Source: a virus. From it: a DNA stretch of 64,000 nt. Numbering within the stretch: position 1 is the stretch's first letter; the number at the start of each line of letters is the position of its first letter. The position numbers and the translations under genes are program-made. The notes below the pieces were generated by a model. It searched no databases and was not told where the DNA came from. It saw only the letters and a list, made by a program, of their open reading frames with translations. The stretch lies in the IMG/VR virus record IMGVR_UViG_3300033145_000529, positions 84,198-148,197 of that record; one strand, 5' to 3'. Below, in pieces: positions 1 to 64,000 of the stretch.

Positions 1-188
1 TTTATCCCGCTTTTGCTTTTAAGTTTAAGTTCACTCAACAGAATGGTATGAGTAAGATGGTCGTAATCCCATTTCCAGTAATGGAGAGAGTTCTGCGTGA
101 GGCTAATAATGTATATGAGGAATTAGAAGAGCTAAAAAGAGAGTTGGTTATGTGGCAAAAAGGAATTAAAACAAGGAAGGACGAATAA
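1..188 (+). CDS. 3' end of a gene cut by the window edge
   Basis: An open frame runs from base 3 to a TAA at 186-188 that overlaps the ATG of the next gene by one base. The visible 61 residues end in a charged helical stretch with a heptad-like pattern (VYEELEELKRELVMWQKG). I do not recognise it. Its tight junction with thyX suggests one transcript. Confidence 0.55.
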   Translation, partial: YPAFAFKFKFTQQNGMSKMVVIPFPVMERVLREANNVYEELEELKRELVMWQKGIKTRKDE

Positions 189-805
189 TGGAGATTATAG
201 AACCATCTGTTGAGATTATTGACGATATAAATGAGTTGCAAATTATCACCAAGCTTGAGTTGTGCGGTAGGACTGCTTATAAGTCAGAGGATAAAATTAC
301 TAAAGGTTCTGCGGAGAAGTTTATTCGTAGTATAATTAAATCGGGACACGGTAGTGTTTTAGAGCATACTAATATCACAGTAAAGTTTATATGTGATAGA
401 GGTGTGACACATGAACTCGTTAGACATCGTATAGCTTCTTATACTCAAGAGTCAACGAGATACTGTAATTACAGTAAAAAGGGTGTAATGTTTATCCGTC
501 CTCTTTTTTGGGACGAGGGTTCACTGGAATGGGGACTGTGGTATAGAGCAATGCAGGAAGCTGAGATTAGATACAATAAACTAATTAAGCTAGGAGCAAC
601 ACCTCAAGAGGCTAGAAGCGTATTACCTAATTCCCTAAAGACTGAAATTGCAACTACTATGAATATCAGAGAGTGGAGACATGTTCTTGGTTTGAGAACG
701 CAACCAAATTGTCATCCGCAAATGCGGCAACTTATGTATATACTTTTATTAGAGTTCAGGAAGAAGTTACCCGTTCTATTTGAAGATGTGGGAGTATTAG
801 AATAA
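188..805 (+). CDS. thyX: FAD-dependent thymidylate synthase ThyX
   Basis: This 205-residue protein should convert dUMP to dTMP with FAD, NADPH and methylene-tetrahydrofolate. The ThyX signature is clear: RHRIASYTQESTRY matches RHR-x2-S-x-x-E-x-S-x-R. The C-terminal stretch with NIREWRHVLGLR and a following CHPQMRQ is typical of the family's last helices. Length fits the family (about 200-250). The ATG overlaps the upstream stop. It starts a nucleotide/replication module; no separate ThyA is seen. Confidence 0.95.
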   Translation: MEIIEPSVEIIDDINELQIITKLELCGRTAYKSEDKITKGSAEKFIRSIIKSGHGSVLEHTNITVKFICDRGVTHELVRHRIASYTQESTRYCNYSKKGVMFIRPLFWDEGSLEWGLWYRAMQEAEIRYNKLIKLGATPQEARSVLPNSLKTEIATTMNIREWRHVLGLRTQPNCHPQMRQLMYILLLEFRKKLPVLFEDVGVLE

Positions 806-807
806 TA

Positions 808-984
808 ATGCGAAGAAATCGCTTCTATAATTTGTTCACAAAGGAAGAAGAGGAACGTAGAGCAGTAAATTGTTATTATGCTGATTTAATTATTTGTGAC
901 AAGAGAGTTGCGAGTAGGTGTAGGCAGGAGTCGTATAGGTTGTGGCGTAAATGCCCGAAACACAGAGGAGAAGAAAGTGTATGA
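808..984 (+). CDS. small Cys-containing protein, 58 aa
   Basis: A short frame starts 2 bases after thyX and ends at a TGA that overlaps the ATG at 981. The peptide is basic and has four cysteines in its second half (C-x-Y-x-A..C, then R-C-R and K-C-P-K-H), so metal binding is possible. Tight spacing on both sides supports it as real. No family recognised. Confidence 0.5.
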   Translation: MRRNRFYNLFTKEEEERRAVNCYYADLIICDKRVASRCRQESYRLWRKCPKHRGEESV

Positions 985-2036
985 TTGATTGGATTTTTGA
1001 CAAGTCAAGACGTTTGACCGAACTTGTTTGTGACCCCGAAAGATACAGCGAAAGTCAAATAGCTAAGATAATGACTGAAGAGTTCGGGGAAGAGTTTTCT
1101 AGAGATGCTGTTCATAATAAAATTTTGCGGCTTAGTGTGAGGTCACTTCTTGATAGACCAATACCAAATAGGATGCCATACTATTCCGCTTACAAGGACA
1201 TCATAGAAGGTATTGAGGATGAACCAGATAAGGTACTTGAGCTTCAACCGAATCAAATGTACCTAGAACTACCAAAGGAAAACTTAAAAATTCTGCATCT
1301 TGGTGACCCCCATATCCCATTTCAGTGTGATGACCAGGTACAGATTGCTATGAATAGAAATGCGTCTGCGGATGTTGTACTAACAACTGAAGTCATTGAT
1401 TGCTACTCTATTTCAAGGTTTAATAAGAATCTAAGCGTTCCTTTTGAGGTAGAGATAGACAATGCGGTTAGGTATTTTGAAACCCTGAGTGAGAACTTTC
1501 CCTTAGTTATTGTCACATCGGGCAATCATGACAAAAGGATAGATAAGGCTTTCATGAAAGGTGTTCCACCATCCTTACTGTGGTTGGTTAAAGGCAGTAT
1601 CCTGAAGCTGTTAGCGAAACCTTTCCCCAATATTATAGTGTCTGAGACACCTGTTTTACAGATAAATGATGCTGTATTTGCTCATGCAGAGTTCTTCTCA
1701 AAAGTTGATTTGAAGGCGGCAATGAATGTTAGAAGTTTCCTTGATGAATGGAAAGATACGTTAAGTTTACGTGACTTCCGTCTTGTAATAGAGTCTCATA
1801 CTCATATGGTAGGTGCAACTTACAGAAGTGGTAATCTGAAGGTAATGGAAAGTGGATGTCTTTGCAGAGTTCCAGATTATGCTGTTATGGGGTTTTATAG
1901 TAAACCTCAGACTAATGGATATGTTGTTGTGGTTCAAAAAAATGGGGTTACTGACTTTAATCTTACTAGAGAGTATGTGTTCCCAACAGAGAGGTATACA
2001 CCAAATGTCTTCACAGGAGTGAGGATGGAGATATAA
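981..2036 (+). CDS. calcineurin-like metallophosphoesterase with N-terminal HTH
   Basis: I prefer the ATG at 981 (MIDWIFDKS) over the in-frame one at 951, because an AGGAG lies about 11 bases upstream and the start overlaps the previous stop. Residues about 20-55 form a helix-turn-helix-like region (SESQIAKIM). The phosphoesterase metal motifs follow: GDPHIP near residue 108, GNHD near 181, and a late H-T-H (ESHTHM) near 273. The usual GD-x2-D second motif is TEVID, so one metal ligand is changed from D to E. Probably acts on nucleic acid; the substrate is unknown. Confidence 0.8.
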   Translation: MIDWIFDKSRRLTELVCDPERYSESQIAKIMTEEFGEEFSRDAVHNKILRLSVRSLLDRPIPNRMPYYSAYKDIIEGIEDEPDKVLELQPNQMYLELPKENLKILHLGDPHIPFQCDDQVQIAMNRNASADVVLTTEVIDCYSISRFNKNLSVPFEVEIDNAVRYFETLSENFPLVIVTSGNHDKRIDKAFMKGVPPSLLWLVKGSILKLLAKPFPNIIVSETPVLQINDAVFAHAEFFSKVDLKAAMNVRSFLDEWKDTLSLRDFRLVIESHTHMVGATYRSGNLKVMESGCLCRVPDYAVMGFYSKPQTNGYVVVVQKNGVTDFNLTREYVFPTERYTPNVFTGVRMEI

Positions 2037-2365
2037 TGTATAGAATAGAGGGTGATGGTAGTTATCAGCATACTGTAATTTGGAGAGATGGTGAGCAAAT
2101 TTCCTATGAACAATGTGAATTTAGGATAAACCAAGAGGAAGAATGTGTTGCAGTTGTTGATGGTGTATTTGGTACTCTTGACCGTATGTTATTAACTGGT
2201 ATTTACATGATAGTAAGCGATGGTAAGTTTACCAATTCTAAGCTGTTCTATATGACAGAAATACTTCACGGTGTTCAGTGGTTGAAAGGTATTATAAAGC
2301 AAGAGGGACATCCTGAGCTACGGTTGGGTACTATATTGTTACCTAATTTTATTGAGGAAGAATAA
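2036..2365 (+). CDS. hypothetical protein, 109 aa
   Basis: Its ATG overlaps the TAA of the upstream phosphoesterase by one base and its own TAA overlaps the next ATG, so it lies within a translationally coupled run. The protein looks like a mixed alpha/beta domain with several short strands and no metal or nucleotide motif. Not recognised. Confidence 0.65.
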   Translation: MYRIEGDGSYQHTVIWRDGEQISYEQCEFRINQEEECVAVVDGVFGTLDRMLLTGIYMIVSDGKFTNSKLFYMTEILHGVQWLKGIIKQEGHPELRLGTILLPNFIEEE

Positions 2366-2790
2366 TGTTTGAAGTGTGGGTAGATGGGTCTGTAAGAAAT
2401 GGTAACCCAGGTTTTGGTGGGGTTGGTGTTTACGTAGAACACGATGGTATTGAGGTGTGGAGATACTCTTCACTGTGGGGTGAAGATGTTTCTAATAATC
2501 AAATAGAATATGCGGCTATGATATATGCTTTAGAGTATTTGCAAGGTATTAATACTACAAATGAACCTTGTAAAATATATACAGACAGTGCCCTTGTTCA
2601 CGGTCACGTAGTGAAAAGGTGGAAATGTAATTTTGAGCATCTTAGAATTTTACGAAATGAGGTTATTATGCTAATACGAACTGCGTCTTTTAAGGTGGAG
2701 ATAGTTTGGAATGGCAGACTCAGTAATGAAATAGCTAATGAGTTAGCTCAAGCGGTTACAGAAAAGGAGAAATTGGCAAGGAGAGGATGA
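2365..2790 (+). CDS. ribonuclease H-like protein (RNase HI fold)
   Basis: The 141-residue protein has the RNase HI layout: first-strand Asp in WVDGSVRNG, a glycine-rich turn, Glu in NNQIEYAAM, and Asp in IYTDSALV. The fourth metal ligand, usually Asp in a late D-x-LA motif, appears as Asn in NEIANELA, so activity may be altered. It probably removes RNA primers during phage replication, given the polymerase downstream. Confidence 0.8.
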   Translation: MFEVWVDGSVRNGNPGFGGVGVYVEHDGIEVWRYSSLWGEDVSNNQIEYAAMIYALEYLQGINTTNEPCKIYTDSALVHGHVVKRWKCNFEHLRILRNEVIMLIRTASFKVEIVWNGRLSNEIANELAQAVTEKEKLARRG

Positions 2791-3197
2791 TGGCAGAGTT
2801 TGACAAAGTTAAAGATAGCGGCAAACATCAAGAATTTGAAACTGGTAGTAAAAGAGATACTAGGGACGGGAAGGGACGTTTTGACCTTATCCCATCATAT
2901 GCTTTAACTAGGCTTGCTAGGCACTATGAGAATGGTGCTAAGAAATATGGTGATAGAAACTGGGAAAGGGGGCAACCCCTGGCTCGATATTTGGATTCTA
3001 TGATTCGGCATGCTTATAAGTTTTTGGGTGGCAGCCAAGAGGAAGACCATCTTGCGGCTGTTGCTTGGAATGCTCTTGCTTATATTGAAACAGAGCATAG
3101 AATAGAACAGGGGATTCTATCAGTAGACCTTGATGACATAGAATTAGTGAGGAAGATGTTAAATGGAGGGAATAATAAAACTGAACAGAAAACTTAG
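2787..3197 (+). CDS. dATP/dGTP diphosphohydrolase-like protein (DUF5664 type)
   Basis: The core GRFDLIPSYALTRLARHY, then GAKKYGDRNWERG, then RYLDSMIRHAYKFLGG and EEDHLAAVAWNALA is what I remember for the phage DUF5664 family, annotated as a dATP/dGTP diphosphohydrolase N-terminal region and related to MazG-type all-alpha pyrophosphohydrolases. The E-x2-D in EEDHLAA is the likely metal site. It may adjust the dNTP pool with ThyX and dCMP deaminase. A related family (MazZ) serves diaminopurine genomes, but no PurZ is visible here. Confidence 0.7.
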   Translation: MMAEFDKVKDSGKHQEFETGSKRDTRDGKGRFDLIPSYALTRLARHYENGAKKYGDRNWERGQPLARYLDSMIRHAYKFLGGSQEEDHLAAVAWNALAYIETEHRIEQGILSVDLDDIELVRKMLNGGNNKTEQKT

Positions 3198-3442
3198 GAA
3201 CGATGGTCGTAAGTTTTGTTCTTCTTGTAATAGAGAGGTATCATTAGACTTATTTTCTGGTAATACCGCTTCGTGTAAAGATTGTAAGAATAAAAGAGGA
3301 TAGATTGATACCAGAAAAAGGTTATACTCAAGGTAACGTGGTTTGGTGTGTTTGGTGGGTTAACAGGATGAAGTTTGAAATGGATAGTGGTACGTTTTAT
3401 AGTAGAGTTCAATTGATTATGGAGCACAGATATGAGCAGTAA
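3163..3442 (+). pseudogene. broken HNH homing endonuclease
   Basis: The first frame (3163-3303) encodes a zinc ribbon, CSSCNREV..CKDCKNKRG, then stops. The +1 frame continues as DRLIPEKGYTQGNVVWCVWW and NRMKFEM to 3442, the usual C-terminal part of phage HNH nucleases. The two halves are one frameshift apart and the central HNH segment is missing. A decayed mobile endonuclease. Confidence 0.7.
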
Positions 3443-3836
3443 ACATAAAAGTCATAGCTTAGATAAGGAATGTCTTTGTCCAAAGTGTCATTTACGGTTC
3501 GTTTGTTTTACTGAGGAACGAGTGTTCTCTGACCCCATATATCAGGGGTTGTTTGAAGCATTGATGGCTCAAGGGAAGTCTAGGGAAAAAGCTCTTGACG
3601 AAGTGACGGCTGAAATTAAGTTTAGGATGAATAACCCTATCGAAATAGGTGGTGGAAGTAATGGTACAATGTACCCACTTCCAACTACAATACCAGCTAT
3701 CACACCAAATATTCAACCAGATGTACAACCTTGGATAGTGATTTCCGAGTATTCTGATACTGTTAATGACAAAGGAGAAGTGCAGGTGAATTATACTATG
3801 TATGATGGGAAGGAAGTTAGCTGGTTATGCAAATAA
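3432..3836 (+). CDS. CRF-tag protein, 134 aa
   Basis: The N-terminal region carries CPKCHLRFVCFT (Cys16, 19, 25), the first instance of the C-x2-C-x2-RF-x-C-[YFW]-T element found in 25 proteins of this window. The rest has a helical segment and a Pro/Thr-rich linker before a short beta-like C-terminus. It overlaps the downstream polymerase gene by 10 bases. No family recognised beyond the tag, whose three cysteines suggest Zn or Fe-S binding. Confidence 0.75.
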   Translation: MSSKHKSHSLDKECLCPKCHLRFVCFTEERVFSDPIYQGLFEALMAQGKSREKALDEVTAEIKFRMNNPIEIGGGSNGTMYPLPTTIPAITPNIQPDVQPWIVISEYSDTVNDKGEVQVNYTMYDGKEVSWLCK

Positions 3837-5815
3837 ACTTAGACAATTATGAACTCATTGAGAAAAATGCAGAAATACCTTTAATCTTGGTAGAGGCGGA
3901 ACAGTGCAAGTATATAGGTCTTGATACTGAGAATAAGGGCGGACTTGACATTCTTGCACCAGGAGTTAAGCTACTTCTTGTTCAGCTTGAAATAAAGGGC
4001 AAAGCATATATTATTGATGCCCGAAAGGTTGATATATCTCTTTTAAGTGACTTATTAATGAACAGGAAGCGATGGATTAAAATTGTCCAAAACGCTAACT
4101 ATGATTACAAAATTTTGAAAGTGCTACGTGGAATTCCTCTTCGTGGAGTCTTTGACACTAAGATAGCGGAGTCATTATTGCATATGGGAATAGGAAAAGG
4201 GGGAAATTCTCTTGATAATCTTTCACTCAAGTACCTAGACTACAAGATGGATAAGGATATTGTGTTAACATTTGTTAACCATCCTGATGATGCACCGTTT
4301 ACAGAGGAACAACTTCGCTATGCGGCTGGCGATGTTCTTGTTCTCCCAGGAATACGTAAACGACAACAAATGTATTTGAATCAGTATAGGCTTAATCCAA
4401 TTGCTGAATTGGAGTTTGCTTTAGTTGAATCAGTGGCGGAAATGGAACTTGCTGGTATTACTCTAGATTCTGAGATGTGGAATAAAAGCTTAGATAACAC
4501 TAAGAAGAAGTTATTTAAAATAAGTACTGAATTGAGGCAGGTTTTACCAGATCCACCAGTACCACCTCCCAAACTAGTGAGATTGAAGAAGGATGGTACT
4601 CCATATGCCAATACACCCAAATCAAAACCACCACCAGTTCTTAATCTCGATAGTTGGCAACAGCTTGTACAGGCTTTTAATGAAATTGGTGTAGACTTAC
4701 GGGAGGTCAATAAGAAGACGAGGAAAGGTCCAACTAATAGTGGAACTATAAAAGTCGCTCAAAGTGTCTACAATAGTGATTCTGTGAAAGCTACCACGCT
4801 TAAAAACCTAATAAAATATAGGGGACTTAATCAGGTCAAGAAAACTTTTGGTGATAATCTTATTAATTGTATTAGAGATGATGGAAGAATCCATGCGAGA
4901 TTTCATCAGAATGGAACTGAAAGTGGGCGGTTTAGTAGCTCTGCCCCCAACCTTCAAAATATTCAGAAGAAGGGCAAGGAAGGAGAGATATTAAGGTCTT
5001 GTTTTGTTCCAGCACCAGGTTATAAATTTGTCATTGCTGATTATAGTCAAATTGAATTAAGAATAGTTGCGGAGTTGAGTGGTGACCCTGTAATGTTGGC
5101 TATGCTTCAAGACCCGAAAGGGGACATTCATCGGGCTACTGCATCTCAAATGTACAAAGTTTCATATGACAGCGTTTCTACGGTATTGAGGAGAGCGGCT
5201 AAAACCTTGAATTTTGGTATTATTTATGGGATGATGATAAAGACACTTGCAGAGCGTCTTAATTGTTCTTCCACTGAGGCAGACGGTCACCTACGAAGGT
5301 ATAATGAGACATACTCTACTTTGATGGAATGGTTAAAAGATGAGGGTGATGCTGCATATAAGAGAGGTTGGACTAGAACAATTGGTGGTAGAATCAGGTG
5401 GTTTCCCACATTAAATGAGAAAGATTTTGAGACGAAGCGAGAATTTAATAATATGGTTGACTTCTTCAAGCGAGTAGGAAGGAATCACCCTGTTCAGGGG
5501 ACATCTGCTGATATGACCAAGACGTCTATTGTTCTGCTTTATTTTCCTTTGTTACACTTTACATCTAAATTAGTCAATACTATTCATGATGAACTTTGCA
5601 TTGAGACACCAATTAAGCATACTATAGAGGTGGCGCATATAGTAAAAGAGAGAATGATTCATGCAGGAGAGCAGTTCTTACACAAAGTTCCTGTCCTAGT
5701 AGATGTTAAAATAAGAGATTCTTGGTGGGTAAGTGACGATGTACCTGATGATGAAAGTGGGCAACAATTGTGGTTAATGCCACAAAGGTATGGATTGGAT
5801 GGTAACGGGCAGTAA
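3827..5815 (+). CDS. family A DNA polymerase with 3'-5' exonuclease
   Basis: A 662-residue replicative polymerase. The exonuclease has D33 and E35 in GLDTENKG, DTKIAESL, and Y-A-A-G-D near residue 168. Polymerase motif A is ADYSQIELRI near 403, motif B is RRAAKTLNFGIIYG near 460, and motif C is IHDEL near 585. There is no 5' nuclease domain. It overlaps the CRF-tag gene upstream and is probably co-translated. Likely copies the phage genome together with RecA and the Cas4-like nuclease. Confidence 0.96.
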   Translation: MQINLDNYELIEKNAEIPLILVEAEQCKYIGLDTENKGGLDILAPGVKLLLVQLEIKGKAYIIDARKVDISLLSDLLMNRKRWIKIVQNANYDYKILKVLRGIPLRGVFDTKIAESLLHMGIGKGGNSLDNLSLKYLDYKMDKDIVLTFVNHPDDAPFTEEQLRYAAGDVLVLPGIRKRQQMYLNQYRLNPIAELEFALVESVAEMELAGITLDSEMWNKSLDNTKKKLFKISTELRQVLPDPPVPPPKLVRLKKDGTPYANTPKSKPPPVLNLDSWQQLVQAFNEIGVDLREVNKKTRKGPTNSGTIKVAQSVYNSDSVKATTLKNLIKYRGLNQVKKTFGDNLINCIRDDGRIHARFHQNGTESGRFSSSAPNLQNIQKKGKEGEILRSCFVPAPGYKFVIADYSQIELRIVAELSGDPVMLAMLQDPKGDIHRATASQMYKVSYDSVSTVLRRAAKTLNFGIIYGMMIKTLAERLNCSSTEADGHLRRYNETYSTLMEWLKDEGDAAYKRGWTRTIGGRIRWFPTLNEKDFETKREFNNMVDFFKRVGRNHPVQGTSADMTKTSIVLLYFPLLHFTSKLVNTIHDELCIETPIKHTIEVAHIVKERMIHAGEQFLHKVPVLVDVKIRDSWWVSDDVPDDESGQQLWLMPQRYGLDGNGQ

Positions 5816-5820
5816 AGTTG

Positions 5821-6003
5821 ATGACGCTATTACTTGTATTGTAGCGATATACCGCACTTGTCGGCAAGCTGTCATCTACAAATATACTAGAAAGATACCC
5901 GCATAATGAAGAATTGCCAGGATTAGAGGAGGAGTGCGAAAAATGTGAATTTAGTTTTTTGCGTGCTTCTTCTAGGAGTAGAAGTCATGTATCATGGGGG
6001 TAA
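5821..6003 (+). pseudogene. remnant of a CRF-tag gene with an in-frame TAG
   Basis: Reading from ATG 5821 gives seven codons, then TAG (5842-5844), then an open frame to 6003 that ends CEKCEFSFLRAS. The last part aligns with the CRF tag, but the R of RF and the third Cys are lost. Most likely a decayed tag protein between polA and the deaminase. A rival small frame (about 5799-5906) overlaps it, so I cannot exclude a different real peptide. Confidence 0.4.
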
Positions 6004-6017
6004 GTAAGGAGAGGTTA

Positions 6018-6587
6018 ATGAAAGAACATACAAGTCAACATGAGTGGGATTTACATTTTATGAGAGAGACTAAGCTTTGGATGGGGAGGAGCAAATGTCT
6101 TTCCAGACAAATCGGTGCTGTTTTAGTTCAAGGTAAGCATATTATAGCAAGTGGGTACAATGGACCTCCAATGGGTGTTCCCCATTGTGACCATAGAAAT
6201 AATCAAGGATACTACACTAATTTTGTTGAGGAGAAGTGTCCACGACAAAGAATGGGGTTTAAGAGTGGTGAGGGTATGGAGCATTGTGTTGCTGTTCATG
6301 CAGAGATAAACCCCATTATGCAGGCGGCAAAAATGGGCATCTCAACTAGAGGTGCAACGCTCTATTGCTATTGTGGTACACCTTGCATTAACTGTACAAA
6401 AGAGATTATACAAGCTGGAATAACGAGAATAGTTTGTCTTGGCAAAAGTGGAACTTCTCATGCACAAATAAAAGATGGGGATAACCCCACAAAGAGAGGA
6501 TACAACTTTCCATTGTCGGAGAAGATACTTGAACTGGTTGGAGTTAAATTAGATGTAATTACCGAAGAAGAGGTAAATAGTGGCTAA
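6018..6587 (+). CDS. deoxycytidylate deaminase
   Basis: Catalyses dCMP to dUMP, feeding ThyX. The zinc site is visible as HAE (AVHAEINPI) and PCINC (TPCINCTKEI). The insert CDHRNNQGYY..EKCPRQ is typical of phage dCMP deaminases, which bind a second zinc there. I choose ATG 6018 because AAGGAGAGG lies just upstream; the earlier ATG at 5994 has none. Its end overlaps the recA start by 8 bases. Confidence 0.93.
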   Translation: MKEHTSQHEWDLHFMRETKLWMGRSKCLSRQIGAVLVQGKHIIASGYNGPPMGVPHCDHRNNQGYYTNFVEEKCPRQRMGFKSGEGMEHCVAVHAEINPIMQAAKMGISTRGATLYCYCGTPCINCTKEIIQAGITRIVCLGKSGTSHAQIKDGDNPTKRGYNFPLSEKILELVGVKLDVITEEEVNSG

Positions 6588-7590
6588 GGATATTAAGGAA
6601 CTTGTTGACCTAATCTTAAAGAAAACAGACAAAATATTTGTTCCTGAAGGTAAAACGACTTGGAGATTGCCTATGGGCATCCCATCACTAGACCGTATTC
6701 TTGGTGGTGGATTTCCTGGTGGAGCAATTGTTCAGATTTATGGTCCAGAAGAAGCAGGAAAGACAACACTTGCTTATCATGTTGCGGGACAAGCGGTTAA
6801 GTTGGGGTATCCCACATTATACATTGGTTTGGAAGGGTATAGTGAGCAATATGCCAAAGCATGCGGAGTTGATGTAGATAGTGATAAATTTCACCCTGTT
6901 TCGGGGGACTTTGCTGAAGAGGTATTCAATATGTGTATTGAGGGATTACGGAACTATGACTTAAAGGTAGTAGTTATGGATTCCATCACTGCGGCTATAC
7001 CTAAAGCTAATATTGAAAAAAAGCAACCTACTGATGCTATGGACAAAGGTCCAAGTCTTGGGGCAAAAGCCCGAACTGTTGGTTATTTTGTGGAACAACT
7101 ACAACACCCCATTAGAAGAAAACACGGTCTTTTTGTCACAGTAAATCAGCTTAGGTCTAATATTGGTAAATTTACTTCGGGATTAAAGCCTTCTGGTGGA
7201 ATGGCTTTACAATACTACACGGATGTTAAGATTTCAATGTGGGGTAGTAAGGATAGGTCTACAGGAATCATTGAGAGTAAAGTGACCGTCAACAAAGGTA
7301 AAGAATGGGATGTCGTTCCTTGGGGTGCTACTACTTTGTATATAGAACACGGTAAAGGGATTAGTGTTAACCATGATATTATTACTATCTGTGAGAAGGT
7401 AGGTATAATTAAGAAGAGCGGTTCTTGGTATAATTACGATGATGGGAAGCAGGAGTATAAGTTCCAAGGGATAGCCAAATTTGCAGATGAGTTAGAAAAT
7501 AACTTAGCACTTCGAGAGGAACTTTATAATAAGGCTACCCAGTCACAAGTAGAGGTCGAAGTGACTGAGGAGAATGAAGATGATAAATAA
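6580..7590 (+). CDS. recA: RecA recombinase
   Basis: A 336-residue RecA with Walker A GPEEAGKTT near residues 54-62, Walker B region VVVMDSITAAIP, and the VNQLRSNIG / PSGGMALQYY loop region involved in DNA binding. The start is GTG at 6580, preceded by GAAGAAGAGG and overlapping the deaminase stop. The acidic C-terminus is typical. It forms filaments on single-stranded DNA for phage recombination and repair. Confidence 0.95.
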   Translation: MAKDIKELVDLILKKTDKIFVPEGKTTWRLPMGIPSLDRILGGGFPGGAIVQIYGPEEAGKTTLAYHVAGQAVKLGYPTLYIGLEGYSEQYAKACGVDVDSDKFHPVSGDFAEEVFNMCIEGLRNYDLKVVVMDSITAAIPKANIEKKQPTDAMDKGPSLGAKARTVGYFVEQLQHPIRRKHGLFVTVNQLRSNIGKFTSGLKPSGGMALQYYTDVKISMWGSKDRSTGIIESKVTVNKGKEWDVVPWGATTLYIEHGKGISVNHDIITICEKVGIIKKSGSWYNYDDGKQEYKFQGIAKFADELENNLALREELYNKATQSQVEVEVTEENEDDK

Positions 7591-7759
7591 TCTTAGTGAC
7601 CTTTGGGTTAAAGCTTGTGAAGAACTTCGGTGTTTATCTAAAGATAGACCTTATATACGTAGTGAAGCCACGTTATGGGATGCTTTTAAATTTATGTATA
7701 TGCGTAGAGTTAATGGGGGCAAAACAGATGGTCGCAAAGTTTATGGTGAGGTAAAATAA
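7580..7759 (+). CDS. hypothetical protein, 59 aa
   Basis: GAGGAG lies 7 bases before ATG 7580, which is better placed than the in-frame ATG at 7574. The small, mildly basic peptide (DLWVKACEELRCLSKD..) has no recognised domain. It is tightly joined to recA and to the next gene (TAA/ATG overlap). Confidence 0.55.
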   Translation: MINNLSDLWVKACEELRCLSKDRPYIRSEATLWDAFKFMYMRRVNGGKTDGRKVYGEVK

Positions 7760-8124
7760 TGTTACCAGAAAGACCGAACATTGAAGAGTTTATAAAGCTT
7801 GTTGACGACCTTGCAGATATACAAGATGAATTAAACAAGCTGGAATATCAATACAGTAAGAAAGTTGCTACTAATGTTCGTAGTGCTATGGAACGTGGTG
7901 CAAAAACTAGGGAGCTTGATTGTGTAAAAGTTCTCGGTAATACCGAGGAAGAGCAAAAAGTTATGGATGGTTTGATGAATTCAATTCATGACAGGAAAAA
8001 AGCGGTAAGGATGTTATGGGGGAAAATAGAGGCATGGAAAGCGAAGAAGGAGCTATATAGGACTGACAGTTATCATCAGATTACTGGTAAACCTGATAAG
8101 AGTTTCTTTTCAGAAGAGGGGTAA
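7759..8124 (+). CDS. coiled-coil protein, 121 aa
   Basis: An almost entirely helical, charged protein with heptad-like runs (DDLADIQDELNKLEYQYSKK and DRKKAVRMLWGKIEAWKAKK). It lies between recA and a Cas4-like nuclease, so a recombination accessory role is conceivable, but this rests only on neighbours. No family recognised. Confidence 0.6.
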   Translation: MLPERPNIEEFIKLVDDLADIQDELNKLEYQYSKKVATNVRSAMERGAKTRELDCVKVLGNTEEEQKVMDGLMNSIHDRKKAVRMLWGKIEAWKAKKELYRTDSYHQITGKPDKSFFSEEG

Positions 8125-8131
8125 GACATTT

Positions 8132-8875
8132 ATGGAAATAAGTTATACTATGCTCCATTCTTTAATGGAATGTGAATACAGTTACTACTTGAGATATGTT
8201 GAGAGAGTTCCTATTAGGGAGTCGTCAGCTTCAGTTTATGGGACTGCTGTTCACAGAGCTATACATACAGGATATGAGAATAATCTAGCTAGAGATGACT
8301 GGGCAAAGGTATTTAAACATGAATGGGTAGTTTTAACATCAAGCAAAGATATAGCTTTTTATAATGAGAACGAATATCTGAAGAAGTTCAAGGATGGGCA
8401 ACAACTTCTTTTAGATTATTATGATACATTTGTAAAAAAAGAAAAAAAACCGCCCCAAATGTTAGAATACTTTTTTGGGAGAGATAAAGCTGTAAAGCTT
8501 GGAAAGCATGTTATCATAGGAGTCCTCGACCAAATAGATGCCAGGAGTAGAATTATTGATTATAAAACTGGTATTAAACCAACACAAGCGAAGTTAGACC
8601 TTGATTTACAGTTTACAATTTACAGCTATGCTTATAGACAACTGTTTGACCGAGAAGAAAGTGGTCTTGTTTTGAGGCATCTTGGTACTATGAAAGATAT
8701 GAAAACAAAACGTACTGAAGAAGATTTTGAGCTTGTCAAGGAAGAAGTTGATAAGGTTGAGAGAAGATTGAAAGGTAAAATATTTGTTAGGAATTTAGGT
8801 AGGGGGTGTGCTAATTGTTATTTTATTGAACACTGTCTAGGCAAGGAGAGGAAAATTGGGAGAAGTTGGGCATAA
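8132..8875 (+). CDS. Cas4/RecB-like PD-(D/E)XK nuclease with Fe-S cysteines
   Basis: A 247-residue single-domain exonuclease. The nuclease core has a conserved helix (YGTAVHRAIHTGYE), the Asp in VLDQIDARS and the D-Y-K of IIDYKTG. One N-terminal Cys (MECEYSYYLRY) and three C-terminal Cys (CANCYFIEHC) form the 4Fe-4S pattern of Cas4/AddB proteins. It may resect DNA for RecA. There is no CRISPR array, so it is not evidence of a CRISPR system. Confidence 0.88.
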   Translation: MEISYTMLHSLMECEYSYYLRYVERVPIRESSASVYGTAVHRAIHTGYENNLARDDWAKVFKHEWVVLTSSKDIAFYNENEYLKKFKDGQQLLLDYYDTFVKKEKKPPQMLEYFFGRDKAVKLGKHVIIGVLDQIDARSRIIDYKTGIKPTQAKLDLDLQFTIYSYAYRQLFDREESGLVLRHLGTMKDMKTKRTEEDFELVKEEVDKVERRLKGKIFVRNLGRGCANCYFIEHCLGKERKIGRSWA

Positions 8876-9314
8876 GATTATGTCAACCCTTGTTAAAGAG
8901 TTATTACGGAATTACTATAATATAGATGATAGCTCTAAACTTGACTTAGATATGGCAATAAAAGCTCTTATTGATAGTGGCAAGTTTAGTGAAGATGAGC
9001 GTATCATCCTTAAGCTTACTATCGAGCAAGTTCATCATAGTGGTATTTCTAGAGTTGTGGGGCGGCAAAAGAGTGCTGTTAATGCTAAGATTAATAAGAT
9101 TGCTAAGAAAATTGCTGATTATTTAGGTGCTGAATACCAAGATGAAAAGATTTTAAAAGAAGTTGAATTTAGATTAGGTCGAGCACTTACCCCTGACGAA
9201 GAAAAATTTTGTTGGAAAATTATTCGGGCTGGTCGTCCAATAAAGGGGATAAACATTTTTAACTTTAAGGCTAGGAAGTATGCAAAGAGAGGAAAGGATA
9301 AAGCAAAGGGATAG
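8856..9314 (+). CDS. HTH protein resembling sigma region 4
   Basis: I accept the TTG start at 8856 because AAGGAG lies 7 bases before it; ATG 8880 is an in-frame alternative with no site. The middle (SEDERIILKLTIEQV..GISRVVGRQKSAVNAKINKI) looks like a sigma-70 region-4 or related HTH, with a basic C-terminus (ARKYAKRGKDKAKG). It could help recognise the shared promoters of this genome, but that is inference. Confidence 0.6.
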   Translation: MGEVGHKIMSTLVKELLRNYYNIDDSSKLDLDMAIKALIDSGKFSEDERIILKLTIEQVHHSGISRVVGRQKSAVNAKINKIAKKIADYLGAEYQDEKILKEVEFRLGRALTPDEEKFCWKIIRAGRPIKGINIFNFKARKYAKRGKDKAKG

Positions 9315-10095
9315 GTGGGTTTGTAAAAGGTGCGGGAAGAAGTTTGAAGGTTTGGTTCTCTGTAAGTTTGACCTTACTGCTGACACTGATAATTGCTATA
9401 TTACCTTCTGTACGGAATGTTTAAAGTGGGCATTTGATAATCTAGAGGAAACAAAACAACTATGCACAAAACTTTTACGACGTAATAAGATTGTGTTGGT
9501 TGGAGATTGTCATGGCAATTTCGAGAAATTAGACGCTGTTCTGACTGCTGAAGAACCATTTGACTTTTTCATTTCGGTAGGTGATGTTGGTTCTCTAAAT
9601 GACGTAACTCCACAAAACATTTCACTAATTGAGAAGTGGCAAAATGGGTACTTTGTTCGTGGTAATCACGATGATGTGGAATTCTTCAAACCCCTTGAGA
9701 TTGTGCAAACTATAAATGGGGTACAAGTAGCAGCATTAAATGGGATGCTAAAGTCACGAACGTTCCTCAAGGAACAATTAAATAATATTTCATTTCGTGA
9801 AGTTCTTTACTTATCACACTTGAACGATATTGACATATTGGTTACGCATCAACCACCAACAGGTCTATTTGGAGGAGTAGGTGAAGCTGTTCTTGAAGAG
9901 ATGTTAAATTATCTCGTCCCCAAGATTTATATTTGTGGGCATATTCATAGATACAAACTGAGATTTCATCTTAAAACCTTCGTAATATCACTACCAATGA
10001 TTCATAGAGGTCATGCAGTTGCGTATTTTCAAGGTAGAGATTTGAGAAATTTAGAGGTAGTGTTGAAGAAGGGAAAGAAGTTTATTAGAGTATAA
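9280..10095 (+). CDS. zinc ribbon fused to a metallophosphoesterase
   Basis: Residues about 15-50 form a zinc ribbon (CKRCGKKF then CTECLKW). From about residue 70 a calcineurin-type phosphoesterase follows with GDCHGN, GDVG, RGNHDD, THQPP and CGHIH, so all main metal motifs are intact. The N-terminal zinc ribbon suggests nucleic-acid or protein binding. This is one of three phosphoesterases in the window (also 981-2036 and 33684-34301). Confidence 0.85.
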   Translation: MQREERIKQRDRWVCKRCGKKFEGLVLCKFDLTADTDNCYITFCTECLKWAFDNLEETKQLCTKLLRRNKIVLVGDCHGNFEKLDAVLTAEEPFDFFISVGDVGSLNDVTPQNISLIEKWQNGYFVRGNHDDVEFFKPLEIVQTINGVQVAALNGMLKSRTFLKEQLNNISFREVLYLSHLNDIDILVTHQPPTGLFGGVGEAVLEEMLNYLVPKIYICGHIHRYKLRFHLKTFVISLPMIHRGHAVAYFQGRDLRNLEVVLKKGKKFIRV

Positions 10096-10109
10096 GGAAC
10101 AATTATATA

Positions 10110-10366
10110 ATGATAATTAGAACAGCATTTACATTCGGGGAAAACAACACTAGCAAAGATGGTATCGGCTAGACTAAACCTTAAAGGATATATTCCAGCA
10201 CTGATTCATGAGTATGCTAGGGACTATCACAAAGTGTCATGTAAGACCTAATACCGTGGCGGAGCAGTTCTTAGTGTTCTACAGACAATTGGAGCGGGAA
10301 GATGAGATGTGCTCTAGTAGCACACAAATTATGTGTACGGATTGTCCAGTCAGGCATTGTAGTTAA
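10110..10366 (+). pseudogene. frameshifted P-loop nucleotide kinase-like remnant
   Basis: ATG 10110 begins IIRTAFTF, then a shift brings in SGKTTLAKMVSARL and IHEYARDY, a Walker A with the start of an AAA_28-type kinase. Another shift gives VAEQFLVFYRQLERE and ends CTDCPVRHCS. At least two frameshifts and a lost middle show decay. The last residues have a C-x2-C pattern like a damaged CRF tag, but the resemblance is weak. Confidence 0.6.
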
Positions 10367-10413
10367 AGCTTGACACCGAGGGAAACAGAGATTGTTGTTA
10401 AAGGAGAGGAATA

Positions 10414-10611
10414 ATGCCAGTAGATAAACTTGAAAAACTAAGAAAGACAGACATAGACCTTAGTAGCATAACATTAAATGTATTCATGCATAGAGTTATT
10501 TGTTGTTCTGAGTGCGGGGAAACTCAATTTACCTTACGTAGAGTGAGGGATAAAGAAGGCAAGAAGATTAAACCTTCGAAATTCATTTGTGTGGAGTGCT
10601 ATAAAGGGTGA
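10414..10611 (+). CDS. small zinc-ribbon protein, 65 aa
   Basis: Preceded by AAAGGAGAGG at good spacing. Two CxxC pairs (CCSECGE and CVECYKG) bracket a basic beta-hairpin-like region, a classic zinc ribbon. Its TGA overlaps the GTG of the next gene. Function unknown; perhaps nucleic-acid binding. Confidence 0.65.
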   Translation: MPVDKLEKLRKTDIDLSSITLNVFMHRVICCSECGETQFTLRRVRDKEGKKIKPSKFICVECYKG

Positions 10612-10844
10612 AGAGATTATTTATAGAGTGCTCCAGTTGTCATTATATAATCTTACCGAATCCAGAGAAGATTCCTGTACTTGTTGAAGTTTTGGACAGT
10701 AATAAACTTTACAAGTGTAAGAACTGCGATACTGTGATGGATTTTTATTCTATCCATATTTGTTATAGAGACCTCACTGACGAATGTAACGATTGCAGAT
10801 TCCGTTTCTTATGTTACACAAACGATGCCACAAAAAAGGCTTGA
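10608..10844 (+). CDS. zinc-ribbon plus CRF-tag protein, 78 aa
   Basis: GTG start at 10608 overlaps the preceding stop. An N-terminal zinc ribbon (CSSCHYI..CKNCDTV) is followed by the CRF tag CNDCRFRFLCYT (Cys60, 63, 69) near the C-terminus. The final codons KKA-stop are part of the promoter at 10841, whose -35 TTGACT contains the TGA stop. Confidence 0.75.
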   Translation: MKRLFIECSSCHYIILPNPEKIPVLVEVLDSNKLYKCKNCDTVMDFYSIHICYRDLTDECNDCRFRFLCYTNDATKKA

Positions 10845-10869
10845 CTTATTGATTGGCTTATGATACAAT
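10841..10869 (+). promoter_or_regulatory. sigma70-type promoter P1
   Basis: TTGACT, 17-base spacer ending GGCTTATGA, then TACAAT. Member of the shared promoter set. The -35 overlaps the stop codon of the upstream gene. Drives 10887-11144. Confidence 0.8.
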
Positions 10870-10886
10870 AGTAGGAGAAGTGGTAA

Positions 10887-11144
10887 ATGTTTAATAATAT
10901 TAAGAATGCATATAGGGTTTTGACTAATAAATTATATGAACAATACGAACATCATGGAAGTGTTGTTTGGGTTAGAAAGGACTTAAAAGGTAAGCATAGA
11001 GATTATTGTCTTTGTCATAGTTGCGAGAGGTTTAAACCCGCAGAAAAAAATTGTGTGACTGCTAATCTAGTGTTTGCTGTATGTAAAGAATGTGATATGG
11101 TTCTACCAGTTTGGGAATGCCCTTTCTTTGCTAAAAAGGCTTGA
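10887..11144 (+). CDS. cysteine-rich protein, 85 aa
   Basis: A basic N-terminal half is followed by CLCHSCERFKP, NCVTANLV, CKECDMVLPVWECPFF: seven cysteines in a pattern suggesting a bound metal or Fe-S cluster. A GGAG precedes it in the short leader. It ends KKA-stop within the -35 of promoter P2. No family name known to me. Confidence 0.65.
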   Translation: MFNNIKNAYRVLTNKLYEQYEHHGSVVWVRKDLKGKHRDYCLCHSCERFKPAEKNCVTANLVFAVCKECDMVLPVWECPFFAKKA

Positions 11145-11169
11145 CAACTAGTCTTTTATGTGGTATAAT
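11141..11169 (+). promoter_or_regulatory. sigma70-type promoter P2
   Basis: TTGACA, 17-base spacer ending ATGTGG, then TATAAT. It overlaps the end of the upstream gene. The expected start of transcription is about 11176, only about 5 bases before ATG 11181, so the mRNA would be nearly leaderless. Confidence 0.85.
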
Positions 11170-11180
11170 ATAAGTAGAGA

Positions 11181-11630
11181 ATGAAGAAATTAGTAAAATG
11201 TATAGATTGTGGTGTGGAGAGGTTGGTAAGAATTAGGAATGGTAAACCTGTTCATGAAAGATGTTGTAAATGTTCAAACGAATTGAAAGCGATGTTTGGT
11301 GAGAGTAACCCTAATTGGAGGGGTGGACGTATTGAACACGATGGTTATACTATGATTAGGGTTTATCCTGAAGATAGGTTTTATTGTATGGTAAAATCAG
11401 AATCATTTCCCTATGTTATGGAGCATCGTTTATTACTGGCTGAGTCTATTGGTAGACCATTGAGACCAGATGAGAAGGTTCACCATGATAATGAGCTACG
11501 GAAGGATAATAGAGTGGCTAACTTTGAATTGACAGATAATGGTGGTCATGCTGTCATTCATAATTTGGGGCATCATCCCAAAGCAAATCGGATTCCACCA
11601 AATAATTTTGGTAAGAGGTACAATAAGTGA
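11181..11630 (+). CDS. HNH endonuclease, 149 aa
   Basis: An N-terminal zinc-binding part (CIDCGVE..CCKCS) and a NPNWRGG segment precede the HNH core VHHDNELRKDNRVANFEL, typical of phage HNH_3-type homing nucleases. It appears full length. Its mRNA from P2 would have almost no leader. Probably a selfish element. Confidence 0.85.
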   Translation: MKKLVKCIDCGVERLVRIRNGKPVHERCCKCSNELKAMFGESNPNWRGGRIEHDGYTMIRVYPEDRFYCMVKSESFPYVMEHRLLLAESIGRPLRPDEKVHHDNELRKDNRVANFELTDNGGHAVIHNLGHHPKANRIPPNNFGKRYNK

Positions 11631-11905
11631 AAATTAGTCAGGCATTACAAGCACAAAAAGCTCTCAATGCGGAGATTTCACACTTGAGAGGGTTAGAGTC
11701 CCAAAAAGCATGGTCGTATAGGTCATTAGAGACACCTAACGCTGAAATGAAATCAAATTTTGATTTTGACAAGAACCATGAGACCATCAAGAAACTGTCC
11801 CGTTTGCACACAAAGCTTGGACAGGCAATTTCGAGAACGAATCTTGAGTTGGACTGTATTGGTCTTGATGTAAAGGACCTTGTGGAACTGGGGGAGTGGA
11901 TCTAA
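11627..11905 (+). CDS. helical protein, DIP1984-like (weak)
   Basis: GTG start at 11627 overlaps the HNH stop and has AGAGG upstream. The 92-residue protein is helical. MKISQALQAQKALNAEISHL and the later L-x-Q-A-I-S-R-T-N-L recall the DIP1984 family, where a helix ends I-x-R-T-N; this is from memory and uncertain. Confidence 0.55.
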   Translation: MKISQALQAQKALNAEISHLRGLESQKAWSYRSLETPNAEMKSNFDFDKNHETIKKLSRLHTKLGQAISRTNLELDCIGLDVKDLVELGEWI

Positions 11906-11921
11906 AGTCTACTTCTCTACC

Positions 11922-12075
11922 AGCCTACTGATGGGGGAATTGTAGATTTTTGCACTGTTACAGTTATCTACTGTGTAGCACATCGGTAAAGAGGCGAAGC
12001 AGAAGGGTTTCTCGTGTATGCGTGTAATTGTGTATTCGTGTTTAGCGAGAATCTCTCTTCTTTCCACAGTAGGCT
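11922..12075 (+). ncRNA. candidate structured RNA A upstream of tRNA-Gly
   Basis: AGCCTACTG (11922-11930) pairs perfectly with CAGTAGGCT (12067-12075), closing about 154 bases with no credible ORF. Inside, TTCTCG/CGAGAA and AGAAG/CTTCT nest, and CTAC-TGT-GTAG is a small hairpin. It ends 4 bases before tRNA-Gly, the same arrangement as RNAs at 27088 and 33262. No known class recognised. Confidence 0.45.
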
Positions 12076-12079
12076 CAAT

Positions 12080-12155
12080 GCGTCTATAGTGTTTAATGGT
12101 TTTAGCACATCACGCTTCCAACGTGATAGTCAGAGTTCGAATCTCTGTAGACGCT
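12080..12155 (+). tRNA. tRNA-Gly(TCC)
   Basis: Acceptor GCGTCTA/TAGACGC, anticodon loop with TCC, T-arm with TTCGAAT. No CCA encoded. A protein gene begins 4 bases downstream. It lies 10 kb before the main array. Confidence 0.9.
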
Positions 12156-12159
12156 CGAA

Positions 12160-12639
12160 ATGATTGGAGCAGTAGGTTATTGGGAGTCAAATGAGCGAAG
12201 TCCCTTTTCTGGTCGAATAGCGGATTTTGGACGTTGGGTTAATCAGTTGTATGCCTTTGGGCTAGATGCATTGCTTCTAATTGGAGCTGAGGGAGCAAAA
12301 ACACTTGGGTCAGTACAATCTGGTGCAGTTGTTGTCAGTTGGATGCAAAAATTAGAAGAAGCATCAATTACTTATCCCCAAGCAACAAGGGTTTTTGTGG
12401 AGCACAGAGGAATAATTCCAGGAGATATCAAGTATGAATTTCTCCATAATTTTAATCATCCACAAGGAGATGTAATTTATTTCTTTGGTGCGGATTCAAT
12501 GGTAACTGGTTTACCTGTAATTACAAAAAAAGATAAAGTTGTAACTATTTCATATCCGCATGAGGATGTCGCTCTATATGCTCAAGAGGCGTTGACTTGT
12601 GTCTTATATGATAGGATGGTAAAGAGTTTAAGTGGTTAA
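12160..12639 (+). CDS. possible SPOUT-like protein, 159 aa
   Basis: Starts 4 bases after tRNA-Gly without a ribosome binding site. The C-terminal half (YFFGADSMVTGLP, KVVTISYPHEDVALYAQEAL, LYDRM) resembles motifs 2 and 3 of SpoU-type knotted RNA methyltransferases (FG-x-E-x2-GL, then a glycine/serine loop and LYE), but the key residues differ. It sits between a tRNA and an IF3 domain, which would suit an RNA-modifying role. Fold assignment is tentative. Confidence 0.55.
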   Translation: MIGAVGYWESNERSPFSGRIADFGRWVNQLYAFGLDALLLIGAEGAKTLGSVQSGAVVVSWMQKLEEASITYPQATRVFVEHRGIIPGDIKYEFLHNFNHPQGDVIYFFGADSMVTGLPVITKKDKVVTISYPHEDVALYAQEALTCVLYDRMVKSLSG

Positions 12640-12916
12640 AAGGTTGAAAGAAATCCAAATTCGACCTAAAATAGCGGAACATGACTTCCAAACTAAGCTT
12701 CGTGCAATAAGAAGAATTTTGACCAGGAGCGAGGTTAAAGTTCAAATTTTCTTTCGTGGCAGGGAATTTACTCACCTCGAAATTGGAATTAATCTATTGC
12801 GTAGAGTTATCGAAGAGACTAGGGATATCGCTAAGGTAAAGGCAAGGCACGAGAAGGACAACCGATTTTTTATTATTTTGGTGTCCAATGGTCAAGAAAC
12901 CTTGCGAACAGTATGA
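12632..12916 (+). CDS. stand-alone IF3 C-terminal domain
   Basis: The 94-residue protein matches bacterial initiation factor IF3's C-domain: KEIQIRPKIAEHDFQTKL, VQIFFRGREFTHLEIG, LLRRVIEETRDIAKV, FIILVSN. Full IF3 is about 180 residues, so the N-domain and linker are absent. The IF3 C-domain binds the 30S platform and carries most of its activity. GTG start at 12632, overlapping the upstream stop. Together with bS21 at 20760 it suggests takeover or tuning of translation initiation. Confidence 0.9.
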   Translation: MVKRLKEIQIRPKIAEHDFQTKLRAIRRILTRSEVKVQIFFRGREFTHLEIGINLLRRVIEETRDIAKVKARHEKDNRFFIILVSNGQETLRTV

Positions 12917-13208
12917 AATAGATAAGAGTATTTGTCCCGAACCTGGGAATTGTTTTAAGTGCCAAATTAGTAAGGCAGATTGTTCTTATTGGTGGATGGT
13001 GGAAGCTATGAGTGTTGTATCTGAGCAGTATTTTTATAAATGTAATAATTGTGGTGAGTTTTTTAGTAGTTCACAAAAAGTGAAATCACCTGGTGCTTTG
13101 CTATCACTTCCTGGAGCATTTGTTAAATGTCCCAAATGTGGGAGCAAGGATATAGATGAAAGTGAGGATATAGATGACAAACCATCTAGTGACCATACTT
13201 GGGGGTAA
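12888..13208 (+). CDS. zinc-ribbon protein, 106 aa
   Basis: The N-terminal part has several Cys (CPEPGNCFKCQISKADC), followed by a zinc ribbon CNNCGEFF..CPKCGSKD and an acidic tail. Its start lies inside the IF3 gene. Function unknown; the ribbon resembles nucleic-acid-binding types. Confidence 0.65.
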   Translation: MVKKPCEQYEIDKSICPEPGNCFKCQISKADCSYWWMVEAMSVVSEQYFYKCNNCGEFFSSSQKVKSPGALLSLPGAFVKCPKCGSKDIDESEDIDDKPSSDHTWG

Positions 13209-13215
13209 GATAATT

Positions 13216-13548
13216 ATGGGTGTTTATGATATGTTACCAAAAGGTAGTCAAGTAAAACTTTGGTCTAGCGAGATGGAAATCAAACGAGTAGGAGACGCTG
13301 TTCCCGATTATGGTTTGGATAGGTATGCTGTTCTTCTACGTGAGGGTGGTCATGTTCTGGTGGAAAAAGGTACAATCACCAAGATTATAGAAAACCATGG
13401 AAGGAAATATTACTACCCCGAAGATTTCCCCAACATTATCTGTTTTGATAAATGGGGATGTGAAATAGGTTCTCGTAGTGATTTAATTGGACAATTCCAA
13501 GGAATGATGGGAATGGATGACCCATATTATTTTAGGAGTAAAGAGTGA
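13216..13548 (+). CDS. hypothetical protein, 110 aa
   Basis: ATG 13216 has GGGGG about 10 bases upstream; an earlier in-frame ATG at 13174 lies in the previous gene. Content suggests a beta-rich fold (QVKLWSSEMEIKRVGDAV, YAVLLREGGHVLVEKG). No motif recognised. Coupled to the next gene by overlap (GTG 13545). Confidence 0.6.
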   Translation: MGVYDMLPKGSQVKLWSSEMEIKRVGDAVPDYGLDRYAVLLREGGHVLVEKGTITKIIENHGRKYYYPEDFPNIICFDKWGCEIGSRSDLIGQFQGMMGMDDPYYFRSKE

Positions 13549-13961
13549 AATACTGGTCTAATGTTTGCGTTGAAGGTCATTGTTTTGGAGAACAGGATAA
13601 AAACGGGAATAACCCATGTGGTAGGAGTGTTCCCTCATCTTTCTGTCTTGGCAATGGGAGAACTAAAGTTTGCCCTCATTTTGCTTGGTCTGATGCTACT
13701 GAGCGTGATGTAGCACGCTTTGTTCGTATCCGCTATATACTAAAGGATAGAATGGGTATATGGGCTGAGGAAGTCTGGTGTGAGCTACAATGGTGGTTTT
13801 GGGATAGGCTTTGGTTCAACAGACGCAAAGTTGATGAATTTTTTAACAATATAAAAGTAATTGATGACAATGACCCTTGTAGGCAAAGTTGGAAAGAGGA
13901 AGAACGTAAACAGCAAGAGAAATTCGAGAAGTGGTTTCCAAAGGCTAAGAAAGAGTGGTAA
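13545..13961 (+). CDS. Cys-rich N-terminus protein, 138 aa
   Basis: GTG start. The first 45 residues hold five cysteines and a final C-P-H (CVEGHCFGEQ, CGRSVPSSFC, VCPHFAW), a likely metal site. The rest is Trp-rich and charged (WCELQWWFWDRLWFNRRK). Not recognised. Confidence 0.6.
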   Translation: MKYWSNVCVEGHCFGEQDKNGNNPCGRSVPSSFCLGNGRTKVCPHFAWSDATERDVARFVRIRYILKDRMGIWAEEVWCELQWWFWDRLWFNRRKVDEFFNNIKVIDDNDPCRQSWKEEERKQQEKFEKWFPKAKKEW

Positions 13962-13967
13962 ATTGTA

Positions 13968-14231
13968 ATGCCTATTTATGAGTACATTTGTAGTGGGTGT
14001 GGTAAAGAGTTTGAGGAGAGAGTGACTGAATTTAAACCATTGGGTCGTTGCCCATTCTGCAAAAGAAGTAAACTGAGGCAAAAATGGTCTGTTCCAACTG
14101 CTATCTACAGAGGTTCTGGGTTTGCTACCACAGAAGCTAGGGGTATAACTGGTAGAAAGCGTAGACCGAACATAAGAGTTGGAAATGTGAGTGATTTACC
14201 ATCAGAGGAACGAGAGAAGTGTGTTGGATAA
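13968..14231 (+). CDS. FmdB-type zinc-ribbon protein, 87 aa
   Basis: MPIYEYICSGCGKEFEERV followed by CPFCKRSKL is the FmdB-family zinc ribbon (CxxC...CxxC), seen in small putative regulators and phage proteins. The C-terminal tail is basic. Role in the phage is unknown. Confidence 0.75.
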   Translation: MPIYEYICSGCGKEFEERVTEFKPLGRCPFCKRSKLRQKWSVPTAIYRGSGFATTEARGITGRKRRPNIRVGNVSDLPSEEREKCVG

Positions 14232-14805
14232 ATGGAAGGTAAGTCTAGTTTTAGTAGAAGGTGATGTTCAACGTAAATTAGTTAAGTCAATTATTGAGAA
14301 TTATCATTCTTACATTCCAACATATAAGTCAGTTGGTAGAAGGATTGATTGGCTTATTTTATATGATAATGAGATTATAGGAATGATAGGAATTGGGTCA
14401 TCTACTTACCCACCATCAAAGGATTTATTAGCTTATTTAAATGTGTCCAAGTCTGAATATAGAAATTTATTTAATACTATTGCTAATAATTGGAGATTTT
14501 GTTTAATTAAACAAATAAAGAATATTGGAACAGTTATACTAAAGAAACTAAGAAGACTTGCACCCATAGAGTGGAAAAAGAAGTATGGGAATGATTTGAA
14601 ATATTTAACAACTTTTGTTGGTGGTGGACATAATGGTGCTGTCTATAGAGCTGATAATTGGAGCTTTATTGGACAAACATCTGGACTTCCTCCTCACAAA
14701 AGTAGCTCGATGAAATGGAATTCAGCGAAGGAACTAAAGACTTTGTTTGTAAAACCTACGGGTGAGAATAAAAAATTAATTTTTATAACAACGCTATCAA
14801 AGTGA
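14191..14805 (+). CDS. Mom/DruA-like GNAT-fold protein, 204 aa
   Basis: The pattern YHSYIPTYKSVGRRIDWL, EIIGMIGIGSSTY, NLFNTIANNWRFCL, YLTTFVGGGHNGAVYRADNWSFIGQTSG matches my memory of the DUF4338/DruA and Mom-like families (YH-x-LG, LVGALGFGS, NNTRFLI, YRAANW). These are linked to DNA base modification (Mom) or, for DruA, to Druantia defence. The start is uncertain: GTG 14221 is an alternative. It belongs to a trio with 15277 and 16762. Confidence 0.65.
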   Translation: MIYHQRNERSVLDKWKVSLVLVEGDVQRKLVKSIIENYHSYIPTYKSVGRRIDWLILYDNEIIGMIGIGSSTYPPSKDLLAYLNVSKSEYRNLFNTIANNWRFCLIKQIKNIGTVILKKLRRLAPIEWKKKYGNDLKYLTTFVGGGHNGAVYRADNWSFIGQTSGLPPHKSSSMKWNSAKELKTLFVKPTGENKKLIFITTLSK

Positions 14806-14953
14806 GAAGTGTAAAAAGCAAGAATTACTAGAGGCTAAGGAAGAATATAAAAAGCTCAAAAGCCTTCACAAGTATGCTACGAGAGAAGTTAATTGAAGCA
14901 CAGAAACCTTAGATAGTTTGTTGTAAGTAACCAATATGTGCCCGTGATTAGGC
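14806..14953 (+). other. short non-coding stretch with a coding remnant
   Basis: One frame reads SEKCKKQELLEAKEEYKKLK and on to a TGA, but it has no start codon and directly follows another gene's stop. It looks like the tail of a lost coiled-coil gene. The rest leads into the next promoter. Confidence 0.3.
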
Positions 14954-14982
14954 TTGACATCCTGCTTGGCTTGTGGTATAAT
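14954..14982 (+). promoter_or_regulatory. sigma70-type promoter P3
   Basis: TTGACA, 17-base spacer ending GGCTTGTGG, then TATAAT. Here the leader is longer and contains AAAGGAAAGG before ATG 15020, like the leader after promoter P7. Confidence 0.85.
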
Positions 14983-15019
14983 AAAGGTAGAATTAGAGTA
15001 TTCTAACTAAAGGAAAGGA

Positions 15020-15280
15020 ATGGAAATGATGGAACTTTTGGAAACCAAAAATAAAAACTATGACCAAGTATTATTTAAAGTGGTTGCAGATGCAAAGGTA
15101 TGTTTAGTATGCCAAAGACTTCTAACTTTTGACCATTTTAGTAATGATAAGTCACGTACCAGAGATGGTCATAAGACAATTTGTGCAGATTGTATGAAAA
15201 AGGGTATCAAACATTATGACCCACTTGACCATGAAACACAGATAATTATTGCCAGGAAGTACTGTAGAACAAATGAATGA
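15020..15280 (+). CDS. HNH-associated-type zinc-finger protein, 86 aa
   Basis: CLVCQRLLTFDHFSNDK and later CADCMKKG form a CxxC..CxxC finger of the sort placed at the N-terminus of phage HNH nucleases, but no HNH core follows. A strong AAAGGAAAGG precedes the ATG. It may be a solo zinc-finger or a truncated nuclease. Overlaps the next ATG by four bases. Confidence 0.65.
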   Translation: MEMMELLETKNKNYDQVLFKVVADAKVCLVCQRLLTFDHFSNDKSRTRDGHKTICADCMKKGIKHYDPLDHETQIIIARKYCRTNE

Positions 15281-16215
15281 ATAAGGATAAATTGCGAGAA
15301 AAATTACTGGTTGCCAAGGGGCAGTACGTAGATAAAAATGCGGACAGATTGGTCAAGATAAAACCTATTTGGGATAAGGTTCAGTCCGCTGTCCCCAAAG
15401 TCGAGGCATTAGAGCCGTATATTGAGTTTTGTACTAATAATGATTTGTGGTGGTATGGTAGAGTATCTGTAAGTAGTGCCCCATTGTCTGGTGAGGTGGG
15501 TAGGCGTATTCATTATCTTGTTCGTGATAAGAAAACAGGATTTATCCTTGGGGTTGTTGGGTTAGCCTCTGATTTAACTATTCCTATTAGAGATAAATAT
15601 ATTGGTTGGACAAATGATAACAAGTGGAAGGGTAAACGTATGAATTATCTAATGAATGTCCAACATTGCGTGGCAACTCCAGAACTAAGCAATTATTTAA
15701 CTGGCAAATTGTGTGCCCTATCTGTTTTGAGTAGTGAAGTACAAGGTTATTTTGAACAAAAATATAGTCACCCTCTTGCTATGATGACGGTAACTTCCTT
15801 GTTTGGTAAGAGTTCTATGTATAATAGATTAGAAGGGTTTGAGTATCTTGGGACAACAAAAGGTTATTCATCTATACTTATTCCCCTTGAAGTAAAACAA
15901 CAAATGCGGGATGATTATAAACGAGAAAAAGGTAAATATTCAGAAATCTATTACAATGAAGATGGTTCAGTCCGTGAAAAATATGGGGTCGTAAAAGGTT
16001 ACCAAAAACTTTCTAAGTATGGGAAGGTTCAAAGCGTAGAGAATTTTCGTGGGGTATACGTTATTCCTCTATCGTTTAACTATAGAGAATTCTTACGGCA
16101 AGAAACTGATAAGTTGAACAAGATTGAACATAAAACATTTGAAGAATTATTTATTTATTGGAAAGATAGATGGATGCTACCACGATACCAAAGAATAGTT
16201 AATGGCGAAATATGA
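15277..16215 (+). CDS. DruA/DUF4338-like protein, 312 aa
   Basis: GRRIHYLVRDKKTGFILGVV, IGWTNDNKWKGKRMNYLMNV, QHCVATPELSNYLTGKLCAL, then GKSSMYNRLEGFEYLGTTKG is the DUF4338 pattern I recall from phage and Druantia DruA-like proteins. The enzymatic role is not established. Lying between two Mom-like proteins it may form a DNA-modification or counter-defence set, an inference from neighbours. Confidence 0.7.
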   Translation: MNKDKLREKLLVAKGQYVDKNADRLVKIKPIWDKVQSAVPKVEALEPYIEFCTNNDLWWYGRVSVSSAPLSGEVGRRIHYLVRDKKTGFILGVVGLASDLTIPIRDKYIGWTNDNKWKGKRMNYLMNVQHCVATPELSNYLTGKLCALSVLSSEVQGYFEQKYSHPLAMMTVTSLFGKSSMYNRLEGFEYLGTTKGYSSILIPLEVKQQMRDDYKREKGKYSEIYYNEDGSVREKYGVVKGYQKLSKYGKVQSVENFRGVYVIPLSFNYREFLRQETDKLNKIEHKTFEELFIYWKDRWMLPRYQRIVNGEI

Positions 16216-16391
16216 ATGGAACTAAAGTTACAGAAAATGAAGTTAAGTTGTGGCAACAAAAAGCAGATGAGGGTTTATCTGCCAGGAAGATAGGTAACCT
16301 CTTTGGCAGACAACATAGTACAGTTCTTTCTTATGTTGACATCCCCAAAGAAAATTCAGTGCTACATCAAGCACATCGTGGTACGCATTAG
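16212..16391 (+). CDS. small HTH protein, 59 aa
   Basis: ATG overlaps the preceding stop (ATGA). Residues about 10-45 (NEVKLWQQKADEGLSARKIG, FGRQHSTVLSYV) form a typical sequence-specific HTH like those of small phage regulators. No partner recognised. Confidence 0.6.
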   Translation: MNGTKVTENEVKLWQQKADEGLSARKIGNLFGRQHSTVLSYVDIPKENSVLHQAHRGTH

Positions 16392-16406
16392 TCTAAATAT
16401 GCTGAT

Positions 16407-16529
16407 ATGAGTGAGGAAGAAATCGAAGTAACTACTTTCGGTGAAACCGAAAAGCAGTTTATCAGATATACGGTTTGTGGTCGTGGTGAGGTAATTGACG
16501 AACCTCATAGATGTGGTTTCTACGATTAA
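16407..16529 (+). CDS. possible 40-aa peptide
   Basis: Open frame MSEEEIEVTTFGETEKQFIR to DEPHRCGFYD-stop, between an HTH gene and a broken DUF4326 gene. No clear ribosome binding site. Could be the start of a longer lost gene. Confidence 0.35.
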   Translation: MSEEEIEVTTFGETEKQFIRYTVCGRGEVIDEPHRCGFYD

Positions 16530-16532
16530 CGG

Positions 16533-16772
16533 AACGGAAGTAGTTAATATATACAAATGTAAGGACAAATTATATTTACATAGGGTGTGGTTCTCCTTTT
16601 GGTAACCCACTTGTTGTTGGCAAAGATGGGACAAGAGGAGAAGTCATAGAGAAGTATAGGAGTTACTTTAAGGGTAAACTTGAAGACCCGATGTTTGCAC
16701 TTATGGTTTCTCGTTTGTAAACCACAAGCTTGTCATGGAGATGTTATAAAGGAATATTTGGATGGTTCTTAG
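16533..16772 (+). pseudogene. frameshifted DUF4326 gene
   Basis: Three frames in succession give VVNIYKCKDK, then GSPFGNPLVVGKDGTRGEVI..EKYRSYFKGKLEDPMFAL, then KPQACHGDVIKEYL. Together they spell the DUF4326 domain (GSPLGNPF.., C-x-P-x-x-CHGDVI). Two single-base shifts break it. The stop at 16770-16772 overlaps the next gene's ATG. Confidence 0.75.
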
Positions 16773-17568
16773 CATAAGAGAGCATGATAAAGTTGAGTGT
16801 ATTGATTTTGTTCAGGCTCATCATTATTCAAAAGTAATGCCAAAGTTAACTAAACACTATTTAGGTTTGTTCAATGGTGAGGAGCTTGTGGGGGTTGTTA
16901 CGTTAGGATGGGGGACTCAACCATTAGCTACTATTAATAAGCTATTTCCTGGTTACACTACTAAAGATTACTATGAGCTTGGCAAACTATGTGTTCACGA
17001 TAAAATGCCACGCAATACAGAAAGTCAGTATATTTCACTTCTGATTAAATGGTTGAAAGATAACACCGATAAGAAATTGCTTTACACGTTAGCTGATGGG
17101 GTTGTTGGAAAGGTAGGATATGTTTATCAAGCTAGTAATTTCTATTATGGTGGGTTCTTTTGGACTGATGTTTATATCGGGGTAGATGGCGAAAAGATTC
17201 ATCCTAGATCCGCAAGACAATTATGTAAAGAAAATGCTGAATTTGTGGGTAAGGATATGGTGTTCTGGTTAACTCCTGAGTATATGCAGGTGAAGGGGAT
17301 AAGAAGGATAAGAGGAAAGATGTATCGTTATGTTTATCCTCTTAATAAGAAAATTAGAAAAGAAGTAGAGGCAAGAGGATGGAATAGGGAGTATCCTAAA
17401 GATGGCTCATTGGTGTGGAGAGAACAAGTAGCAAAAAATAAGTATGTGGTATTACCTGAAATTCCACAATTTGCATTAGATGTAGTTAATGTTAATGCTA
17501 ACAATGTCAATAGGCATAGGAAGGAGAGGAGAGGACGTGAGAAAAATAATTGGTTACCATTATACTAA
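16762..17568 (+). CDS. Mom-like DNA modification protein, 268 aa
   Basis: AHHYSKVMPKLTKHYLGLF, ELVGVVTLGWGTQPL, ELGKLCVHDKMPRNTESQYI, YTLADGVVGKVGYVYQASNF matches phage Mu Mom-type GNAT proteins (HHYS, LVG-x-V, L-x-V, NTES, GYVYQA-x-NF). Mom modifies adenine in DNA and protects it from restriction. Activity here is inferred from the family. Confidence 0.75.
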   Translation: MVLSIREHDKVECIDFVQAHHYSKVMPKLTKHYLGLFNGEELVGVVTLGWGTQPLATINKLFPGYTTKDYYELGKLCVHDKMPRNTESQYISLLIKWLKDNTDKKLLYTLADGVVGKVGYVYQASNFYYGGFFWTDVYIGVDGEKIHPRSARQLCKENAEFVGKDMVFWLTPEYMQVKGIRRIRGKMYRYVYPLNKKIRKEVEARGWNREYPKDGSLVWREQVAKNKYVVLPEIPQFALDVVNVNANNVNRHRKERRGREKNNWLPLY

Positions 17569-17740
17569 TAAGGAACTTCTTAACTTTTTTGGGATCGGTG
17601 AGGATTACGTTATACGAAGTGTTTTGGTGATAGAGGCAGATGATGATGAATCTGCTTCATATTGGTCAATAGAGGCAACGATTGAGGAAGTACCTAAGCG
17701 AAGGGGGAAGAGTAAGGAGAGGGTATGTTCGGGGCAATAG
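17537..17740 (+). CDS. hypothetical protein, 67 aa
   Basis: The GTG at 17537 follows a strong AAGGAGAGGAGAGG, so it is preferred over the ATG at 17489 inside the Mom-like gene. The peptide (VRKIIGYHYTNKELLNFFGI, then VLVIEADDDESASYWSIEAT) looks like a short strand-rich domain. Not recognised. Confidence 0.6.
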   Translation: MRKIIGYHYTNKELLNFFGIGEDYVIRSVLVIEADDDESASYWSIEATIEEVPKRRGKSKERVCSGQ

Positions 17741-18723
17741 GTACAATAACAGTTCTCTGTTTAGCGTTTGGGTTGGTTGCTTATTTTGCAATTAAGTATA
17801 TTCGTGAAGTTGCGAAGGTAAGAACTATTGAGCAAGAACATCGGATTGACATAAGAGAGCAACGAACAGATGCGGTTAAGAGGAGTCGTTCAGTAATCGA
17901 GGGGCAAGTGGCAGAACAACTTGTACCGCATTTCCCTGAGTGGAAATATGTTCCTTCAGAAGCCAGATTTCTAGCATCACCCCTTGATTACGTTGTTTTC
18001 GAGGGGTTGTCTAAGGATGAAGTAGATAGTATTAAATTTGTTGAAGTTAAAACTGGTAAAGGTAAACCAAACAAACGCCAAATTAGTACGAGAAAAGCGA
18101 TTGAGGATGGTAGAGTAGGTTATGAATTATTAGAGGTAGATATGAATGGCAAACCTGTAAAACAAGATGAAATAGATTTATGGATTGATAGAGCTAGTGT
18201 TGGAAAAACTATTGATGAGGTATCATTAGAATTTGGCAGAAGTACAGCAACAATATATAAGTATGTGCCAAAGGGGGTTTTTAATTCCAGTGGTGGACTG
18301 CGGAATGGTAAGAAGGTAATTTTATCTGACATTGATTCTGCTTATTTGGCTGGTATTATAGATGGGGAAGGTAGTATTGGGTTGTCTAAGTTAAACAGAA
18401 AAGGTAGAACATTTATTAGTCCAGTAATAACTATAACAAACACTAGCAAAAATTTAGTTGATAAAGTGTCATCAATCTATCCTAATGGCACTTGGAGAAC
18501 GAGGCAGAGGTCGTACAAGAATAAACCTATTAACGAATGGGTGTTAAATAAGACTAATAATGTAGCAGATTTGCTTCAACAAATAATACCTCATTTATCT
18601 GCTAAATTAGACAAAGCTAATTTGGTTTTAGATTTTTGTAAATATAGGCAAGAGAAAAAACCCTATTCAGAGATAGATTTGGAGTTTTTCAATAAACTTG
18701 AGGAGATTAAAAATGAGAAATAG
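17725..18723 (+). CDS. Holliday-junction-resolvase-like protein fused to LAGLIDADG
   Basis: N-terminus: one membrane helix (TVLCLAFGLVAYFAIKYI), a charged linker, then SVIEGQVAEQLVPHFPEWKY, ARFLASPLDYVVFEGLSKDE, VEVKTGKGKPNKRQI: the PF10107-type resolvase-related endonuclease with D..E-x-K. At about residue 205 a LAGLIDADG domain follows (YLAGIIDGEGSIGLSK), with WVLN and a C-terminal helix-rich part. There is no stop between them. The homing domain may have inserted near the end of the resolvase gene. Confidence 0.8.
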   Translation: MFGAIGTITVLCLAFGLVAYFAIKYIREVAKVRTIEQEHRIDIREQRTDAVKRSRSVIEGQVAEQLVPHFPEWKYVPSEARFLASPLDYVVFEGLSKDEVDSIKFVEVKTGKGKPNKRQISTRKAIEDGRVGYELLEVDMNGKPVKQDEIDLWIDRASVGKTIDEVSLEFGRSTATIYKYVPKGVFNSSGGLRNGKKVILSDIDSAYLAGIIDGEGSIGLSKLNRKGRTFISPVITITNTSKNLVDKVSSIYPNGTWRTRQRSYKNKPINEWVLNKTNNVADLLQQIIPHLSAKLDKANLVLDFCKYRQEKKPYSEIDLEFFNKLEEIKNEK

Positions 18724-18970
18724 ATGGTTTAGGAGAACATTTGGGATTGGTAGAGGACAAATGGTTATGTTACAAGGGGTAGACCAATTTGGTATGCCGA
18801 GGTGTTCCTTCTCTCAAGGTACAGGCAAAAATCAAGGAGATAAACCAGGGGTGGGTCCTGGTGGCAAGTGTGTTTGTCCCGATTGTGGAGCAAAGGTTGC
18901 ACATACTGTAAATACTCCTTGTAATCAAATGAAATGCCCTAAATGTGGGGCTACTATGACAAGGGAATAA
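18713..18970 (+). CDS. C-terminal zinc-ribbon protein, 86 aa
   Basis: ATG 18713 has GAGGAG upstream. A Gly-rich basic N-terminus leads to PGGKCVCPDCGAKVAHTVNT, PCNQMKCPKCGATMTRE. I recall the same tail (CVCPxCG..H..G.PC....CPKCG..M.RE) in small proteins of anaerobic bacteria and archaea, which hints at an anaerobic host. Function unknown. Confidence 0.65.
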   Translation: MRNRWFRRTFGIGRGQMVMLQGVDQFGMPRCSFSQGTGKNQGDKPGVGPGGKCVCPDCGAKVAHTVNTPCNQMKCPKCGATMTRE

Positions 18971-20323
18971 ATGCTTTATAATTGTGATTGTTTAAAAGGA
19001 ATAAAAACTCTTAATGATAACAGTGTTGACTTAGTAGCCACCGACCCACCTTATGGTATAGGGTTTATGGGTAAGGACTGGGATAAGGCGTTACCTGATA
19101 AAGAGATATGGGCTGAGTGTCTGAGGGTGTTAAAGCCTGGAGCATTTGCCTTTGTAATGAGCATACCGAGAAGCGACTGTCTGAGCAGGATGATTATCAG
19201 CCTAGAGGATGCTGGATTTAGGGTAGACTTCAGTCCGATATATTGGGTTTATGCGTCAGGATTTCCAAAGGCAAAGAATATAGGGAAGGCGGTGGATAAG
19301 AGAATGGGGGCTGAGCGTGAAAGAACCCACCCTGATAATGAAAAGAGGTTTAAGGAATACAAAGAGCAAGACGGTAATGAGCGGAAAACTTTTGGTGAAT
19401 TAGATACTATGCCACTGACACCCCAAGCCAAAGCCCTAGATGGTAGTTATGGTGGGTTTCAACCCAAACCCGCAGTAGAAGTAATAATAGTCTGTATGAA
19501 GCCCTTGTCTGAAAAGACCTTTGTTGACCAATCCCTGAAGAACAGGAAGGGTATAACTTGGCTGGATGATTGTAGGATACCGTACGGTGGTGAAACCCCG
19601 AATATGGGTGGCAGGAAGAATGCCAAGATGGGTGGTGACCAACCCTATGGCTTCAAAATAGAGGGCAGACCTGATACACCAAATACAGTAGGTCGTTTCC
19701 CAGCCAATCTATTAGTCTCAGATGATGTGCTGAATGATGGGGGAGTAACAAGGAGTGGATTTATGAAGGGGAAGCATATAGCACCCAATTCTTATGGTGG
19801 ATTTAACACTCCTACTGAAACTCAGACCTACCCCGATTCAGGCTCATTTTCCCGCTACTTTGATTTAGATAAATGGTGGGAAGAAAGGGTAAAGGAACTC
19901 CCCAAACCTGCTCAACAGACCTTTCCATTTCTAATAGTCCCCAAAGCTAGTAAAAGTGAGAAGAATAGGGGGTTAAAAGGTGGTTCAGGTAGCAATACAT
20001 ATAATCGCAAGTGCCTTAATTGTGGCAAGTGGGAACGCAAACAGGGGTTGTCTGATAACTATACTTGCTATTGCGAGAAGCCAGATTGGGAACAACCATC
20101 GGGCAACAATCATCCCACAGTAAAACCCATCAAACTAATGTCTTACTTAATAACATTAGGCAGTCGTGAAGGTGATATCATTCTAGACCCGTTCTTAGGT
20201 TCAGGAACTACAGCAATTGCTTGTGAGATTGTGGGTCGTGATTGTATCGGTTATGAAATAGATAAAGGCTATTTTGATATAGCGATAAAAAGAGTGGAGG
20301 CATTTAAAAGTGCAAGAAATTAG
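18971..20323 (+). CDS. site-specific DNA methyltransferase (N4/N6, beta type)
   Basis: 450 residues. The catalytic DPPY occurs near residue 28 (VATDPPYGIGFMG) and the SAM-binding motif DPFLGSGTTAIAC is near the C-terminus, the order of beta-class enzymes. A CLNCGKWERKQGL..CYCEKP insert may bind zinc. The target base (N4-C or N6-A) cannot be told from sequence. With the Mom-like genes it may guard phage DNA from restriction. Confidence 0.9.
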   Translation: MLYNCDCLKGIKTLNDNSVDLVATDPPYGIGFMGKDWDKALPDKEIWAECLRVLKPGAFAFVMSIPRSDCLSRMIISLEDAGFRVDFSPIYWVYASGFPKAKNIGKAVDKRMGAERERTHPDNEKRFKEYKEQDGNERKTFGELDTMPLTPQAKALDGSYGGFQPKPAVEVIIVCMKPLSEKTFVDQSLKNRKGITWLDDCRIPYGGETPNMGGRKNAKMGGDQPYGFKIEGRPDTPNTVGRFPANLLVSDDVLNDGGVTRSGFMKGKHIAPNSYGGFNTPTETQTYPDSGSFSRYFDLDKWWEERVKELPKPAQQTFPFLIVPKASKSEKNRGLKGGSGSNTYNRKCLNCGKWERKQGLSDNYTCYCEKPDWEQPSGNNHPTVKPIKLMSYLITLGSREGDIILDPFLGSGTTAIACEIVGRDCIGYEIDKGYFDIAIKRVEAFKSARN

Positions 20324-20747
20324 AGGAGATATTTGGGAACAGCATAAACTTGGAAGATGGGCAATTATCACTACTAATAGTGATGTCAGAAAAGATGGAG
20401 CTTGTATTATGGGGCGTGGTATTGCAAAACAAGCAGCTGAAAGGTTTCCCAATTTACCATATAAGCTTGGTAACGCATTAAAAGCTAGTGGAAATAAGGT
20501 TTATGTCTTTGATGATTTGAAAATAATTACTCTACCTGTTAAGCACCATTGGAGAGGAAAAGCAGATCTTGGTCTTATTGAGAAATCCTTGCAACAGCTT
20601 GTTGCTTGGGTGGATACTCCACCACGAAAGCATGGTAAGTTTTATTTGCCAAGAGCGGGGTGTGGAAACGGTAGTCTTAATTGGTTTGATGTAAAACCGC
20701 TCTACGAGAAGTATTTAGATGATAGGTTTGTAGTAGTGCAACTATGA
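20310..20747 (+). CDS. macro-domain-like protein, 145 aa
   Basis: GTG start. GDIWEQHKLGRWAIITTNSD, then GACIMGRGIAKQAAERFP, and LPRAGCGNGSLNW fit small macro domains (ADP-ribose-binding; N, G-x-MG-x-G, and PR-x-GCG). It could remove ADP-ribose or its 1''-phosphate, the latter made in tRNA repair. Activity is inferred. Confidence 0.75.
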   Translation: MQEIRGDIWEQHKLGRWAIITTNSDVRKDGACIMGRGIAKQAAERFPNLPYKLGNALKASGNKVYVFDDLKIITLPVKHHWRGKADLGLIEKSLQQLVAWVDTPPRKHGKFYLPRAGCGNGSLNWFDVKPLYEKYLDDRFVVVQL

Positions 20748-20759
20748 AAGGTTTAAGAA

Positions 20760-21017
20760 ATGGTTTACGTTAAGATAAACAAATTAGAAGAAGATTTGTG
20801 CCGCAGGGGAGACAAGATGGGGGCGATAAGTTCTATGCTTGCTAGGTTTCATCATCAAATTCAGGCTTCGGGAATATTTAAAGATTTGAAAAAGCACGAA
20901 TCTTATGAGAAACCATCTCTAAAAAGACGTAGGAAAAAGAGAGAAGCGATGCTTCGAAGGATTAGAAAGGAGAGGAAAGATACCTTATATAAAACGGGAA
21001 ATAAGGGAAGAAGTTGA
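20760..21017 (+). CDS. rpsU: ribosomal protein bS21
   Basis: MVYVKINKLEEDLCRRGDKM, then QIQASGIFKDLKKHESYEKP, KRRRKKREAMLRRIRKERK match bS21: a short strand followed by a basic helix with the Y-E-K-P turn. 85 residues versus about 70 in bacteria, with a short tail. bS21 sits near the anti-Shine-Dalgarno, affecting initiation. Phage bS21 homologues are known. With the IF3 C-domain it suggests ribosome reprogramming. Confidence 0.88.
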   Translation: MVYVKINKLEEDLCRRGDKMGAISSMLARFHHQIQASGIFKDLKKHESYEKPSLKRRRKKREAMLRRIRKERKDTLYKTGNKGRS

Positions 21018-21123
21018 CGAGGATGTAGACAACCTGCTTTCGGTGATAAGGAGTGTCAAAGACCCGAACGATACAGTGATTGATGGGATGCAAAACAGTA
21101 AAACAAGATTGTGTAGACTATGA
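20980..21123 (+). CDS. 47-aa protein with apparent AUA start
   Basis: AAGGAGAGG is followed 4 bases later by ATA and the frame (M)PYIKREIREEVDEDVDNLLS. Small phage and bacterial proteins I recall begin MPYIK-x-E-x-R, so translation likely starts at the ATA, where homologues have ATG. It overlaps the last 38 bases of the bS21 gene and the start of an endonuclease VII remnant. It could instead be a start-codon mutant. Confidence 0.4.
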   Translation: MPYIKREIREEVDEDVDNLLSVIRSVKDPNDTVIDGMQNSKTRLCRL

Positions 21124-21250
21124 TAGTGAGACAGGTGAGGTTAGAGGACTGCTGTGCGGTTTTTGCAATGTTGGAATTGGACATCTTAGGCATTCCGCCG
21201 ATTTACTAAAACATGCAATCGAATATTTACAAGGAGAGGAATGTGTATGA
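21083..21250 (+). pseudogene. endonuclease VII remnant
   Basis: A 55-codon frame contains VDYDSETGEVRGLLCGFCN and a helical end, the C-terminal half of T4 endonuclease VII-like recombination nucleases (V-D-H-D-H..TG-x-VRGLLC-x2-CN). The catalytic His is Tyr and the upstream Cys pair is scrambled by a frameshift (TRLCRL in the other frame). Probably inactive. Confidence 0.65.
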
Positions 21251-21446
21251 AATAAGTGGAATTTATGCTGTTAAGTTCTATCCTGACGGTTCATTAAGTA
21301 GGAACAAGAAAGCATTCAAAATGGTAGTCAATTCAGAGCGGGGTGTAATGGCTTTTGTTGATGAACAGAAACCTTTTGAGAGCATTAAAATAAAAGACCC
21401 CGATACTAAAGAGGACTTTACGGAATATTTTTTAGGTACAAAATAA
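21243..21446 (+). CDS. hypothetical protein, 67 aa
   Basis: GTG at 21243 after AAGGAGAGG; the earlier ATG at 21213 lacks a site. Content: strand-rich (ISGIYAVKFYPDGSLSRNKK, ESIKIKDPDTKEDFTEYF). Not recognised. Coupled by TAA/ATG overlap to the next small gene. Confidence 0.6.
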   Translation: MYEISGIYAVKFYPDGSLSRNKKAFKMVVNSERGVMAFVDEQKPFESIKIKDPDTKEDFTEYFLGTK

Positions 21447-21616
21447 TGAAAGACCAGACTGGAAAAGAAATAAAGAGAGATTTTGCTCCCCGTAAAAGAA
21501 ATCCTAGTGATAAGTACAAGGTTAAGATTGTCGAGAAAAAACCTGATTATGATGTAACTAAAGACCCTCAAACTAAAAGACCTATTGTCATTAGAAAGAA
21601 AGGGGATAAGAACTAG
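21446..21616 (+). CDS. basic disordered protein, 56 aa
   Basis: ATG overlaps the previous TAA; its TAG overlaps the next GTG. The sequence is Lys/Arg/Asp/Pro-rich with no predicted core (RDFAPRKRNPSDKYKVKIVE). May bind nucleic acid, but this is only from composition. Confidence 0.5.
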   Translation: MKDQTGKEIKRDFAPRKRNPSDKYKVKIVEKKPDYDVTKDPQTKRPIVIRKKGDKN

Positions 21617-22074
21617 TGAGAATTTCTTTTGACTTAGATGGTGTTATAGCTGACGGGCATCATTGGTTCTTCAGTATTCTAGAACCAATTAGAGGGATTG
21701 ACCGAGAGCGAGCTGAGTATGCAGAGTTGGAATATTATTCATCTCGTCCTTTAAAGTATCATCCTCACTTGTTCTTAGCGTCCGATGATGAGGCTATTAT
21801 TGTTACGGCACGTAAACCGAAAGCACAGGCAGTGACTTGTGCATGGTTGAAGATGTACGGTATTAACTTACCTACCTATTTTGTTGACCCCGATGATTGT
21901 ATAAATTGGGGGTCGTATGACGAAGCAGCAAAAGAGTCTGCAAGGTTAAAGTCAATAGTTATAAAGGAACAAAGGATAGCTGTTCATTTTGATAATAGTC
22001 CAATTTTAGTCGCAACATTAAGAAAAATCCTACCTGGAGTGAGGGTAATTCTAGTTGGTGGGGAAATGTCTTAA
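21616..22074 (+). CDS. HAD-family phosphatase/nucleotidase-like
   Basis: MRISFDLDGVIADG carries the HAD nucleophile D-x-D, VTARKPK is motif II (T-x-R), and VHFDNSPI gives the terminal acidic motif. At 152 residues it is a small-cap HAD, possibly a 5'-nucleotidase or polynucleotide 3'-phosphatase type. Substrate unknown. Confidence 0.75.
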   Translation: MRISFDLDGVIADGHHWFFSILEPIRGIDRERAEYAELEYYSSRPLKYHPHLFLASDDEAIIVTARKPKAQAVTCAWLKMYGINLPTYFVDPDDCINWGSYDEAAKESARLKSIVIKEQRIAVHFDNSPILVATLRKILPGVRVILVGGEMS

Positions 22075-22102
22075 AAATTATTGAAAAAACCTTAAAAAAG
22101 GC

Positions 22103-22131
22103 TTGACAATTCTTGTTTTATATGCTATAAT
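22103..22131 (+). promoter_or_regulatory. sigma70-type promoter P4
   Basis: TTGACA, 17-base spacer ending TATATGC, then TATAAT. Transcription would start near 22138, 11 bases before ATG 22149, leaving a short leader with GAGG. Confidence 0.85.
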
Positions 22132-22148
22132 ACAAGTAGAGGATTAAG

Positions 22149-22283
22149 ATGGCTTATACTCCCCCTCCTGTACCACTAACAAAAGCGGAATTTTACAGAA
22201 AGTGTAAGGAACGACAAACTAAGACAGCATGTAAAGAGTGCGATAGGTGTCCTAGTAGGTTTGTATGCTGGACTATAAAGTAG
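22149..22283 (+). CDS. CRF-tag microprotein, 44 aa
   Basis: A Pro-rich start (MAYTPPPVPLTKAEF) and then CKECDRCPSRFVCWTIK, with the CRF tag at Cys31, 34, 40 forming the C-terminus. It has its own promoter and start site, so the tag can occur with hardly any other domain. It is a minimal member for testing what the tag binds. Confidence 0.75.
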   Translation: MAYTPPPVPLTKAEFYRKCKERQTKTACKECDRCPSRFVCWTIK

Positions 22284-22285
22284 GT

Positions 22286-22554
22286 ATGATAGAATTATTA
22301 GAGAGGGTTCAGAGTCGCTGTTTGTTTATGCATCTGCCGTGCGGTTTAATGTTACAAGCAATACTACTAAAAATGGCAAGGAGTTGAAAAGAAAGTATGC
22401 TCCTAATGAGATAGATTACTTCATGGTATATTGTACAGATTTGGGTAGGATTTTCCTAATATCTGTAAAAGAGGCAACAAGTACGCTTCGGGTGGAAGCA
22501 ACAAAAAATAATCAGGATAAGGGCATTAAAGGGGGCACACGACTACGAATTTAA
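22286..22554 (+). pseudogene. C-terminal half of a PD-(D/E)XK homing-type endonuclease
   Basis: From GTG 22339 the frame reads VRFNVTSNTTKNGKELKRKY, EIDYFMVYCTDLGRIFLISV, RVEATKNNQDKGI: the C-terminal half of the PDDEXK_5 family (IDYF-x-VYC, KNNQ). The preceding segment has ELLERVQ-like pieces in another frame, so the nuclease core is damaged. The matching N-terminal half type lies at 29102. Confidence 0.6.
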
Positions 22555-22561
22555 AGGTTTT

Positions 22562-22635
22562 GGGGGTGTGGTGTAATGGTAACATAGCAATCTGATAAGT
22601 TGCTGTAGGAGGATCAAAACCTCCCATCCCTACCA
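22562..22635 (+). tRNA. tRNA-Ile(GAT)
   Basis: Acceptor GGGGGTG/CATCCCT, anticodon loop CTGATAA, discriminator A and encoded CCA. The T-loop is ATCAAAA instead of TTC-type, slightly unusual. First gene of the main array. Confidence 0.8.
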
Positions 22636-22729
22636 ATTAAAGTGGTGACTTCTTATTTTAAGTGATATTACGAATGCAAAATGTAGGTTGAGAGACTACG
22701 AAATGCACTGTAAAGATAATAAAACATTA

Positions 22730-22801
22730 AGAGGCGTAGCTAACAGGTAAAGCAGTTGGTTTACACCCAACGAAAAAGGAGTTCGAATCTCCTCGCCTCT
22801 A
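22730..22801 (+). tRNA. tRNA-Val(TAC)
   Basis: Acceptor AGAGGCG/CGCCTCT, anticodon loop TTTACAC, T-loop TTCGAAT; no CCA encoded. The 94 bases before it hold no gene I can see. Confidence 0.9.
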
Positions 22802-22861
22802 CCCAAGGTTGAGGTAAGTCACATCCAGGGCATTCTCACCAATAGCTACGGATTTGTACAG

Positions 22862-23053
22862 GTGGTGTCTGTACCAACCTCAACCTCTAGGAAAGTAGAT
22901 TTTGTTCTTTGTTGCATAATACCTCTAGATGTTTGGTATATAATTCCAATTGAAGACCTTGGTAGTAAGCACAATGTTCGTCTCTTTCTTGACATGATTG
23001 ATTCTAAATCTAAGTATTCTAAATATAAAGAAAATTGGGCAGTATTGGAGTAG
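22862..23053 (+). pseudogene. second PD-(D/E)XK endonuclease C-terminal fragment
   Basis: FVLCCIIPLDVWYIIPIEDL..SKSKYSKYKENWAVLE matches the closing part of PDDEXK group I-intron-type endonucleases (DF-x-VAY-x-IP-x-D-x-WY-x-IP, SKSKY..Y-x-E-x-W). The N-terminal catalytic half is absent. Its stop lies 7 bases inside tRNA-Ser. Confidence 0.5.
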
Positions 23054-23134
23054 TGCCTGAGTGGTTTAAGGGGACGGTTTGCTAAACCGTTGGGCGTAAA
23101 TGTCCCGTAAGTTCGAATCTTATCTACTCCGCCA
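23047..23134 (+). tRNA. tRNA-Ser(GCT)
   Basis: Acceptor GGAGTAG/CTACTCC, anticodon loop with GCT, long variable arm, discriminator G and encoded CCA. Normal class II structure. Confidence 0.92.
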
Positions 23135-23144
23135 CATAAAAGGC

Positions 23145-23173
23145 TTGACTTGCTTAAAGGCTTATGATATAAT
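23145..23173 (+). promoter_or_regulatory. sigma70-type promoter P5
   Basis: TTGACT, 17-base spacer ending GGCTTATGA, then TATAAT. The first in-frame ATG of the next gene (23172) overlaps the -10 itself, so the transcript from P5 would lack that start; read-through from the tRNA operon may supply it. Confidence 0.8.
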
Positions 23174-23528
23174 GGAAGAGAAGTGGGTAACTGTCAGCAG
23201 CGAATATCTTAATAGAAAGTCTAAGTATAAGCATTGGGTACTTGGTTGTTGTGTTAAATGTAGAAATATTCAGGTCTACAGAGTTACAGATAGTGTAGTA
23301 GAAGCAAAGAAGTGGTGGGCTGTTGAGAAATGTGATAAGTGTGGAGGTCTTTGTGGTGTTTGTATCTTGAGTAAATACCAAAAACCACCTGGGTTTGCTA
23401 GAAAGTGTAAGAAGTGTAATTTTAGGTTCACTTGTGCTACTATTAGGATAAAGGAAATACCCTCTGTCTTAGTGGGGTTAACGACAGTAAGATTTGAATC
23501 CGAGGATGTTATAAAAGAGGATGTGTAG
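23172..23528 (+). CDS. zinc-site plus CRF-tag protein, 118 aa
   Basis: Contains CCVKCRN, CDKCGGLCGVC and then the CRF tag CKKCNFRFTCAT (Cys79, 82, 88). I take ATG 23172; the longer frame to 23100 runs through tRNA-Ser. The stop TAG at 23526-23528 is supplied by bases 8-10 of tRNA-Lys. Rich in Cys, probably metal binding. Confidence 0.7.
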   Translation: MEEKWVTVSSEYLNRKSKYKHWVLGCCVKCRNIQVYRVTDSVVEAKKWWAVEKCDKCGGLCGVCILSKYQKPPGFARKCKKCNFRFTCATIRIKEIPSVLVGLTTVRFESEDVIKEDV

Positions 23529-23593
23529 CTCGATTTTGGTAGAGCCTCGGTCTTTTAAACCGAACGGTGTGGGTTCGAGTCCCATCACATCCA
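23519..23593 (+). tRNA. tRNA-Lys(TTT)
   Basis: Acceptor GGATGTG/CACATCC, anticodon loop CTTTTAA, T-loop TTCGAGT; discriminator A, no CCA. A protein ATG follows 2 bases later. Confidence 0.92.
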
Positions 23594-23595
23594 CG

Positions 23596-23928
23596 ATGGA
23601 TGAATACAAACATAAACAAGTAAAAATTAAAATACCTCCGTACAATTACTATGGTTATGTTGATGAGGGTATCGTTGATCTTGTGCAGTCTTTGTGGCGA
23701 CAAAAAATTATGACTGGCATGAGTTGCCAAGAGATTGATGGTAACATATGGTTAATGTTTGACTCCAAGAAGGATTTTGTTAAGTTCTTGGGGAAGGTTG
23801 ATTTTGTTGATATAACATTAAGTGATATTAGGTTGCGGAGACGAGATAAACGTATAGCTTATGAGTATGTGTCAGTTAGATTTCCAATTGATTTAAAGAA
23901 TAAAATTAAAAAGAGAATAGATGATTAG
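23596..23928 (+). CDS. hypothetical protein, 110 aa, starting at a tRNA 3' end
   Basis: ATG lies 2 bases after the tRNA-Lys discriminator, with no Shine-Dalgarno, so a leaderless start after tRNA processing is likely. The mixed alpha/beta protein has no recognised family (KIKIPPYNYYGYVDEGIVDL). It ends 3 bases before the next tRNA. Confidence 0.65.
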   Translation: MDEYKHKQVKIKIPPYNYYGYVDEGIVDLVQSLWRQKIMTGMSCQEIDGNIWLMFDSKKDFVKFLGKVDFVDITLSDIRLRRRDKRIAYEYVSVRFPIDLKNKIKKRIDD

Positions 23929-23931
23929 ATT

Positions 23932-24008
23932 GGGTGTGTAGCTAAATTGGTTAAGGCACTGGTCTCTTAAACCAGACATTAAGGGTTCGAGCCCCTTCAC
24001 ACCCACCA
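23932..24008 (+). tRNA. tRNA-Lys(CTT)
   Basis: Acceptor GGGTGTG/CACACCC, anticodon loop CTCTTAA, discriminator A and encoded CCA. Second lysine acceptor. Confidence 0.92.
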
Positions 24009-24091
24009 AAGGACATAAGTAGTTCCTATTAAATAACACAGAGGTCTACTTCGGTAGGCTTCTGTATTGAAAAAAGTACTACTCGTCCTTT
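24008..24091 (+). ncRNA. structured RNA element 1 of a covarying tandem pair
   Basis: AAAGGAC (24008-24014) pairs with GTCCTTT (24085-24091), then AGTAGT (24018-24023) with ACTACT (24078-24083). Inside, a 12-bp hairpin is capped by TTCG. TTCCTATTAAA is unpaired and recurs in the next element. No known class recognised; could be a riboswitch-like leader of the 653-aa gene. Confidence 0.55.
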
Positions 24092-24103
24092 AATAATCGG
24101 TAT

Positions 24104-24160
24104 AATGGCATAAGCAGTTCCTATTAAAAAGTTGATTGAACAAATTTACTGCTCGCCATT
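24104..24160 (+). ncRNA. structured RNA element 2 of a covarying tandem pair
   Basis: AATGGC (24104-24109) pairs with GCCATT (24155-24160) and AGCAGT (24113-24118) with ACTGCT (24148-24153). Compared with element 1 the middle base pair changes T-A to C-G on both strands, a compensated change. It shares the TTCCTATTAAA loop. It lies just before the ATG at 24176; TTCCT could pair with GGGAA in the ribosome-binding region. Confidence 0.55.
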
Positions 24161-24175
24161 TAGGGAAGGGAAAGC

Positions 24176-26137
24176 ATGGAGTCAACAATTAAATTATTTA
24201 GAGCACTACCAATAACAACTAAGGAAAAGAAGTTTGATGAAAAATTGATGGAAGCAACCATTAAGCATGGCTTTGTATTTGCACCAGAGATTGTTGCTAA
24301 CTATTCTAACTATGATGAATTGATTGAAAAAGTTGAAAGATTAGTTGGGGTAAGCTCTGAGCAAATGAATAGTTCGTTCCACAAGGCTTGGGCTAAGGTT
24401 AGAAACACAGGTATGGAACAATTAGTAGTAGAACAGATAGCACACTATCTGACTACCTATGGCAAAGAGAACCCTGAAGCATATCTGATTGAAAAGGGTA
24501 TACAGTGGGGTGTTGATGACCTTTCTGATAAGGTGTCAAATCTAGATGACATAGAATTAGATAAAGTCCAAGATGCTAACTATGTTTATATCCCTAACGA
24601 GGTACTTGACATACCAGATGTAGAGTTGGATACGATTAAACTTATCGTAATCAAAGGATACACAAAAGCTGAACTAAAGGGCAAGCTGCTTGCTTTGTTA
24701 GGACTTGGAGTTGCTTTGGGGGAAGATACGATACAAGCTGTTGTAGAGGTAGCCACGTTTGTCGGAGTTGATGACAAAGATATTGAAAAGGTTAAGAACA
24801 AGGAAGTAAATACCGCCTTGTATGACTACTTAGGTCTTTTTCCAGAAAATCCAGTTGCGTTTTTAAGGTTTATTGTTTTCAAAGCAGCAAGTAAAACGCT
24901 TTTGATAAAAGATTATAATTTGATTCAAGCGATTAGGGAAAGCAATAACTTGAATGTAATTAAACTATTTGATGACTACGAAAAGAAATATGGATTAGAA
25001 AGGTTAGCTGAGATATTTAATAGGTTCAAACCACTTTTCTTAGCTTTTAGAACAAATGAAAGACTCAAGGTAGTAGTTAATAGGATAAGAAGACTTGCTG
25101 TGAGATACCACAAACCTCTTCCAGAAGATTTCCTTAACACTGTTACAGCTAGGGTAGGAAATAGTGAGAAGATAACCCAAGGTAAATTACAATCTGAACT
25201 GAGGAGAGTAAATGTCTTCAGGAAGATACGATTAGCTTATGCACTAAAATTTAGGACAAAAGACGTGGATTCTATTTTATATAGGATAAGGAATGGTAAG
25301 GGATATGCTACTGAGTTCACCTTCGGCAATCAGACTGAAGCTCAAAGAGTATTGGACATTGTATTAGACTCAATTGCCCGTGATGTTAGTAAGAATGTAA
25401 AGGACAAGAAAATATACATTCCAGAGCATATAAATTATAGTCTACCCGCAACTGAGAAGCAGTTTACTGGTAATTTCCCATCAGGAACTTGTGTGTCACT
25501 AACTGATAATATGATTGCTGGTATCAATTGGCATAACGTTAAACACAATAGGATTGACCTTGACCTGTCTTTATTATCAGTTACAGGTAAAATTGGTTGG
25601 GATTCTTCTTATAGAACAGAAGAAGGTGATGTGCTATTCTCTGGTGATATGACTGATGCTTGTAACGGAGCATCGGAACTTTTCTATGTTAAGAAGCAGA
25701 CTAAGAAATCGTTTATAATATTCGTTAATTACTATAATTTTGACGAGGCTATAAAAGTACCGTTCAAGATATTAGTTGCACATGAGGCTACTAAGAATCT
25801 TAGAAAAAATTATATGGTTGACCCTAATAATGTTGTAGCAATTACCGAATCAAAAATTGACCAGAAGCAAAAAATACTGGGGTTGCTAATCGTTACAACA
25901 ACAGGAAGCAAGTTTTATTTTGTTGAGGCAAATATAGGCAGGTCAATAACATCAAGTGGTACTGAATTTGCCACACGAAGCAGAAAGTATCTACTAGACT
26001 TTTATGAAAACACTATTATGTTAAGTGATGTTCTTACTAAAGCTGGTGCTAAACTTGTTGGTGACAGGGATGAAGCAGATATAGACTTATCACCAGAAAC
26101 GCTTGAAAAGGATACCATATTAACTATGCTTAGGTAA
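24176..26137 (+). CDS. large protein with possible TerD-like domain, 653 aa
   Basis: The largest protein of the array. Residues about 1-400 are mainly helical. Around 455-520, RIDLDLSLLSVTGKIGWDSS, DVLFSGDMTDACNGASELFY, FIIFVNYYNF recalls the D-x-D and GD-x-T pattern of TerD-type calcium-binding beta sandwiches; this is tentative. GGGAAGGGAAAG precedes the ATG, and two structured RNAs lie in its leader, so expression is probably controlled. Role unknown. Confidence 0.75.
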   Translation: MESTIKLFRALPITTKEKKFDEKLMEATIKHGFVFAPEIVANYSNYDELIEKVERLVGVSSEQMNSSFHKAWAKVRNTGMEQLVVEQIAHYLTTYGKENPEAYLIEKGIQWGVDDLSDKVSNLDDIELDKVQDANYVYIPNEVLDIPDVELDTIKLIVIKGYTKAELKGKLLALLGLGVALGEDTIQAVVEVATFVGVDDKDIEKVKNKEVNTALYDYLGLFPENPVAFLRFIVFKAASKTLLIKDYNLIQAIRESNNLNVIKLFDDYEKKYGLERLAEIFNRFKPLFLAFRTNERLKVVVNRIRRLAVRYHKPLPEDFLNTVTARVGNSEKITQGKLQSELRRVNVFRKIRLAYALKFRTKDVDSILYRIRNGKGYATEFTFGNQTEAQRVLDIVLDSIARDVSKNVKDKKIYIPEHINYSLPATEKQFTGNFPSGTCVSLTDNMIAGINWHNVKHNRIDLDLSLLSVTGKIGWDSSYRTEEGDVLFSGDMTDACNGASELFYVKKQTKKSFIIFVNYYNFDEAIKVPFKILVAHEATKNLRKNYMVDPNNVVAITESKIDQKQKILGLLIVTTTGSKFYFVEANIGRSITSSGTEFATRSRKYLLDFYENTIMLSDVLTKAGAKLVGDRDEADIDLSPETLEKDTILTMLR

Positions 26138-26139
26138 GT

Positions 26140-26215
26140 GGGAGTATCGTCTAGGGGTTTAGGACACCAGTTTCTCAGACTGGTAACGGGAGTTCGATTC
26201 TCCCTACCCCTACCA
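26140..26215 (+). tRNA. tRNA-Glu(CTC)
   Basis: Acceptor GGGAGTA/TACCCCT with one A-C mismatch, anticodon loop TTCTCAG, discriminator A and CCA whose A is also the A of the next ATG. Confidence 0.85.
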
Positions 26216-26424
26216 TGTGGGTATACATTTATGGAGATAAGATTAAACGAGTTGTGTATGGGTGGGTATGCCCCCATTGTGGCACGACTTGGATAGGTAA
26301 TTTTCTAAGTACTTGTCCAAAATGCAAATCTACACTTTGTCTGAGTCAAGAATTTATAACAAAAGCTAATGAAAAAGCGTGGAAAGCGTATGATTTACAA
26401 AAGATTAGTGCGAAACTTCATTAG
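26215..26424 (+). CDS. zinc-ribbon protein, 69 aa, starting in tRNA CCA
   Basis: The ATG shares its A with the 3' CCA of tRNA-Glu. No other start or ribosome-binding site exists. The protein has CPHCGTTW..CPKCKSTL, a zinc ribbon. This is the clearest case of a start codon fused to a tRNA end. Confidence 0.65.
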   Translation: MWVYIYGDKIKRVVYGWVCPHCGTTWIGNFLSTCPKCKSTLCLSQEFITKANEKAWKAYDLQKISAKLH

Positions 26425-26500
26425 GAGGTTATGTGATGAAACTATTTAGTTACTTTGGTGTAAATAACAAGAAATGATGGGTATGAAGCTTTTATAGGTG

Positions 26501-26574
26501 GGGAACGTAGCTCAACGTGGAGCAGTGGTCTTATATGCCAAAGGTTGTAGGTTCAAATCCTACCGTTCCTACCA
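26501..26574 (+). tRNA. tRNA-Ile(TAT)
   Basis: Acceptor GGGAACG/CGTTCCT, anticodon loop CTTATAT, T-loop TTCAAAT, discriminator A, encoded CCA. UAU reads AUA directly; most bacteria use a modified CAU tRNA instead. Confidence 0.82.
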
Positions 26575-26575
26575 T

Positions 26576-26652
26576 CCCCCTATAGTCTAATGGAATTAAA
26601 ACGGTGGGCTACGAACCCACAGTTGCGAGTTCGAATCTCGCTAGGGGGTCCA
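26576..26652 (+). tRNA. tRNA-Arg(ACG)
   Basis: Acceptor CCCCCTA/TAGGGGG, anticodon loop CTACGAA, discriminator T, encoded CCA. One base separates it from the previous tRNA, so they share a precursor. Confidence 0.9.
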
Positions 26653-26670
26653 GTAAACCCATTTCGGGGG

Positions 26671-26791
26671 TGTGAGTAGTCTCACTATACGTGTAGGGAG
26701 TATGAGAAGCCGTGTACAGAGTGTACATTGATGTTACGAAACTATCATACGACAGCCTTGCTGTTGAAGTAAGCGTTCGCTTAATTGTATG
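26671..26791 (+). ncRNA. multi-hairpin leader enclosing a start codon
   Basis: Hairpins: GTGAG/CTCAC (26672-26685), GTACA/TGTAC (26714-26726), ACAGC/GCTGT (26752-26764), TAAGC/GCTTA (26770-26783). The last two sit in a stem CATAC/GTATG (26746-26750 with 26787-26791) whose 3' arm contains the ATG of the next gene. No ribosome binding site precedes that ATG, suggesting structure-controlled initiation or a separate RNA. Confidence 0.45.
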
Positions 26792-27025
26792 ACAATAAAC
26801 AAAAGAGCTTACTCACCCACCGAAATAGGTTTACGAATGGAGAAGGTAGTACCATTAAGACAACAAATAACTAAGGTTGTTCAGAATAATCCTCATTTAG
26901 ATAATAGTTTTCTTGTGTCAGGTTGTCTTTGTTCTCATTGGAACGACCTTGAAGAATGCGATAAATGTCTTGTAAGATTTTATTGTTATACTCATTTTAG
27001 AGTGAAAATTGCCCCTGTAGTGTAA
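26789..27025 (+). CDS. CRF-tag protein, 78 aa
   Basis: CDKCLVRFYCYT (Cys57, 60, 66) lies near the C-terminus, preceded by SGCLCSHW, which adds two cysteines. The first half is basic and helical. The last six residues and the stop lie inside tRNA-Arg(TCT). The start is in a stem (26671-26791). Confidence 0.7.
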   Translation: MTINKRAYSPTEIGLRMEKVVPLRQQITKVVQNNPHLDNSFLVSGCLCSHWNDLEECDKCLVRFYCYTHFRVKIAPVV

Positions 27026-27086
27026 ATGGAGAACACATTAGTCTTCTAAGCTAATAGTCCGAGTTCAAATCTCGGCAGGGGTGCCA
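27011..27086 (+). tRNA. tRNA-Arg(TCT)
   Basis: Acceptor GCCCCTG/CAGGGGT, anticodon loop CTTCTAA, discriminator G, encoded CCA. Reads AGA. Its 5' end encodes the tail of the upstream protein. Confidence 0.9.
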
Positions 27087-27087
27087 G

Positions 27088-27243
27088 AGTACTTAGGATG
27101 CGGTAGCGTTTACAAGGTGAAAACTGATAGGTATTAGCTGAAATAACGTCAAAAGCACTTTGATAGAAAAGCTAATAGTGTGGAATACCGAGAACTATTA
27201 GCTAGGCACAGAGGAAAAACCGATAGCCTTTATCCTAAGTACC
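27088..27243 (+). ncRNA. candidate structured RNA B between tRNAs
   Basis: AGTACTTAGGAT (27088-27099) pairs with ATCCTAAGTAC (27232-27242), 11 bp perfect. Inside, AGCTAATAGT pairs with ACTATTAGCT (27170-27179 with 27194-27203) and TCAAA with TTTGA. No ORF. It begins 1 base after tRNA-Arg CCA and ends 6 bases before the next tRNA-like gene, so it can be released by tRNA processing. Confidence 0.6.
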
Positions 27244-27249
27244 CTTTAT

Positions 27250-27330
27250 CTCGCTGTAGTCGGGGCGGTTTCCTAAACCGTTATCCGTAAATCGGAACTG
27301 TAACTGTGGGTTCGAATCCCATCAGCGAGT
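27250..27330 (+). tRNA. atypical tRNA, anticodon CCT
   Basis: Acceptor CTCGCTG/CAGCGAG and a T-arm (TTCGAAT) are good, and the stem GCGGT/ACCGT holds a 7-base loop TTCCTAA. Only about 8 bases lie where a D-arm should be, and the variable region is about 23 bases. CCT would be Arg, but this could be decayed or specialised. Confidence 0.5.
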
Positions 27331-27364
27331 CGTATGCTAGTGTAGTCGAATTAGGCAAGTCATA

Positions 27365-27650
27365 ATGAATGATTTAGAAAAGAGAGAATACCAAAGGAAT
27401 TGGTATCATAATCATAAGAAGCAAGCTAGAGCTTGCAGGAATAGACGCAAAGACAAGATAATGGTATAAAGAATATAAGAGTACGCTATTTTGTCATGAA
27501 TGTGGAGAGAATCACCCATGTTTAACCATGATAGCCACATCCAATGTTTTATCATCATTTGGATGATGAAAGCTCAAGCAAGCAGGTTGGTCTATTGAAC
27601 GTATAAAAGAGGAAATAGATAAATGTGAGAATTGTCATAGAAAAGGTTCT
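27365..27650 (+). pseudogene. broken HNH endonuclease
   Basis: MNDLEKREYQRNWYHNHKKQ.. runs to a TAA; then other frames give STLFCHECGENHPC, FHHLDDE, GWSIERIKEEIDKCENCHRK. Together these are an HNH nuclease of the same type as 34707-35036, with at least two frameshifts. Confidence 0.7.
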
Positions 27651-27665
27651 TGGGGGAAATGTTTT

Positions 27666-27743
27666 GCTGGTGTAGCCCAATAAGGTAGAGGCAACAGCCT
27701 TAGAAGCTGTTCAGTGAGAGTCCGAATCTCTCCACCAGTACCA
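27666..27743 (+). tRNA. tRNA-Leu(TAG)
   Basis: Acceptor GCTGGTG/CACCAGT, anticodon loop CTTAGAA, discriminator A, encoded CCA. The variable region is only 5 bases, whereas bacterial Leu tRNAs normally have a long arm. Confidence 0.82.
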
Positions 27744-27755
27744 AAAGAGAATAAG

Positions 27756-28145
27756 ATGTATTTATACACGACAACTGACAATAGAACGATGAAAAGACAC
27801 TGGCATTTTGGTGGGAGAGAGTGTGATGGGTGTCAATATAGGTTTGAATGCTTTACTAGTAATAGAATCCATATTAAACTTGTGAAGGTGGATGTTACAG
27901 AGATACCTCACCTTTACCAACAGTGTGATAGATTCAAAGCGGAATTCCATTTACCAAAGTGTTTAAGACTTGGACTCTATAAACAAATAGCGGATTGTGG
28001 TTTTTGGAGTAGGAGTTACAGACAAAATTTCGGTGATGGATTCAAACTAGGAGCAATAATTGAAGAAGAAGATGAATATATTGATATAGAACGTGCGTGG
28101 GTGAAGTTTCCAGTTACTCTGTTTATAACTGGTACAATGAGATAA
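27756..28145 (+). CDS. CRF-tag protein, 129 aa
   Basis: ATG 27756 follows the tRNA-Leu CCA by 12 bases with AAGAGA before it. The CRF tag CDGCQYRFECFT (Cys23, 26, 32) is N-terminal. The C-terminal 80 residues (CDRFKAEFHLPKCLRLGLYK, WVKFPVTLFITG) look like a beta-rich domain. It ends 1 base before tRNA-Asp. Confidence 0.75.
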   Translation: MYLYTTTDNRTMKRHWHFGGRECDGCQYRFECFTSNRIHIKLVKVDVTEIPHLYQQCDRFKAEFHLPKCLRLGLYKQIADCGFWSRSYRQNFGDGFKLGAIIEEEDEYIDIERAWVKFPVTLFITGTMR

Positions 28146-28146
28146 T

Positions 28147-28219
28147 GGTCTATAGGTGTTAATGGTGAGCATGCATCCCTGTCAAGGATGAGGGACGGGC
28201 TCGAAACCCGTATAGACCG
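28147..28219 (+). tRNA. tRNA-Asp(GTC)
   Basis: Acceptor GGTCTAT/ATAGACC, anticodon loop CTGTCAA, discriminator G, no CCA. An ATG occurs 2 bases downstream (28222) but opens only a 19-codon frame overlapping the next gene. Confidence 0.92.
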
Positions 28220-28255
28220 CTATGAAAAATATAGATGACCTTAAAGGAGAGGAAC

Positions 28256-28486
28256 ATGAGAGAATTAAAAGTCACAGATGATGAGCTAGATATGTTACAC
28301 GGAGCACTTGTACTTCAATCGTGTTGTAATGGTGTATACTGTGTAAGTTCGTATGAAAAAGCTTTAAATGGTGATAAGGAAGAACTAGATGAGTATAAAT
28401 TTCATGGACATACTTTTGAGCAAATAAAAGAAGGAATTGCTCCACTTCTTTCTGTTATGGAGAAGGTTAAAACACTTTGGGAGTAA
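28256..28486 (+). CDS. hypothetical protein, 76 aa
   Basis: AAAGGAGAGG lies 4 bases before ATG 28256, so this start is preferred. Acidic, helical protein with no known motif (MRELKVTDDELDMLHGALVL). It may be coupled to the 19-codon frame that begins beside tRNA-Asp. Confidence 0.6.
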   Translation: MRELKVTDDELDMLHGALVLQSCCNGVYCVSSYEKALNGDKEELDEYKFHGHTFEQIKEGIAPLLSVMEKVKTLWE

Positions 28487-28507
28487 GCTAAGAAAGAATG
28501 AGGGTAA

Positions 28508-28583
28508 GGCACTGTAGCTAATTGGCAAAGGCGGTCGCCTGCAAAGCGATTTTAAGTGGGTTCGATTCCCACCAGTGCTTCCA
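28508..28583 (+). tRNA. tRNA-Cys(GCA)
   Basis: Acceptor GGCACTG/CAGTGCT, anticodon loop CTGCAAA, discriminator T, encoded CCA. Given the many cysteine-rich small proteins, a phage Cys tRNA is fitting. Confidence 0.92.
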
Positions 28584-28593
28584 AAGGAGATAA

Positions 28594-29112
28594 ATGAAAG
28601 ATTATTATAAGATTTTAGGTGTGGCTAGGGACGCTTCTCCAGAGGAGATAAAAAGGGCATATAGGAGACTAGCGAAACAATGGCATCCTGATGTAAATAA
28701 ATCTCTAGAAGCAGAAGCGAAATTTAAAGAAATAAATGAAGCTTACGAATCTTTAACGTCAAAGAGAACGCTGAATGGTACATTTGACCCGTTCGATGTT
28801 TTCTTCAGAGAGTTTAGTTCTTTTGGTGGCATCTTCAGTGGTCAAAATATTAATGTAATTAGAACAAGAAGGATAAGCTTATCTGTTGATTGGTTAACCA
28901 TGATTTTAGGTGGTGAGATTGTTGTTAATTTGGATGGGGAAAGAATTACATTGAAAGCTCCCCCACTATCTCAAGCAGGGCAAACAATTCACATTAAAGT
29001 TTATGGTGTTGATAACTATTTTACTTTGCAACCAAATTTACCAAGGTCATTGAGCGAGGAACAGAAAAAGAGTCTGGAAAATTTGAGAAATACATTGAAA
29101 GATGAATACTAA
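28594..29112 (+). CDS. DnaJ-type co-chaperone, 172 aa
   Basis: J domain at residues 1-65: [23 protein letters not shown] motif in WHPDVNK, and the YESLTS end. No Gly/Phe region or zinc fingers; the C-terminal ~100 residues form one substrate-binding-like beta domain. It likely directs host DnaK to a phage protein. AAAGGAG follows the tRNA CCA directly. Confidence 0.85.
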
Positions 29113-29346
29113 ACAAATTGGTGATATATCATAAGCTAATATAGAAGTTAAATTACTTTCCAAAGGATATACTGTTTTAGTCCCACGTGATAATGATAGG
29201 TATGATTTAGTAATAGATAAAGATGGTGCGTTTAAAAGGATACAGTGTAAGACTAGTCGTTTAAGGAATGGAGCAATCGTGTTCAAAACGGTCAGTTCTG
29301 AGTACCATAGAGGTGGATGACTTGGGCTAAAGATTATGAAATATAA
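29102..29346 (+). pseudogene. PD-(D/E)XK endonuclease with stop and internal deletion
   Basis: [10 protein letters not shown], then TAA at codon 11 (29132-29134, probably GAA to TAA), then ANIEVKLLSKGYTVLVPRDN, DRYDLVIDKDGAFKRIQCKT, RLRNGAIVFK: the catalytic N-half of the PDDEXK_5 family. After TGA, a shifted frame gives MTWAKDYEI, the family's usual C-terminus. The middle (VYC.. segment) is deleted. Confidence 0.7.
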
Positions 29347-29348
29347 TT

Positions 29349-29424
29349 TCTGGTGTACTACAATTGGTAGTAGAATCGGCTGTTAACCGAGCATATGTTG
29401 GTTCGAATCCAACCATCAGAGCCA
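29349..29424 (+). tRNA. tRNA-Asn(GTT)
   Basis: Acceptor TCTGGTG/CATCAGA, anticodon loop CTGTTAA, discriminator G, encoded CCA. Confidence 0.92.
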
Positions 29425-29428
29425 AAAT

Positions 29429-29500
29429 GGGGGTATCTGCTAGTGGCTAGGCACTCAGGTTTTCACCCTGAAAACGGGAGTTCGATTCTCCCTACCCCTG
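29429..29500 (+). tRNA. tRNA-Glu(TTC)
   Basis: Acceptor GGGGGTA/TACCCCT, anticodon loop TTTTCAC, discriminator G, no CCA. Four bases after tRNA-Asn. Confidence 0.92.
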
Positions 29501-29607
29501 CTCATATTAAACTAGTTCATGAGATTGCTGATGATGTTCTAATAAGAATTATTAATGATATAAATAACTTATTGGCAGTGTGTCCGAATCGTCACAAAAG
29601 AATATGA
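29501..29607 (+). pseudogene. C-terminal remnant of an HNH endonuclease
   Basis: The frame HIKLVHEIADDVLIRIINDI, NNLLAVCPNRHKRI ends as many phage HNH proteins do (N-x2-NL-x-VCPN-x-H). No start or catalytic core remains; upstream is tRNA-Glu. Confidence 0.45.
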
Positions 29608-29617
29608 TAATAAGAAT

Positions 29618-29692
29618 AGCGGGGAGATTGTTGGTTATCCGTTAGCTCTCATAAAGCTAACTACGTGGGTTCAATTCCCACCTCCGCCACCA
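29618..29692 (+). tRNA. tRNA-Met(CAT)
   Basis: Anticodon loop CTCATAA in stem TAGCT/AGCTA. Acceptor AGCGGGG/CTCCGCC with an A-C mismatch at the first pair. It lacks the three G-C anticodon-stem pairs of initiators, so elongator Met or an Ile (modified CAU) is likelier. CCA shares its A with the next ATG. Confidence 0.82.
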
Positions 29693-30063
29693 TGAAAATA
29701 TTTATATTAGATGATATGCCTAATAGACAACAATTTTTATCTTGTGCTATGTCTAAAATATACGGTGGTGATTCACATTGTATAGTTGCAGATAGTTTTA
29801 GTAATGCTGTCAAGGTATTTGAAGAACATAAGGAATTTGATATTATGTTTTTAGACCATGATTTGGGTGGGAAGATTTATGTTGATTCAGAAGACCCTAA
29901 TACTGGTTATCAAGTAGTTAAATACATGGCAGAGCATGACATTAAAGGTAAAGAAATTATTGTGCATAGTTTAAACTTTGCGGGAGTTCAAAATATGTTA
30001 GCAATATTACCAAAGCACGCAAAATATGTACCATATACCATTTTACACTCTTCAAGATTATAG
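29692..30063 (+). CDS. cyclic-phosphate-processing receiver-like protein, 123 aa
   Basis: MKIFILDDMPNRQQFL, DIMFLDHDLGG, TGYQVVKYMAEHDIKGKEII, VHSLNFAGVQNM fit the receiver-like 'cREC' family, which I recall being linked with RNA-end 2',3'-cyclic phosphate processing. The start ATG shares its A with the CCA of tRNA-Met. In a tRNA array it could assist tRNA repair, but that is inference. Confidence 0.72.
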   Translation: MKIFILDDMPNRQQFLSCAMSKIYGGDSHCIVADSFSNAVKVFEEHKEFDIMFLDHDLGGKIYVDSEDPNTGYQVVKYMAEHDIKGKEIIVHSLNFAGVQNMLAILPKHAKYVPYTILHSSRL

Positions 30064-30065
30064 AT

Positions 30066-30137
30066 TCTCCTGTAGTCTAATAGGTAGGACGGTTGGTTCT
30101 GAACCAGCTATTTCAGGTTCGAATCCTGACAGGAGAA
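30066..30137 (+). tRNA. tRNA-Gln(CTG)
   Basis: Acceptor TCTCCTG/CAGGAGA, anticodon loop TTCTGAA, discriminator A, no CCA. Confidence 0.9.
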
Positions 30138-30208
30138 CAGGAAAATAAGGTGTATCGGCAAGGTAGGATAGATGAGGAACTTAAAATACTGTAGTAATAC
30201 TTTGTTGA

Positions 30209-30382
30209 ATGAAAAGATACGCTTGTTTGTATTGTAGTTATATCTATTATAGAGTCAAACCTAGATGGTGCAGAAGGTGTTTTAGTATCAGTATTTATGA
30301 AATAGATACAAATGGTTATGTCAAGAGAGGTTTAGACTTAGGTGATAAGACGCAAGAGAAGTTAAAGAATTGCGTATGGTGA
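30209..30382 (+). CDS. small zinc-ribbon protein, 57 aa
   Basis: CLYCSYIYYRVKPRWCRRCF forms a compact CxxC..CxxC ribbon; the C-terminus is charged. Its stop TGA falls within the first bases of tRNA-His. No clear ribosome binding site. Confidence 0.5.
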   Translation: MKRYACLYCSYIYYRVKPRWCRRCFSISIYEIDTNGYVKRGLDLGDKTQEKLKNCVW

Positions 30383-30453
30383 CGGTCATTCAATGGTAGG
30401 AAGCCTCGCTGTGACCGAGGTAATGTAGGGTTCGAATCCCTCCCGTCACCCCA
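30378..30453 (+). tRNA. tRNA-His(GTG)
   Basis: G-1 encoded, acceptor GTGACGG/CCGTCAC, C73, anticodon loop CTGTGAC. CCA overlaps the ATG of the next gene. Confidence 0.92.
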
Positions 30454-30974
30454 TGAATCTAAGAGATAACATAGAAGCTTTAGGTTGCAGAATAGAAGGT
30501 GATTTCACTTTACATTCTGGTGCGAAGAGTAATGTAAAGTGGGATATTGAAAAGCTTTATTCTGATTATGCTTTACACGAGAGATTGTTTTACCTCAGAC
30601 CTTGGCACAGGGAAATCTTAAAATTTATAGGAGGTAGAGATGTCCTTATCGTGGGTATTCCTACTGGTGGAGAGAGATTGATGTATGATTTTGGTAGGCA
30701 CTATAAACTTAGATATGGTGACTCAAAATACCACCTTGCTCCCTGTATGAAAAATTGGGATGCTATTATAATAGATGATGTGTTGACTACTGGAGCAACT
30801 ATTAGGGAATTATTCGATAAAGTTCACATTCTAGGTGTAGCAGTTCTTGTTAACCGTTCAAAGCTAACTAAAATCAATAATAAACCTATTATCTCAGGAG
30901 TTTTTGCTGATGAATTTGATGGGAGATTCAAAGCCTGTAATTGCACCCAAGTATTGCATTGTGGCGGAGGTTAG
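30453..30974 (+). CDS. orotate-phosphoribosyltransferase-like protein
   Basis: The PRPP-binding signature IIIDDVLTTGATIRE is present, with GDFTLHSGAKSNVKWDIEKL near the N-terminus as in PyrE (F.L.SG..S..Y.D). 173 residues. It may make OMP or act on another base. The ATG shares the A of tRNA-His CCA, with no ribosome binding site. The C-terminus has CNCTQVLHC, unusual for PyrE. Confidence 0.8.
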   Translation: MNLRDNIEALGCRIEGDFTLHSGAKSNVKWDIEKLYSDYALHERLFYLRPWHREILKFIGGRDVLIVGIPTGGERLMYDFGRHYKLRYGDSKYHLAPCMKNWDAIIIDDVLTTGATIRELFDKVHILGVAVLVNRSKLTKINNKPIISGVFADEFDGRFKACNCTQVLHCGGG

Positions 30975-30981
30975 CAGAGGC

Positions 30982-31010
30982 TTGACTTTTAACGTGGCTT
31001 GTGGTATTAT
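30982..31010 (+). promoter_or_regulatory. sigma70-type promoter P6
   Basis: TTGACT, 17-base spacer ending GGCTTGTGG, then TATTAT. The G of GTG 31017 is 7 bases after the -10, the expected +1. Confidence 0.8.
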
Positions 31011-31016
31011 AATAGT

Positions 31017-31373
31017 GTGGACATAGTAATAGACCAAGAAGATACAATCTACCGTTATAAGTGCAACGAGCAATGTGATAATTGTCCGATGCGGTATGTT
31101 TGCTGGACACACAGGAAAGATGGTAATACTCTCCACTTAAAAGGACAATCCTATTTAGACCCGATGACTCGTGCTAGAGTGGGTTTGTTCGCAGGCAACC
31201 AAGAGACTTTATGTCCTTGGTGTTATCGAATAGAAAAGAAGGATGTAGCACGTAAACTTGGCGAAACTTGTCCCACTTGTGGTCATTATATAACATGTGA
31301 TAGTTGTATCAGAGATTGTAACCTCAGAAATGACCTCTATAACACTGATGGTGATTGCCTTATGACAAAGTAA
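31017..31373 (+). CDS. CRF-tag and zinc-site protein, 118 aa, probably leaderless
   Basis: The tag CDNCPMRYVCWT (Cys20, 23, 29; RY variant) is near the N-terminus. Two more Cys clusters follow (CPWCYRI..CPTCGHYITC, CDSCIRDC). GTG 31017 is at the expected +1 of P6; an upstream ATG (30999) lies inside the promoter. So the mRNA would be leaderless. Confidence 0.75.
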   Translation: MDIVIDQEDTIYRYKCNEQCDNCPMRYVCWTHRKDGNTLHLKGQSYLDPMTRARVGLFAGNQETLCPWCYRIEKKDVARKLGETCPTCGHYITCDSCIRDCNLRNDLYNTDGDCLMTK

Positions 31374-31385
31374 GGAGAGGAATAT

Positions 31386-31583
31386 ATGGAAATACACGAA
31401 GGAAAACAGACACGAAATTACAGAATGTTCATCAAAATTGGGACTAAAAAACAATTAGATGCTATTGGAAAAAGTGGTGCTGGTGGGTTTAAGAAGGTTG
31501 AGCTTATGATTACTAGCAACTTTGATTTAATGGTTTCTGATTGCGATAAACCTTATTGGGTGGAACTGAAGTATAAAACTTAA
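31386..31583 (+). CDS. hypothetical protein, 65 aa
   Basis: AAGGAGAGG before ATG 31386. Beta-rich (YRMFIKIGTKKQLDAIGKSG, KKVELMITSNFDLMVSDCDK). Not recognised. Confidence 0.6.
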   Translation: MEIHEGKQTRNYRMFIKIGTKKQLDAIGKSGAGGFKKVELMITSNFDLMVSDCDKPYWVELKYKT

Positions 31584-31589
31584 TCGAAA

Positions 31590-31666
31590 GCTCAGGTGAT
31601 GCAATAGGCAGACGGACACGTTTCAAAAACGTGGTTTTGAGAGTTCGAATCTCTCTCTGAGCACCA
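31590..31666 (+). tRNA. tRNA-Leu(CAA)
   Basis: Acceptor GCTCAGG/TCTGAGC, anticodon stem CACGT/ACGTG with loop TTCAAAA, discriminator A, CCA overlapping the next ATG. Variable region 5 bases, unlike normal Leu tRNAs. Confidence 0.82.
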
Positions 31667-31899
31667 TGTGTATAAGAAGATGTTCAAAATGTAACTCCAT
31701 TTGGGTGTGCTGGAACTGGGTGCACGCTTTTGGTGGTGATAGAAAAAGGTATGAAGAAACTAACCCACACATTCCACCAGAAGAATTGTTAGATTGGGGT
31801 CACGAATGTTGGAGTTGCAATAATGTCTTACAGACTAAAGATAAGGTTCACAACGGTATACCTTATTGGTTCTTAAAAAGATTTTATAAGGGAGTGTAG
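31666..31899 (+). CDS. Cys/Trp-rich protein, 77 aa, starting in tRNA CCA
   Basis: MCIRRCSKCNSIWVCWNWVH and later CWSCNNVL give a zinc-ribbon-like layout. The ATG uses the A of tRNA-Leu CCA; the stop TAG is positions 8-10 of tRNA-Trp. The stretch CSKCNSIWVCW resembles a CRF tag without R-F. Confidence 0.6.
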   Translation: MCIRRCSKCNSIWVCWNWVHAFGGDRKRYEETNPHIPPEELLDWGHECWSCNNVLQTKDKVHNGIPYWFLKRFYKGV

Positions 31900-31963
31900 T
31901 CTAATAGGATTAAAACAGCAGCCTCCAAAACTGTACTTCGGGGTTCGAGTCCTCGTACTCCCG
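31890..31963 (+). tRNA. tRNA-Trp(CCA)
   Basis: Acceptor GGGAGTG/TACTCCC, anticodon loop CTCCAAA, discriminator G, no full CCA. A 45-codon ORF starts one base downstream. Confidence 0.88.
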
Positions 31964-31964
31964 C

Positions 31965-32102
31965 ATGATTGAGCAAAAGGAATATTCAGCATGGGTAGTG
32001 GAACGTTCAGTACTCTATTTGTATAGCATAGATTGGGTTTATGTTTTCGAATTGGAGTCTCTTATGGATCTAGAGGCAAGGTTACAATTAGATAATAATT
32101 AG
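31965..32102 (+). CDS. small protein, 45 aa, next to tRNA-Trp
   Basis: ATG is one base after the discriminator. Peptide MIEQKEYSAWVVERSVLYLY to LQLDNN. No site upstream. Plausible leaderless product; not recognised. Confidence 0.4.
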   Translation: MIEQKEYSAWVVERSVLYLYSIDWVYVFELESLMDLEARLQLDNN

Positions 32103-32111
32103 GAGATGTGT

Positions 32112-32441
32112 ATGCGTGGAGCTAGATTAATTGTTGCTCGGTGTAAAGCTGAAAAGACTTTCAGAAATTACGAGGGATTTTCACCACGTAATAAAAAACA
32201 ATCGAGGTGGCATAGTTACTATGGCAGGTTAGGGTGGGCAGAAGACGAGATACAAAGAATGTTAGGAATTTACCGCAAAACTAAAGTTCCATGTTCTTGT
32301 TATATGTGTGGAAATCCTAGACGGCATTGGGGATATTTACCAATAAAAGAAGTTAGGCAACATCTTAGTGCTGATTCACAGTATGATGAAATACATTGGA
32401 ATCACCGAAAGTTAAGATGGTTGAAAGGATGGTTGGATTAA
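32112..32441 (+). CDS. conserved small phage/bacterial protein, 109 aa
   Basis: CSCYMCGNPRRHWGYLPIKE is a motif I recall from a widespread small family (KPCSC-x-MCGNPR-x-H-x-G). TAGGAG lies before ATG 32112. Basic and Trp-rich; may bind RNA. Function unknown. Confidence 0.7.
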   Translation: MRGARLIVARCKAEKTFRNYEGFSPRNKKQSRWHSYYGRLGWAEDEIQRMLGIYRKTKVPCSCYMCGNPRRHWGYLPIKEVRQHLSADSQYDEIHWNHRKLRWLKGWLD

Positions 32442-32491
32442 GAGGGGGCACCAAATATACGCAGACGAGACCGTTGTAAGGAATGTATTAA

Positions 32492-32565
32492 GCTCGTGTA
32501 GCCCAATCGGCAGAGGTGATGGATTTAAACTCCATTTAGTGTAGGTTCGACTCCTATCACGAGCA
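32492..32565 (+). tRNA. tRNA-Leu(TAA)
   Basis: Acceptor GCTCGTG/CACGAGC, anticodon loop TTTAAAC, T-loop TTCGACT, discriminator A, no CCA. Variable region 5 bases. Third Leu tRNA with the short arm. Confidence 0.82.
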
Positions 32566-32579
32566 CAAGGAGGGGTAAT

Positions 32580-32810
32580 GTGAGTTGGGGAATAGAGGCT
32601 ATTGGGATAACTGCTGGTGCTCTTGTTTTTGGAGCAATGGCTGCAAAAAGACTTGTTGTTATTAAAGCTTTTTTGTTAGCGGGGGCTATAGGATTTTTCA
32701 CATATGGTATGCTATTATCCCTTCCAGCAATAATAATTATTAATTCTATAGGTATGGGTGTTGCCATATATGGTTTAGTAAGTGCCATTCGAACCACGAA
32801 AAAGGCTTGA
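32580..32810 (+). CDS. small membrane protein, 76 aa
   Basis: GTG 32580 after AAGGAGGGG. Three hydrophobic segments (AIGITAGALVFGAMAAK, AFLLAGAIGFFTYGMLL, AIIIINSIGMGVAIYGLVSA). It ends KKA-stop within the -35 of P7. No family recognised. Confidence 0.65.
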   Translation: MSWGIEAIGITAGALVFGAMAAKRLVVIKAFLLAGAIGFFTYGMLLSLPAIIIINSIGMGVAIYGLVSAIRTTKKA

Positions 32811-32835
32811 CATCTACTTTGGTATATGGTATAAT
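32807..32835 (+). promoter_or_regulatory. sigma70-type promoter P7
   Basis: TTGACA, 17-base spacer ending GGTATATGG, then TATAAT. The -35 overlaps the upstream TGA. Leader has AAAGGAAAGG. Confidence 0.85.
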
Positions 32836-32872
32836 AATAATAGAGTTGGGGAACTCCAAATAAAGGAAAGGA

Positions 32873-33256
32873 ATGGAAAAAATGACTACTGAAAAATTTG
32901 GATTAGTGGAACTTGAACGGTATGAAGCAAAAGTGGGCTTCAAAAAGTCCGATGTGCGGACAATCAAGGGTGTGTGTGCAATTGTGGATTTACCTTTGAC
33001 TGTCGCACCCGAAACTCAGGGAATCATAGCAGCTTGTAATAAGGATATTCTAGCCTCTGAGATACAAATTGCTAAGATTAGAGCTGAGGATGCTAGGAAT
33101 GATGAAGCAACAAAGCAGAACATTGCACGCTTAAAAGCTGAAAGAGAAGCTACCAAGAGGAAGAGTGAGCGGTCTATAACTGTCTCAAAGGTTGAGACTG
33201 GGAATTCCAATAGGGAAATCGCTCGTTTGCAGAAGCTCTTAAAGCATTTTTCCTAA
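32873..33256 (+). CDS. coiled-coil protein, 127 aa
   Basis: AAAGGAAAGG before ATG 32873. After an N-terminal domain (FGLVELERYEAKVGFKKSDV) a long charged helix follows (EDARNDEATKQNIARLKAER..). Probably self-associates. Not recognised. Confidence 0.65.
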   Translation: MEKMTTEKFGLVELERYEAKVGFKKSDVRTIKGVCAIVDLPLTVAPETQGIIAACNKDILASEIQIAKIRAEDARNDEATKQNIARLKAEREATKRKSERSITVSKVETGNSNREIARLQKLLKHFS

Positions 33257-33261
33257 TTAAA

Positions 33262-33444
33262 AACCTGAGCTAATAAGTAGGTATTGTCTAACTAGCCCGT
33301 GTGGACTTGCCCTTAACTCAAAGAGTTAACTCCACAAGGCAGAGCGGGGAAAATCTAACCAGAGTTATTGGATTAGGTGGTACAGCCACCCTGCTGTTAA
33401 TCTAGACTCTGTGGAAGGTAGACAGTCTGCCGAAAGCTCAGGTT
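33262..33444 (+). ncRNA. candidate structured RNA C upstream of tRNA-Phe
   Basis: AACCTGAGCT (33262-33271) pairs with AGCTCAGGTT (33435-33444), 10 bp perfect, closing 183 bases without ORF. Inside: TTAACTC-AAA-GAGTTAA (33313-33329) flanked by TGTGGA/TCCACA, GGTGG-TACAG-CCACC (33376-33390), GATTA/TAATC and AGAGT/ACTCT. It ends 4 bases before tRNA-Phe. Confidence 0.65.
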
Positions 33445-33448
33445 ATTT

Positions 33449-33521
33449 GCCGAGATAGCTCTAATGGTAGAGCGATAGGTTGAAGCCCTATGCGTTGTTG
33501 GTTCGAATCCGACTCTCGGCA
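33449..33521 (+). tRNA. tRNA-Phe(GAA)
   Basis: Acceptor GCCGAGA/TCTCGGC, anticodon loop TTGAAGC, T-loop TTCGAAT, discriminator A, no CCA. Confidence 0.92.
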
Positions 33522-33546
33522 CATAAATCTAAGACGGAGGTCTAAG

Positions 33547-33612
33547 ATGAACGCTAACGAAAGAAAAGATACCCAATTAGGCATATCACACGGTACAGAT
33601 GGGGGGGCTTAG
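33547..33612 (+). CDS. possible 21-aa peptide
   Basis: ACGGAGGTCTAAG before ATG, then MNANERKDTQLGISHGTDGG A-stop; its last bases lie in tRNA-Ala. A similar GGAGGTCTAA leader recurs at 34303 before a shorter frame. A real product is uncertain. Confidence 0.3.
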   Translation: MNANERKDTQLGISHGTDGGA

Positions 33613-33676
33613 TTCATTGGGAGAACAACTCCCTTGCAAGGAGTAAAGACGAGTTCGACTCTCGTAGCCTCCACCA
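33603..33676 (+). tRNA. tRNA-Ala(TGC)
   Basis: Acceptor GGGGGCT/AGCCTCC, anticodon loop CTTGCAA, discriminator A, encoded CCA. Confidence 0.92.
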
Positions 33677-33683
33677 ATAAGTT

Positions 33684-34301
33684 ATGAAGATAGTTTTAAT
33701 AGCAGACACGCATAACTGCACTCCTGAACTTCCTGATGGAGACATCTTAATTCATGCTGGTGATGGCACATCAAGAGGAACTAGAGAAGAAGCTGAACAG
33801 TTTGATGAGTGGCTTGGCACTTTAAAATTTAAACAAATTCTATTCACACCAGGTAACCATGACTTCTGTTTTGAGAAGAATAGAGATATATTAAAGAATG
33901 CTACAACACTGATAAACGAAGGTATTGTAATTGATGGTGTTTCATTTTGGGCATCACCATATACATTAACCAAGTTCAATTGGGCATTTATGAAACCTGA
34001 GAATGAATTAGCAGAGATTTGGCGTTATATTCCAGATAAGGTTGATGTTCTTATCACACACGGTCCACCTAGAGGAATATTAGACAGAACGATTAGTGGG
34101 GAAAACGCTGGTTCACAATCCTTGCTTGACCGCTCAAGGATAGTTAAACCTAAAGTGCATGTTTTTGGACACATACACGAAACATACGGGTCACAGTATA
34201 ATCGTGGGGTACATTATATCAATGTTTCTGTCCTCAATGAGTATTACCAGAACGTGAATAAACCAGTTGTGGTTGACGTTGGTGTGTGGCTCAGTCAATG
34301 A
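33684..34301 (+). CDS. metallophosphoesterase, 205 aa
   Basis: IADTHN, LIHAGDGTS, PGNHDFCF, ITHGPPRGI, FGHIHETYG: all calcineurin-type metal motifs, in the compact MPPED/Rv0805-like layout. Starts 7 bases after tRNA-Ala CCA with no site. Substrate unknown. Confidence 0.88.
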   Translation: MKIVLIADTHNCTPELPDGDILIHAGDGTSRGTREEAEQFDEWLGTLKFKQILFTPGNHDFCFEKNRDILKNATTLINEGIVIDGVSFWASPYTLTKFNWAFMKPENELAEIWRYIPDKVDVLITHGPPRGILDRTISGENAGSQSLLDRSRIVKPKVHVFGHIHETYGSQYNRGVHYINVSVLNEYYQNVNKPVVVDVGVWLSQ

Positions 34302-34343
34302 CGGAGGTCTAAAAATGAGCACAAATAAAGATAAGTTTTAGGG

Positions 34344-34442
34344 ATGCCTTTTGGCACTGCTTCAAATACACTAAGGAAGAACTTTTTATTTCATGTATTA
34401 AACAAAGGTTGCTTCAAAAAGCTCGGCAAGAGGATAGAATAA
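34344..34442 (+). pseudogene. N-terminal remnant of an HNH endonuclease
   Basis: MPFGTASNTLRKNFLFHVLN is the N-terminus I recall from HNH nucleases (MPYGTA-x-x-LRK). The frame then ends without the core. Confidence 0.45.
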
Positions 34443-34447
34443 ATAAA

Positions 34448-34525
34448 CAGTCTATAGCTCAATAAGGTAGAGCACCACGTTTGGGGTGTGGGGGGTTGGT
34501 GGTTCAATTCCACCTAGACTGACCA
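34448..34525 (+). tRNA. tRNA-Pro(TGG)
   Basis: Acceptor CAGTCTA/TAGACTG, anticodon loop TTTGGGG, discriminator A, CCA overlapping the next ATG. Confidence 0.9.
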
Positions 34526-34659
34526 TGCACCACGTTGCTTGGAATTTGGTGTTGGGTATTGAAACTATGAGTTTCAACCAAACGTACAAAGACTTAGAGG
34601 AAGCGATACCAAGCCATTTGCTTCCCTACAGGGTGTACGTCAGTGGACAGACTACCTAG
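34525..34659 (+). CDS. small protein, 44 aa, between tRNAs
   Basis: The ATG uses the A of tRNA-Pro CCA, and the stop TAG lies inside the next tRNA. Peptide MHHVAWNLVLGIETMSFNQT to VSGQTT. Not recognised; may be a by-product. Confidence 0.35.
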   Translation: MHHVAWNLVLGIETMSFNQTYKDLEEAIPSHLLPYRVYVSGQTT

Positions 34660-34704
34660 CCTGGACCTAGGAGGACGGCGGTCCGAATCCGCCCACCCTG
34701 ACCA
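34629..34704 (+). tRNA. tRNA, anticodon TGG (second Pro-type, odd loop)
   Basis: Acceptor CAGGGTG/CACCCTG, anticodon stem CCTAG/CTAGG with loop CCTGGAC, T-arm GGCGG/CCGCC, encoded CCA. Position 33 is C instead of the nearly universal U, so identity is uncertain. Confidence 0.65.
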
Positions 34705-34706
34705 TC

Positions 34707-35036
34707 GTGGGGTATAAAAATAAAGAAAAACAGAAAAAAGCACAACACGAGTCATATCTAAGACTTAAAGATATTTACCGTGAAAACAACCGTAGAAGGC
34801 GTAAAGAGCTTAAAGAGTGGTTTGCTGAAATCACAAAGGACGATGTTTGTTTATTTTGTGGAGAGTCTTGTAAGATTTGTTTAGACTATCATCACAGAAA
34901 TCCAGAAGAAAAGGTAGCCAACGTAAGCACATTACTTGCAAATATGAGAAGTAGAAAAATGATACTGGCTGAACTAGCAAAGTGTGATTGTATGTGTTCT
35001 AATTGTCATAGAAAGCATGAAGCTGGATTGATATAA
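34707..35036 (+). CDS. HNH endonuclease, 109 aa
   Basis: A basic N-terminus, then CLFCGESCKICLDYHHRNPE and CDCMCSNCHRKHEAG: an intact HNH with a zinc cage. GTG start 2 bases after the tRNA CCA. The undamaged relative of the pseudogene at 27365. Confidence 0.8.
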   Translation: MGYKNKEKQKKAQHESYLRLKDIYRENNRRRRKELKEWFAEITKDDVCLFCGESCKICLDYHHRNPEEKVANVSTLLANMRSRKMILAELAKCDCMCSNCHRKHEAGLI

Positions 35037-35164
35037 TGGAAAAGTATGAAAGACGAGAACAAAAATTAGAGGCTAAGAAAACTAGAGTACCTAAACACGG
35101 TAGAAACATAGGAGTAGTTTATAGAAATGCCTTGGAGAAAAGAACTAGCAAAGAAGATAGATAG
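35036..35164 (+). CDS. small basic protein, 42 aa
   Basis: MEKYERREQKLEAKKTRVPK HGRNIGVVYRNALEKR resembles a short Lys/Arg-rich phage family with HG-x-x-x-x-x-VYRNA-x-EKR. ATG overlaps the preceding stop. Likely nucleic-acid binding. Confidence 0.5.
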   Translation: MEKYERREQKLEAKKTRVPKHGRNIGVVYRNALEKRTSKEDR

Positions 35165-35181
35165 CTTCCTAAAACTAGAAC

Positions 35182-35373
35182 ATGATTGGGATAGCCGTTG
35201 ATTTGATACTTGACCACATTGATGGCAACTCATTTGATAATTTACCTAATAACTTAAGATGTGTTTGTTCTAATTGTGATGCTAATTTACCGACCTATAA
35301 ATCAAAGAATAGAGGAAATGGCAGGGGATATAGACGCCAGCAAAGCACATTTGGAAGTGCAGGCGATTTGTAA
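35182..35373 (+). pseudogene. HNH endonuclease fragment
   Basis: LILDHIDGNSFDNLPNNLRC, VCSNCDANLPTYKSKNRGNG is the HNH core of a phage nuclease. The N-terminal part is in another frame (PWRKELAKKIDSFLKLEHDW then TGA). The frame runs into tRNA-Thr. Confidence 0.6.
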
Positions 35374-35411
35374 TCGTCAGGAAGGTTTGGGTTCGAATCC
35401 CCCTGCTGGCT
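35336..35411 (+). tRNA. tRNA-Thr(TGT)
   Basis: Acceptor GCCAGCA/TGCTGGC, anticodon loop TTTGTAA, T-loop TTCGAAT, discriminator T, no CCA. Confidence 0.9.
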
Positions 35412-35420
35412 CATTGAGTC

Positions 35421-35492
35421 GCCACTGAAGCTCAAAGGTTGAGCAACTACTTCGTAAGTAGGAGATTGTGAGTTCGAATCTCACCTGTGGCT
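35421..35492 (+). tRNA. tRNA-Thr(CGT)
   Basis: Acceptor GCCACTG/CTGTGGC with one T-T mismatch, anticodon loop TTCGTAA, discriminator T, no CCA. Confidence 0.85.
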
Positions 35493-35501
35493 CATAGTAT
35501 T

Positions 35502-35584
35502 GGAGAAGTGTCCGAGTGGTTTATGGTGCTGGCTTTGAATCCCAGTGAGCTAACGCTCCGAAAGTTCGAATCCCACACCTTCCG
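35502..35584 (+). tRNA. degenerate tRNA-Ser(TGA)
   Basis: Anticodon loop TTTGAAT and a class II variable arm fit Ser(TGA), but the acceptor (GGAGAAG vs ACCTTCC) and T-stem do not pair well. Probably decaying or mutated. Confidence 0.45.
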
Positions 35585-35593
35585 CTAGTTAAA

Positions 35594-35860
35594 ATGGAAT
35601 TAAAAGTTTGCGAAACTAAAAAACGTTCTCTAGTAAAGGCAATATCGTTTAGGATTATTGAAGTTGCTATTGATACGCTTATACTTTCTTTCTTTATTCC
35701 CGTACCAATAGCCTTTGTATTGGCAATGGCTGTTGAGGGAATTTGTTTCGCTTTACATTTTGCGTTTGAGAGAGTCTGGAATAAAATAGATTATGGGAGA
35801 CACATATACAAACGCAAAAATAAGCAAACTAAATGGATGTTATATAAGCAGACTGAGTGA
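35594..35860 (+). CDS. DUF2061-like membrane protein, 88 aa
   Basis: KKRSLVKAISFRIIEVAIDT, a second helix VPIAFVLAMAVEGICFALHF, and FERVWNKIDYG match the DUF2061 pattern (K-x-xSWR-x-x-D; two helices; HERVWN-x-I-x-WG). Function unknown. Confidence 0.7.
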   Translation: MELKVCETKKRSLVKAISFRIIEVAIDTLILSFFIPVPIAFVLAMAVEGICFALHFAFERVWNKIDYGRHIYKRKNKQTKWMLYKQTE

Positions 35861-35867
35861 ACGGCTT

Positions 35868-36113
35868 ATGGGTCTGCTTATGATATTAGAAATAGAATTA
35901 TCGTGGGGCAAGAGATTGGCATTTAATACATGGGGCGTAGAGACTGCTAGTTTTATTTGTGAAGGTGAAAGAAAGTGTAGTGATTGTGAGTTTCGTTTTG
36001 CTTGCTATACCACCAACACCGTAATTAAGATTAAACGTGAGTTCACCGATTATCATAGTGCGATAAAATATAGAAACAACCTTAAAAAAAGGTTTAAGTG
36101 CCGAGTAGTCTAG
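35868..36113 (+). CDS. CRF-tag protein, about 81 aa
   Basis: CSDCEFRFACYT (Cys37, 40, 46) with basic residues after it (IKIKREF). I use ATG 35868, after the upstream stop; 35880 is possible. Its last codons and stop fall in tRNA-Gln. Confidence 0.65.
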   Translation: MGLLMILEIELSWGKRLAFNTWGVETASFICEGERKCSDCEFRFACYTTNTVIKIKREFTDYHSAIKYRNNLKKRFKCRVV

Positions 36114-36176
36114 ATTGGTTTGGACGTCAGCCTTTGAAGCTGGAGTTTGGTGGTTCGAATCCACCCTCGGCAACCA
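36099..36176 (+). tRNA. tRNA-Gln(TTG)
   Basis: Acceptor TGCCGAG/CTCGGCA, anticodon loop CTTTGAA, discriminator A, encoded CCA. Last gene of the array. Confidence 0.9.
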
Positions 36177-36207
36177 ATGGGTTGACTGCTGTATCAAGGG
36201 GGTTGCT

Positions 36208-36747
36208 ATTAAATTAGAGTTAGGTGATATCCTTATATGCGTCAATGATAGGACTGATGCATGGTCAAGATTAAACAGAGTCATAGCAGGAAAATATGAC
36301 CATGTTCTTATGTACATTGGAAAATTCCATGACATCCCTATGGTTTACGAGAGTGATGGTCGAGGGGTGGTAATTCAAAACTTAACACACCAAACAGGTA
36401 AACAAGTTTTGGTTATGCGTTCCACTCTTGGGCAGGAAGCTAAACGTAGAGTTATAGCCAAAGCGATTGAAATAGCCAGTAGAGATGGTGCTTATTACGA
36501 TTATTTTGCGGTTGTTTATTCTTGTATTCCGAGAATACTTAAAGAGAAATTCCCATTCTTACCAATACCTTCCCACTATGTTCGTGATAAGATGATGATT
36601 TGCTCCGAAGCGATTGCAGAAGCTTTTTGGGAAAACAAGATTCCAGTTCTTCCACAAGGTATCGTTCCATTACCCGAAGATTTTAAGACTAGCAAGATTC
36701 TACATCAAGTTCTGCAAGGGAGTTTATTAAAAGATGTTTTGCCGTAA
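36208..36747 (+). CDS. YiiX/NlpC-type papain-like hydrolase, apparent AUU start
   Basis: LELGDILICVNDRTDAWSRL, GKYDHVLMYIGKF, and ICSEAIAEAFW give the permuted papain-like fold (GD-x-I, H, then CSE), as in amidases/peptidases of lipids or cell wall. The frame upstream goes through tRNA-Gln with no usable ATG, GTG or TTG after the tRNA. AAGGGGG lies 5 bases before ATT 36208 (I-K-L-E-L-G-D), where homologues begin. About 179 aa. Confidence 0.7.
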   Translation: MKLELGDILICVNDRTDAWSRLNRVIAGKYDHVLMYIGKFHDIPMVYESDGRGVVIQNLTHQTGKQVLVMRSTLGQEAKRRVIAKAIEIASRDGAYYDYFAVVYSCIPRILKEKFPFLPIPSHYVRDKMMICSEAIAEAFWENKIPVLPQGIVPLPEDFKTSKILHQVLQGSLLKDVLP

Positions 36748-36777
36748 TGGTTTGGTGGTTTAAATGACGAGGCTAAA

Positions 36778-36957
36778 ATGGCAACTTACTGTAAGAGAAA
36801 GTGTCCCGCTTGTAAAAAAGATATGCGAATGGTAACTGAGGTTGATGGAACAATACTATACAAGTGTTATGATTTTGATTGTGGTACGCTAATCCTTTTT
36901 GATAAGGAAGCTGGAACAGAGCTACAAAGGTGGAATAGAAACGGGAAAGAATATTAG
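36778..36957 (+). CDS. zinc-ribbon protein, 59 aa
   Basis: CKRKCPACKKDMRMV then CYDFDCGTLILFD, a ribbon with four Cys. Last gene on the plus strand before the terminator. No site recognised. Confidence 0.5.
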   Translation: MATYCKRKCPACKKDMRMVTEVDGTILYKCYDFDCGTLILFDKEAGTELQRWNRNGKEY

Positions 36958-37017
36958 GGTAGGGTATATCTACGAACTTGGTAAGTCAGGTAATCATCCT
37001 CTCTCCCAAGGGCATAA

Positions 37018-37052
37018 AGAAGGCTCAAGGATTAACCTGAGCCTTCTTTTTT
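37018..37052 (+). terminator. rho-independent terminator at strand convergence
   Basis: AGAAGGCTCA (37018-37027) pairs with TGAGCCTTCT (37038-37047), followed by TTTTTT on the plus strand. It may also serve the minus strand, which has a shorter T run. It separates plus-strand genes from minus-strand genes. A short minus-strand frame (about 37055-37102) is too small to call. Confidence 0.85.
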
Positions 37053-37127
37053 GCCTACTAATCTCTAAAAACAAATCCGAAAAATTCTATGTCGTCAATA
37101 GTCATCTCTCTCTATCATCTGCCATTC

Positions 37128-37481
37128 TTAAAAAACATTCTCCTCTATTACGCAATATTTAGGAAGTTTAGTTTTTCTATTCTTTAAACTAAGTACCTCG
37201 TTTATCTCCTTATAAATTTTATCAACTTGTGACATTCTTCGGGGTTTGTAGTTTTCCTCACAAGCGGCAGAATCTTTGTGTACAAGCATCCCTGTAACCT
37301 CACAAAAACCTACAGGACGTTGAATTGTTCTGTATCCCTGTGCTTTCATGTCAAATTTGGCGTTCTGACACTTACCACAAGTGTTCTGAATTTTCCAATT
37401 TACTTTCACCCGTTTTGGTCTCTCGTTATTTGCTAGGGTAAAACATATAAAACGATACTCACACTCTTCACACCTAGGCAT
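37128..37481 (-). CDS. CRF-tag protein, 117 aa
   Basis: The tag CEECEYRFICFT (Cys4, 7, 13) starts the protein, followed by CGKCQNAKFD, FCEVTG and a basic helical C-terminus. Last gene of the minus-strand block. Extra Cys suggest a second metal site. Confidence 0.75.
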   Translation of the reverse strand: MPRCEECEYRFICFTLANNERPKRVKVNWKIQNTCGKCQNAKFDMKAQGYRTIQRPVGFCEVTGMLVHKDSAACEENYKPRRMSQVDKIYKEINEVLSLKNRKTKLPKYCVIEENVF

Positions 37482-37626
37482 TAACTATCCTCAGCTTTTT
37501 ATTTTCACGTTTACCCCTTTTCCTTAAGACCTCCACTTCCTCTGGTGATACTACTGGTTGTTCTGGTATTTGTGGTTTTGGTGGACTACCTAGAGGTTGA
37601 ATTCTTTTACTTGGTGGTTGTGGCAT
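37474..37626 (-). CDS. Pro-rich protein, 50 aa
   Basis: MPQPPSKRIQPLGSPPKPQI then a basic helix (EEVEVLRKRGKRENKKLRIV). Overlaps neighbours by 8 and 20 bases. Probably disordered. Not recognised. Confidence 0.5.
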   Translation of the reverse strand: MPQPPSKRIQPLGSPPKPQIPEQPVVSPEEVEVLRKRGKRENKKLRIVNA

Positions 37627-37813
37627 CTTCTTCCTCTTTTCCAAATTCTGCTCTGATGAATTCTTGTTCTTTCTTCATTAGGATATGAACTTCATCAAAA
37701 CTCTTAGCACTTCGGAGAGCATTTCTTAGGTCTAGCAATCTATCTAAATAGAGGTTAATATAACCTTTGATAAATTGCTCCTTAAATTGCTCCAATTCCT
37801 TTTCTTCGCTCAT
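37607..37813 (-). CDS. helical protein, 68 aa
   Basis: MSEEKELEQFKEQFIKGYIN.. almost wholly helical and acidic. Not recognised. Confidence 0.6.
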   Translation of the reverse strand: MSEEKELEQFKEQFIKGYINLYLDRLLDLRNALRSAKSFDEVHILMKKEQEFIRAEFGKEEEDATTTK

Positions 37814-37838
37814 TCATACTCCTTTGCACAGTTACCTT

Positions 37839-38081
37839 TTAACTAGGATTATAGCATCTACGCTTCATGTTTACCCATGTGGTCATAAGAGGTTTTCTGA
37901 GATGGTAAGCAATTTTCTTATTTGCCAAATACTCTTTGTGTTGCTCCCTATAACACTGACACCACAAACTTACTTTGTCTTTATTAAGAGCATTCCATAT
38001 CTTGCTATAACAAGATTTACACAATCCATTTGCGTGGTGTTCTCTTTGCTTATTGCATTTTGTACATGTCATTAATTTCAT
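37839..38081 (-). pseudogene. truncated homing endonuclease N-terminus
   Basis: CTKCNKQREHHANGLCKSCY, then TWVNMKRRCYNPS-stop. Homing HNH proteins continue NPS-x-x-x-Y-x-x-YGG after this motif; here the Tyr codon appears as TAA. C-terminal fragments of this type lie at 39450. Confidence 0.55.
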
Positions 38082-39447
38082 TTTTATGCTTAATATACTC
38101 TCTAGCTTTGGCAAACGCTGATTCTCTATCATCTTTATTTAATTTTCCATCTATAACCAAGCTAGTTAAATAATTCTTTATATCACCAATAGCTTTACTA
38201 GGTTTAAGGTTAAACGCTTCCATAATCTCCACACCACTAATAGGTGATGTTAAAGTTTCTGGTTGTTCCTTCATACACTTATTTACTAATCTTGTTAAGA
38301 TAGTTATAAACTTGTAACGTGGGTTCTTTGAAGAACGAATATCACACCTCACTAAATCTAATAGCAGATAAATATTATCCTCCCCGACCTTCCTCACCAA
38401 CCGCATGATGATTCGCTTCCTAATTCTACCATTTCGAATTTCCCTTTGCAAAACAATAGGAGTCATATGATACTTTATCAAGTGGCATACGCTGTTTACG
38501 ATTTCGTTATTGTAACGTAATCTACGTAGAATCTTTCTAGTCTTTCTAGCACCCACATTGTGGTGTCCATAGAAGTGAACACCGTCATCATCTTCTATCT
38601 TTGTCTCTGGTTTTCCAATATCGTGGAAGATACAAGCAAGACGGAAGATTAGATTTCTATTGCCAGCATCTACTTTACTACCTTTGTGTAGAACTAACAA
38701 TGAATGTTCGTAAGCATCTTTCGTGTGATTTTTTCCCTGTGGTATATACCTTAGATCCATAAACTCAGGTGCTACATAATACATCAATCCAGTCTGACAT
38801 AGTTTTCTGACACCAAAAGAAGCTCTATATGAAAGAATAATTTTGGTAAACTCGTCACGTATTCTTTCCTTAGAGATAATTTCCAGTCGTTCTGGATGCT
38901 CAATTCTTATACCTAGAGAGAATCCAAATTGGCAAGCAAACCTAATGGCTCTTAACATTCTTAGCGGGTCGGATGAAAATCTCTCGTTGAAATCTCCCAC
39001 GCATCTAATAACTTTATTTTTAATATCTTCTTGCCCATTAAACGGGTCTATAATGGTGTCTACACCATGGTTAATAGACCTTATCAAATCAATAGCCATA
39101 GCATTAATATTAAAGTCCCGCCGACTCAAATCATCATATATGTTATCACTAAATGTCACTGTTGGATTACGAGAATCAGAAGTGTATTTTTCCCCTCTGT
39201 ATGTAGTTACCTCAATGGTTATGCTTGCTGTATTGAGACCAATTGTTCCAAAAGCTTCTCCAATAGAATAAATGCTACCAAACTCATCCAATAGTTCTTT
39301 TATCTTATCTGGATGAATATTAGTTGCCATATCAATATCGTGTGATTCTCTATTAAGAATAATATCACGAACAGTACCACCCACTAGATACAACTCGGCA
39401 TTATTTTTAGCAAACTTGGTTGCTATTCTTTTTACAATATCTTCCAC
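38050..39447 (-). CDS. cca: CCA-adding tRNA nucleotidyltransferase
   Basis: The nucleotidyltransferase head has LVGGTVRDIILN, HDIDMATNI, and RRDFNINAMA; then the RNA-binding region, and an HD domain (CIFHDIGKPET, HHNVGARK). 465 aa, GTG start at 39447 after GAGG. It adds CCA to tRNA 3' ends; about half of the phage tRNAs here lack an encoded CCA. A damaged copy of the N-terminus lies at 40103. Confidence 0.93.
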   Translation of the reverse strand: MEDIVKRIATKFAKNNAELYLVGGTVRDIILNRESHDIDMATNIHPDKIKELLDEFGSIYSIGEAFGTIGLNTASITIEVTTYRGEKYTSDSRNPTVTFSDNIYDDLSRRDFNINAMAIDLIRSINHGVDTIIDPFNGQEDIKNKVIRCVGDFNERFSSDPLRMLRAIRFACQFGFSLGIRIEHPERLEIISKERIRDEFTKIILSYRASFGVRKLCQTGLMYYVAPEFMDLRYIPQGKNHTKDAYEHSLLVLHKGSKVDAGNRNLIFRLACIFHDIGKPETKIEDDDGVHFYGHHNVGARKTRKILRRLRYNNEIVNSVCHLIKYHMTPIVLQREIRNGRIRKRIIMRLVRKVGEDNIYLLLDLVRCDIRSSKNPRYKFITILTRLVNKCMKEQPETLTSPISGVEIMEAFNLKPSKAIGDIKNYLTSLVIDGKLNKDDRESAFAKAREYIKHKNEINDMYKMQ

Positions 39448-39449
39448 AA

Positions 39450-39655
39450 TTAACCTCTAATATTAGCGTTTTCTTTCATAGACAACCAGCAACAAAATTC
39501 TGGTGCATAAATTTTTTGTCCTATTATTTGTTTTTTTATCTTTGTCTAAATTGAATCCTCATTAAATTTAACCTCATCCCATCCTTCTAAAATAGACATA
39601 TCCTGTAGGAAACTAGCAAAACAATACCATTTTTTACAGACAGTGATTCCATCTG
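39450..39655 (-). pseudogene. homing endonuclease C-terminal remnant
   Basis: GITVCKKWYCFASFLQDM, EGWDEVKFNEDSI-stop, then after a shift KKQIIGQKIYAPEFCCWLSM KENANIRG: the C-terminal part of an HNH homing enzyme (ITVC-x-x-W..F..DM; YSPETC-x-W..KEN). Confidence 0.55.
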
Positions 39656-39811
39656 TCAGTCATTATCTTCTCCTTTGGTTTCTAGCTCATCAATAGCCCA
39701 CCATAGGCGATTTGCCTGATACCATATTTCCTCTTCGCCACACACTCCTCTTATTTCTCTACACAAATCAGTAATCAATTTCAACAATTCAACTTTCTCT
39801 TCATCAGTCAT
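39656..39811 (-). CDS. helical protein, 51 aa
   Basis: MTDEEKVELLKLITDLCREI, WYQANRLWWAIDELE. Overlaps the upstream frame by 4 bases. Not recognised. Confidence 0.5.
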   Translation of the reverse strand: MTDEEKVELLKLITDLCREIRGVCGEEEIWYQANRLWWAIDELETKGEDND

Positions 39812-40106
39812 TTCTTTACCTTCCGCCTTGCTTCTAACATTTGGTCAATAGTATCTTGCATTGCTTTCGGTAAAGTAACCCACCAATTCTCTGTTAAATC
39901 ACCGTTCTCTCTAACATCCCAAAGAAATAAGGCACAATCATCATGAGCAATACTCATTACTGGTAAGCCACAAATATCCTTTATAGTCATGGTGGAATAC
40001 TCTCGACTATCTAAGGAAGCAAAACGTTCACCATCATACTTTTGCAATTGCTTACTAGAGAATTGCCACGGTGGGTCGGCATATATTATGTTGTATTTTT
40101 ATTCAT
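39808..40106 (-). pseudogene. MT-A70-type methyltransferase, frameshifted and cut
   Basis: The frame KYNIIYADPPWQFSSKQLQK, then QKYDGERFASLDSREYSTMT, DDCALFLW matches MT-A70 adenine methylases (DPPW). The ATG at 40106 is one base out of frame at an A5 run, and the C-terminus after FLW is unlike the family. Probably non-functional. Confidence 0.65.
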
Positions 40107-40207
40107 TTCATATCCCTCAAAATGGCATCACCACCCACTTCCCATAACTCAAAACCAGCTTTGTTGAATTTTTTAGCTATTTTCTTGATTAATTCTCTTT
40201 CACCCAT
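40103..40207 (-). pseudogene. fragment like the CCA enzyme N-terminus
   Basis: LIKKIAKKFNKAGFELWEVG GDAILRD aligns with IVKRIATKFAKNNAELYLVG GTVRD of the CCA enzyme at 38050, then ends. A truncated duplicate or relative. Confidence 0.45.
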
Positions 40208-40295
40208 ACCGTTTATCTCTAAATCCAAGCTTCCATCCTTCTTTTTTAAATGCAGTAAGTTGCTCAGGATAGATTCTTTTATTTCTCTTTAACAT
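40200..40295 (-). CDS. possible 31-aa peptide
   Basis: MLKRNKRIYPEQLTAFKKEG WKLGFRDKRYG-stop overlaps the fragment downstream. Basic. Uncertain. Confidence 0.3.
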   Translation of the reverse strand: MLKRNKRIYPEQLTAFKKEGWKLGFRDKRYG

Positions 40296-40315
40296 ATTAT
40301 GTATATGTATAATAA

Positions 40316-40627
40316 TTATTCATATTTAGGGCAGTCTCCACATTTACACTGATCCCAAAGTAGAGAACTCATAAGTCCTAGTTCTGCGGAGGACTTGGGG
40401 GGATTAAAGTTTTCTCTCTTACCATCATACACTATCCAAGGAATGCTTGGTTCTTTATTTAAGTCCCAGTCACCCTTTTCTAAGTAGGCACAGTACCCGT
40501 TCTCGTGCTTGTGGTGACGCTTGTCTGTTTTCCAATAAGGACACACTCTTACATCACCAGTGTCAAATACTGTGTAGCAATACATTCCCTTCGGTATTAC
40601 GCTTTTATCTTTTTCCATTGTTCCCAC
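40316..40627 (-). CDS. conserved Cys-rich phage protein, 103 aa
   Basis: GMYCYTVFDTGDVRVCPYW, GYCAYLEKGDWDLN, SSLLWDQCKCGDCPKYE. The LLWDQ-x-K-x-CG ending and CPYW are familiar from phage proteins of unknown function. Probably metal binding. Confidence 0.65.
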   Translation of the reverse strand: MGTMEKDKSVIPKGMYCYTVFDTGDVRVCPYWKTDKRHHKHENGYCAYLEKGDWDLNKEPSIPWIVYDGKRENFNPPKSSAELGLMSSLLWDQCKCGDCPKYE

Positions 40628-40974
40628 AATTCACATTCTTTTTCTTCTGCCTCATCCCTGATTTTCATAATTCTCTTTCTGATTTCTTTCCCTTTCTCCC
40701 AACAAGGTTTACAGATATACTCAGGGTAATCAGAATGGAAATAGGGTTCTAGCAAGTTGCATTCAATATCTACATGTTCCGAACATTCCCAACAAACATC
40801 TTCCTTGCAAATTTTACATTGTTTAATTCCAGTGCATCTCCACTGGTCTTCTTTGCCACAAAAATCACAAGTGACGATGGCTATGGAAGTTGTTTCTATC
40901 TTTGATTCAACTCTTTTCATTCTCCGTACTTTCGAAAGCTCTTCAATTATTGGAGTTAAGCCCAATTTTGGCAC
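40597..40974 (-). CDS. multi-CxxC zinc protein, 125 aa
   Basis: CDFCGKEDQWRCTGIKQCKI CKEDVCWECS..CKPCWEKG: about ten Cys in treble-clef/RING-like spacing, then a charged helix. Likely structural zinc; function unknown. Confidence 0.65.
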   Translation of the reverse strand: MPKLGLTPIIEELSKVRRMKRVESKIETTSIAIVTCDFCGKEDQWRCTGIKQCKICKEDVCWECSEHVDIECNLLEPYFHSDYPEYICKPCWEKGKEIRKRIMKIRDEAEEKECELWEQWKKIKA

Positions 40975-40976
40975 AT

Positions 40977-41225
40977 TTACTTCTCAAATTTTGTCTTTCT
41001 CTCTCGTTTAACTTTTATTTCAGTATAGCATCGGAAGCGAAGTTTACAGTGCTCACATTTTTCCCTATCTTTCATAGCGGCAGTTCGTTCTCTACACTCT
41101 TGGATAAAATCAATGAGTGATAAGTCCTCAGCGTTCATTTGCGGATTACTAGGTAGCCTCCTCCAAGCTGTTGATACTGGTATAGCTTGTCGTAGTGCTT
41201 TAATCATATCCTCATTTTCGCACAT
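40977..41225 (-). CDS. CRF-tag protein, 82 aa
   Basis: Helical start, then CEHCKLRFRCYT (Cys57, 60, 66) with a Lys/Arg tail (EIKVKRERKTKFEK). The tag near a basic end recurs in several proteins. Confidence 0.72.
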   Translation of the reverse strand: MCENEDMIKALRQAIPVSTAWRRLPSNPQMNAEDLSLIDFIQECRERTAAMKDREKCEHCKLRFRCYTEIKVKRERKTKFEK

Positions 41226-41331
41226 TGTTGTACTCTCTCAAGGGCAAGTCGGTGATGCTATAGGTCGTCATCTGAAAAAATAGAGCGTGGTTTAGTCCAG
41301 CACCAACTATTACCACATCATAGTGATTCAT
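41212..41331 (-). pseudogene. FAD-binding N-terminus remnant
   Basis: MNHYDVVIVGAGLNHALFFQ is a Rossmann G-x-G start, as in FAD-dependent oxidoreductases or UDP-galactopyranose mutase; the third Gly is lost and the frame ends after 39 aa. Confidence 0.4.
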
Positions 41332-41337
41332 TCAAAA

Positions 41338-41742
41338 TTACCTTCTTGTCGTATAACACTTAAATCGTGCATCACACTTCTCACAGTGTTCTGTAGGGAA
41401 CTTTCCATAGCTCCAACAAACCTTAAATGGATTACCACACGTTGAGCAGGTGGGATACTTTCTAACTTCACCCATGTTGTATATAGAAACATCACAAGTA
41501 GGACAATACCATACTATCTTCTTCTGCTCACCAATGTTTCCTTTTATACCAATGAAGTCAAGCCCAAAAGGAGTATTGTTCCACCACAATCCGCAACCCG
41601 CACACTTCACATTAACGATTAGTCCACCGCTTAGACGACCCTCGTAGAACTTTTTACTACCGCAGTTCAGACAAGCTAGTTCCTCTGCTGGCATCTTTTC
41701 CGTGTCAATTATTCTACGTTTTCTTTTTAAGAAGTCAAACAT
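41338..41742 (-). CDS. double zinc-ribbon with C-terminal CRF tag, 134 aa
   Basis: CLNCGSKKF..CAGCGLWW, CPTCDVSI..CSTCGNPF, then CEKCDARFKCYTTRR (Cys120, 123, 129) at the very end. Like the glycosylase at 50514, the tag closes the chain. Confidence 0.75.
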   Translation of the reverse strand: MFDFLKRKRRIIDTEKMPAEELACLNCGSKKFYEGRLSGGLIVNVKCAGCGLWWNNTPFGLDFIGIKGNIGEQKKIVWYCPTCDVSIYNMGEVRKYPTCSTCGNPFKVCWSYGKFPTEHCEKCDARFKCYTTRR

Positions 41743-42082
41743 TTATCGCTTCGTCATCAAATTTCTTTGTCATTGCTTTGCACATCTGATAAGTTAAATT
41801 CGTAAAAGCCTTTGATGCCTCATCCACTGTAATCATTTGTGCTTTCATACATTGCTGTAGCTTCTGTAGTCCTATATGGGTATCTTCAAAGACACTCATT
41901 GATTGCGGTCTACCAGCAGTCCAGCATTGAAATCTTTGGTCACATTTGCTACAATGCCTGTGGTCAACTTCTCTTTCTTTTATTCTGCACTGTTCAAACC
42001 TCCATTCGGGTGTGGTTTTATCTATATAGTAGTCACTGTCTTTCTTAATCATATCAAGTTGTAACTTAGGTAACCTTAACAC
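41735..42082 (-). CDS. CRF-tag protein, 115 aa
   Basis: HCSKCDQRFQCWT (Cys44, 47, 53) lies mid-protein between a basic start and a helical half (GLQKLQQCMKAQMITVDEAS). Overlaps its neighbour by 8 bases. Confidence 0.72.
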   Translation of the reverse strand: MLRLPKLQLDMIKKDSDYYIDKTTPEWRFEQCRIKEREVDHRHCSKCDQRFQCWTAGRPQSMSVFEDTHIGLQKLQQCMKAQMITVDEASKAFTNLTYQMCKAMTKKFDDEAINV

Positions 42083-42160
42083 ACCAACTCCAACAATCCT
42101 ACTCTATCAGTCTTGTAACAAATCATACGTCTAGTAATTACTATCAAAGCATCGTTGAAG

Positions 42161-42274
42161 TTACCCCTGACCAGATTCGATAAAGCCTTGAAACACGTCC
42201 GCCATCGGATGCTTGCGACTACCAACTTTTCCTTTATGTGCTTCACTTGTTTGTTTATAACCCAGTTTTGGCAT
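42161..42274 (-). CDS. NUMOD3-like peptide, 37 aa
   Basis: MPKLGYKQTSEAHKGKVGSR KHPM resembles the NUMOD3 DNA-binding repeat of homing enzymes; no nuclease follows. The region 42083-42160 has no clear start. Confidence 0.35.
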   Translation of the reverse strand: MPKLGYKQTSEAHKGKVGSRKHPMADVFQGFIESGQG

Positions 42275-42286
42275 GTTCTAATCTAC

Positions 42287-42538
42287 CTATACATTTATCA
42301 ATAATTTACCAATACTATTCGCAACTTCTGATTTGACTATAATATTTTGTCCTTTTGCCGCAAATTTCTTATCGTTCTCGGTCTTCCACACTTGAATTTG
42401 TATGAACTCTGCTCCCCAACATTTTACCTTGGCAACTCTAACCTTGGAGAACTTGTTCTTCTGGATTTCTCCAATAACATCTAAGAGTTCAAAAACCTTC
42501 TTCTTGTCGTATTTCTTGTCCACATCTGAAAAGCTCAC
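42287..42538 (-). CDS. hypothetical protein, 83 aa
   Basis: A helix (KKVFELLDVIGEIQKN) then strands (VRVAKVKCWGAEFIQIQVWK, KGQNIIVKSEVANSIGKLL). Looks like a small nucleic-acid-binding beta sheet, but I do not recognise it. Confidence 0.6.
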   Translation of the reverse strand: MSFSDVDKKYDKKKVFELLDVIGEIQKNKFSKVRVAKVKCWGAEFIQIQVWKTENDKKFAAKGQNIIVKSEVANSIGKLLINV

Positions 42539-42541
42539 TAT

Positions 42542-42755
42542 TTACCTCCAAGCGATTTTATAGTCTTTTTTAGTGTTGGCTGACAATGTAATCCATTGAC
42601 AATTACCTGGTTCAAACTTTAATTCCACCATACCTACAGCATAGAGCTTAGTATACGATAACAACCGTGTTTCTTGTGCAATGATAATTTTCTTTTATGC
42701 TCTGCTTGTTTTTGAGTGAGAAACTTAAATTTTTTCTGCCCTTTTCTGTTCTCCT
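42542..42755 (-). pseudogene. homing endonuclease remnant
   Basis: FLTQKQAEHKRKLSLHKKHG then, in another frame, MVELKFEPGNCQWITLSANT KKDYKIAWR. EPGNCQW-x-T is the usual end of HNH homing enzymes. Confidence 0.45.
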
Positions 42756-42770
42756 ATAAGCTCCACCTTA

Positions 42771-42799
42771 ATTATACCACATGCCACAGATTAAGTCAA
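42771..42799 (-). promoter_or_regulatory. sigma70-type promoter P8
   Basis: On the minus strand: TTGACT, 17-base spacer ending GGCATGTGG, TATAAT. The -35 contains codons of the upstream frame, which stops one codon later (TTG-ACT-TAA). Confidence 0.8.
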
Positions 42800-42961
42800 A
42801 CCTTTATTATCTGCCATTTTACTCTTGAAAAGACGAACCATACACTTAGGAATCCCAAAGTGGTGACACCAATAAGGTGTAGCTTCATACTCCCTTAATC
42901 TTCGCCAACAGTAATCGGGGTCTTTAGTAAATTCTTTTAGTGTCGGGTCTGGGTATGCTAT
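42791..42961 (-). pseudogene. ORF without a normal start, 56 codons
   Basis: IAYPDPTLKEFTKDPDYCWR RLREY, TPYWCHHFGIPKCMVRLFKS looks like real protein, but no ATG, GTG or TTG precedes it in frame. An ATG at 42968 (MQDS..) is one base out, so a single indel is likely. Confidence 0.4.
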
Positions 42962-42967
42962 CCTGCA

Positions 42968-43204
42968 TTACTTCTTTTCCTTAAACCTCTTTGCTGCTCT
43001 TTCACCAAAGTATTCTACTACAATAGCAGTTGCTACTGCCTGTAGCTGTAAGGGAACATCCACTTCACATAGCCACATAATACCTAATAGTGTCCATGAG
43101 AATACTATAAGGTAAGGTCTAACCATTCCCTTCCAGAACTCTAAGTCACTAGTCCTTTGCACCTTACTGTTCTCCAAATTATATGTTTCTATTTCTTTAT
43201 CCAT
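42968..43204 (-). CDS. holin-like membrane protein, 78 aa
   Basis: After a charged start, helix 1 RPYLIVFSWTLLGIMWLCEV, helix 2 LQLQAVATAIVVEYFGERAA, and a Lys tail. The P..V..WYFGERA-type second helix is typical of phage holins or holin-like proteins. It could time lysis together with the hydrolase at 36208. Confidence 0.65.
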   Translation of the reverse strand: MDKEIETYNLENSKVQRTSDLEFWKGMVRPYLIVFSWTLLGIMWLCEVDVPLQLQAVATAIVVEYFGERAAKRFKEKK

Positions 43205-43332
43205 TGTATTGAGGATGCTGCCTTACGGGAGCACCAGTATAATCTCCTACCTATTTGTCCAGCTTCAGATACGTATGATTCTGCTAAGGATATTCTCTGG
43301 GTAGCCTCAGATATAAAACCATGTACCACCAT
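43189..43332 (-). CDS. small protein, 47 aa
   Basis: MVVHGFISEATQRISLAESY to AASSIQWIKK. Overlaps the holin-like start by 16 bases. Amphipathic. Not recognised. Confidence 0.4.
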   Translation of the reverse strand: MVVHGFISEATQRISLAESYVSEAGQIGRRLYWCSRKAASSIQWIKK

Positions 43333-43341
43333 AACCCATAA

Positions 43342-43980
43342 CTACCTCTCAAAATGTAACTCCCTCATGTGCCACCGCATCCAGCTACCCATAAAAGGAT
43401 TGTTTGACCTGTCAAGGTATCTACTAAATTTCCTGTGTAATTTTTTGGTGTCTTCATATTCATCCCCAGAGTAATTGCCCCAAATATCAAAGTAAATTAT
43501 GTTGTATTTGCGGTCTGGTGTATAACTATAAATATCATCTTCATCAACCCTTAATTTGTTGATGTAGCTACCGAGATGTTTTGCCAAGTGTGGGAGGACA
43601 AGATGGCACACATCGTGTGAGATTTCTACTACAGTAACACTTTCCACTTCTGGTTTAGGTAAAATGCTACAAAGAATCATACCTAATCCTAAGCCAGCGA
43701 TTAGGATATTACCATGTGCTTCTCTTAGAATTTCCGTATTAGAATATCGTTCACCACCTGAGTCTGACATTATTATACTGCCATTATGTGTAAGCTTACA
43801 AAAACTGCCTGCGAATATTTCCCTACCAAGATAGTCACGATTGTATGTAGCCATTGTTACTGCTAGTCGTGCTTTGTCTTTGGGAATATCATAATGTTCA
43901 ATAGCAAACTTACCTGACTTACCTTCAGGTATAATATCCTTCATCAGAGGAAATCCTCTAAGTTGCCAGTCGTTGTTCAT
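43342..43980 (-). CDS. spermidine-synthase-like SAM methyltransferase fold, 212 aa
   Basis: ILIAGLGLGMILCSIL, SVTVVEISHDVCHLVLPHL, YNIIYFDIWGNYSGDEY: the Rossmann order of spermidine synthase-like proteins (G-x-G-x-G, acidic E at strand 2, D-x-W). The leading region YSNTEILREAHGNI also fits. Substrate unknown. Confidence 0.75.
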   Translation of the reverse strand: MNNDWQLRGFPLMKDIIPEGKSGKFAIEHYDIPKDKARLAVTMATYNRDYLGREIFAGSFCKLTHNGSIIMSDSGGERYSNTEILREAHGNILIAGLGLGMILCSILPKPEVESVTVVEISHDVCHLVLPHLAKHLGSYINKLRVDEDDIYSYTPDRKYNIIYFDIWGNYSGDEYEDTKKLHRKFSRYLDRSNNPFMGSWMRWHMRELHFER

Positions 43981-44390
43981 TTCTTTTCTCTCCCGCTCAA
44001 GAGTTCCTTTACCAATTCCTGTGTTGATAAGAAGTAAGCTTCATCATCCTCAAATTCAAGCACAACCCCGCTACCATCAGCTAAAACTGACAGAACGAAC
44101 TTCTCTCCATTACTACCGCCGCCCTTCACCAAGGGAACTCTTCCTATTTTTTGGTTGCTGTCAAATTTATCTATTTTCATTTGGTCTCCAACCCCTTTAT
44201 TATATTGCTTCCAACCACGCTTAATAAATATCTTATCTGCATCGGTATCAGGACACGTAATTGCAAATATTTCGTCTAGCTTGGTCTCCAATAATACCTT
44301 CTCTATAAGATAATTTACTATTTGGGTTGCTAATCCTTTATGCCTATGTTTTAGGGTCAGTATATATAGATTGAGGTCGTCCAACCTCAT
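43977..44390 (-). CDS. GNAT-like N-terminus with extra C-terminal domain, 137 aa
   Basis: LYILTLKHRHKGLATQIVNY is the GNAT motif A helix and loop (R-x2-G-x-A), and CPDTDADKIFIKRGWKQYNK the following part. The first GNAT strands are lost. The final 65 residues differ (RVPLVKGGGSNGEKFVLSVL). May be a cut acetyltransferase. Confidence 0.55.
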   Translation of the reverse strand: MRLDDLNLYILTLKHRHKGLATQIVNYLIEKVLLETKLDEIFAITCPDTDADKIFIKRGWKQYNKGVGDQMKIDKFDSNQKIGRVPLVKGGGSNGEKFVLSVLADGSGVVLEFEDDEAYFLSTQELVKELLSGREKK

Positions 44391-44395
44391 CTGCT

Positions 44396-44656
44396 CTAAT
44401 CATTTCTTTTTTGTATGCGTAAAATACGCTTATTTATTGACTCTTTTTTCCTTCTAGGAAAGTAAAGGTCTACCGCCACTTTCTTTGCTTTACGGGGGTC
44501 GCAGTTTTTCCAGATTTCGTAGGGAACTTCCCATTCAGCACTCTTTTTGAGCTTTTGGTAGACTTCGTTATCCTCAGTGTAGAGGACAATGGTTTTTCCA
44601 TCCCCATAGTTTCTAAGATCGGTGCGGTGTTCTCTTGCTTCTTTCGTTCTTCCCAT
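44396..44656 (-). CDS. hypothetical protein, 86 aa (overlapping frame)
   Basis: GDGKTIVLYTEDNEVYQKLK, WEVPYEIWKNCDPRKAKKVA VDLYF looks like genuine protein, and the ATG lies at an A6 run of the upstream gene. It may also be reached by -1 slippage (see 44470). Confidence 0.6.
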   Translation of the reverse strand: MGRTKEAREHRTDLRNYGDGKTIVLYTEDNEVYQKLKKSAEWEVPYEIWKNCDPRKAKKVAVDLYFPRRKKESINKRILRIQKRND

Positions 44657-44916
44657 TTTTTAGCACTCCAATACCTTGATACTATATCCAAAACACCAGG
44701 TGTTTCACCTGGTTCAATAAATGTCCCCCAATACCTGTCACTATTAAAGAAAACTCGCTCCTGATTTCCCCACTCATCATTAATCCACCTGCCCGATGGA
44801 CTTGCTTGCTGTTCAGTACTCTTCATCTTCCGTTTCTTCTTTGGTTTCAAAGCTTCCTTTCGTACTTCCCTCTCAGCCTTCTCCATCGCCTTCTTGACTT
44901 TTTTACTTGTCTTCAT
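44470..44916 (-). CDS. basic protein with a C-terminal overlap, 148 aa
   Basis: Lys-rich start (KKVKKAMEKAEREVRKEALK), then GRWINDEWGNQERVFFNSDR, VLDIVSRYWSAKKWEERKK. After about 44656 its frame (ETMGMEKPLSSTLRITKSTK) is low quality, while the -1 frame looks protein-like. Real N-terminus; the C-terminus is doubtful. Confidence 0.5.
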   Translation of the reverse strand: MKTSKKVKKAMEKAEREVRKEALKPKKKRKMKSTEQQASPSGRWINDEWGNQERVFFNSDRYWGTFIEPGETPGVLDIVSRYWSAKKWEERKKQENTAPILETMGMEKPLSSTLRITKSTKSSKRVLNGKFPTKSGKTATPVKQRKWR

Positions 44917-44971
44917 ACCATTTCCTCTAATAAGTCTTCACTAATTTGTAGCAAACATCAATTGCCTAAAA

Positions 44972-45316
44972 TCATAGGGAATGGTTTCCATTCTTTAGGT
45001 CAAAAATCAGCTTCTCTGTTGGTGTTAGTTCGGGCATATAATATCCCTTGTAATCACCAAACCTATCTCTCGCTAGGGATAGATGAGCCTTGTCAAACCA
45101 GATACTTCTAGGGTGGTCAAGTCTAATTTCTGCACAATCCTGTTGCCTACCTTTCGCTTCAAGAGCACGATTGCGAGCACATCTTCGACCTTCTGCTTTG
45201 CTAAGGGAATCTAACCTTGAGCATACAGAAATTCCCCTTGCTACGATGTCACCATCTTCTTGAAGTAAGCAAACTGTAGTCCGCCCATCCACATAATAAA
45301 TAGCCCTGTCTTTCAT
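44972..45316 (-). CDS. hypothetical protein, 114 aa
   Basis: YYVDGRTTVCLLQEDGDIVA RGISVCSRLDSLSKAEGRRC ARNRALEA is a pattern of small phage proteins with a beta start and a basic helix. Function unknown. Confidence 0.6.
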   Translation of the reverse strand: MKDRAIYYVDGRTTVCLLQEDGDIVARGISVCSRLDSLSKAEGRRCARNRALEAKGRQQDCAEIRLDHPRSIWFDKAHLSLARDRFGDYKGYYMPELTPTEKLIFDLKNGNHSL

Positions 45317-45372
45317 TTTCCTCTCCTATAGTGGTTCTGAACAAATACCCTTTTAAAATTATTTGCGTTGAT

Positions 45373-45558
45373 TTATTTACTTCTAAGTGTATATCTTGAC
45401 TCACTACTATGCTGTCCCATAGAAATCCGCATCCTCGCTCCACCTCTACTTGCCCAACATCTAAAACGCTTGTCACACTTGTTACACTTTTCTTCATCTA
45501 ATCTATGGGCTACATCATAATCAACCTCAATTATTGGTAATTCCGTCTGGTTCATCAA
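45373..45558 (-). CDS. CRF-tag protein, 61 aa
   Basis: CNKCDKRFRCWAS (Cys25, 28, 34; A in place of T) with a basic, Ser-rich tail. Overlaps the next tag gene by 32 bases. Small, like 22149. Confidence 0.7.
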   Translation of the reverse strand: MMNQTELPIIEVDYDVAHRLDEEKCNKCDKRFRCWASRGGARMRISMGQHSSESRYTLRSK

Positions 45559-45760
45559 ATTTTACCTGTATATCTTTTAATATATCACTTAGTTTAGTAA
45601 CTTCAGCCGAAGACACCCTTGCATCATTCGTTTTAATGCGTTCAGTAAAACATTGAAACCTATACTTACAAGCATTGCAACTTTGTGGTGCGGTTTTTAT
45701 TTTGTCGCATTGCTTTATAACAAGCTCTTTTCCATCCCAATTGAACTCTAATTTACTCAC
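45527..45760 (-). CDS. CRF-tag protein, 77 aa, probably leaderless
   Basis: CNACKYRFQCFTE (Cys28, 31, 37). The GTG start is 7 bases after the -10 of P9, at the expected +1, as for 31017. A short helix follows the tag (SSAEVTKLSDILKDIQVKFD). Confidence 0.72.
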   Translation of the reverse strand: MSKLEFNWDGKELVIKQCDKIKTAPQSCNACKYRFQCFTERIKTNDARVSSAEVTKLSDILKDIQVKFDEPDGITNN

Positions 45761-45766
45761 AGTACC

Positions 45767-45795
45767 ATTATATCATATGCCATTTGGAATGTCAA
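45767..45795 (-). promoter_or_regulatory. sigma70-type promoter P9
   Basis: Minus strand: TTGACA, 17-base spacer ending GGCATATGA, TATAAT, then GTG at +1. Confidence 0.85.
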
Positions 45796-45801
45796 GCCTA
45801 G

Positions 45802-46176
45802 TTATTGGCTGGACAAGTAGTGTTCCTTCAACTGGTAGTGTTCCTCTGGTGTTAACCAAGCGAAAATAAAACCATCATTGATAAGTTGTCCAGCACTGTC
45901 CTTATGACGGTTTAATGTTCGTTCCCTAACATGCTCACGAGCGAACTCATCATCATATTTTGGGTTTAATTTCAGTAACTTTTGAGGTTGGACATAAGTA
46001 AATCCATAAGATGTTGGTTTGAATTCTCGATGACCCCACCCAACTTCACTACCAACACCACGAAAGACACATAACCAAGCATCATAGCCATCCATCCACA
46101 TTACTTTTCTGGATAATTTCGTGAGTCTTCCTTTCCAATTTGGTGCGACCCACGTTAAAGTTCCTTTGGTACTCAT
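45802..46176 (-). CDS. hypothetical protein, 124 aa
   Basis: LTWVAPNWKGRLTKLSRKVM, DAWLCVFRGVGSEVGWGHRE, FIFAWLTPEEHYQLKEHYL. Aromatic, beta-like. Not recognised. Ends just before P9. Confidence 0.6.
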   Translation of the reverse strand: MSTKGTLTWVAPNWKGRLTKLSRKVMWMDGYDAWLCVFRGVGSEVGWGHREFKPTSYGFTYVQPQKLLKLNPKYDDEFAREHVRERTLNRHKDSAGQLINDGFIFAWLTPEEHYQLKEHYLSSQ

Positions 46177-46177
46177 T

Positions 46178-46585
46178 TTATTCCTTTTCTATGTAATCTC
46201 GAAAAGCTCCAAAATCTATAAACTTATCTCGAAGCTCTTTAGCAACGGCTTCCGTATCCATTCCCACTTTCTTCAAGAGATAATCAGTGAGGTCATAAGG
46301 ACTGACAGTAGTAAAGGTGCAACAAGGGCAATGCTTCGCAAGTATTTCATGGATTGCATCACAGTAGTCATCGGTATCTTCGCTACCCTCTGCCAGTTTG
46401 TTTAACATTTCCTCAAGTTCTTCCCCATTGATAGCGTGGTCTTTACAGAATATATGACCATTTTCACACTTATACATTTCTGCTTCCTCTAACCCAACAT
46501 CCCAACCAGATACAGTCTCCGCACAGACCTCACAGATAAAGGAAGTTGAACTGCTGTTACTGATAAATCCTTTTCTTATTTTCAT
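46178..46585 (-). CDS. SNSSS protein 1 with zinc site, 135 aa
   Basis: MKIRKGFISNSSSTSFIC starts the protein: the shared N-terminal block. It continues CEVC, CENGHIFCKDH, CPCC, a RING- or treble-clef-like zinc pattern. One of five genes with this start. Confidence 0.75.
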   Translation of the reverse strand: MKIRKGFISNSSSTSFICEVCAETVSGWDVGLEEAEMYKCENGHIFCKDHAINGEELEEMLNKLAEGSEDTDDYCDAIHEILAKHCPCCTFTTVSPYDLTDYLLKKVGMDTEAVAKELRDKFIDFGAFRDYIEKE

Positions 46586-46594
46586 CTTCTCTCC

Positions 46595-46894
46595 TTATCC
46601 ATTGTACCAAGCTTGTGAGTGTGTGTTACACACTACATCTGTCCCAAATATCTCAATAAGATTGCGTCTTATAGTTTCCCTAAACTCTCGACCAGTTTCG
46701 TCATCCAGAATAGCGTCCCAACTCCTCCCAACATACCTTTGCTCATCCAAATCTGGTGCGTATTCAATGATGAGGTCAGCATTGCGTATCTTTTGCTCAA
46801 TTTCCTCAGTAATGTCTGCCTTCTCCACTTGAATACCATAAAGCAAAAAACTTTCTGAGGAACTATTACTAACAAATCCTATTCTTACTTTCAC
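46595..46894 (-). CDS. SNSSS protein 2, 99 aa
   Basis: GTG start after AGGAGG. MKVRIGFVSNSSSESFLL, then an acidic region. No other motif. The block is the only part shared with neighbours. Confidence 0.75.
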   Translation of the reverse strand: MKVRIGFVSNSSSESFLLYGIQVEKADITEEIEQKIRNADLIIEYAPDLDEQRYVGRSWDAILDDETGREFRETIRRNLIEIFGTDVVCNTHSQAWYNG

Positions 46895-46903
46895 TTCATC
46901 CTC

Positions 46904-47455
46904 CTAATGACAGCTTATTTGTTTGTGGGGAAGATTATTGAATATCCCCCCATGTTCTAGCACAGAGAAATAATCTCTATCATCTCCATATCTAAATATG
47001 TAAATTTTCTGCCCTTTAAATTCTTTTAGTAACTCGTCCACGACTACCTGTGTGTGTTCATCACAAGCTTTAGAGTATGCTTTCCAATCGGTCTGCTCTC
47101 TAACTCTAGCTGTAATAATAGTTTTGTTATCATATTCTAGCTCGGTAATGTGATGTGGTATTATCTTGAAATCATCGTAATTTGGTTGTCCGCTCAACCA
47201 ACCACCCCTGACAGCATCATTAACTCTATTTAGCATTGTTGTGTGCTTCCACCGTTTTTGTGGTTTTATATCCCCCCACACTGTCTGTGCAATCTTCTTC
47301 GTTTCAGTTTTGCCATCATCATAAGGATTGCCCAGAAATGGATGACCATTAAACATCATTTCATGCACATCTTTGATGCTCTTTGGTTCACGTGGAAAAG
47401 CCACCACAAACATAGAGCTAGAACTATTACTTACAAAACCTGTACGTATCTTCAC
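46904..47455 (-). CDS. SNSSS protein 3, 183 aa
   Basis: MKIRTGFVSNSSSSMFVV, then an alpha/beta body (VDELLKEFKGQKIYIFRYGD). The largest member. Body not recognised. Confidence 0.75.
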   Translation of the reverse strand: MKIRTGFVSNSSSSMFVVAFPREPKSIKDVHEMMFNGHPFLGNPYDDGKTETKKIAQTVWGDIKPQKRWKHTTMLNRVNDAVRGGWLSGQPNYDDFKIIPHHITELEYDNKTIITARVREQTDWKAYSKACDEHTQVVVDELLKEFKGQKIYIFRYGDDRDYFSVLEHGGIFNNLPHKQISCH

Positions 47456-47509
47456 GTTGTTTCCTTACCAGAACTTTTCATTTCCTAGTGATATTTCTGA
47501 CCTTATCTT

Positions 47510-47692
47510 TCATTTTACCCCAATTACCATACACCTTTCGGGTAGTTGTAAACCTTTCTTCAGAGTTACTTCTAAATATTCCGACCCTTCTGTAGTATAG
47601 CAATGAAATTTAATAGGACATTTAGTACACTCTCCATTACACCTAACAGTAGGAAATCCCTGCATACTTATCCACCTTCTATATTTGCCCAT
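47510..47692 (-). CDS. CRF-tag protein inside the SNSSS cluster, 60 aa
   Basis: CNGECTKCPIKFHCYTTE (Cys22, 25, 31; KF variant). Flanked by SNSSS genes, so the two elements share a transcript. Confidence 0.72.
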   Translation of the reverse strand: MGKYRRWISMQGFPTVRCNGECTKCPIKFHCYTTEGSEYLEVTLKKGLQLPERCMVIGVK

Positions 47693-47693
47693 A

Positions 47694-47936
47694 TTACATG
47701 GTCATATCTGCTTGTAAGTTATGCTTTTCCAAAAACGCTGGTATTAGCTTATCGTGCATACTTAGATTACCATGAAAATGTTTCTCACTTTCATAGATAT
47801 AGGTATCACCGCTTTTTGCCTCAGCTTCATGATAAACAAACCGAAAATCTATCATCTGTTCTTTTGTCATACCATCTTTATCAAGGACAAAGGAACAGGA
47901 AGAAGAATTACTTACAAAACCACTTCTAATTTTCAT
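47694..47936 (-). CDS. SNSSS protein 4, 80 aa
   Basis: MKIRSGFVSNSSSCSFVL after GAGGTG. The rest is short and His-rich at one spot (EKHFHGNLSMHDK). Not recognised. Confidence 0.75.
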   Translation of the reverse strand: MKIRSGFVSNSSSCSFVLDKDGMTKEQMIDFRFVYHEAEAKSGDTYIYESEKHFHGNLSMHDKLIPAFLEKHNLQADMTM

Positions 47937-48346
47937 CTTTTTTCACCTCTATTAGTATAGCATATAAACCTCATTTGACATTCATTACACATTAAGTCAC
48001 ATTCTAAATCATCGGTCTCGGCAGTAGGTTGAATCCCATCACCCCATACTACGTTCTCAACACCAAGTTTTTCCATAAATGCTCCCATATCAAAATTGTC
48101 CATAGAAGTGCTACTGTATAGCACACCTTTTCTTATGGTAATATCCCAAGCATCACTTTTTGCGTATTCTATACCAAGCCTCTCACCCCATATCTGATGA
48201 TTGAGTATTTTACACAGTTGTTCGAGTGATAACTTGCGTAATGATACCACAAAAGACGAACTGCTACTATTACTTACAAATCCATTTCGTATCTTCATCG
48301 GTTTAAAATCTATTCCAAATTTTGCTTCTATTCGTTTTAGCTCCAT
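47933..48346 (-). CDS. SNSSS protein 5 with C-terminal CRF tag
   Basis: Carries both elements: MKIRNGFVSNSSSSSFVV and, near the C-terminus, CNECQMRFICYTNR. I set the start at ATG 48346, coupled to the small upstream frame; this puts 16 residues before the block. ATG 48298 would start at the block but lacks a binding site. Confidence 0.65.
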   Translation of the reverse strand: MELKRIEAKFGIDFKPMKIRNGFVSNSSSSSFVVSLRKLSLEQLCKILNHQIWGERLGIEYAKSDAWDITIRKGVLYSSTSMDNFDMGAFMEKLGVENVVWGDGIQPTAETDDLECDLMCNECQMRFICYTNRGEKR

Positions 48347-48435
48347 ATCGTATCTGACCACCTTGCCTGAAACCAATACCCTGAACCTCTTTTACTATAA
48401 TGGGCTATAATTTGCTCATTATTTGTTATCAACAT
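48337..48435 (-). CDS. possible 32-aa peptide
   Basis: MLITNNEQIIAHYSKRGSGY WFQARWSDTIWS-stop, whose stop overlaps ATG 48346. Possibly a leader peptide. Uncertain. Confidence 0.3.
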   Translation of the reverse strand: MLITNNEQIIAHYSKRGSGYWFQARWSDTIWS

Positions 48436-48482
48436 AGTGTTTCTTATAAATTTGGTAGTGATGCAAACTTATGTTCACATTG

Positions 48483-49562
48483 CTAACTATTTTTTATCCC
48501 TAAATCATATATTAAACATTTGCGACAACCGTTACAATCTATTTCTGCGAGACTTCTCTTTCTATATTTATCAAGCAATGGGTGATTCCAAATGTCTTTA
48601 ACAAAATCATTACAATTCAAGACATCTAATCCTTCAGACCACTCCCCAACACCTTCGGCAAAGCTACAGGGGAAATATTTTCCGTCTACGTTGATATAGC
48701 CAGAAAATAAACCAAATGACTCACAGGATTCTGACATAGTTTTGTATGTCTCAAAGTTTTTATCACCTTCAACTGCCTTCAGAAAAGCTGGTGCAGAACA
48801 ACTATCAAACCCAAACTTGCCACCAGTTTCCATTGCAGTTCCAATTAAATCCTTGAACCTTTTCATCGAATCGAGTTGATTCAAGTGATTCCTTTTACCT
48901 TTTGGTTTTAACCACAAGAATACTACTGCGTTCAAGCCTGCAAGTCGTGAGTCTATTACTTTGTCAAGGAGTGTAGTATAACAATCCATAAAAGTTTCTT
49001 TTGAAAGGAGAGAGTGTATATTTACCTGCTTCATTCCCTTATCTGAAAGCTCCTTAACAGCATTATAACAGGTATCTTTATCATACTTACTAACCGCAAC
49101 AGCTCCACACAGCTCCACTAACTTATCATACAAATCAGATGTCATTCGCTCACCGTTTATGGTAATATTTGGAATAACATTACTTTTTCTACAATACTCC
49201 ATCATCTTCCATAAGTTAGGATTACTGTCAATATCACCTATTCCGAATGCTACTTGTGTCAAGGTCGGTGGCATTTTGTCCAAAATAACCTTGAATGTCT
49301 CAAAGGACATGTTCTTACCCTTGTATGTACCATTACTTTTGTAGCACCAGGGGCACGCTCTAGAACAAATGGTACTTACCTCTATGTCCAATATCTCATT
49401 ACCGAATGGCGAATATTCGGGGTCATCTTTCTTGTTCTTCCCCCACCTAGCAAAGAAACCAGTATTCTTATCAAAATAAGAATTAAAATTTTCGGAACGA
49501 ACTATTTTTTCATCTACAGTATCAGTTACTAGCAACTCTTTTGCACCACCTAATGAACACAT
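48483..49562 (-). CDS. radical SAM/SPASM-like enzyme, 359 aa
   Basis: The CxxxCxxC cluster is CSRACPWC near residues 66-73. The C-terminal part has CSAPAF, CSFAEG and CNGCRKCLIYD, which recalls the SPASM or Twitch auxiliary-cluster domain. It acts on SAM and usually modifies peptides or proteins. It lies upstream of the SNSSS genes, so those, or CRF-tag proteins, are possible substrates (inference). Confidence 0.88.
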   Translation of the reverse strand: MCSLGGAKELLVTDTVDEKIVRSENFNSYFDKNTGFFARWGKNKKDDPEYSPFGNEILDIEVSTICSRACPWCYKSNGTYKGKNMSFETFKVILDKMPPTLTQVAFGIGDIDSNPNLWKMMEYCRKSNVIPNITINGERMTSDLYDKLVELCGAVAVSKYDKDTCYNAVKELSDKGMKQVNIHSLLSKETFMDCYTTLLDKVIDSRLAGLNAVVFLWLKPKGKRNHLNQLDSMKRFKDLIGTAMETGGKFGFDSCSAPAFLKAVEGDKNFETYKTMSESCESFGLFSGYINVDGKYFPCSFAEGVGEWSEGLDVLNCNDFVKDIWNHPLLDKYRKRSLAEIDCNGCRKCLIYDLGIKNS

Positions 49563-49773
49563 CTTCTGTCATCCCCCATTTCATTCTGTTTATATCTCTA
49601 TGTACCCACTGAACATTGCCGATAATGTAACCTTTATTTGTTAATAATAGTCTTTCATTTCCGCAATCACAACTACAAAGCCAAACAGGTTGTTTATGTT
49701 TATTAGTCGTCTTATCTATAACTAACCAACGACCAAATCTTTTATTTAATAAATCCAATCCATAACTATTCAT
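49522..49773 (-). CDS. homing-endonuclease-like chimera, 83 aa
   Basis: MNSYGLDLLNKRFGRWLVID KTT, WLCSCDCGN starts like AP2/HNH homing enzymes; GNVQWVHRDINRMKWGMTED VF ends like HNH. The central nuclease is missing. Starts about 8 bases after the -10 of P10. The end overlaps the radical SAM gene. Confidence 0.5.
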   Translation of the reverse strand: MNSYGLDLLNKRFGRWLVIDKTTNKHKQPVWLCSCDCGNERLLLTNKGYIIGNVQWVHRDINRMKWGMTEDVFIRWCKRVASN

Positions 49774-49780
49774 TATCCTT

Positions 49781-49809
49781 ATTATAGCATATGCCGTAAG
49801 TAATGTCAA
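49781..49809 (-). promoter_or_regulatory. sigma70-type promoter P10
   Basis: Minus strand: TTGACA, 17-base spacer ending GGCATATGC, TATAAT. Heads the transcript with the radical SAM and SNSSS genes, if not interrupted. Confidence 0.85.
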
Positions 49810-49811
49810 GC

Positions 49812-50450
49812 CTAATCTTTAGCTTCGTCATCTTTGAAGAAGGAGAGAAATTCATTGCCAGAAGGAAGATTGTTTAGCTCGAATATTTTCGCAAGCTTTA
49901 CAGGATAGTAGTTTTGCCTTGATTTGATTATATCCTGTCCATTTAGTTCAATGCTTTCATTACGTTTTTCAAATATACTAAATCTTTCATCGCTTTGGAG
50001 TGGTTCTTTATTAAATCCTTTATAGACTTCAAAGGTATTCTTATCCAAGTCAATAACATATACCCACTCACAAAATAATGAGTCACCAGCAAACTCTAAT
50101 TGATTGATTAACCTTATTGGTTTGTCGGAATTTTGGATAATAGAGAGTATTTTTGCTCCCGTGTCACGGTTATTTTCTGGATGTTTTGCAGCGTGCCATT
50201 TAGCAATATCCATTGATACCAAATCTAAGTCTTTACTAGCACCACATTCTACCCATTGGGTTTTGTAGTCCTCATCAGTTATCCATGTCAAGGTTTTAAC
50301 TTTGGAGGTAAAAGCTTGTCTGTCCATCTCATTTGCCAAAAAGTTAAGTATGTCTAAGCCCTGACCGTCAGGATAACCATCCCACTGCCCATATTGAGCA
50401 ACCTTGTATTCACCATCTTTTACTACACAGATTAAATGCCTCGTTCCCAC
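49812..50450 (-). CDS. MGTRHLI-type protein of unknown function, 212 aa
   Basis: MGTRHLICVVKDGEYKVAQY GQWDGYPDGQG is the start of a widespread family (bacteria, phages, fungi) I recall without known role. GTG start. A C-terminal half is variable. The protein at 54930 is a distant relative (RHSDGYPGT). Confidence 0.7.
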   Translation of the reverse strand: MGTRHLICVVKDGEYKVAQYGQWDGYPDGQGLDILNFLANEMDRQAFTSKVKTLTWITDEDYKTQWVECGASKDLDLVSMDIAKWHAAKHPENNRDTGAKILSIIQNSDKPIRLINQLEFAGDSLFCEWVYVIDLDKNTFEVYKGFNKEPLQSDERFSIFEKRNESIELNGQDIIKSRQNYYPVKLAKIFELNNLPSGNEFLSFFKDDEAKD

Positions 50451-50513
50451 TTTAACCTCCCATATTTCAAATATCCAAAAAATGTTGAAACCAAATTTTC
50501 AAACTTGCCTCCT

Positions 50514-51245
50514 TCATCTAAAGCAATAGAACCTTTGCTTACAATTTTTACACTTATCAGAACTTCCCCACCACCTCTGACAAGCTCTTTTCCTTTGCTC
50601 CAACTCAATTAAAATTGGTTGAAGATGTTCACTAAATTCAACAGGTGCATCAACAAGTCGTAACTGTTTATCTATATGTTTAATGCTTAATGCTTCCTTT
50701 ACCGTTTTCTCAATTTCATCCCTAATCAGTCTGCCCCGTTCAGTACCCGTACCTCCAGAATGTGCAATTGCCGCTGGATGGTATGTTACAATCACACTAT
50801 ACTTCTGTCGCCAAGTAAATTTAGTTCCTACAATATCTTTCATCGCAACCTTTGTATCACCACCCAAAGCAACGTAAGGTATCTTACCCATACAAACAAT
50901 GATTACTGGTTGAAGTGCCTCTACCTCAGCGTACAAGCGGTCATTACAGCATCGTATTTCTACATCAGTTGGTGTGCGGTTGTATGTTTTCCCATCCACT
51001 ACTTTAGTTGGTCTGCACGTAACAACATTTATATAGTTTCCATCTTCCCGTTTTGCACCTAAAGATTCAACGATTCGATTAAAGTCTTGACCTGCCACTC
51101 CAACCAAAGGTCTACCTTCTTGTGCTTCATGGTATCCAGGAGCCTCTGCTAAAAACAATACCTTTGAGTCGTGTAATTCAGACGGTACATAAACATTATT
51201 TTTTAGTGGGCACTCTTCACATTTACCTGATGTAGCTTTTATCAT
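50514..51245 (-). CDS. family-4-type uracil-DNA glycosylase with C-terminal CRF tag
   Basis: Cys9 and Cys12 (CEECPL) plus Cys in TCRPT and RCCND give the 4Fe-4S of family 4. FLAEAPGYHEAQEGRPLVGV AG is the active-site region and TYHPAA the H-P motif. It removes uracil from DNA. After about residue 200 an extra tail ends CKNCKQRFYCFR: the CRF tag (Cys232, 235, 241), not a part of such enzymes. Evidence that the tag is a module. Confidence 0.92.
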   Translation of the reverse strand: MIKATSGKCEECPLKNNVYVPSELHDSKVLFLAEAPGYHEAQEGRPLVGVAGQDFNRIVESLGAKREDGNYINVVTCRPTKVVDGKTYNRTPTDVEIRCCNDRLYAEVEALQPVIIVCMGKIPYVALGGDTKVAMKDIVGTKFTWRQKYSVIVTYHPAAIAHSGGTGTERGRLIRDEIEKTVKEALSIKHIDKQLRLVDAPVEFSEHLQPILIELEQRKRACQRWWGSSDKCKNCKQRFYCFR

Positions 51246-51526
51246 CGTTTATGCAACTCCCGCATTTTATTATATCCATCTTTTTTCTCTCTTATAAAGG
51301 CATCTACTCCTGTGAGAGCATCAGTCAGGGCTAGTTCTAACCAGAGTTTGTGAGATAGAAGTGCTGTTTTGCACTCCAGTTTTGTCTTTAGTTCGGGAGC
51401 TTCGGGAATATCAAAGCCGTAGTAATCCTTGAAATTCTTTACCCCTTTCACCCTTAATAATTTAGTTCCACAACGTGGACAATAAGACCACCAAACTCTA
51501 TCCTCTTCGTAGTTTAAGTAAGTCAT
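51242..51526 (-). CDS. zinc-knuckle-like protein, 94 aa
   Basis: YCPRCGTKLLRVK near the N-terminus then a helical, charged region. Half a ribbon is visible. Overlaps the glycosylase start by four bases. Not recognised. Confidence 0.6.
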   Translation of the reverse strand: MTYLNYEEDRVWWSYCPRCGTKLLRVKGVKNFKDYYGFDIPEAPELKTKLECKTALLSHKLWLELALTDALTGVDAFIREKKDGYNKMRELHKR

Positions 51527-51711
51527 TTTATTACCTCTTTGTCAGGTAGTGGACACCACTCAGGTATCTTCGCATCTCTAAAACTTAGATATTCATCCTC
51601 AATTAACTTACCTGCTCCTCGACAGAAATTCAGAGATATTGTATTGTCAAATGGTCTATTATAGTTGGGGCAAGCATAACAGCTGATTATTTCCTGGTGA
51701 TAGATTTTCAT
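51523..51711 (-). CDS. small Cys protein ending IPEWCPLPD, 62 aa
   Basis: SCYACPNYNRP, NFCRGAGK, IPEWCPLPDK. A paralogue is cut by the window end at 63828. The spaced Cys suggest one metal. Function unknown. Confidence 0.65.
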   Translation of the reverse strand: MKIYHQEIISCYACPNYNRPFDNTISLNFCRGAGKLIEDEYLSFRDAKIPEWCPLPDKEVIK

Positions 51712-51717
51712 TTTATG

Positions 51718-51879
51718 TCACCTCTTTACTCCCATTACTTTATCTATATCATCTTCCAATTTCAACCTTTTCATCTCGTCAAGTTCAGGTTTGTCGCAGA
51801 TGGGACAAGCAATCCATATACTCCTTTTGTCTTTGTCCCAAAGCTCCAATAACTTACCTCCACAGTGCGGACAATTCAT
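51718..51879 (-). CDS. zinc-ribbon protein, 53 aa
   Basis: MNCPHCGGKLLELW..IACP ICDKPELDEM: two CxxC pairs. Strong AGGAGG before the ATG. The start lies just downstream (on this strand) of the structured region at 51905. Confidence 0.65.
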   Translation of the reverse strand: MNCPHCGGKLLELWDKDKRSIWIACPICDKPELDEMKRLKLEDDIDKVMGVKR

Positions 51880-51904
51880 TTCCTTTCACCTCCTCTTTGT
51901 TTTC

Positions 51905-52230
51905 TCCCTGAGAGGCTGGTGTAACGTCCCCATTAAGAGGAATTATCGTGCAGCCTCTCACCCCACAAGGTTCTTGCCTGAGCCTACTTGGCAGGGTCTA
52001 GTTAACTAGAATATCAATGCCTTTCAGCTCAGGTTTGCCAGCTAGTGTCGGCTAGATTGATACTATCGCTCCCTTGTAGACCTATTACCCTCCCCTGTCG
52101 GGGTAGCTGGCTTGCTGGCTGTTCCCACACACTTCGTGACCAGCGTGCTATGCCTAGACCTGTATCACTCGCCCCTATGGTGACTACGTTAGTTCGTCAA
52201 AGGGACACCAGCATATTCAGTTCTTCAGCT
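51905..52230. ncRNA. large structured RNA candidate
   Basis: About 325 bases, more GC-rich than the surroundings, with no credible gene. Perfect stems: GAGAGGCTG/CAGCCTCTC (51910-51918 with 51951-51959), CCTGAGC/GCTCAGG (51978-51984 with 52027-52033), TCTAG-TTAA-CTAGA, TATCAAT/ATTGATA, GCCAGCTA/TAGCTGGC (52037-52044 with 52104-52111), CCCC-TGTC-GGGG. Neighbours suggest the minus strand. Class unknown; large phage RNAs (GOLLD, ROOL) are usually longer. Confidence 0.55.
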
Positions 52231-52419
52231 AGGTAACTGGTACTTAGGATACTTCTTTAGGATTTTACCACAATCATCACACACTTCTACATCATTACCA
52301 TAATGCCCTGGTGTCCATGTAAAAGCAGACCTATGGTGCTTGTTATGATGGCACGACTTTTGCAACTGCTCAATTTCTACCTTGTGTCTTTCTCTCATTT
52401 GTTCTATATTCTCTTTCAT
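52225..52419 (-). CDS. helix plus zinc-finger protein, 64 aa
   Basis: A charged helix (IEQMRERHKVEIEQLQKS), then CHHNKHHR, TPGHYGNDVEVCDDCGKILK: C-H-H plus C-x2-C. Similar small proteins exist in bacteria. Function unknown. Confidence 0.6.
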   Translation of the reverse strand: MKENIEQMRERHKVEIEQLQKSCHHNKHHRSAFTWTPGHYGNDVEVCDDCGKILKKYPKYQLPS

Positions 52420-52449
52420 AACAACTCCTTTGTATCTCTGGTCTTTCTG

Positions 52450-52635
52450 TCATTTCTTATCCTCATTTTTACTTCTCTGTTCTGCACAATATGCCTGATA
52501 GAGTAACATCATGGATGCAAGTTCATCTCTTCCTGTTCCTTTTCCAATACCAATTACGATGTGACCCCAACAATAATTGATAATCTCTTGAAAGTTCATA
52601 CCCTCAAACACGTCACCATAGTAATGTTTCTTCAT
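52450..52635 (-). CDS. hypothetical protein, 61 aa
   Basis: MKKHYYGDVFEGMNFQEIIN YCWGHIVIGIGKGTGRDELA. Not recognised. Overlaps the next stop by four bases. Confidence 0.55.
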   Translation of the reverse strand: MKKHYYGDVFEGMNFQEIINYCWGHIVIGIGKGTGRDELASMMLLYQAYCAEQRSKNEDKK

Positions 52636-52928
52636 ACCTTCACCCTCATTACAAGTTTAGTTTCAGTTTCGCCAGAAGGAGTAGTGCGTTGCTGTTCTTC
52701 AATTTCATAGGGTATTTTCCCCTCACTAAACATATATTTTGCCACGCTCCTTAAATCTTTTATCTTATATCGTTTTATAGTATCTTGCGGAATTTGTATT
52801 TCGTTCCGTTCTGATAAACATAAAAACCTCAGTCTACAACCATCGCACAGTGATTTTCGCCTACCCCTGCAATCAAACCCATTAAATTCTTGATTACCCT
52901 CAAGTTTGATAGTAACTCCCGTTGACAT
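52632..52928 (-). CDS. CRF-tag protein, about 98 aa
   Basis: CDGCRLRFLCLSE (Cys28, 31, 37; S in place of T). I start at ATG 52928; a longer frame to 53009 exists. The C-terminal 60 residues form a mixed domain (RYKIKDLRSVAKYMFSEGKI). Confidence 0.7.
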   Translation of the reverse strand: MSTGVTIKLEGNQEFNGFDCRGRRKSLCDGCRLRFLCLSERNEIQIPQDTIKRYKIKDLRSVAKYMFSEGKIPYEIEEQQRTTPSGETETKLVMRVKV

Positions 52929-53042
52929 TACCTTTTCACCACAATAAGTATTATTAATAAGGTTATTAACATAGACACAAAAAAAGTCATTAAAGTTCCC
53001 CATCTCCAAAACCGTGATAAAATGATAAATTTTGAGCGTAGA

Positions 53043-53885
53043 TTATGTAATCTCCTCTTTTTCATCCTCTGGAGATTTTCTACCGAGCACTTTGCTTAGA
53101 TAGATTTTTCTATAACGATAATAGGTTGCTTGACCTTCACCAGTCTCCGCAATCCATTGTTTTAACCTCTCACCATCCCTCTTATAATTCTTGAACAATC
53201 TTTGGATAGTGAGCAGCCTATGGTCTAGTTCTAACTCAGTCATAATTTCAGCTTCCCAATCAAGATTGGATTTTTTACTCTCAACAGCTTTAACGTATGT
53301 TCTCAATGTTAGTGCTCTGGAAAGCGGAGCATATCCTCTTATGAAATTTATAACCTCTTTATCCTCTGCCCATTTGCCAATATTAAGATAGTTAAAGATT
53401 TCTGAGTCTGGGGGTTCAAAATTGATTGTATGTCCTCTTGACATTATTGCTCTAATGTTCTCATCGGAAGGTATGAGAGTATTGATAAGCATAATTACTT
53501 TAGCTTTTGAGGTTATCTCTTTAGGCAACCCTTTGAGGAGCGGAGTTGTTGACATATATTTAATTATTTTCTCTTTCCTAGTATCACAAAGTAATTTTAA
53601 CATCGTCTTTAATTTGCTGTTTTGAAACATCATTTCCGCCTCATCAATAACAATAAGGCAATCACTTTCCTCTGCCGTCCTCTCTGCTAAAGCTTGGTAA
53701 AAGGAAAGAGGTGTAACATGAGAATTAAAAACAAGTGGGGCTTCTATTTCTAGTTCTTCCTCAACTAGGGAAGTTTTACCCAACCCTGCTCTTGATACAA
53801 TTATAAGCAAACCTATATGCTTTCGTCTAAAAGCTCTAACATACCTTCCTAAGTCATCATAGGTTTTAATTATCAAATAAGACAT
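53043..53885 (-). CDS. AAA-type ATPase, 280 aa
   Basis: Walker A VSRAGLGKTS near residue 31-40, Walker B LIVIDEAEM, and sensor-like STTPLLKGLP. A C-terminal helical part ends with an HTH-like TYYRYRKIYLSKVLGRKS. It resembles phage ATPases used in replication or DNA processing. Target unknown. Confidence 0.8.
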   Translation of the reverse strand: MSYLIIKTYDDLGRYVRAFRRKHIGLLIIVSRAGLGKTSLVEEELEIEAPLVFNSHVTPLSFYQALAERTAEESDCLIVIDEAEMMFQNSKLKTMLKLLCDTRKEKIIKYMSTTPLLKGLPKEITSKAKVIMLINTLIPSDENIRAIMSRGHTINFEPPDSEIFNYLNIGKWAEDKEVINFIRGYAPLSRALTLRTYVKAVESKKSNLDWEAEIMTELELDHRLLTIQRLFKNYKRDGERLKQWIAETGEGQATYYRYRKIYLSKVLGRKSPEDEKEEIT

Positions 53886-53933
53886 TCACTTCCTCTTGGT
53901 GAAAAATACTTCTCGATTTCCCATGACATCTCT

Positions 53934-54437
53934 TCATTTTTTTACTTCCACCGTAACAATCGTATCTTGGTGAATTCCGCCATGTGGAACAAGCAATATT
54001 CTTGTTATTTCAAATCCCAAAACCTTTCCTATTCCACCGCTGTTCCAACCGAATGAAATTACCTTGCCACCTGGTTTCACAACCCTTGCAATTTCTTTCT
54101 TTATATCAGACCAAAAGTTTGCTCTAGTTGTTGCTTGTGTTACAGGATAACCCACCTGTTTATAGCACTCAGATACTTGTCTTACACTGTAGGGAGGGTC
54201 ATAGAGAATACCATCAGCAGTTTTGTCAGCAAACATTTTTAAGAACTCCACTGCATCCATATTACAATCCGCTTTGATTGTCGGGTTCAAATCATTTGTG
54301 ATGAGTGCGGGACTATTCTCTCCACAGAGTGGATCTACCCATAAACCATCACCAACTTCTTCTTTTAGAAGTTCTGCAATGGGTTTCATCTTAAATGTTT
54401 CTTTATTTGGCATACTCCACACACGTTCAATTCTCAT
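53934..54437 (-). CDS. DNA adenine-methylase-like protein, 167 aa
   Basis: RVWSMPNKETFKMKPIAELL, PALITNDLNP, DGILYDPPYSVRQVSECYKQ VG, KPGGKVISFGWNS. DPPY is the catalytic loop. Related phage/bacterial proteins are labelled adenine-specific methylases. Activity is inferred. Confidence 0.8.
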   Translation of the reverse strand: MRIERVWSMPNKETFKMKPIAELLKEEVGDGLWVDPLCGENSPALITNDLNPTIKADCNMDAVEFLKMFADKTADGILYDPPYSVRQVSECYKQVGYPVTQATTRANFWSDIKKEIARVVKPGGKVISFGWNSGGIGKVLGFEITRILLVPHGGIHQDTIVTVEVKK

Positions 54438-54680
54438 CTATCTTTAAACTCCATTTATACCCTCCTGCCGTTTGGCACTTACCATTACAAGCATTATAAA
54501 TAGTACCACTATTGATGCCAGTAAATTTGCTTGCTTGTGATATTGAAGGATAGATAATGAGAGTACCGTCAAGATAATGTTGATTTACTGGCACTTTTTT
54601 AAGCCTTTACTAGAATTCTCAGAAATTGGTATCCACTGGCAAGGTGTCGCATTTTATCCACCCCACTAGAACCTCTAAGG
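54427..54680 (-). pseudogene. HNH/NUMOD1 homing endonuclease remnant
   Basis: PCQWIPISENSSKGLKK runs in one frame to a stop; shifting at an A6 run gives VPVNQHYLDGTLIIYPSISQ, ASKFTGINSGTIYNACNGKC, TAGGYKW, a NUMOD1 DNA-binding motif, from GTG 54594. The nuclease core is missing upstream. 54681-54900 holds only scraps and a direct repeat TCTAACATAA at 54721-54740. Confidence 0.6.
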
Positions 54681-54904
54681 AAATTTTCTTTTCACATTCT
54701 CACCTATTCAAGTCTTAGTATCTAACATAATCTAACATAAAGGTGCGTTGAAGCACATTACTTCAAAGCGTAATCCAAATTTGTATATAACTCATTTTCT
54801 ACTTGCGTTGAGGGACATTCCCCAATACGTTAATAAATATATCCCATTACAAAATTTTCTTTATCAGACCATAGATTATTCCTCCTTATATCCCATCCTC
54901 TATA

Positions 54905-54933
54905 ATTATACCATAAGCCAGAATAAATGTCAA
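54905..54933 (-). promoter_or_regulatory. sigma70-type promoter P11
   Basis: Minus strand: TTGACA, 17-base spacer ending GGCTTATGG, TATAAT. The -35 holds the TGA stop of the upstream gene (KRA-stop). A GGAGG follows downstream but the nearest frame is very short. Confidence 0.82.
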
Positions 54934-55394
54934 GCCCTTTTTGTGGCTAATTTTATCGTCTTTATCACTTTCCAAGTCGCACAGTTCTCATCGTGAGGTA
55001 CTTCGTATACTTCTAACTTATCAGGATGAACAGCGTAAAAGTATTCAATATCACCATGAAAGCCTGTACTGATGCCATATCCTAAAGTTCCTGTAAATTT
55101 TGGTTTTTCTGTCACTACCACATCAGTATTCCATTCTGTCTCAATGTCATCCACCATCTTATCATACTTGTTACACAGATATTGAAGTAATCTAGCAGAA
55201 CAATACTCACAGTCTCCAAGTCCTCTCCCCCTGCTCCACCAAAGTAGGAAAGGAACAATATCTGGAAGAACACCATACTCCAATCCGTTCATTGTGCCAG
55301 GATACCCGTCAGAATGACGATATAAAAGTTGAGACCAATTATTAAGATTTGTTTCTTTTTCCTCATAGAAGGCGATTTGGGCACGGATTGACAT
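54930..55394 (-). CDS. DGYPGT-type protein, 154 aa
   Basis: MSIRAQIAFYEEKETNLNNW SQLLYRHSDGYPGT, GLGDCEYCSARLLQYLC, GTLGYGISTGFHGDIEYFYA VH. A bacterial/phage family of unknown role, distantly like 49812. ATG 55394 follows GGAGG. Confidence 0.68.
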   Translation of the reverse strand: MSIRAQIAFYEEKETNLNNWSQLLYRHSDGYPGTMNGLEYGVLPDIVPFLLWWSRGRGLGDCEYCSARLLQYLCNKYDKMVDDIETEWNTDVVVTEKPKFTGTLGYGISTGFHGDIEYFYAVHPDKLEVYEVPHDENCATWKVIKTIKLATKRA

Positions 55395-55595
55395 TATTTT
55401 TTTCCTCCACGTAAGTCTTCTTTTTTGCAATTCTCTTTTAATGGTATCCATTGACAATTACTTGGTTCATAATCACCATCATTTATATGCTTTGTTTGTT
55501 ATTTCAAAACATCGTCTTCTCATATTATCCCAAGTAAAACGAAGTCTTGTGTTGCTCCTTCCACCTATCCAACTTGGATTAGATTTACCATATTT
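55394..55595 (-). pseudogene. HNH homing endonuclease remnant
   Basis: KYGKSNPSWIGGRSNTRLRF, TWDNMRRRCFEITNKAYK-stop, then GDYEPSNCQWIPLKENCKKE DLRGGKK. Both ends of the family are present; the middle is deleted and shifted. Confidence 0.6.
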
Positions 55596-55598
55596 ACC

Positions 55599-56159
55599 TC
55601 AATAATGTACGTCAGCAGGTACACAAAATATACTCTTATCCCGCAATTCGGGGTCTGGTTTACCTTCGTGATTACAAGCCCACCTACTCAAAACGTGGTT
55701 TAGGTGTTCATTATCCCTTATTCCCTCACCATCTTGGTCATAAAGAGAGACACAAGGTCCTTTGTATTGCCCAATCTGATAACAACGGAACATAAAACTA
55801 TGGTCTTCAAAAAGCTGGTCATCATTATGCGTGGCAAGGAGTTTCTTCATAGGAGCAAGATTTTCAAGGAACTCTTGTTTAGTTTTCTGCATGGCTTCCT
55901 CTATCATGGAGTTCGTCTGAATGGTATAGCACTTAAAACGTTCAGAACACTTGTCACACTTGTCTGACCCCAAATCAGCACAAACCTTTACTGCTGGTGG
56001 CATTTCACCCCAACGTTCCAAAGCATGTTTATCATTGAATGTGCTAAAATAATCAAAAGGTTCACCCTCTCCACACAACCTATCCAAGACATAGTGAGCC
56101 TCACTTACTGCATCTTCCTCATCCTCTGCAAAAACTAATATTTTGACAATCATGTGCAT
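55599..56159 (-). CDS. CRF-tag protein, 186 aa
   Basis: The tag CDKCSERFKCYT (Cys68, 71, 77) sits between an N-terminal alpha/beta domain (MIVKILVFAEDEEDAVSEAH) and a C-terminal one (GPCVSLYDQDGEGIRDNEH). Here the tag is internal. Domains not recognised. Confidence 0.75.
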   Translation of the reverse strand: MHMIVKILVFAEDEEDAVSEAHYVLDRLCGEGEPFDYFSTFNDKHALERWGEMPPAVKVCADLGSDKCDKCSERFKCYTIQTNSMIEEAMQKTKQEFLENLAPMKKLLATHNDDQLFEDHSFMFRCYQIGQYKGPCVSLYDQDGEGIRDNEHLNHVLSRWACNHEGKPDPELRDKSIFCVPADVHY

Positions 56160-56302
56160 TTTATTTCAGCCTCAATTTTTTCTTTTAGCTTCAACCATTT
56201 TTCTACAAATTCTGGTTTTATTTTTCTTTCATACATCTCAACCTTGTGATGGCATTTACCACAGAGCTAGACTCCTTCTTCTTCACTCTTTTTCGTAGGC
56301 AT
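56150..56302 (-). pseudogene. zinc-finger fragment with in-frame TAG
   Basis: MPTKKSEEEGV, TAG (56267-56269), LCGKCHHKVEMYERKIKPEF V to KCT-stop. TAG probably replaced TGG (GVWLCGKCHHKV), the usual text of an HNH nuclease. Nonsense mutant rather than read-through, as TAG is a normal stop in this genome. Confidence 0.45.
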
Positions 56303-56551
56303 TTAAACGACCTCCACATACTCCATCATAAGTTGCAAGGCTTCATCATAACTCTTACATTCATGTAATCGAGTTTGAAATTCTTCTACCAAGTAACAAA
56401 CCCCATCCCGTTCAGTGTAACATTTGAACTTGTGGTGGCAATCTTCACATCTTTCTTCGCTATGTTCAGCCCTTTTAAGAGTTCTAGTTACTATCCCAGC
56501 GAGATTGAAGACGTTGCCATCTTCTTCTGTTAGCTTACACTCTGGTTTCAT
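56303..56551 (-). CDS. CRF-tag protein, 82 aa
   Basis: CEDCHHKFKCYTE (Cys35, 38, 44; KF variant). A beta-like start and an acidic helical end (QTRLHECKSYDEALQLMMEY). Confidence 0.72.
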   Translation of the reverse strand: MKPECKLTEEDGNVFNLAGIVTRTLKRAEHSEERCEDCHHKFKCYTERDGVCYLVEEFQTRLHECKSYDEALQLMMEYVEVV

Positions 56552-56552
56552 T

Positions 56553-56741
56553 TCAATAATTACCTACTAGCTTTTTTGGTATAAGATATTTCTCAGCAAT
56601 TTCGTGCATTTCTTTTGCAGTAAATACATCCCAGTAAATACATCCCATTTGACCCTATTACATTTGTGACAAGCTATCACTATATTTCGTATAGAGTAGC
56701 CACTGTCCCTTCACAAATTTCCCTAATTTGTCTCTGTTCAT
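56553..56741 (-). pseudogene. HNH endonuclease broken by a 14-base tandem duplication
   Basis: IVIACHKCNRVKWDVFT then the shifted TAKEMHEIAEKYLIPKKLVG NY. The 14-base unit AGTAAATACATCCC (plus-strand text) occurs twice, 56619-56632 and 56633-56646; removing one copy joins the frames. Confidence 0.7.
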
Positions 56742-57250
56742 TTCTTCCAAGCTAAACTGTCCTTCTTGTGGATATGTATTATTCTCGCTTTATGCCAGGA
56801 CCTAGTTTCCATCAATATTCTTTTCACCAAAATAGTATTTTTAATTGAGGGAGTCGCCAAACAATGGTACATGACGACAAATTTTCCCTCTTTACAAACA
56901 CGGACGGCTTCTGCGGTATATGTTCTGAACCTAAGTTTACCATATTTCTTGGTATCATAGAGCCGTTCAGCATATTCCTCGCTATAAGGTGGGTCTAGTA
57001 TGACCAAATCAAATGTGTTGTCCTCAAATGGTAAATCGTGAGCATCACCCACAAAATCGGGGTTGACCTCTGGGTCTATGTCTACTCGTAACCCGAACTC
57101 CGCTTGCCCTCCAAATGGATGTAATATCTTATGTATGGCAGGGTCTATATTTAATTCCTTTAAGAGCTTTTGCTCGAAGTGGAGAGGAAATGACCCTATG
57201 TATTTACTTTTATTTGGGCGTGGTAAAACCCACGCCAGTGTTTCTATCAT
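56738..57250 (-). CDS. class I methyltransferase-like protein, 170 aa
   Basis: LHPFGGQAEFGLRVDIDPEV, GDAHDLPFEDNTFDLVILDP PYSEEYAERLY. LDPPYS suggests a DNA or RNA methylase. Short C-terminus. Substrate unknown. Confidence 0.75.
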   Translation of the reverse strand: MIETLAWVLPRPNKSKYIGSFPLHFEQKLLKELNIDPAIHKILHPFGGQAEFGLRVDIDPEVNPDFVGDAHDLPFEDNTFDLVILDPPYSEEYAERLYDTKKYGKLRFRTYTAEAVRVCKEGKFVVMYHCLATPSIKNTILVKRILMETRSWHKARIIHIHKKDSLAWKK

Positions 57251-57477
57251 TTCAAAACTCCTAACAACCGTTTATAGCTATACCTCTTGTCCCTTTCAAA
57301 TTTGAGGGAATAGTCAAAATTTCTCTCAGTGAGGCATTGAAATCTATGATTACATTTGTTACACTTACTAATCTTACCTCTAAATTTACAGAGGCTTTTT
57401 GGTTTGTACCCTGGTGCTGTTGGTGGCATTGGTGGCATCTCATCGCTCCATCCCACTATAAATCTCCAAACATTCAA
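57247..57477 (-). CDS. CRF-tag protein, 76 aa
   Basis: CNKCNHRFQCLTE (Cys39, 42, 48) preceded by a Pro-rich segment (DEMPPMPPTAPGYKPK) and followed by a basic tail. Overlaps 57440. Confidence 0.72.
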   Translation of the reverse strand: MNVWRFIVGWSDEMPPMPPTAPGYKPKSLCKFRGKISKCNKCNHRFQCLTERNFDYSLKFERDKRYSYKRLLGVLK

Positions 57478-57895
57478 GACATACCCTATCTTTTTCTTCC
57501 TTACGTAATGTGGAATCTATTGTTCCCAAGCGAGTTATAAAGGTAATTCTATCGTGCTTGTTCTCAAGTGTATGGTCAAGAACTCTGCCGCACAGTCCCA
57601 CATAATACATTTTATCTTCTGTCATACAGGATGTATTATTACGCAGGATGTGAATTACCCAATGAGGGTCTGGCAAAGCATTGTCATCTTCATCTACCAA
57701 CACTCCACCATAGATTTCATCTTCTCCATGGAGTGTAATGTGGTCACCGAGACAAGCAATATCTTTGCCGTTGCGTATTACGATAAGCTTGGTGTGTTCA
57801 TATCCACACCGACCACACATATGACATTCAATTTCTACTTCATCGCTAGTCTCTAGTTTGAGACGGTAACCTTTTATAGTAACTATCGCACTCAT
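57440..57895 (-). CDS. Cys-containing protein, 151 aa
   Basis: ECHMCGRCGYEHTKLIVIRN, then a beta-rich domain, and CLECLEIYSGMER at the end. Two CxxC pairs far apart may join one zinc site. Not recognised. Confidence 0.6.
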   Translation of the reverse strand: MSAIVTIKGYRLKLETSDEVEIECHMCGRCGYEHTKLIVIRNGKDIACLGDHITLHGEDEIYGGVLVDEDDNALPDPHWVIHILRNNTSCMTEDKMYYVGLCGRVLDHTLENKHDRITFITRLGTIDSTLRKEEKDRVCLECLEIYSGMER

Positions 57896-57929
57896 TTCTT
57901 AAACCCCATTGGTTGTTTCTTAAATCCTA

Positions 57930-58109
57930 TCAGTTGTTTTTTTTTAGGTGCTTACCTTTGTGTAGAAGTGGTGCTCCACAATCAGGACAGAAACCATTCT
58001 TCTTGGCAACCTCTCTTGCTTTCATCGCACCTTTGGAGAACCAGAACATCATTCCCCAACTGATTATCAAAGCTGTAAAGCTTGCTGTGCCAAATATTAT
58101 CCAGAACAT
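57930..58109 (-). CDS. membrane helix plus zinc ribbon, 59 aa
   Basis: MFWIIFGTASFTALIISWGM MFWF anchors it; AREVAKKNGFCPDCGAPLLH KGK gives a half ribbon. ATG overlaps the upstream gene. Function unknown. Confidence 0.6.
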   Translation of the reverse strand: MFWIIFGTASFTALIISWGMMFWFSKGAMKAREVAKKNGFCPDCGAPLLHKGKHLKKNN

Positions 58110-59158
58110 ACTTTCTTAAACCTCATAAATGGTTGATAATGTCTACCTATTCGCACGTATTCTCTATCTCGTTCTGATGGCGAAAAAGCTAGGCATTTCT
58201 TTTGTTTCCCTCCCCATCCATATCTCACAAAGAATATATTGCCAATTTGTGCTTGGATGGATTGTAAAACAAGATTGAATATGTCTTTACGAATATGCTT
58301 TTTATTCCCCTTTTTACCTATCTTATAGATATTTGATATTCCATAAATTGATGTTAGTTCTTTAGCAAGTATCCTGAACTCTATCTGTTGACCAAATCTG
58401 TAAACATCAGCCATTACCATTACAACAGTAGCATTTGGAAGTTTTTCTCTTATCGCTAATATCAAACGTGGGCGTTGGGTTTCATATCCAGCACCATTGA
58501 TGTATACTAAACATCTTTTTGTGCTGTGTTTCAATTCTGCTAAAACTTGAAGCATATTACCACGTTTCGTCTTAACATTATGCCCCTGTTCCTCACAATA
58601 CTGTCTTACACGCTCAACTTTTTCCCACTCACTCAAATTATTGAGTAGAATATTCTTTTTAACACTACCCCAATCAATAAGCATCTTTGTTTCCATTTCC
58701 ACTAAATACCCATTTTCACGGGTTAAATCTTCAAGACAAAACAAATATAATGTTTTATAAACTGGCATCTGCTTCAAGAAATCTCTTATTCTATATTTCT
58801 TACTACTACTCAAATCTGGAAGTTTGTTTTTACTTTTATTGCTGCGACCGTGATGTAGCCGTAATGCAGTAACTTCCTCGTCAGCTACTTGTATTAGCTC
58901 TAAATCAGATTTATTAGCATACTCTAAATTATCTCGTAATTCTCTGTATCGTTTTGAGATATATGTTATGGCTTCAATCTTTTCCTTATAACCAACATCC
59001 TTTTTATTAAGCTTAGGGAAAAAGTGCCTTGCAAAATAAATATTAGCTTCTTTCTCCCCAATTAAAAAATCTGCTTTCTCAAGAGACTTTTTAATTTTAG
59101 CTATTCCTGATTTGTCATATCTACTATATTGTTTCAAACAATGAGTGTAGAGTCTCAT
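58097..59158 (-). CDS. possible Spo11/TopoVI-A-like TOPRIM protein, 353 aa
   Basis: Central CLVYINGAGYETQRPRLILA, LPNATVVMVMADVYRFGQQI E resembles the TOPRIM part of TopoVI-A/Spo11 (G-x-G-x-x-x-x-TR..L, then DADPYG-x-x-I), though the DxD is incomplete. The N-terminal half is helical and basic. A tentative call; no TopoVI-B is seen. Confidence 0.6.
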   Translation of the reverse strand: MRLYTHCLKQYSRYDKSGIAKIKKSLEKADFLIGEKEANIYFARHFFPKLNKKDVGYKEKIEAITYISKRYRELRDNLEYANKSDLELIQVADEEVTALRLHHGRSNKSKNKLPDLSSSKKYRIRDFLKQMPVYKTLYLFCLEDLTRENGYLVEMETKMLIDWGSVKKNILLNNLSEWEKVERVRQYCEEQGHNVKTKRGNMLQVLAELKHSTKRCLVYINGAGYETQRPRLILAIREKLPNATVVMVMADVYRFGQQIEFRILAKELTSIYGISNIYKIGKKGNKKHIRKDIFNLVLQSIQAQIGNIFFVRYGWGGKQKKCLAFSPSERDREYVRIGRHYQPFMRFKKVCSG

Positions 59159-59515
59159 CTAAACAATAGCCCCTTTATTCGTGTAACAGTAGAACCTGTG
59201 TTCACATTCATCGCATTTAACTTTGTTCTCGCACCATAATGGTTGAAAGAACATCTCTAAAAACTCCCCATCTTTTTTCTTTGCCCTGCTGTTCTTCCAT
59301 ACTAACCAGATACCACCCTTATGGTATTCCAGATTAATTAATGCCCACCGATGGGAGACTTTAATCTCTTTACCATCACCACCATCACCAAGAGCTACCC
59401 CATCAACCCTTGAACATTCGGCGTAAATTGGACAGTTGTCACATTTCCTCCGCCAACATTCCATTGCCAGTTGAGTGAGGATTTCTCCACTCATATGTAG
59501 GATGCGTAGATACAA
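59159..59515 (-). CDS. CRF-tag protein, 118 aa
   Basis: CDNCPIYAECS near the N-terminus has the tag's Cys spacing without RF; the full tag CDECEHRFYCYT (Cys101, 104, 110) ends the chain. Start could be ATG 59494. Two related Cys units may be an old duplication. Confidence 0.72.
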   Translation of the reverse strand: MYLRILHMSGEILTQLAMECWRRKCDNCPIYAECSRVDGVALGDGGDGKEIKVSHRWALINLEYHKGGIWLVWKNSRAKKKDGEFLEMFFQPLWCENKVKCDECEHRFYCYTNKGAIV

Positions 59516-59525
59516 ATGTTTTCAT

Positions 59526-59954
59526 TTAATCAAAAGGTTCTTGCTGACCTAACACTTGACGGTCTAGGAATATCTTAACGTCATTCCCAACAATAGTAAG
59601 TGTTCCTGCTTTTTCCGCTTCTTCTAGAGCCGCTTGAATTGCAAGCAATTTACCAAGTGTCAACCCCAACCAAGTGTAGTTATTCTTGTGTTCCGCTTTT
59701 GTTAATTCCATTTCCCCTCCAATGTGTAATGTCTCAACATATCCTGTTGGTTTTTCTCTGCAATAAACTCGTAATAACCCTTGTATCACGCACCCCTCAA
59801 ATAATGTCCCGTAGCCTTTTTCCTCTATCTTATCAGGTTTTAATACCACAGCTTCAATGTCTGAGCACATAATTTTTCTGACCTTCATTCGATGATTAGT
59901 GTGTCCGTTAGCGTAGTATTCCTTACCATCACAGCTAAATAAAAGTTTCTTCAT
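59526..59954 (-). CDS. hypothetical protein, 142 aa
   Basis: MKKLLFSCDGKEYYANGHTN HR, GLTLGKLLAIQAALEEAEKA G. A longer TTG-started frame to 59993 exists, but it includes a repeat shared with 50479. Function unknown. Confidence 0.6.
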   Translation of the reverse strand: MKKLLFSCDGKEYYANGHTNHRMKVRKIMCSDIEAVVLKPDKIEEKGYGTLFEGCVIQGLLRVYCREKPTGYVETLHIGGEMELTKAEHKNNYTWLGLTLGKLLAIQAALEEAEKAGTLTIVGNDVKIFLDRQVLGQQEPFD

Positions 59955-60031
59955 CGTTCTATTTGACAGAAAATGTTGAAGCCAATTTTTCAAACTTGCC
60001 TCTTGGTAGTCACCCCTCTACTACTCATTGT

Positions 60032-60157
60032 CTATATTATAACACATGCCGTTTTGTAAGTCAAGCTCCACATACCGCCGCACAAAACCACCTGCTGTTT
60101 TACTCGTTCATTCTTATGCTCTACTTTCCATTGCTTGTTATCAAATTTCAAATACAT
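60032..60157 (-). CDS. small protein overlapping P12, 41 aa
   Basis: MYLKFDNKQWKVEHKNERVK QQVVLCGGMWSL then codons that overlap P12. ATG overlaps the upstream stop by one base. Plausible. Confidence 0.4.
   Translation of the reverse strand: MYLKFDNKQWKVEHKNERVKQQVVLCGGMWSLTYKTACVII
60036..60064 (-). promoter_or_regulatory. sigma70-type promoter P12
   Basis: Minus strand: TTGACT, 17-base spacer ending GGCATGTGT, TATAAT. An ATG 7 bases after the -10 opens a 12-codon frame only. Confidence 0.8.
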
Positions 60158-60813
60158 TATTCCCAAAAAGAATTATTCCCCCAACTACCATACTTTGGTT
60201 TTGGCTCAGGTGCTCCTGTATAACACTTAAATCGTAAGTCACAGTTATTACATTTCTCGCTTTGTTTATTGGTTTCGTAGCAGTATTTTATAGCGAGTGC
60301 CTCGTTCACAACTCGTTCTGGTCTGTCAAATTCCCAATGAGCTTGCTCAACAAAGACCTCATTATCCTTGACAACCAAATTCCACCTATCCTCGTTGTCC
60401 TCACCCTGTGCTTCAATCTCTCCATCACAAATATGCCCCTTTAAGAAAGCAAACTGTTTTGGAAATCTGGTTTTAGCAACAGGGTCAGGTTTGAGGAAAT
60501 TTTGAATAATATACCACATCCATTCGGCTGAACAATAGAACTTCTCAGCTCCATCCCACTCAATATACTTGCCATCTTCGGTTGGTGTCCACTGACACCA
60601 CAAACCTGGTTGTTCAGGGGACGAGGTGTTACAGTCTATTATGTCGGGGTCTTCACCTTGCCCTGCCACACCAGTACCGTCAACGAAATATTCCCCATTT
60701 TTACGCAACATTCTCCTAGTCTTGGAGAACTTCTGTAAATACTCTATCTCCTTGCTGTTCAAGGTTGGTTCAATAGCTATTTCACCCCTAAAGTTTGTTG
60801 TGTATCCCATCAC
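60157..60813 (-). CDS. known-family protein with C-terminal CRF tag, 218 aa
   Basis: GYTTNFRGEIAIEPTLNSKE, GLWCQWTPTEDGKYIEWDGA EKFY, GEIEAQGEDNEDRWNLVVKD N match a family I recall in actinobacteria and phages (unknown role). The end adds CNNCDLRFKCYT (Cys188, 191, 197), absent from the relatives I remember. Confidence 0.75.
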   Translation of the reverse strand: MMGYTTNFRGEIAIEPTLNSKEIEYLQKFSKTRRMLRKNGEYFVDGTGVAGQGEDPDIIDCNTSSPEQPGLWCQWTPTEDGKYIEWDGAEKFYCSAEWMWYIIQNFLKPDPVAKTRFPKQFAFLKGHICDGEIEAQGEDNEDRWNLVVKDNEVFVEQAHWEFDRPERVVNEALAIKYCYETNKQSEKCNNCDLRFKCYTGAPEPKPKYGSWGNNSFWE

Positions 60814-60952
60814 TTCTCACCTTATTGACGTTCAATTCTTCTTTATCGCATATGGGGCAAGCGTACCAAGGAATACCTTCTCCACAATCTTTGCCACCAC
60901 CTACCCAAATTAAAATCAATCTTGCACCACATTTACACACTTTGTGAACCAT
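60788..60952 (-). CDS. zinc-ribbon protein, 54 aa
   Basis: MVHKVCKCGARLILIWVGGG, YACPICDKEEL. Start at ATG 60952, with overlaps on both sides. CxC and CxxC pairs fit a ribbon. Confidence 0.55.
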   Translation of the reverse strand: MVHKVCKCGARLILIWVGGGKDCGEGIPWYACPICDKEELNVNKVRSDGIHNKL

Positions 60953-61511
60953 ATTCCTTATCCCACCTCTCCCAACATTCGTGTTTGTCTTTGAAATGGT
61001 CACATGATGTAAATGAACTGACACCTATCCTACACCAATCCCAACGTGGTTTCTTACTATAATCTGCCAATTGATACCACCATGCGGGACAAACATAGTT
61101 TCTCATTTCAGACTTTGGTGGAAATATTGGATTTTTCAGCCATTCATTATAAGGTATTCCACCAAAATCCTCAAGCTTTAAAGTTTCCCCACCCTTACCC
61201 CCTTCCCCAACCCCAATGCCAGGATTTGTTTGAAATACCCTCTTAATCTTGTCCCTTATTTGCTGTCCTCTAAAATCAATCCATTCTACATGAATATGTG
61301 ACTTGCCAGTTCCTTTACATTTGTTGCAAACAACTCCTGCTCCATCCAATTCACCCATACCTACATAGATACCTGTTCCTTTACAAGCACCGCATTGAGT
61401 ATCAGTATAAAAGGAGAAAACAGTCGAGGTAAAGCACTCGTAACGAAACCTGCAATTATCGCAAGCTTTGTTGCCGTTAGCTTTTTGGACTTCTCTACAG
61501 TTTAGATTAAT
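60933..61511 (-). CDS. CRF-tag protein with DnaJ-type CxxCxGxG motifs, apparent AUU start
   Basis: The ATG at 61358 cannot be the start: the same frame upstream encodes the full CRF tag CDNCRFRYECFT (Cys17, 20, 26) and CGACKGTG, partner of the later CNKCKGTGKS (DnaJ zinc centre type). In frame, a TAG lies at 61512 and no ATG, GTG or TTG follows before the tag. ATT 61511 has GGGG 8 bases upstream. 192 aa if so. Confidence 0.65.
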   Translation of the reverse strand: MNLNCREVQKANGNKACDNCRFRYECFTSTVFSFYTDTQCGACKGTGIYVGMGELDGAGVVCNKCKGTGKSHIHVEWIDFRGQQIRDKIKRVFQTNPGIGVGEGGKGGETLKLEDFGGIPYNEWLKNPIFPPKSEMRNYVCPAWWYQLADYSKKPRWDWCRIGVSSFTSCDHFKDKHECWERWDKEYGSQSV

Positions 61512-61522
61512 CTAAATATCCC

Positions 61523-61687
61523 CTATCTATAGCTACCCTGATATAGAAAATATACCCCACACATGAAGCAAATTCCCCAAGCTACGGTTGCACCAGCTAT
61601 CCATGAAACAGGGAATGTAGCCACCACATGCCCAAATATAAATGATGGGATAACCAGCAAAAATACCCCCTTATCTATTCTCTTCAT
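61523..61687 (-). CDS. small membrane protein, 54 aa
   Basis: Two helices: GVFLLVIPSFIFGHVVATF and ATVAWGICFMCGVYFLYQ. Lies 11 bases upstream of the AUU start. Could be a holin partner; not recognised. Confidence 0.6.
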   Translation of the reverse strand: MKRIDKGVFLLVIPSFIFGHVVATFPVSWIAGATVAWGICFMCGVYFLYQGSYR

Positions 61688-61995
61688 TTTTCTTCCCTCA
61701 CAAAGTTTTCGTCTATTGGTACTCCCTCTCCATCCTTTCCAACCTTGAAGCCATAATTGAATTGTTTCTGCTTCATATAAAGAAGTAACTCTGTTTCATC
61801 ATCGTAGGAAATAACCTCAAGTAGAGTATCACTGTCAAGTAATGCTAATTTATTGTCGGGGTATTCTTCATATAATACTCTTGCCAACGTTAATCCCAAG
61901 AATACAGACTCCGTTAATATAGGTAGAATACCATATTGTTGGCAAACAAACAGAAGTTCTGAGATATTTGTCGCACATTTAAGTGTTCTTATCAT
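61684..61995 (-). CDS. hypothetical protein, 103 aa
   Basis: SELLFVCQQYGILPILTESV FLGLTLARVLY, DSDTLLEVISYDDETELLLY. Not recognised. Overlaps both neighbours. Confidence 0.6.
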   Translation of the reverse strand: MIRTLKCATNISELLFVCQQYGILPILTESVFLGLTLARVLYEEYPDNKLALLDSDTLLEVISYDDETELLLYMKQKQFNYGFKVGKDGEGVPIDENFVREEK

Positions 61996-63428
61996 TATCT
62001 ATCTTTATAAATTCCAGCTTCACGTAACTTGTTCACATCGAACTCGGCTTCACGCTGTGTCCAGCAAATAAACCGCATTTTACAAGCATCACATTGTTCA
62101 GGGTAGTTTTTGCACATTATGGGTATCTTTTGTGTACCCCTTCCATAGACATCACTAGTTTCTTCAACCGCCATAATCAGCCGACCCTGACCATTAACAG
62201 TCAAACCCTCATCCCGCAGAGCTATGATATGTTTGCACGTTCTGTTTCTACGAGTATTAAATATCCAAGATGGACAATTGTGAACATAGGCATTAGAAAT
62301 TATATAGTGTGGTTTATCATTGACCTCACAATTATAAACGTTTCCAATATATTTGTAACGTTCAATAGACCTAATAGATGTTGCAATCCAATCAGGCATA
62401 GAGTAATAATGTGTATTTGCCCCCTTTATTGCAAGACTACCACAATATTGAACTTTTGCGTTGCCAGCTCTTCCATTTATAATATAAGTATTGCGACTGT
62501 TACTTAAACACAAGGTATACAACTTGCCAAATCTTGCAGCAAGTAACTGAATTTGTAACGCTAGTGTCCTACTAGTAGTAGAAAACCTAAAACCAGAATT
62601 TGACCCATCCCCTTTAAGATATGCTTCTAAAAATGAGGTAGCTAATAATTCCTCTCCCATCAATATCCAATTAGGTATTTTCTTGTTCTCTGCACCACGA
62701 CCAAAGTGGTCACTCATAAATCGTGCTAATGGTTCATTGTGTATTGTTAAACGATAGCAGTTACCTACAACTTCGTCTGAAGTGCCAATACCCATAGAGT
62801 TGACATAAGATTGTACTTGTAAAGCATCACTTCTATCTTTATTGTTATTAAAATCTAGCGTAAACCCATTGCTATTTTTACTTCCCTCAGCAACATACCA
62901 ACCACACAACATAGCAAAATCCTGCGATAGTTTTATTTGTCGTGTACCACGATTCCGCCACTCTGGTGCTTTTACATACTTTGTCAAATCAAACATTTTG
63001 ACCACGTGTGTAGTTTTAAGTCGTGGTATCAAAAGATAATTACTTTTCTTCCTATTATGATACTCCAATTGTCCAGAAAGCTTCCACAATGGCTCGCTAA
63101 ATCTGTAGCCATTTCCATATCTATAATGTTCTACCACAAAAAATGGGTGTTCACATGTACAGCTAATTGGCAACAACCCAGTGGCTTTTATGCAAAGCAA
63201 ATCCTCATTTACTTGTCGTGTTAATACTTGACTTATTATATCTGTTTTAATATTGACTACGTTATCCCCGACAACTAAATCTTCAATGTTCTTGTTTGCC
63301 CCAAGGATAAATGTACCTTCTGGAAAACAATTACAACTAAACATACCATGTTCATCTACTTTAATAGTATAGTGCTTGTTGGGATTAGATTGAGACGAAA
63401 TTTCTGCAACAAAATTATACTGTTTCAT
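61995..63428 (-). CDS. SWIM-domain CRF-tag protein split by an intein, 477 aa
   Basis: N-extein residues 1-33 end FSCN. The intein is about residues 34-384: it starts CFPEGTFILG, has HPFFVVEHY (block B His), the endonuclease motifs LCGWYVAEGSK and LEAYLKGDGS, and ends AYVHN. C-extein starts CPSWIF..RTCKHI. Joining gives FSCNCPSWIF and C-x-C..C-x-H, a complete SWIM zinc finger. The C-extein carries the CRF tag CDACKMRFICWT. Mature protein about 126 aa. Confidence 0.88.
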   Translation of the reverse strand: MKQYNFVAEISSQSNPNKHYTIKVDEHGMFSCNCFPEGTFILGANKNIEDLVVGDNVVNIKTDIISQVLTRQVNEDLLCIKATGLLPISCTCEHPFFVVEHYRYGNGYRFSEPLWKLSGQLEYHNRKKSNYLLIPRLKTTHVVKMFDLTKYVKAPEWRNRGTRQIKLSQDFAMLCGWYVAEGSKNSNGFTLDFNNNKDRSDALQVQSYVNSMGIGTSDEVVGNCYRLTIHNEPLARFMSDHFGRGAENKKIPNWILMGEELLATSFLEAYLKGDGSNSGFRFSTTSRTLALQIQLLAARFGKLYTLCLSNSRNTYIINGRAGNAKVQYCGSLAIKGANTHYYSMPDWIATSIRSIERYKYIGNVYNCEVNDKPHYIISNAYVHNCPSWIFNTRRNRTCKHIIALRDEGLTVNGQGRLIMAVEETSDVYGRGTQKIPIMCKNYPEQCDACKMRFICWTQREAEFDVNKLREAGIYKDR

Positions 63429-63434
63429 TTCTCC

Positions 63435-63599
63435 TCACATCAACCATTTTGCATTTTGCAATCTTATCCTACCACACCTAGCACAGATAAACCCCATATC
63501 CCGTTTACCTGTTATTGGATTGTATAGGGCAACAATATCCTCGTGCCCCTTTATAAGACAGATGATGCTCCTCCAAAACCATCTTACTCTAAATTTCAT
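63435..63599 (-). CDS. small zinc-site protein, 54 aa
   Basis: A basic Trp-rich start (MKFRVRWFWRSIICLIKGHE) and FICARCGRIRL. AGGAGG before ATG. C..H..CxxC could bind zinc. Not recognised. Confidence 0.55.
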   Translation of the reverse strand: MKFRVRWFWRSIICLIKGHEDIVALYNPITGKRDMGFICARCGRIRLQNAKWLM

Positions 63600-63620
63600 T
63601 TCTCAGCCTCCTTACTGTTA

Positions 63621-63806
63621 TTAAACATCAGTTGTCTCTCCAGGTAATAGTGGCTCGAATTCCCAGCTAAGTTTTTCACGGCGGGCGTTAGTACGCTTCA
63701 GGGCTTCAATGCCTAGTCTATCCGCTTCGGCTATCTCATCAGGGTCAATACTGAGAAGTTCCTCTCTTGTAAGAGATTTGATTTCTATAGCTCTTTCAAT
63801 TTTCAT
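63621..63806 (-). CDS. conserved small protein, 61 aa
   Basis: MKIERAIEIKSLTREELLSI DPDEIAEADRLGIEALKR. The DP-x-E..A-x-x-LGIEALKR end is common in phage and bacterial small proteins. AAGGAAGG before ATG. Confidence 0.65.
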   Translation of the reverse strand: MKIERAIEIKSLTREELLSIDPDEIAEADRLGIEALKRTNARREKLSWEFEPLLPGETTDV

Positions 63807-63827
63807 TGTAACCTTCCTTATTGACTG

Positions 63828-63970
63828 TCATTTCTCCTCCTTACTGTCAGGTAGTGGGCACCACTCAGGTATGTTCGATTCGCCAAGCTTTAGATATACA
63901 TATGGGATAAACCTATCCACTTCCGCACAGTAATTTAGAACCTTCTTTTCATCTGATGAACTGTTATAGT
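63828..63970 (-). CDS. partial IPEWCPLPD protein, cut at the G run
   Basis: YNSSSDEKKVLNYCAEVDRF, YLKLGESNIPEWCPLPDSKE EK-stop. Paralogue of 51523. The 5' end disappears into the 24-base homopolymer. Confidence 0.55.
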
Positions 63971-63994
63971 GGGGGGGGGGGGGGGGGGGGGGGG
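63971..63994. repeat. 24-base G homopolymer near the window end
   Basis: A run of 24 G then TATTAA. It interrupts a gene and is unlike anything else here. Long G runs are a known artefact of two-colour sequencing, so it is probably not biological. Confidence 0.9.
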
Positions 63995-64000
63995 TATTAA

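What the first reader, a model, noticed from the sequence alone, without database searches (positions are those of the whole stretch)
46178..49562. Five SNSSS-start proteins beside a radical SAM/SPASM-like enzyme
Seen: 46178, 46595, 46904, 47694 and 47933 share MK(I/V)RxGF(I/V)SNSSSx(S/M)F at or near the N-terminus but have unrelated bodies. A radical SAM enzyme with C-terminal auxiliary-cluster cysteines is directly upstream. I recall the SNSSS start in other phages, without known function. Radical SAM/SPASM enzymes modify peptides. Inference: the block is a recognition or modification site, in a ribosomally made, modified protein set.
Basis: partly seen in the sequence, partly recalled or inferred. 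Interest (0 to 1): 0.9.

Follow-up and report, generated by a model that had tools for sequence, protein, structure and literature searches.

The report
Phage radical-SAM enzyme with tagged proteins
A large phage carries five small proteins that share one 18-residue start and sit beside a radical-SAM enzyme; the pairing recurs in dozens of other viruses and, in bacteria, inside immune-like gene clusters, so the shared start is very probably the spot the enzyme recognises and chemically changes, which no paper found here describes.

Summary
Five minus-strand ORFs begin MK(I/V)RxGF(V/I)SNSSSxxF and lie in one gene run with a radical SAM enzyme (phrog_7293). The codons differ, so selection acts on the peptide.

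The inferred link passes both-way tests. The enzyme family occurs in 39 of 46 virus records chosen only by the motif. The motif occurs near the enzyme in 73 of 80 loci chosen only by the enzyme, and all 291 motif proteins lie on the enzyme's strand. Controls: 0 of 50 RecA-chosen virus records have either. No other gene family reaches 14 of the 80 enzyme loci.

Bacteria carry a sister version (GFVTNSSST) whose gene abuts the enzyme gene. In 16 loci it lies in an operon with an Avs-like STAND NTPase with exchangeable effector ends. One phage body family is homologous to that bacterial protein with the block left out (E 1e-12).

AlphaFold2 models show residues 1-10 as a disordered tail ahead of a confident alpha/beta domain. 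R4, N10, S11 and S12 hardly vary.

Best reading: a previously undescribed radical-SAM modification system in which the enzyme recognises and alters the N-terminal tail. Modification itself, its chemistry and the phage function are untested; counter-defence is a plausible inference.

The parts
48483..49562 (-). Radical SAM enzyme, 359 aa, phrog_7293. Core CxxxCxxC at C66/C70/C73; GFDSC (C255), C280, C299, C349 invariant or nearly so in the viral clade (one auxiliary cluster inferred); partial SPASM.
47933..48301 (-). SNSSS protein 5 (MKIRNGFVSNSSSSSFVV...), DNFD body family, ends with a CxxCxxRFxC tail
47694..47936 (-). SNSSS protein 4 (MKIRSGFVSNSSSCSFVL...), 80 aa; overlaps SNSSS protein 5 by 4 bases; body remotely related to the DNFD family
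47510..47692 (-). 60-aa ORF without the block, inside the gene run; carries the CxxCxx[RK]FxC motif; probable passenger
46904..47455 (-). SNSSS protein 3 (MKIRTGFVSNSSSSMFVV...), 183 aa, phrog_7397; AlphaFold2 pLDDT 88, residues 1-10 disordered, strand 13-20
46595..46894 (-). SNSSS protein 2 (MKVRIGFVSNSSSESFLL...), 99 aa; resembles the body family with a YxGRSW...DDETG motif
46178..46585 (-). SNSSS protein 1 (MKIRKGFISNSSSTSFIC...), 135 aa, Cys/His zinc-finger-like body (CEVC...CENGHIFCKDH)

Best explanation
The five proteins and the radical SAM enzyme form one two-component system. The block MKxRxGF(V/I)(S/T)NSSSxSF is the part the enzyme sees. Residues 1-11 form a disordered N-terminal tail; K2, R4 and G6-F7 probably serve for binding, and the near-invariant N10-S11-S12 core is the likeliest site of the radical reaction. 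The exact reaction is not known; serine- or asparagine-centred oxidation, epimerisation or cross-linking all fit. The modified tail stays in front of a small folded domain, and many different domains are supplied with the same modified tail. In bacteria a sister enzyme-substrate pair is built into Avs-like STAND NTPase operons, where the tagged protein probably acts as sensor or bait. The phage sets are therefore probably host-takeover or counter-defence proteins. SHOWN: the motif, the linkage, common strand, co-occurrence, the bacterial operons, body homology and tail-plus-domain models. INFERRED: that the enzyme modifies the block, which residue it acts on, and the phage function. The confidence given is for the enzyme acting on the block as its recognition or modification site; counter-defence alone is about 0.3.
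For: Both-way co-occurrence: phrog_7293 in 39 of 46 motif-selected virus records (G001-G046); SNSSS in 73 of 80 enzyme-selected loci, 291 of 291 on its strand, 0 in reversed or shuffled DNA; median gap to the nearest motif gene 301 bases, within 1 kb in 57 loci. Controls: 0/50 enzyme, 0/50 motif in RecA-selected records. No third gene family exceeds 13 of 80 loci. Bacteria: enzyme beside the motif gene in 25 of 33 loci, plus Veillonella once its flank was fetched (L380), gene ends often overlapping. Bacterial relatives with changed blocks (MKIRTDFVTNSSSSSF, MKVRLDYVTNSSSVSY) also lie beside the enzyme. Block profile in enzyme-selected loci: K2 98%, R4 ~100%, F7 98%, N10, S11, S12 ~100%. The block follows the genome rather than the body (0.784 against null 0.761, max 0.778; same body in other genomes 0.764); all four L203 proteins share QSFVANSSSSSF. 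Two AlphaFold2 models: residues 1-10 mostly below pLDDT 50, then strand 13-20.
Against: No mass shift has been observed and nothing here shows the enzyme touches the block. Motif conservation at residues 12-18 is also explained by strand 1 of the fold. Seven motif-bearing virus records, two of them above 100 kb, show no phrog_7293 match, and four enzyme-bearing fragments show no strict motif in the whole record. In RB43 and phiEap-3 enzyme and motif genes are about 19-25 kb apart, so tight linkage is not universal. The block profile required a start codon five residues upstream and at most 4 changes, and the first collection scans required the motif, so positional invariance is partly imposed.
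Confidence: 0.78

Rival explanations
1. Leader-core logic: the block is only the recognition leader and the enzyme modifies residues in the bodies, as in RiPPs with a common leader and variable cores.
For: One block with many bodies is how shared-leader RiPP families look. Several bodies are rich in Ser, Asp and Gly loops.
Against: Bodies are mostly 80-390 aa, fold confidently as domains in the two cases modelled, and no residue after position 18 is shared across body families. The block is far more constrained than recognition alone usually needs.
Confidence: 0.2
2. Virion packaging tag: the block sends small proteins into the capsid for injection, like the capsid-targeting sequence of T4 internal proteins, and the enzyme is a bystander.
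For: Unrelated small proteins sharing an N-terminal peptide in clusters resemble T4 internal proteins (comparison from general knowledge).
Against: The same block occurs in bacterial STAND operons. The radical SAM link is near-universal. The block lacks the Glu cleavage site of T4-type prohead proteases (general knowledge).
Confidence: 0.06
3. Purely structural conservation: the block is the first strand of one very divergent fold, and the enzyme makes an unrelated product.
For: Residues 13-20 are strand 1 in both models; profile comparison links a few body families (8 of 120 pairs below E 0.01 against 0 in reversed controls).
Against: The best conserved residues (R4, F7, N10, S11) lie in or at the edge of the part predicted disordered. 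The block follows the genome, not the body. A structural strand does not explain the enzyme link.
Confidence: 0.06
4. The enzyme makes a small molecule or acts on another target, and SNSSS proteins are its binding partners or regulators rather than substrates.
For: The viral enzymes keep the Cys set for only one auxiliary cluster; weak profile similarity to prokaryotic viperins, which act on nucleotides, was seen for the bacterial sister.
Against: Similarity of the bacterial sisters to peptide maturases (mycofactocin, WgkB, GeoRSP) is stronger. No other partner gene is conserved. Up to 11 block proteins per locus fit substrates better than subunits.
Confidence: 0.1

Closest known systems
Radical SAM/SPASM peptide maturases of RiPP systems (mycofactocin maturase, WgkB, PapB, GeoRSP)
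   Same: Radical SAM core with C-terminal auxiliary-cluster Cys, gene beside small proteins sharing a conserved stretch; among the closest NCBIfam profiles of the bacterial sister enzymes.
   Different: Far below every curated cut-off; substrates would be folded proteins of mostly 80-390 aa with the conserved stretch at the very N-terminus; many substrates per enzyme; no shared core peptide.
Avs / AVAST STAND NTPase defence systems (Avs1 trypsin plus MBL nuclease, Avs2)
   Same: The bacterial sister operon carries an NTPase matching Avs2 (E down to 6e-25) with trypsin, SMEK or membrane N-termini, and where trypsin is present an upstream MBL protein matching LmuA/Avs1a, the nuclease-protease pair of PMC12799240.
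   Different: The NTPase is 735-984 aa where complete, against Avs2 profiles of about 1400-1600, and two small proteins plus a radical SAM enzyme follow it. No such NTPase was found in the viral loci.
vWA-FtsH conflict systems with a radical SAM gene (PMC7159879)
   Same: A radical SAM enzyme predicted to modify a separately encoded peptide effector within a conflict system.
   Different: Different core (vWA/FtsH, not STAND); the SNSSS/TNSSST motif strings are in no paper of the library.
phrog_7293 and phrog_7397
   Same: The window enzyme and the 46904-47455 protein belong to these phage families.
   Different: Both are listed as unknown function; no link between them is annotated.
T4 capsid-targeting sequence / internal proteins
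   Same: Different small phage proteins sharing one N-terminal peptide (general knowledge).
   Different: Different sequence, no Glu cleavage site, linked to a radical SAM enzyme, present outside phages.

Membership tests
Radical SAM superfamily | CxxxCxxC cluster motif and PF04055 match above the cut-off | tested here: met
   C66/C70/C73; PF04055 32.5 bits against cut-off 29.5
SPASM-domain maturases | Full SPASM cysteine set (two auxiliary clusters) | tested here: not met
   The viral clade keeps C255, C280, C299, C349 and only partly the others; the bacterial sister clade keeps all. PF13186 20.2 bits against 21.5 for the window enzyme
Curated RiPP radical SAM maturase families (NCBIfam) | Score above the equivalog cut-off | tested here: not met
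   Best 35.9 bits against cut-off 380; bacterial sisters best about 72 against 265 or more
RiPP system (works like) | Conserved substrate sequence co-occurring with the enzyme | tested here: met
   39/46 and 73/80 against 0/50 controls
RiPP system (works like) | Enzyme-installed modification of the ribosomal product | not testable with these tools
   Needs co-expression and mass spectrometry
Prokaryotic viperin | Viperin profile match above cut-off across the protein | tested here: not met
   Bacterial sister enzyme only 51 bits over part of pVip and 47 against cut-off 180 in NCBIfam; SPASM Cys present
T4-type internal proteins | Prohead-protease site and presence in virions | not testable with these tools
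   No proteomics available; the block lacks the Glu site (general knowledge)
Avs defence (bacterial sister operon) | STAND NTPase homologous to Avs with an effector N-terminus | tested here: met
   Avs2 profiles E 1e-15 to 6e-25 in 3 of 4 tested, SMEK, weak trypsin and NACHT matches
Avs defence (bacterial sister operon) | Protection against phage | not tested
   Needs phage challenge in a laboratory strain

The most novel reading that the evidence does not exclude
A radical-SAM-centred arms race: bacteria use a modified TNSSST protein as sensor or bait for a STAND NTPase, and phages carry their own enzyme and a diversified set of identically modified SNSSS look-alikes that jam or misdirect that immunity.
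Probability: 0.25. Interest if true: 0.95.

Novelty: new variant of a known kind. Interest (0 to 1): 0.87.

Why it matters
It would be a radical SAM protein-modification system spread over many large phages (including Straboviridae isolates), with more than a hundred body clusters under one tag, no curated family and no description in the searched literature. It gives a defined enzyme and a defined 18-residue target that can be tested directly. The sister operon ties radical SAM chemistry to STAND-type bacterial immunity, a link that could explain why phages keep the pair.

Tried and rejected
tblastn of the 22-aa block in the phage collection found nothing, probably through low-complexity filtering, so DNA patterns were used. 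A uracil-glycosylase query as control set gave only 5 loci and was replaced by RecA-selected contigs. Foldseek of both models against PDB, and of one against viral models, gave no match at E <= 0.001, so body function stays unknown. A Ser9-based cyclophane (F-x-S, as in FxsB; recalled, not tested) was considered and downgraded because S9 is replaced by Ala in L203 and L067/L221. A packaging tag was considered and made unlikely by the bacterial operons. The CxxCxxRFxC motif was tested as a part of the system and rejected: it is limited to near relatives of this phage.
Full report
OBSERVATION. The five ORFs are present on the minus strand with the stated block. A degenerate DNA pattern for GF[VI]SNSSS has five hits in the window against 0.01 expected in dinucleotide shuffles, and only these five in the 148-kb virus record. 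The copies use different synonymous codons, so the conservation is at the peptide level. The radical SAM ORF 48483-49562 lies directly upstream on the same strand; the SNSSS genes follow with short gaps or small overlaps, interrupted by one 60-aa ORF (47510-47692). The fifth protein probably starts at the ATG at 48301, not at the TTG at 48376.

DOMAINS. The enzyme matches Radical_SAM above the Pfam cut-off, SPASM just below it, phrog_7293 at E 9e-91, and no curated NCBIfam family. Protein 46904-47455 is phrog_7397 over its whole length; the other four hit only the first 18-23 positions of that profile, as expected for a shared block.

CO-OCCURRENCE, MOTIF FIRST. Of 46 records behind these hits, 39 encode phrog_7293 (three further records in that call, W01-W03, were chosen otherwise and are not counted). 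The seven without a match are 20-162 kb and may be incomplete.

CO-OCCURRENCE, ENZYME FIRST. A search with an alignment of 28 viral enzymes gave 80 loci chosen without regard to the motif, although the query enzymes themselves came mostly from motif-bearing loci. Strict SNSSS frames were found in 73 within about 10 kb; all 291 are on the enzyme's strand; reversed and shuffled DNA gave none. Of the other seven, L203 has a changed block (QSFVANSSSSSF), L232 and L233 have copies elsewhere in the record, and L195, L200, L220 and L224 (15-70 kb fragments) have none. The median gap between the enzyme and the nearest motif gene is 301 bases. No other gene family occurs in more than 13 of the 80 loci, so no third conserved component was seen.

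CONTROL. Fifty RecA-selected virus records of 30-400 kb contain neither the enzyme nor the motif.

BACTERIA. A strict scan of 84,980 species genomes gave 33 stretches. In 25 an enzyme homologue lies in the held DNA beside the motif gene. Several of the rest are cut off at the contig or locus end, and the Veillonella parvula chromosome (L380) shows the enzyme once the flank was fetched. A wider search of 391 genomes of one class gave five with hits and further pairs with altered blocks (MKIRTDFVTNSSSSSF, MKVRLDYVTNSSSVSY) beside the enzyme.

THE BACTERIAL OPERON. In 16 loci the order is large protein, about 130-aa small protein, TNSSST protein, enzyme (for L126 and L152 the enzyme lies beyond the first-held DNA). 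The large protein carries a NACHT/STAND region and a changeable N-terminus: trypsin-like, SMEK, or membrane segment, with Avs2 profile matches down to E 6e-25 in three of four tested. Where the trypsin is present, an upstream MBL protein matches LmuA and Avs1a, which is the nuclease-protease pair described in PMC12799240. This is good evidence by family that the operon is an immune system; protection was not tested.

RELATION OF THE TWO BRANCHES. The enzyme tree splits into a bacterial clade holding all STAND-linked enzymes (17 rows, SH-aLRT 100) and a viral clade (39 rows, SH-aLRT 100) that also takes in the Treponema, Spirochaetia and Izimaplasma MAG contigs, which are probably phage DNA. 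The bacterial clade keeps a full set of SPASM cysteines; the viral clade keeps four beyond the core, enough for one auxiliary cluster (cluster assignment is inference). One phage body family is homologous to the bacterial TNSSST protein even with the block removed (hmmsearch to 1e-12). The second small bacterial protein aligns end to end with the TNSSST body but weakly (hhalign E 7.5e-5, probability 34%). No STAND homologue was found in the viral loci.

ANATOMY OF THE BLOCK. In enzyme-selected loci, K2, R4, F7, V8, S9, N10, S11, S12 and S15 are at 98-100%, G6 94%, F16 95%, and conservation stops after position 18. Start-codon placement and up to four mismatches were imposed, so these numbers describe the family as defined. 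Block similarity is higher among different bodies of one genome (0.784) than in shuffles (0.761, maximum 0.778), while the same body in other genomes is at the null level (0.764). The effect is small, but the direction is what is expected if the block meets a common partner in each genome. Two AlphaFold2 models, of a bacterial TNSSST protein (pLDDT 89) and of window protein 46904-47455 (pLDDT 88), both show residues 1-10 disordered and residues 13-20 as the first strand of an alpha/beta domain. Neither has a PDB relative at E <= 0.001.

BODIES. 481 distinct bodies fall into 110 clusters. Most families are not detectably related, but the families of 47694-47936 and 47933-48301 are (E 9.6e-8), and there is a small excess of weak links over reversed controls.

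MECHANISM. The enzyme most likely binds the charged, disordered tail and acts on the N10-S11-S12 core. S9 is not essential, because it is Ala in one viral lineage. No reaction type is favoured by the data. One modified tail on many small domains suggests a shared handle used by a set of effectors. The bacterial operon suggests that the handle is read by immune machinery, which makes host takeover or counter-defence the leading guess for the phage set. This last step is inference with low confidence.

LITERATURE. No paper in the searched open library contains the motif strings, and searches combining radical SAM with phage or STAND terms found no description of this pair. A different conflict system with a radical SAM gene and predicted peptide effector is known (PMC7159879). 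The library lacks most subscription papers, so novelty is provisional.

Noticed in passing
window, 23 ORFs, e.g. 61995-63428, 60157-60813, 50514-51245, 45527-45760, 41338-41742, 35793-36113, 27714-28145, 3432-3836: A second recurrent short motif, CxxCxx[RK]FxC(Y/F/W)T, occurs in 23 otherwise different ORFs, often near the C-terminus. It is dense only in this phage and near relatives (L162 14, L163 10, L112 7 ORFs) and absent from controls. It looks like a proliferated metal-binding tag.
   Followed up: partly
window 12080-35493: 27 tRNA genes on the plus strand, a large set for a phage.
   Followed up: no
L141:1-924: A viral-clade radical SAM gene in a Spirochaetia MAG has an upstream segment ending ...VHNC directly at the cluster motif, suggesting an intein in the active site.
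   Followed up: no
RB43 record NC_007023, about 92715-93864: The RB43 copy of the enzyme looks frameshifted near its C-terminus (two overlapping matches, stops inside), whereas the RB16-length record and phiEap-3 copies are open.
   Followed up: no
L377 (G127:C43), L378: Bacterial loci with 276-423 aa proteins starting MKIR(T/K)DFVTNSSSS beside the enzyme, outside STAND operons.
   Followed up: partly
L130:5265-7418, L383: About 720-aa proteins starting with the TNSSSTNF block next to the enzyme in Fusibacter and another Clostridia genome; no Pfam match for the Fusibacter one.
   Followed up: no
L139, L154: Deltaproteobacterial MAG loci with three to four tandem TNSSST genes and the enzyme, without a STAND gene in the held DNA.
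   Followed up: no

What the first reader, a model, noticed from the sequence alone, without database searches (positions are those of the whole stretch)
50514..51245. CRF tag appended to a uracil-DNA glycosylase
The enzyme is recognisable and complete without its last ~40 residues. Its own 4Fe-4S cysteines are elsewhere. The tail ends CKNCKQRFYCFR. Adding the tag to a DNA-repair enzyme supports a modular role such as recruiting it to a phage structure.
Basis: partly seen in the sequence, partly recalled or inferred. Interest (0 to 1): 0.8.

Follow-up and report, generated by a model that had tools for sequence, protein, structure and literature searches.

The report
Shared cysteine tag on phage glycosylase
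A large uncultured phage and its relatives carry the same 12-residue three-cysteine tag on dozens of otherwise unrelated proteins, and in some of them a DNA-repair enzyme that is complete without it has that tag added to its end, which suggests an undescribed shared tag that links many phage proteins to one partner or place.

Summary
Window 50514-51245 (-) encodes a family-4 uracil-DNA glycosylase whose core ends near residue 198; a 45-residue tail ends CKNCKQRFYCFR. The tag is not peculiar to this gene. C-x2-C-x2-R-F-x-C-[YWF]-T occurs 315 times in nine phage contigs (297 in eight once a near-identical strain is dropped), against 0-5 in all nine together for each mis-spaced control. The 33 tagged ORFs of this phage fall in 33 families once the tag is masked. 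Codons at the fixed residues vary, so selection acts on the protein. Modularity is shown directly: orthologous glycosylases of three relatives, themselves full of tags, stop exactly where the tail begins. A ribosomal L12-like domain is tagged the same way. None of 110 Pseudomonadota genomes with a related glycosylase aligns past residue 187, and no Pfam, NCBIfam, PHROGs or PDB family describes the tag. In 71% of copies a fourth cysteine lies 3-16 residues upstream, kept in 106 of 117 ortholog comparisons, so a metal site (4Fe-4S or zinc) is likely. My best reading is a lineage-specific metal-binding docking tag for a shared partner or place. Modularity and selection are shown; metal and docking are inferred; the partner is unknown.

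The parts
50652..51245 (-). Family-4 uracil-DNA glycosylase core, residues 1-198 (own Fe-S cysteines C9, C12, C77, C100; motifs EAPG and HPAA)
   Evidence: Pfam/NCBIfam matches; alignment with orthologs; Foldseek to solved UDGs, TMt ~0.8
50514..50651 (-). Appended tail, residues 199-243, and stop codon; includes part of a predicted disordered linker (about 188-205) and a helix (206-226)
   Evidence: absent from orthologs in G003, G004, G008, which stop at this point; AF2 pLDDT profile
50523..50552 (-). CRF tag CKNCKQRFYC (residues 232-241); a fourth Cys (C222) lies 10 residues before the first tag Cys and is kept in G001 and G006
3477..3506 (+). CRF tag in ORF 3432-3836 (tagged family of 9 members in 8 contigs)
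10785..10814 (+). CRF tag near the C-terminus of ORF 10608-10844
22239..22268 (+). CRF tag, C-terminal, in the 44-aa ORF 22149-22283
23406..23435 (+). CRF tag in ORF 23100-23528
26957..26986 (+). CRF tag in ORF 26789-27025
27822..27851 (+). CRF tag in ORF 27714-28145
31074..31103 (+). CRF tag (RY variant) in ORF 30999-31373
35976..36005 (+). CRF tag in ORF 35793-36113
37443..37472 (-). CRF tag at the N-terminus of ORF 37128-37481
41028..41057 (-). CRF tag in ORF 40977-41225
41356..41385 (-). CRF tag, C-terminal, in ORF 41338-41742
41924..41953 (-). CRF tag in ORF 41735-42082
45457..45486 (-). CRF tag in ORF 45373-45558
45650..45679 (-). CRF tag in ORF 45527-45760
47600..47629 (-). CRF tag (KF variant) in ORF 47510-47692
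47960..47989 (-). CRF tag at the C-terminus of ORF 47933-48376, a protein that also carries the GFVSNSSSSSF motif; homologs in G003 and G008 lack the tag
52818..52847 (-). CRF tag in ORF 52632-53009
55929..55958 (-). CRF tag in ORF 55599-56159 (tag position kept in 5 contigs)
56420..56449 (-). CRF tag in ORF 56303-56551
57334..57363 (-). CRF tag in ORF 57247-57477
59186..59215 (-). CRF tag, C-terminal, in ORF 59159-59515
60223..60252 (-). CRF tag in ORF 60157-60813
61434..61463 (-). CRF tag (RY variant) in ORF 60933-61511
62064..62093 (-). CRF tag near the C-terminus of the intein-bearing SWIM protein 61995-63428

Best explanation
The tail is a modular, lineage-specific peptide tag of about 35 residues: a flexible linker, a helix carrying one cysteine, then C-x2-C-x2-[RK]-F-x-C-[YWF]-T (this copy ends after CFR). 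I infer that it folds around a metal (a 4Fe-4S cluster more likely than zinc) and exposes the conserved Arg, Phe, aromatic and Thr as a docking face. Dozens of accessory, non-structural phage proteins carry it at the N-terminus, inside or at the C-terminus, so that all engage one common phage or host partner or compartment. Added to the UDG core, it would place the glycosylase with that shared machinery, most likely at phage DNA, while leaving catalysis to the unchanged core. Shown: that the tag is real and repeated, that it is modular, that it is kept under protein-level selection, and that it is restricted to one phage lineage in the collections searched. Inferred: metal binding, a common partner, recruitment of UDG.
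For: 315 tags in nine contigs against 0-5 in total for each mis-spaced control. The 33 tagged ORFs of G000 fall in 33 families and 305 tagged ORFs in 194 families when the tag is masked. UDG orthologs occur with and without the tail, cut at the same point. Five relatives carry the tag after an L12-like domain (PF00542 1.3e-11 in G001). In 201 ortholog pairs the tag's free positions 2, 3, 5 and 9 are 21-29% identical, below the 44% of the flanks, while Thr12 is 87% and the upstream Cys is kept in 106 of 117. Varied codons at the fixed residues. Long tag-free stretches (37-55 kb) in the five large contigs; in G000 this stretch holds the portal gene and its block. Only a few of 52 core families have a tagged member. 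AF2 predicts a detached tail.
Against: No partner or location is known. 29% of tags have no cysteine 3-16 residues upstream, so a four-cysteine site is not universal. AF2 gives only pLDDT 66 for the tag alone. Half of all tags are internal, which is unusual for a sorting signal. UDG is kept in three relatives without the tail, so the tag is not needed for the enzyme as such.
Confidence: 0.5

Rival explanations
1. [quoted passage not shown]
For: Cysteine spacing C-x(n)-C-x2-C-x5-C as in the EndIII 4Fe cluster domain, which two tag fragments match weakly (E 0.049). Conserved Arg at position 7 and frequent Lys/Arg at position 9. Added to a DNA glycosylase. PMC12000561 describes the MutY loop contacting the DNA backbone.
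Against: Also added to an L12-like (translation) domain. The Pfam matches are at chance level. Upstream residues are often acidic.
Confidence: 0.22
2. The tag is only a small metal-stabilised fold nucleus that helps tiny proteins fold. Its copies share no partner and spread by duplication and recombination in a gene-dense accessory region.
For: Most tagged proteins are small (median 117 aa in G000) and many contain further CxxC pairs. Three cysteines are invariant while other sites are free.
Against: UDG and L12 domains fold without it, yet carry it. Phe8, the aromatic 11 and Thr12 are constrained beyond the cysteines. The small proteins of the named phages checked do not use it.
Confidence: 0.15
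3. The tag is a packaging signal that loads accessory proteins into the virion for injection with the DNA, as T4 capsid targeting sequences do (from memory).
For: Many small non-structural proteins and a DNA-repair enzyme share one tag, at a large cost in coding space.
Against: The position in the protein is free (111 C-terminal, 43 N-terminal, 161 internal). No link to capsid genes was found, and tagged genes do not lie in the structural block.
Confidence: 0.07
4. The tail is a chance C-terminal extension, or a trait of ordinary glycosylases.
For: None found.
Against: Shuffles give 0.035 tags. 110 Pseudomonadota genomes with a UDG match show no such tail. The tail is kept in G001 and G006.
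Confidence: 0.02

Closest known systems
Family-4 uracil-DNA glycosylase (TM0511, TthUDG)
   Same: Catalytic core, four Fe-S cysteines, EAPG and HPAA motifs
   Different: Matches to known members end before residue ~190 of this protein; none seen outside this phage lineage has the CRF tail
Endonuclease III / MutY iron-sulfur cluster loop
   Same: C-x(n)-C-x2-C-x5-C spacing in a compact unit; present in DNA glycosylases
   Different: No R-F...T signature; first spacing variable or absent here; used on nearly 200 unrelated families; no significant profile match
WhiB and Cas4/AddB 4Fe-4S motifs
   Same: C-x2-C-x5-C with a distant extra cysteine (spacing from memory; WhiB weak match)
   Different: Fixed parts of single domains, not a mobile tag; no sequence similarity beyond the cysteines
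Selective import into the nucleus of PhiKZ-like phages
   Same: A phage system that concentrates chosen phage proteins, replication proteins included
   Different: PMC11087766 reports no shared linear motif among its cargo, whereas here a linear motif is plain; no nucleus gene was tested for
T4 capsid targeting sequence; poxvirus F-box-like (PRANC) tails (both from memory)
   Same: One short signal shared by several otherwise different viral proteins, directing them to one partner
   Different: Terminal and not cysteine-based; far fewer proteins per genome
Phage-encoded bL12 domains (PMC6375957)
   Same: L12 C-terminal domain inserted in phage proteins
   Different: Here followed by the CRF tag in five contigs

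Membership tests
Family-4 uracil-DNA glycosylase | Sequence match to the family model | tested here: met
   PF03167 5.8e-22; NF040953 4.9e-28; TIGR00758 1.2e-27
Family-4 uracil-DNA glycosylase | Four cluster cysteines in the core | tested here: met
   C9, C12, C77, C100 invariant in eight sequences
Family-4 uracil-DNA glycosylase | Fold | tested here: met
   Foldseek to 1ui0, 1l9g and 6ail, E about 1e-15, TMt about 0.8, for the core
Family-4 uracil-DNA glycosylase | Uracil excision activity | not testable with these tools
   needs an enzyme assay
UdgX (uracil-DNA crosslinking) | KRRIH motif with the crosslinking His | tested here: not met
   the equivalent stretch reads KVVDGKTYNRTPT; no KRRIH (sequence; motif from memory)
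Endonuclease III/MutY iron-sulfur cluster loop | C-x6-C-x2-C-x5-C | tested here: inconclusive
   x2 and x5 spacing fixed; first spacing varies (peaks at -4, -5, -8, -10) and is absent in 29%
Endonuclease III/MutY iron-sulfur cluster loop | Profile similarity | tested here: not met
   2 of 101 fragments at best E 0.049; no PDB relative
Endonuclease III/MutY iron-sulfur cluster loop | Bound 4Fe-4S | not testable with these tools
   needs metal analysis
WhiB / Cas4 / AddB Fe-S proteins | Host domain of the family present | tested here: not met
   no such domain at a significant E-value in the representatives scanned
Phage-nucleus import signal | Phage encodes a nuclear shell and importer | not tested
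   no model of the shell protein was run against the genome
T4-type capsid targeting sequence | N-terminal, cleaved in the prohead | tested here: not met
   only 43 of 315 tags begin in the first 20 residues; cleavage not testable

The most novel reading that the evidence does not exclude
A phage lineage uses a single metal-binding peptide tag as a general address or docking code for a large part of its accessory proteome (about 33-68 proteins per large genome), read by one hub, and adds or drops it from enzymes such as UDG and L12-like proteins: a genome-wide recruitment system not described in any virus.
Probability: 0.35. Interest if true: 0.95.

Novelty: categorically new. Interest (0 to 1): 0.8.

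Why it matters
If the tag is a docking code, it gives a ready handle on what dozens of unknown small proteins of a large phage have in common. Find the reader of the tag and all tagged proteins gain a place and probably a role at once. The UDG pair, tagged and untagged in close relatives, is a natural experiment: the same enzyme with and without the tag can be compared directly. The motif (C-x2-C-x2-[RK]-F-x-C-[YWF]-T) also marks a phage lineage with no close named relative in the phage collection searched here.

Tried and rejected
(1) Tail common in bacterial UDGs: rejected, 110 of 150 Pseudomonadota genomes match and none aligns past residue 187. (2) DNA or RNA element that happens to be translated: rejected; codons for the fixed Cys, Arg and Phe vary and mean nucleotide identity of the tags in G000 is 58%. 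(3) Tail formed by fusion with a separately encoded relative of the whole tail: no tagged ORF matches the tail much beyond the tag region; untagged UDGs are followed by other tagged genes, but these are not the tail. (4) Known family: Pfam, NCBIfam, PHROGs and PDB profile searches give nothing for the tag. (5) Host genomes as source: 33 pattern hits among 84,980 species, about the number I expected by chance; only two look real, on small contigs of MAGs. (6) AF2 of the tag alone: too weak to interpret. (7) Gain or loss of the UDG tail: the tree of six UDGs does not resolve it. (8) A short consensus tblastn in named phages found nothing, but the query is too short to be informative; pattern counts in phage G, Moorella MTATph1 and KLEB27-3 gave 0, 2 (not tag-like) and 0. 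(9) A candidate hub: the 653-aa protein 24176-26137 shares the presence pattern of tagged UDG, but so do five other families, so nothing follows. (10) Literature searches for such a tag found none; the library is partial.

Full report
WHAT IS THERE. The window is bases 84198-148197 of a 148,197-base virus record, here called G000. ORF 50514-51245 (-) encodes 243 residues. Residues 26-162 match Pfam UDG (5.8e-22), and the best NCBIfam models are type-4 UDG (4.9e-28) and TIGR00758 (1.2e-27). The four invariant core cysteines C9, C12, C77 and C100 are the enzyme's own cluster ligands by family knowledge. The protein ends in CQRWWGSSDKCKNCKQRFYCFR.

THE CORE IS COMPLETE WITHOUT THE TAIL. Solved bacterial family-4 enzymes align to residues 181 (T. 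maritima) and 163 (T. thermophilus), and the AlphaFold2 model matches them over the core. In the model the core is confident to residue 187, residues 191-201 are below pLDDT 50, residues 206-226 form a helix (around 70), and the tag is poorly predicted (41-57). A flexible linker plus a separate small unit is the natural reading; the model says nothing about metal.

THE TAG IS GENOME-WIDE. C-x2-C-x2-[RK][FYW]-x-C occurs 25 times in the window and 34 credible times in the record, in separate genes. Degenerate DNA scans of 2.9 million viral contigs hit a handful of related contigs many times each, plus scattered single hits that are mostly chance. Eight contigs (G001-G008) were fetched. With G000 they hold 315 tags (3-68 each), while versions of the motif with wrong spacing or order give 0-2 per contig. 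G005 is nearly the same strain as G000 (98-100% identity); without it there are 297 tags. The consensus is C-[DEN]-x-C-x-x-R-F-x-C-[YWF]-T: R or K in every copy, F or Y in 312 of 315, an aromatic at position 11 in 258, T or S at position 12 in 300. Small contigs G167 (4 tags) and G172 (3) probably belong to the same lineage.

UNRELATED PROTEINS SHARE IT. With the tag masked, 305 tagged ORFs form 194 families; the 33 of G000 form 33. Tags lie near the C-terminus (111), near the N-terminus (43) or inside (161). Each of the five large contigs has a tag-free stretch of 37-55 kb; in G000 it is 43 kb, or 55 kb if the one chance-like hit at 75.5 kb (CSRCSNKWSC) is ignored, and it holds the portal gene and the block around it. 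Of about 52 families of 100 aa or more found in all five large contigs, only a few have a tagged member: the 87629 family, UDG, and a component that probably joins the SWIM protein through its intein. Tagged genes are therefore mostly accessory, and UDG is one of the rare core enzymes to carry the tag.

IT IS MODULAR. UDG orthologs of G000, G001 and G006 have the 45-residue tail; those of G004, G003 and G008 (48-61% identical to the tagged cores) stop at ...DRQLQLF...KQFRLL and ...KQLKLL, the point where the tail begins. These three phages are themselves full of tags, and their UDG is followed directly by another tagged gene. Tagged proteins in G001, G004, G006, G007 and G008 form one family with an L7/L12 C-terminal domain (PF00542, 1.3e-11 in G001) followed at once by the tag. 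Homologs without the tag are also seen for the GFVSNSSS protein at 47933-48376. The UDG tree does not tell gain from loss.

IT IS UNDER SELECTION AS PROTEIN. In 201 ortholog pairs (44% identity outside the tag) the free tag sites 2, 3, 5 and 9 are only 21-29% identical, but Arg7 is 86%, Phe8 94% and Thr12 87%. The three cysteines, and partly Arg7 and Phe8, are fixed by the search itself; Thr12 and the upstream cysteine are not part of the search pattern. An upstream cysteine 3-16 residues before the tag is present in 71% and conserved in 106 of 117 comparisons. Codons at the fixed residues vary freely, so no DNA or RNA element is at work.

NOT IN ORDINARY GENOMES. 110 of 150 Pseudomonadota genomes have a match to this UDG; none aligns past residue 187. 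A scan of 84,980 species genomes gave 33 single hits, close to the ~30 I expected from the information content of the pattern; two look real (L117, L119), both on small contigs of MAGs and probably phage fragments. No named phage in the collection is close; the portal's only match is phage G at 22%, and phage G has no tags.

WHAT IT PROBABLY DOES. Three fixed cysteines spaced x2 and x5, usually with a fourth nearby, are the ligand pattern of several 4Fe-4S sites: the endonuclease III/MutY loop, WhiB, Cas4/AddB (family knowledge; weak Pfam matches to EndIII_4Fe-2S and WhiB are not evidence of membership). The 29% without an upstream cysteine would need another ligand, or one from a partner. A constrained Arg-Phe...aromatic-Thr face on a metal-stabilised turn, free to sit anywhere in a protein, looks like a docking element. 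The commonest reason for one such element on dozens of unrelated proteins of one genome is a common partner. I therefore favour a shared docking tag (0.5) over a direct DNA/RNA-binding knuckle (0.22), a mere folding aid (0.15) or a packaging signal (0.07). For comparison, protein import into the PhiKZ nucleus uses no shared linear motif (PMC11087766).

LIMITS. All contigs are metagenomic and uncultured; the host is unknown. Gene calls are simple ORFs. The count of families depends on a BLAST cut-off of 1e-4. The novelty rating rests on the libraries and the partial paper collection searched here. Nothing here measures metal, binding or location.

Noticed in passing
61995-63428 (-): An intein with LAGLIDADG domain (PF14528 3.7e-8, PF14890 1.5e-4) splits a SWIM zinc-finger protein just before a conserved Cys; the protein also carries the CRF tag. 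Relatives in five contigs are 120-139 aa long and so lack the intein.
   Followed up: partly
G008 74971-76476 (+) (loci L170, L171): The UDG of relative G008 has an intein-like insert of about 300 residues directly before the cluster cysteine of CRPT.
   Followed up: partly
46178-48376 (-): Five neighbouring genes begin with (or nearly with) MK[IV]RxGF[VI]SNSSSxSF, a second shared motif; 4-9 such genes cluster in G001, G003, G005 and G006 as well. One gene carries both motifs.
   Followed up: partly
48483-49562 (-): Radical SAM protein with weak SPASM domain beside the GFVSNSSS cluster; substrate unknown.
   Followed up: no
L030 212-658 (+) and family members in G004, G006, G007, G008: L7/L12 C-terminal domain followed at once by a CRF tag.
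   Followed up: yes
G003 25-36 kb (locus L035): An array of about 22 small genes, spaced roughly 250 bases apart in places, many ending in a CRF tag (CxxCxxRFxCWTE); one family has five paralogs in this contig.
   Followed up: partly
12080-35493 (+): 27 tRNA genes interspersed with small ORFs; a CCA-adding-enzyme-like protein is encoded at 38050-39447 (-).
   Followed up: no
24176-26137 (+): 653-aa protein without any Pfam, PHROGs or PDB match, found only in G000, G005, G001 and G006.
   Followed up: partly
L119 and L117: Small contigs in MAGs labelled Rhodobacteraceae and Gammaproteobacteria carry genuine-looking CRF genes, probably fragments of related phages; a weak hint at the host.
   Followed up: partly
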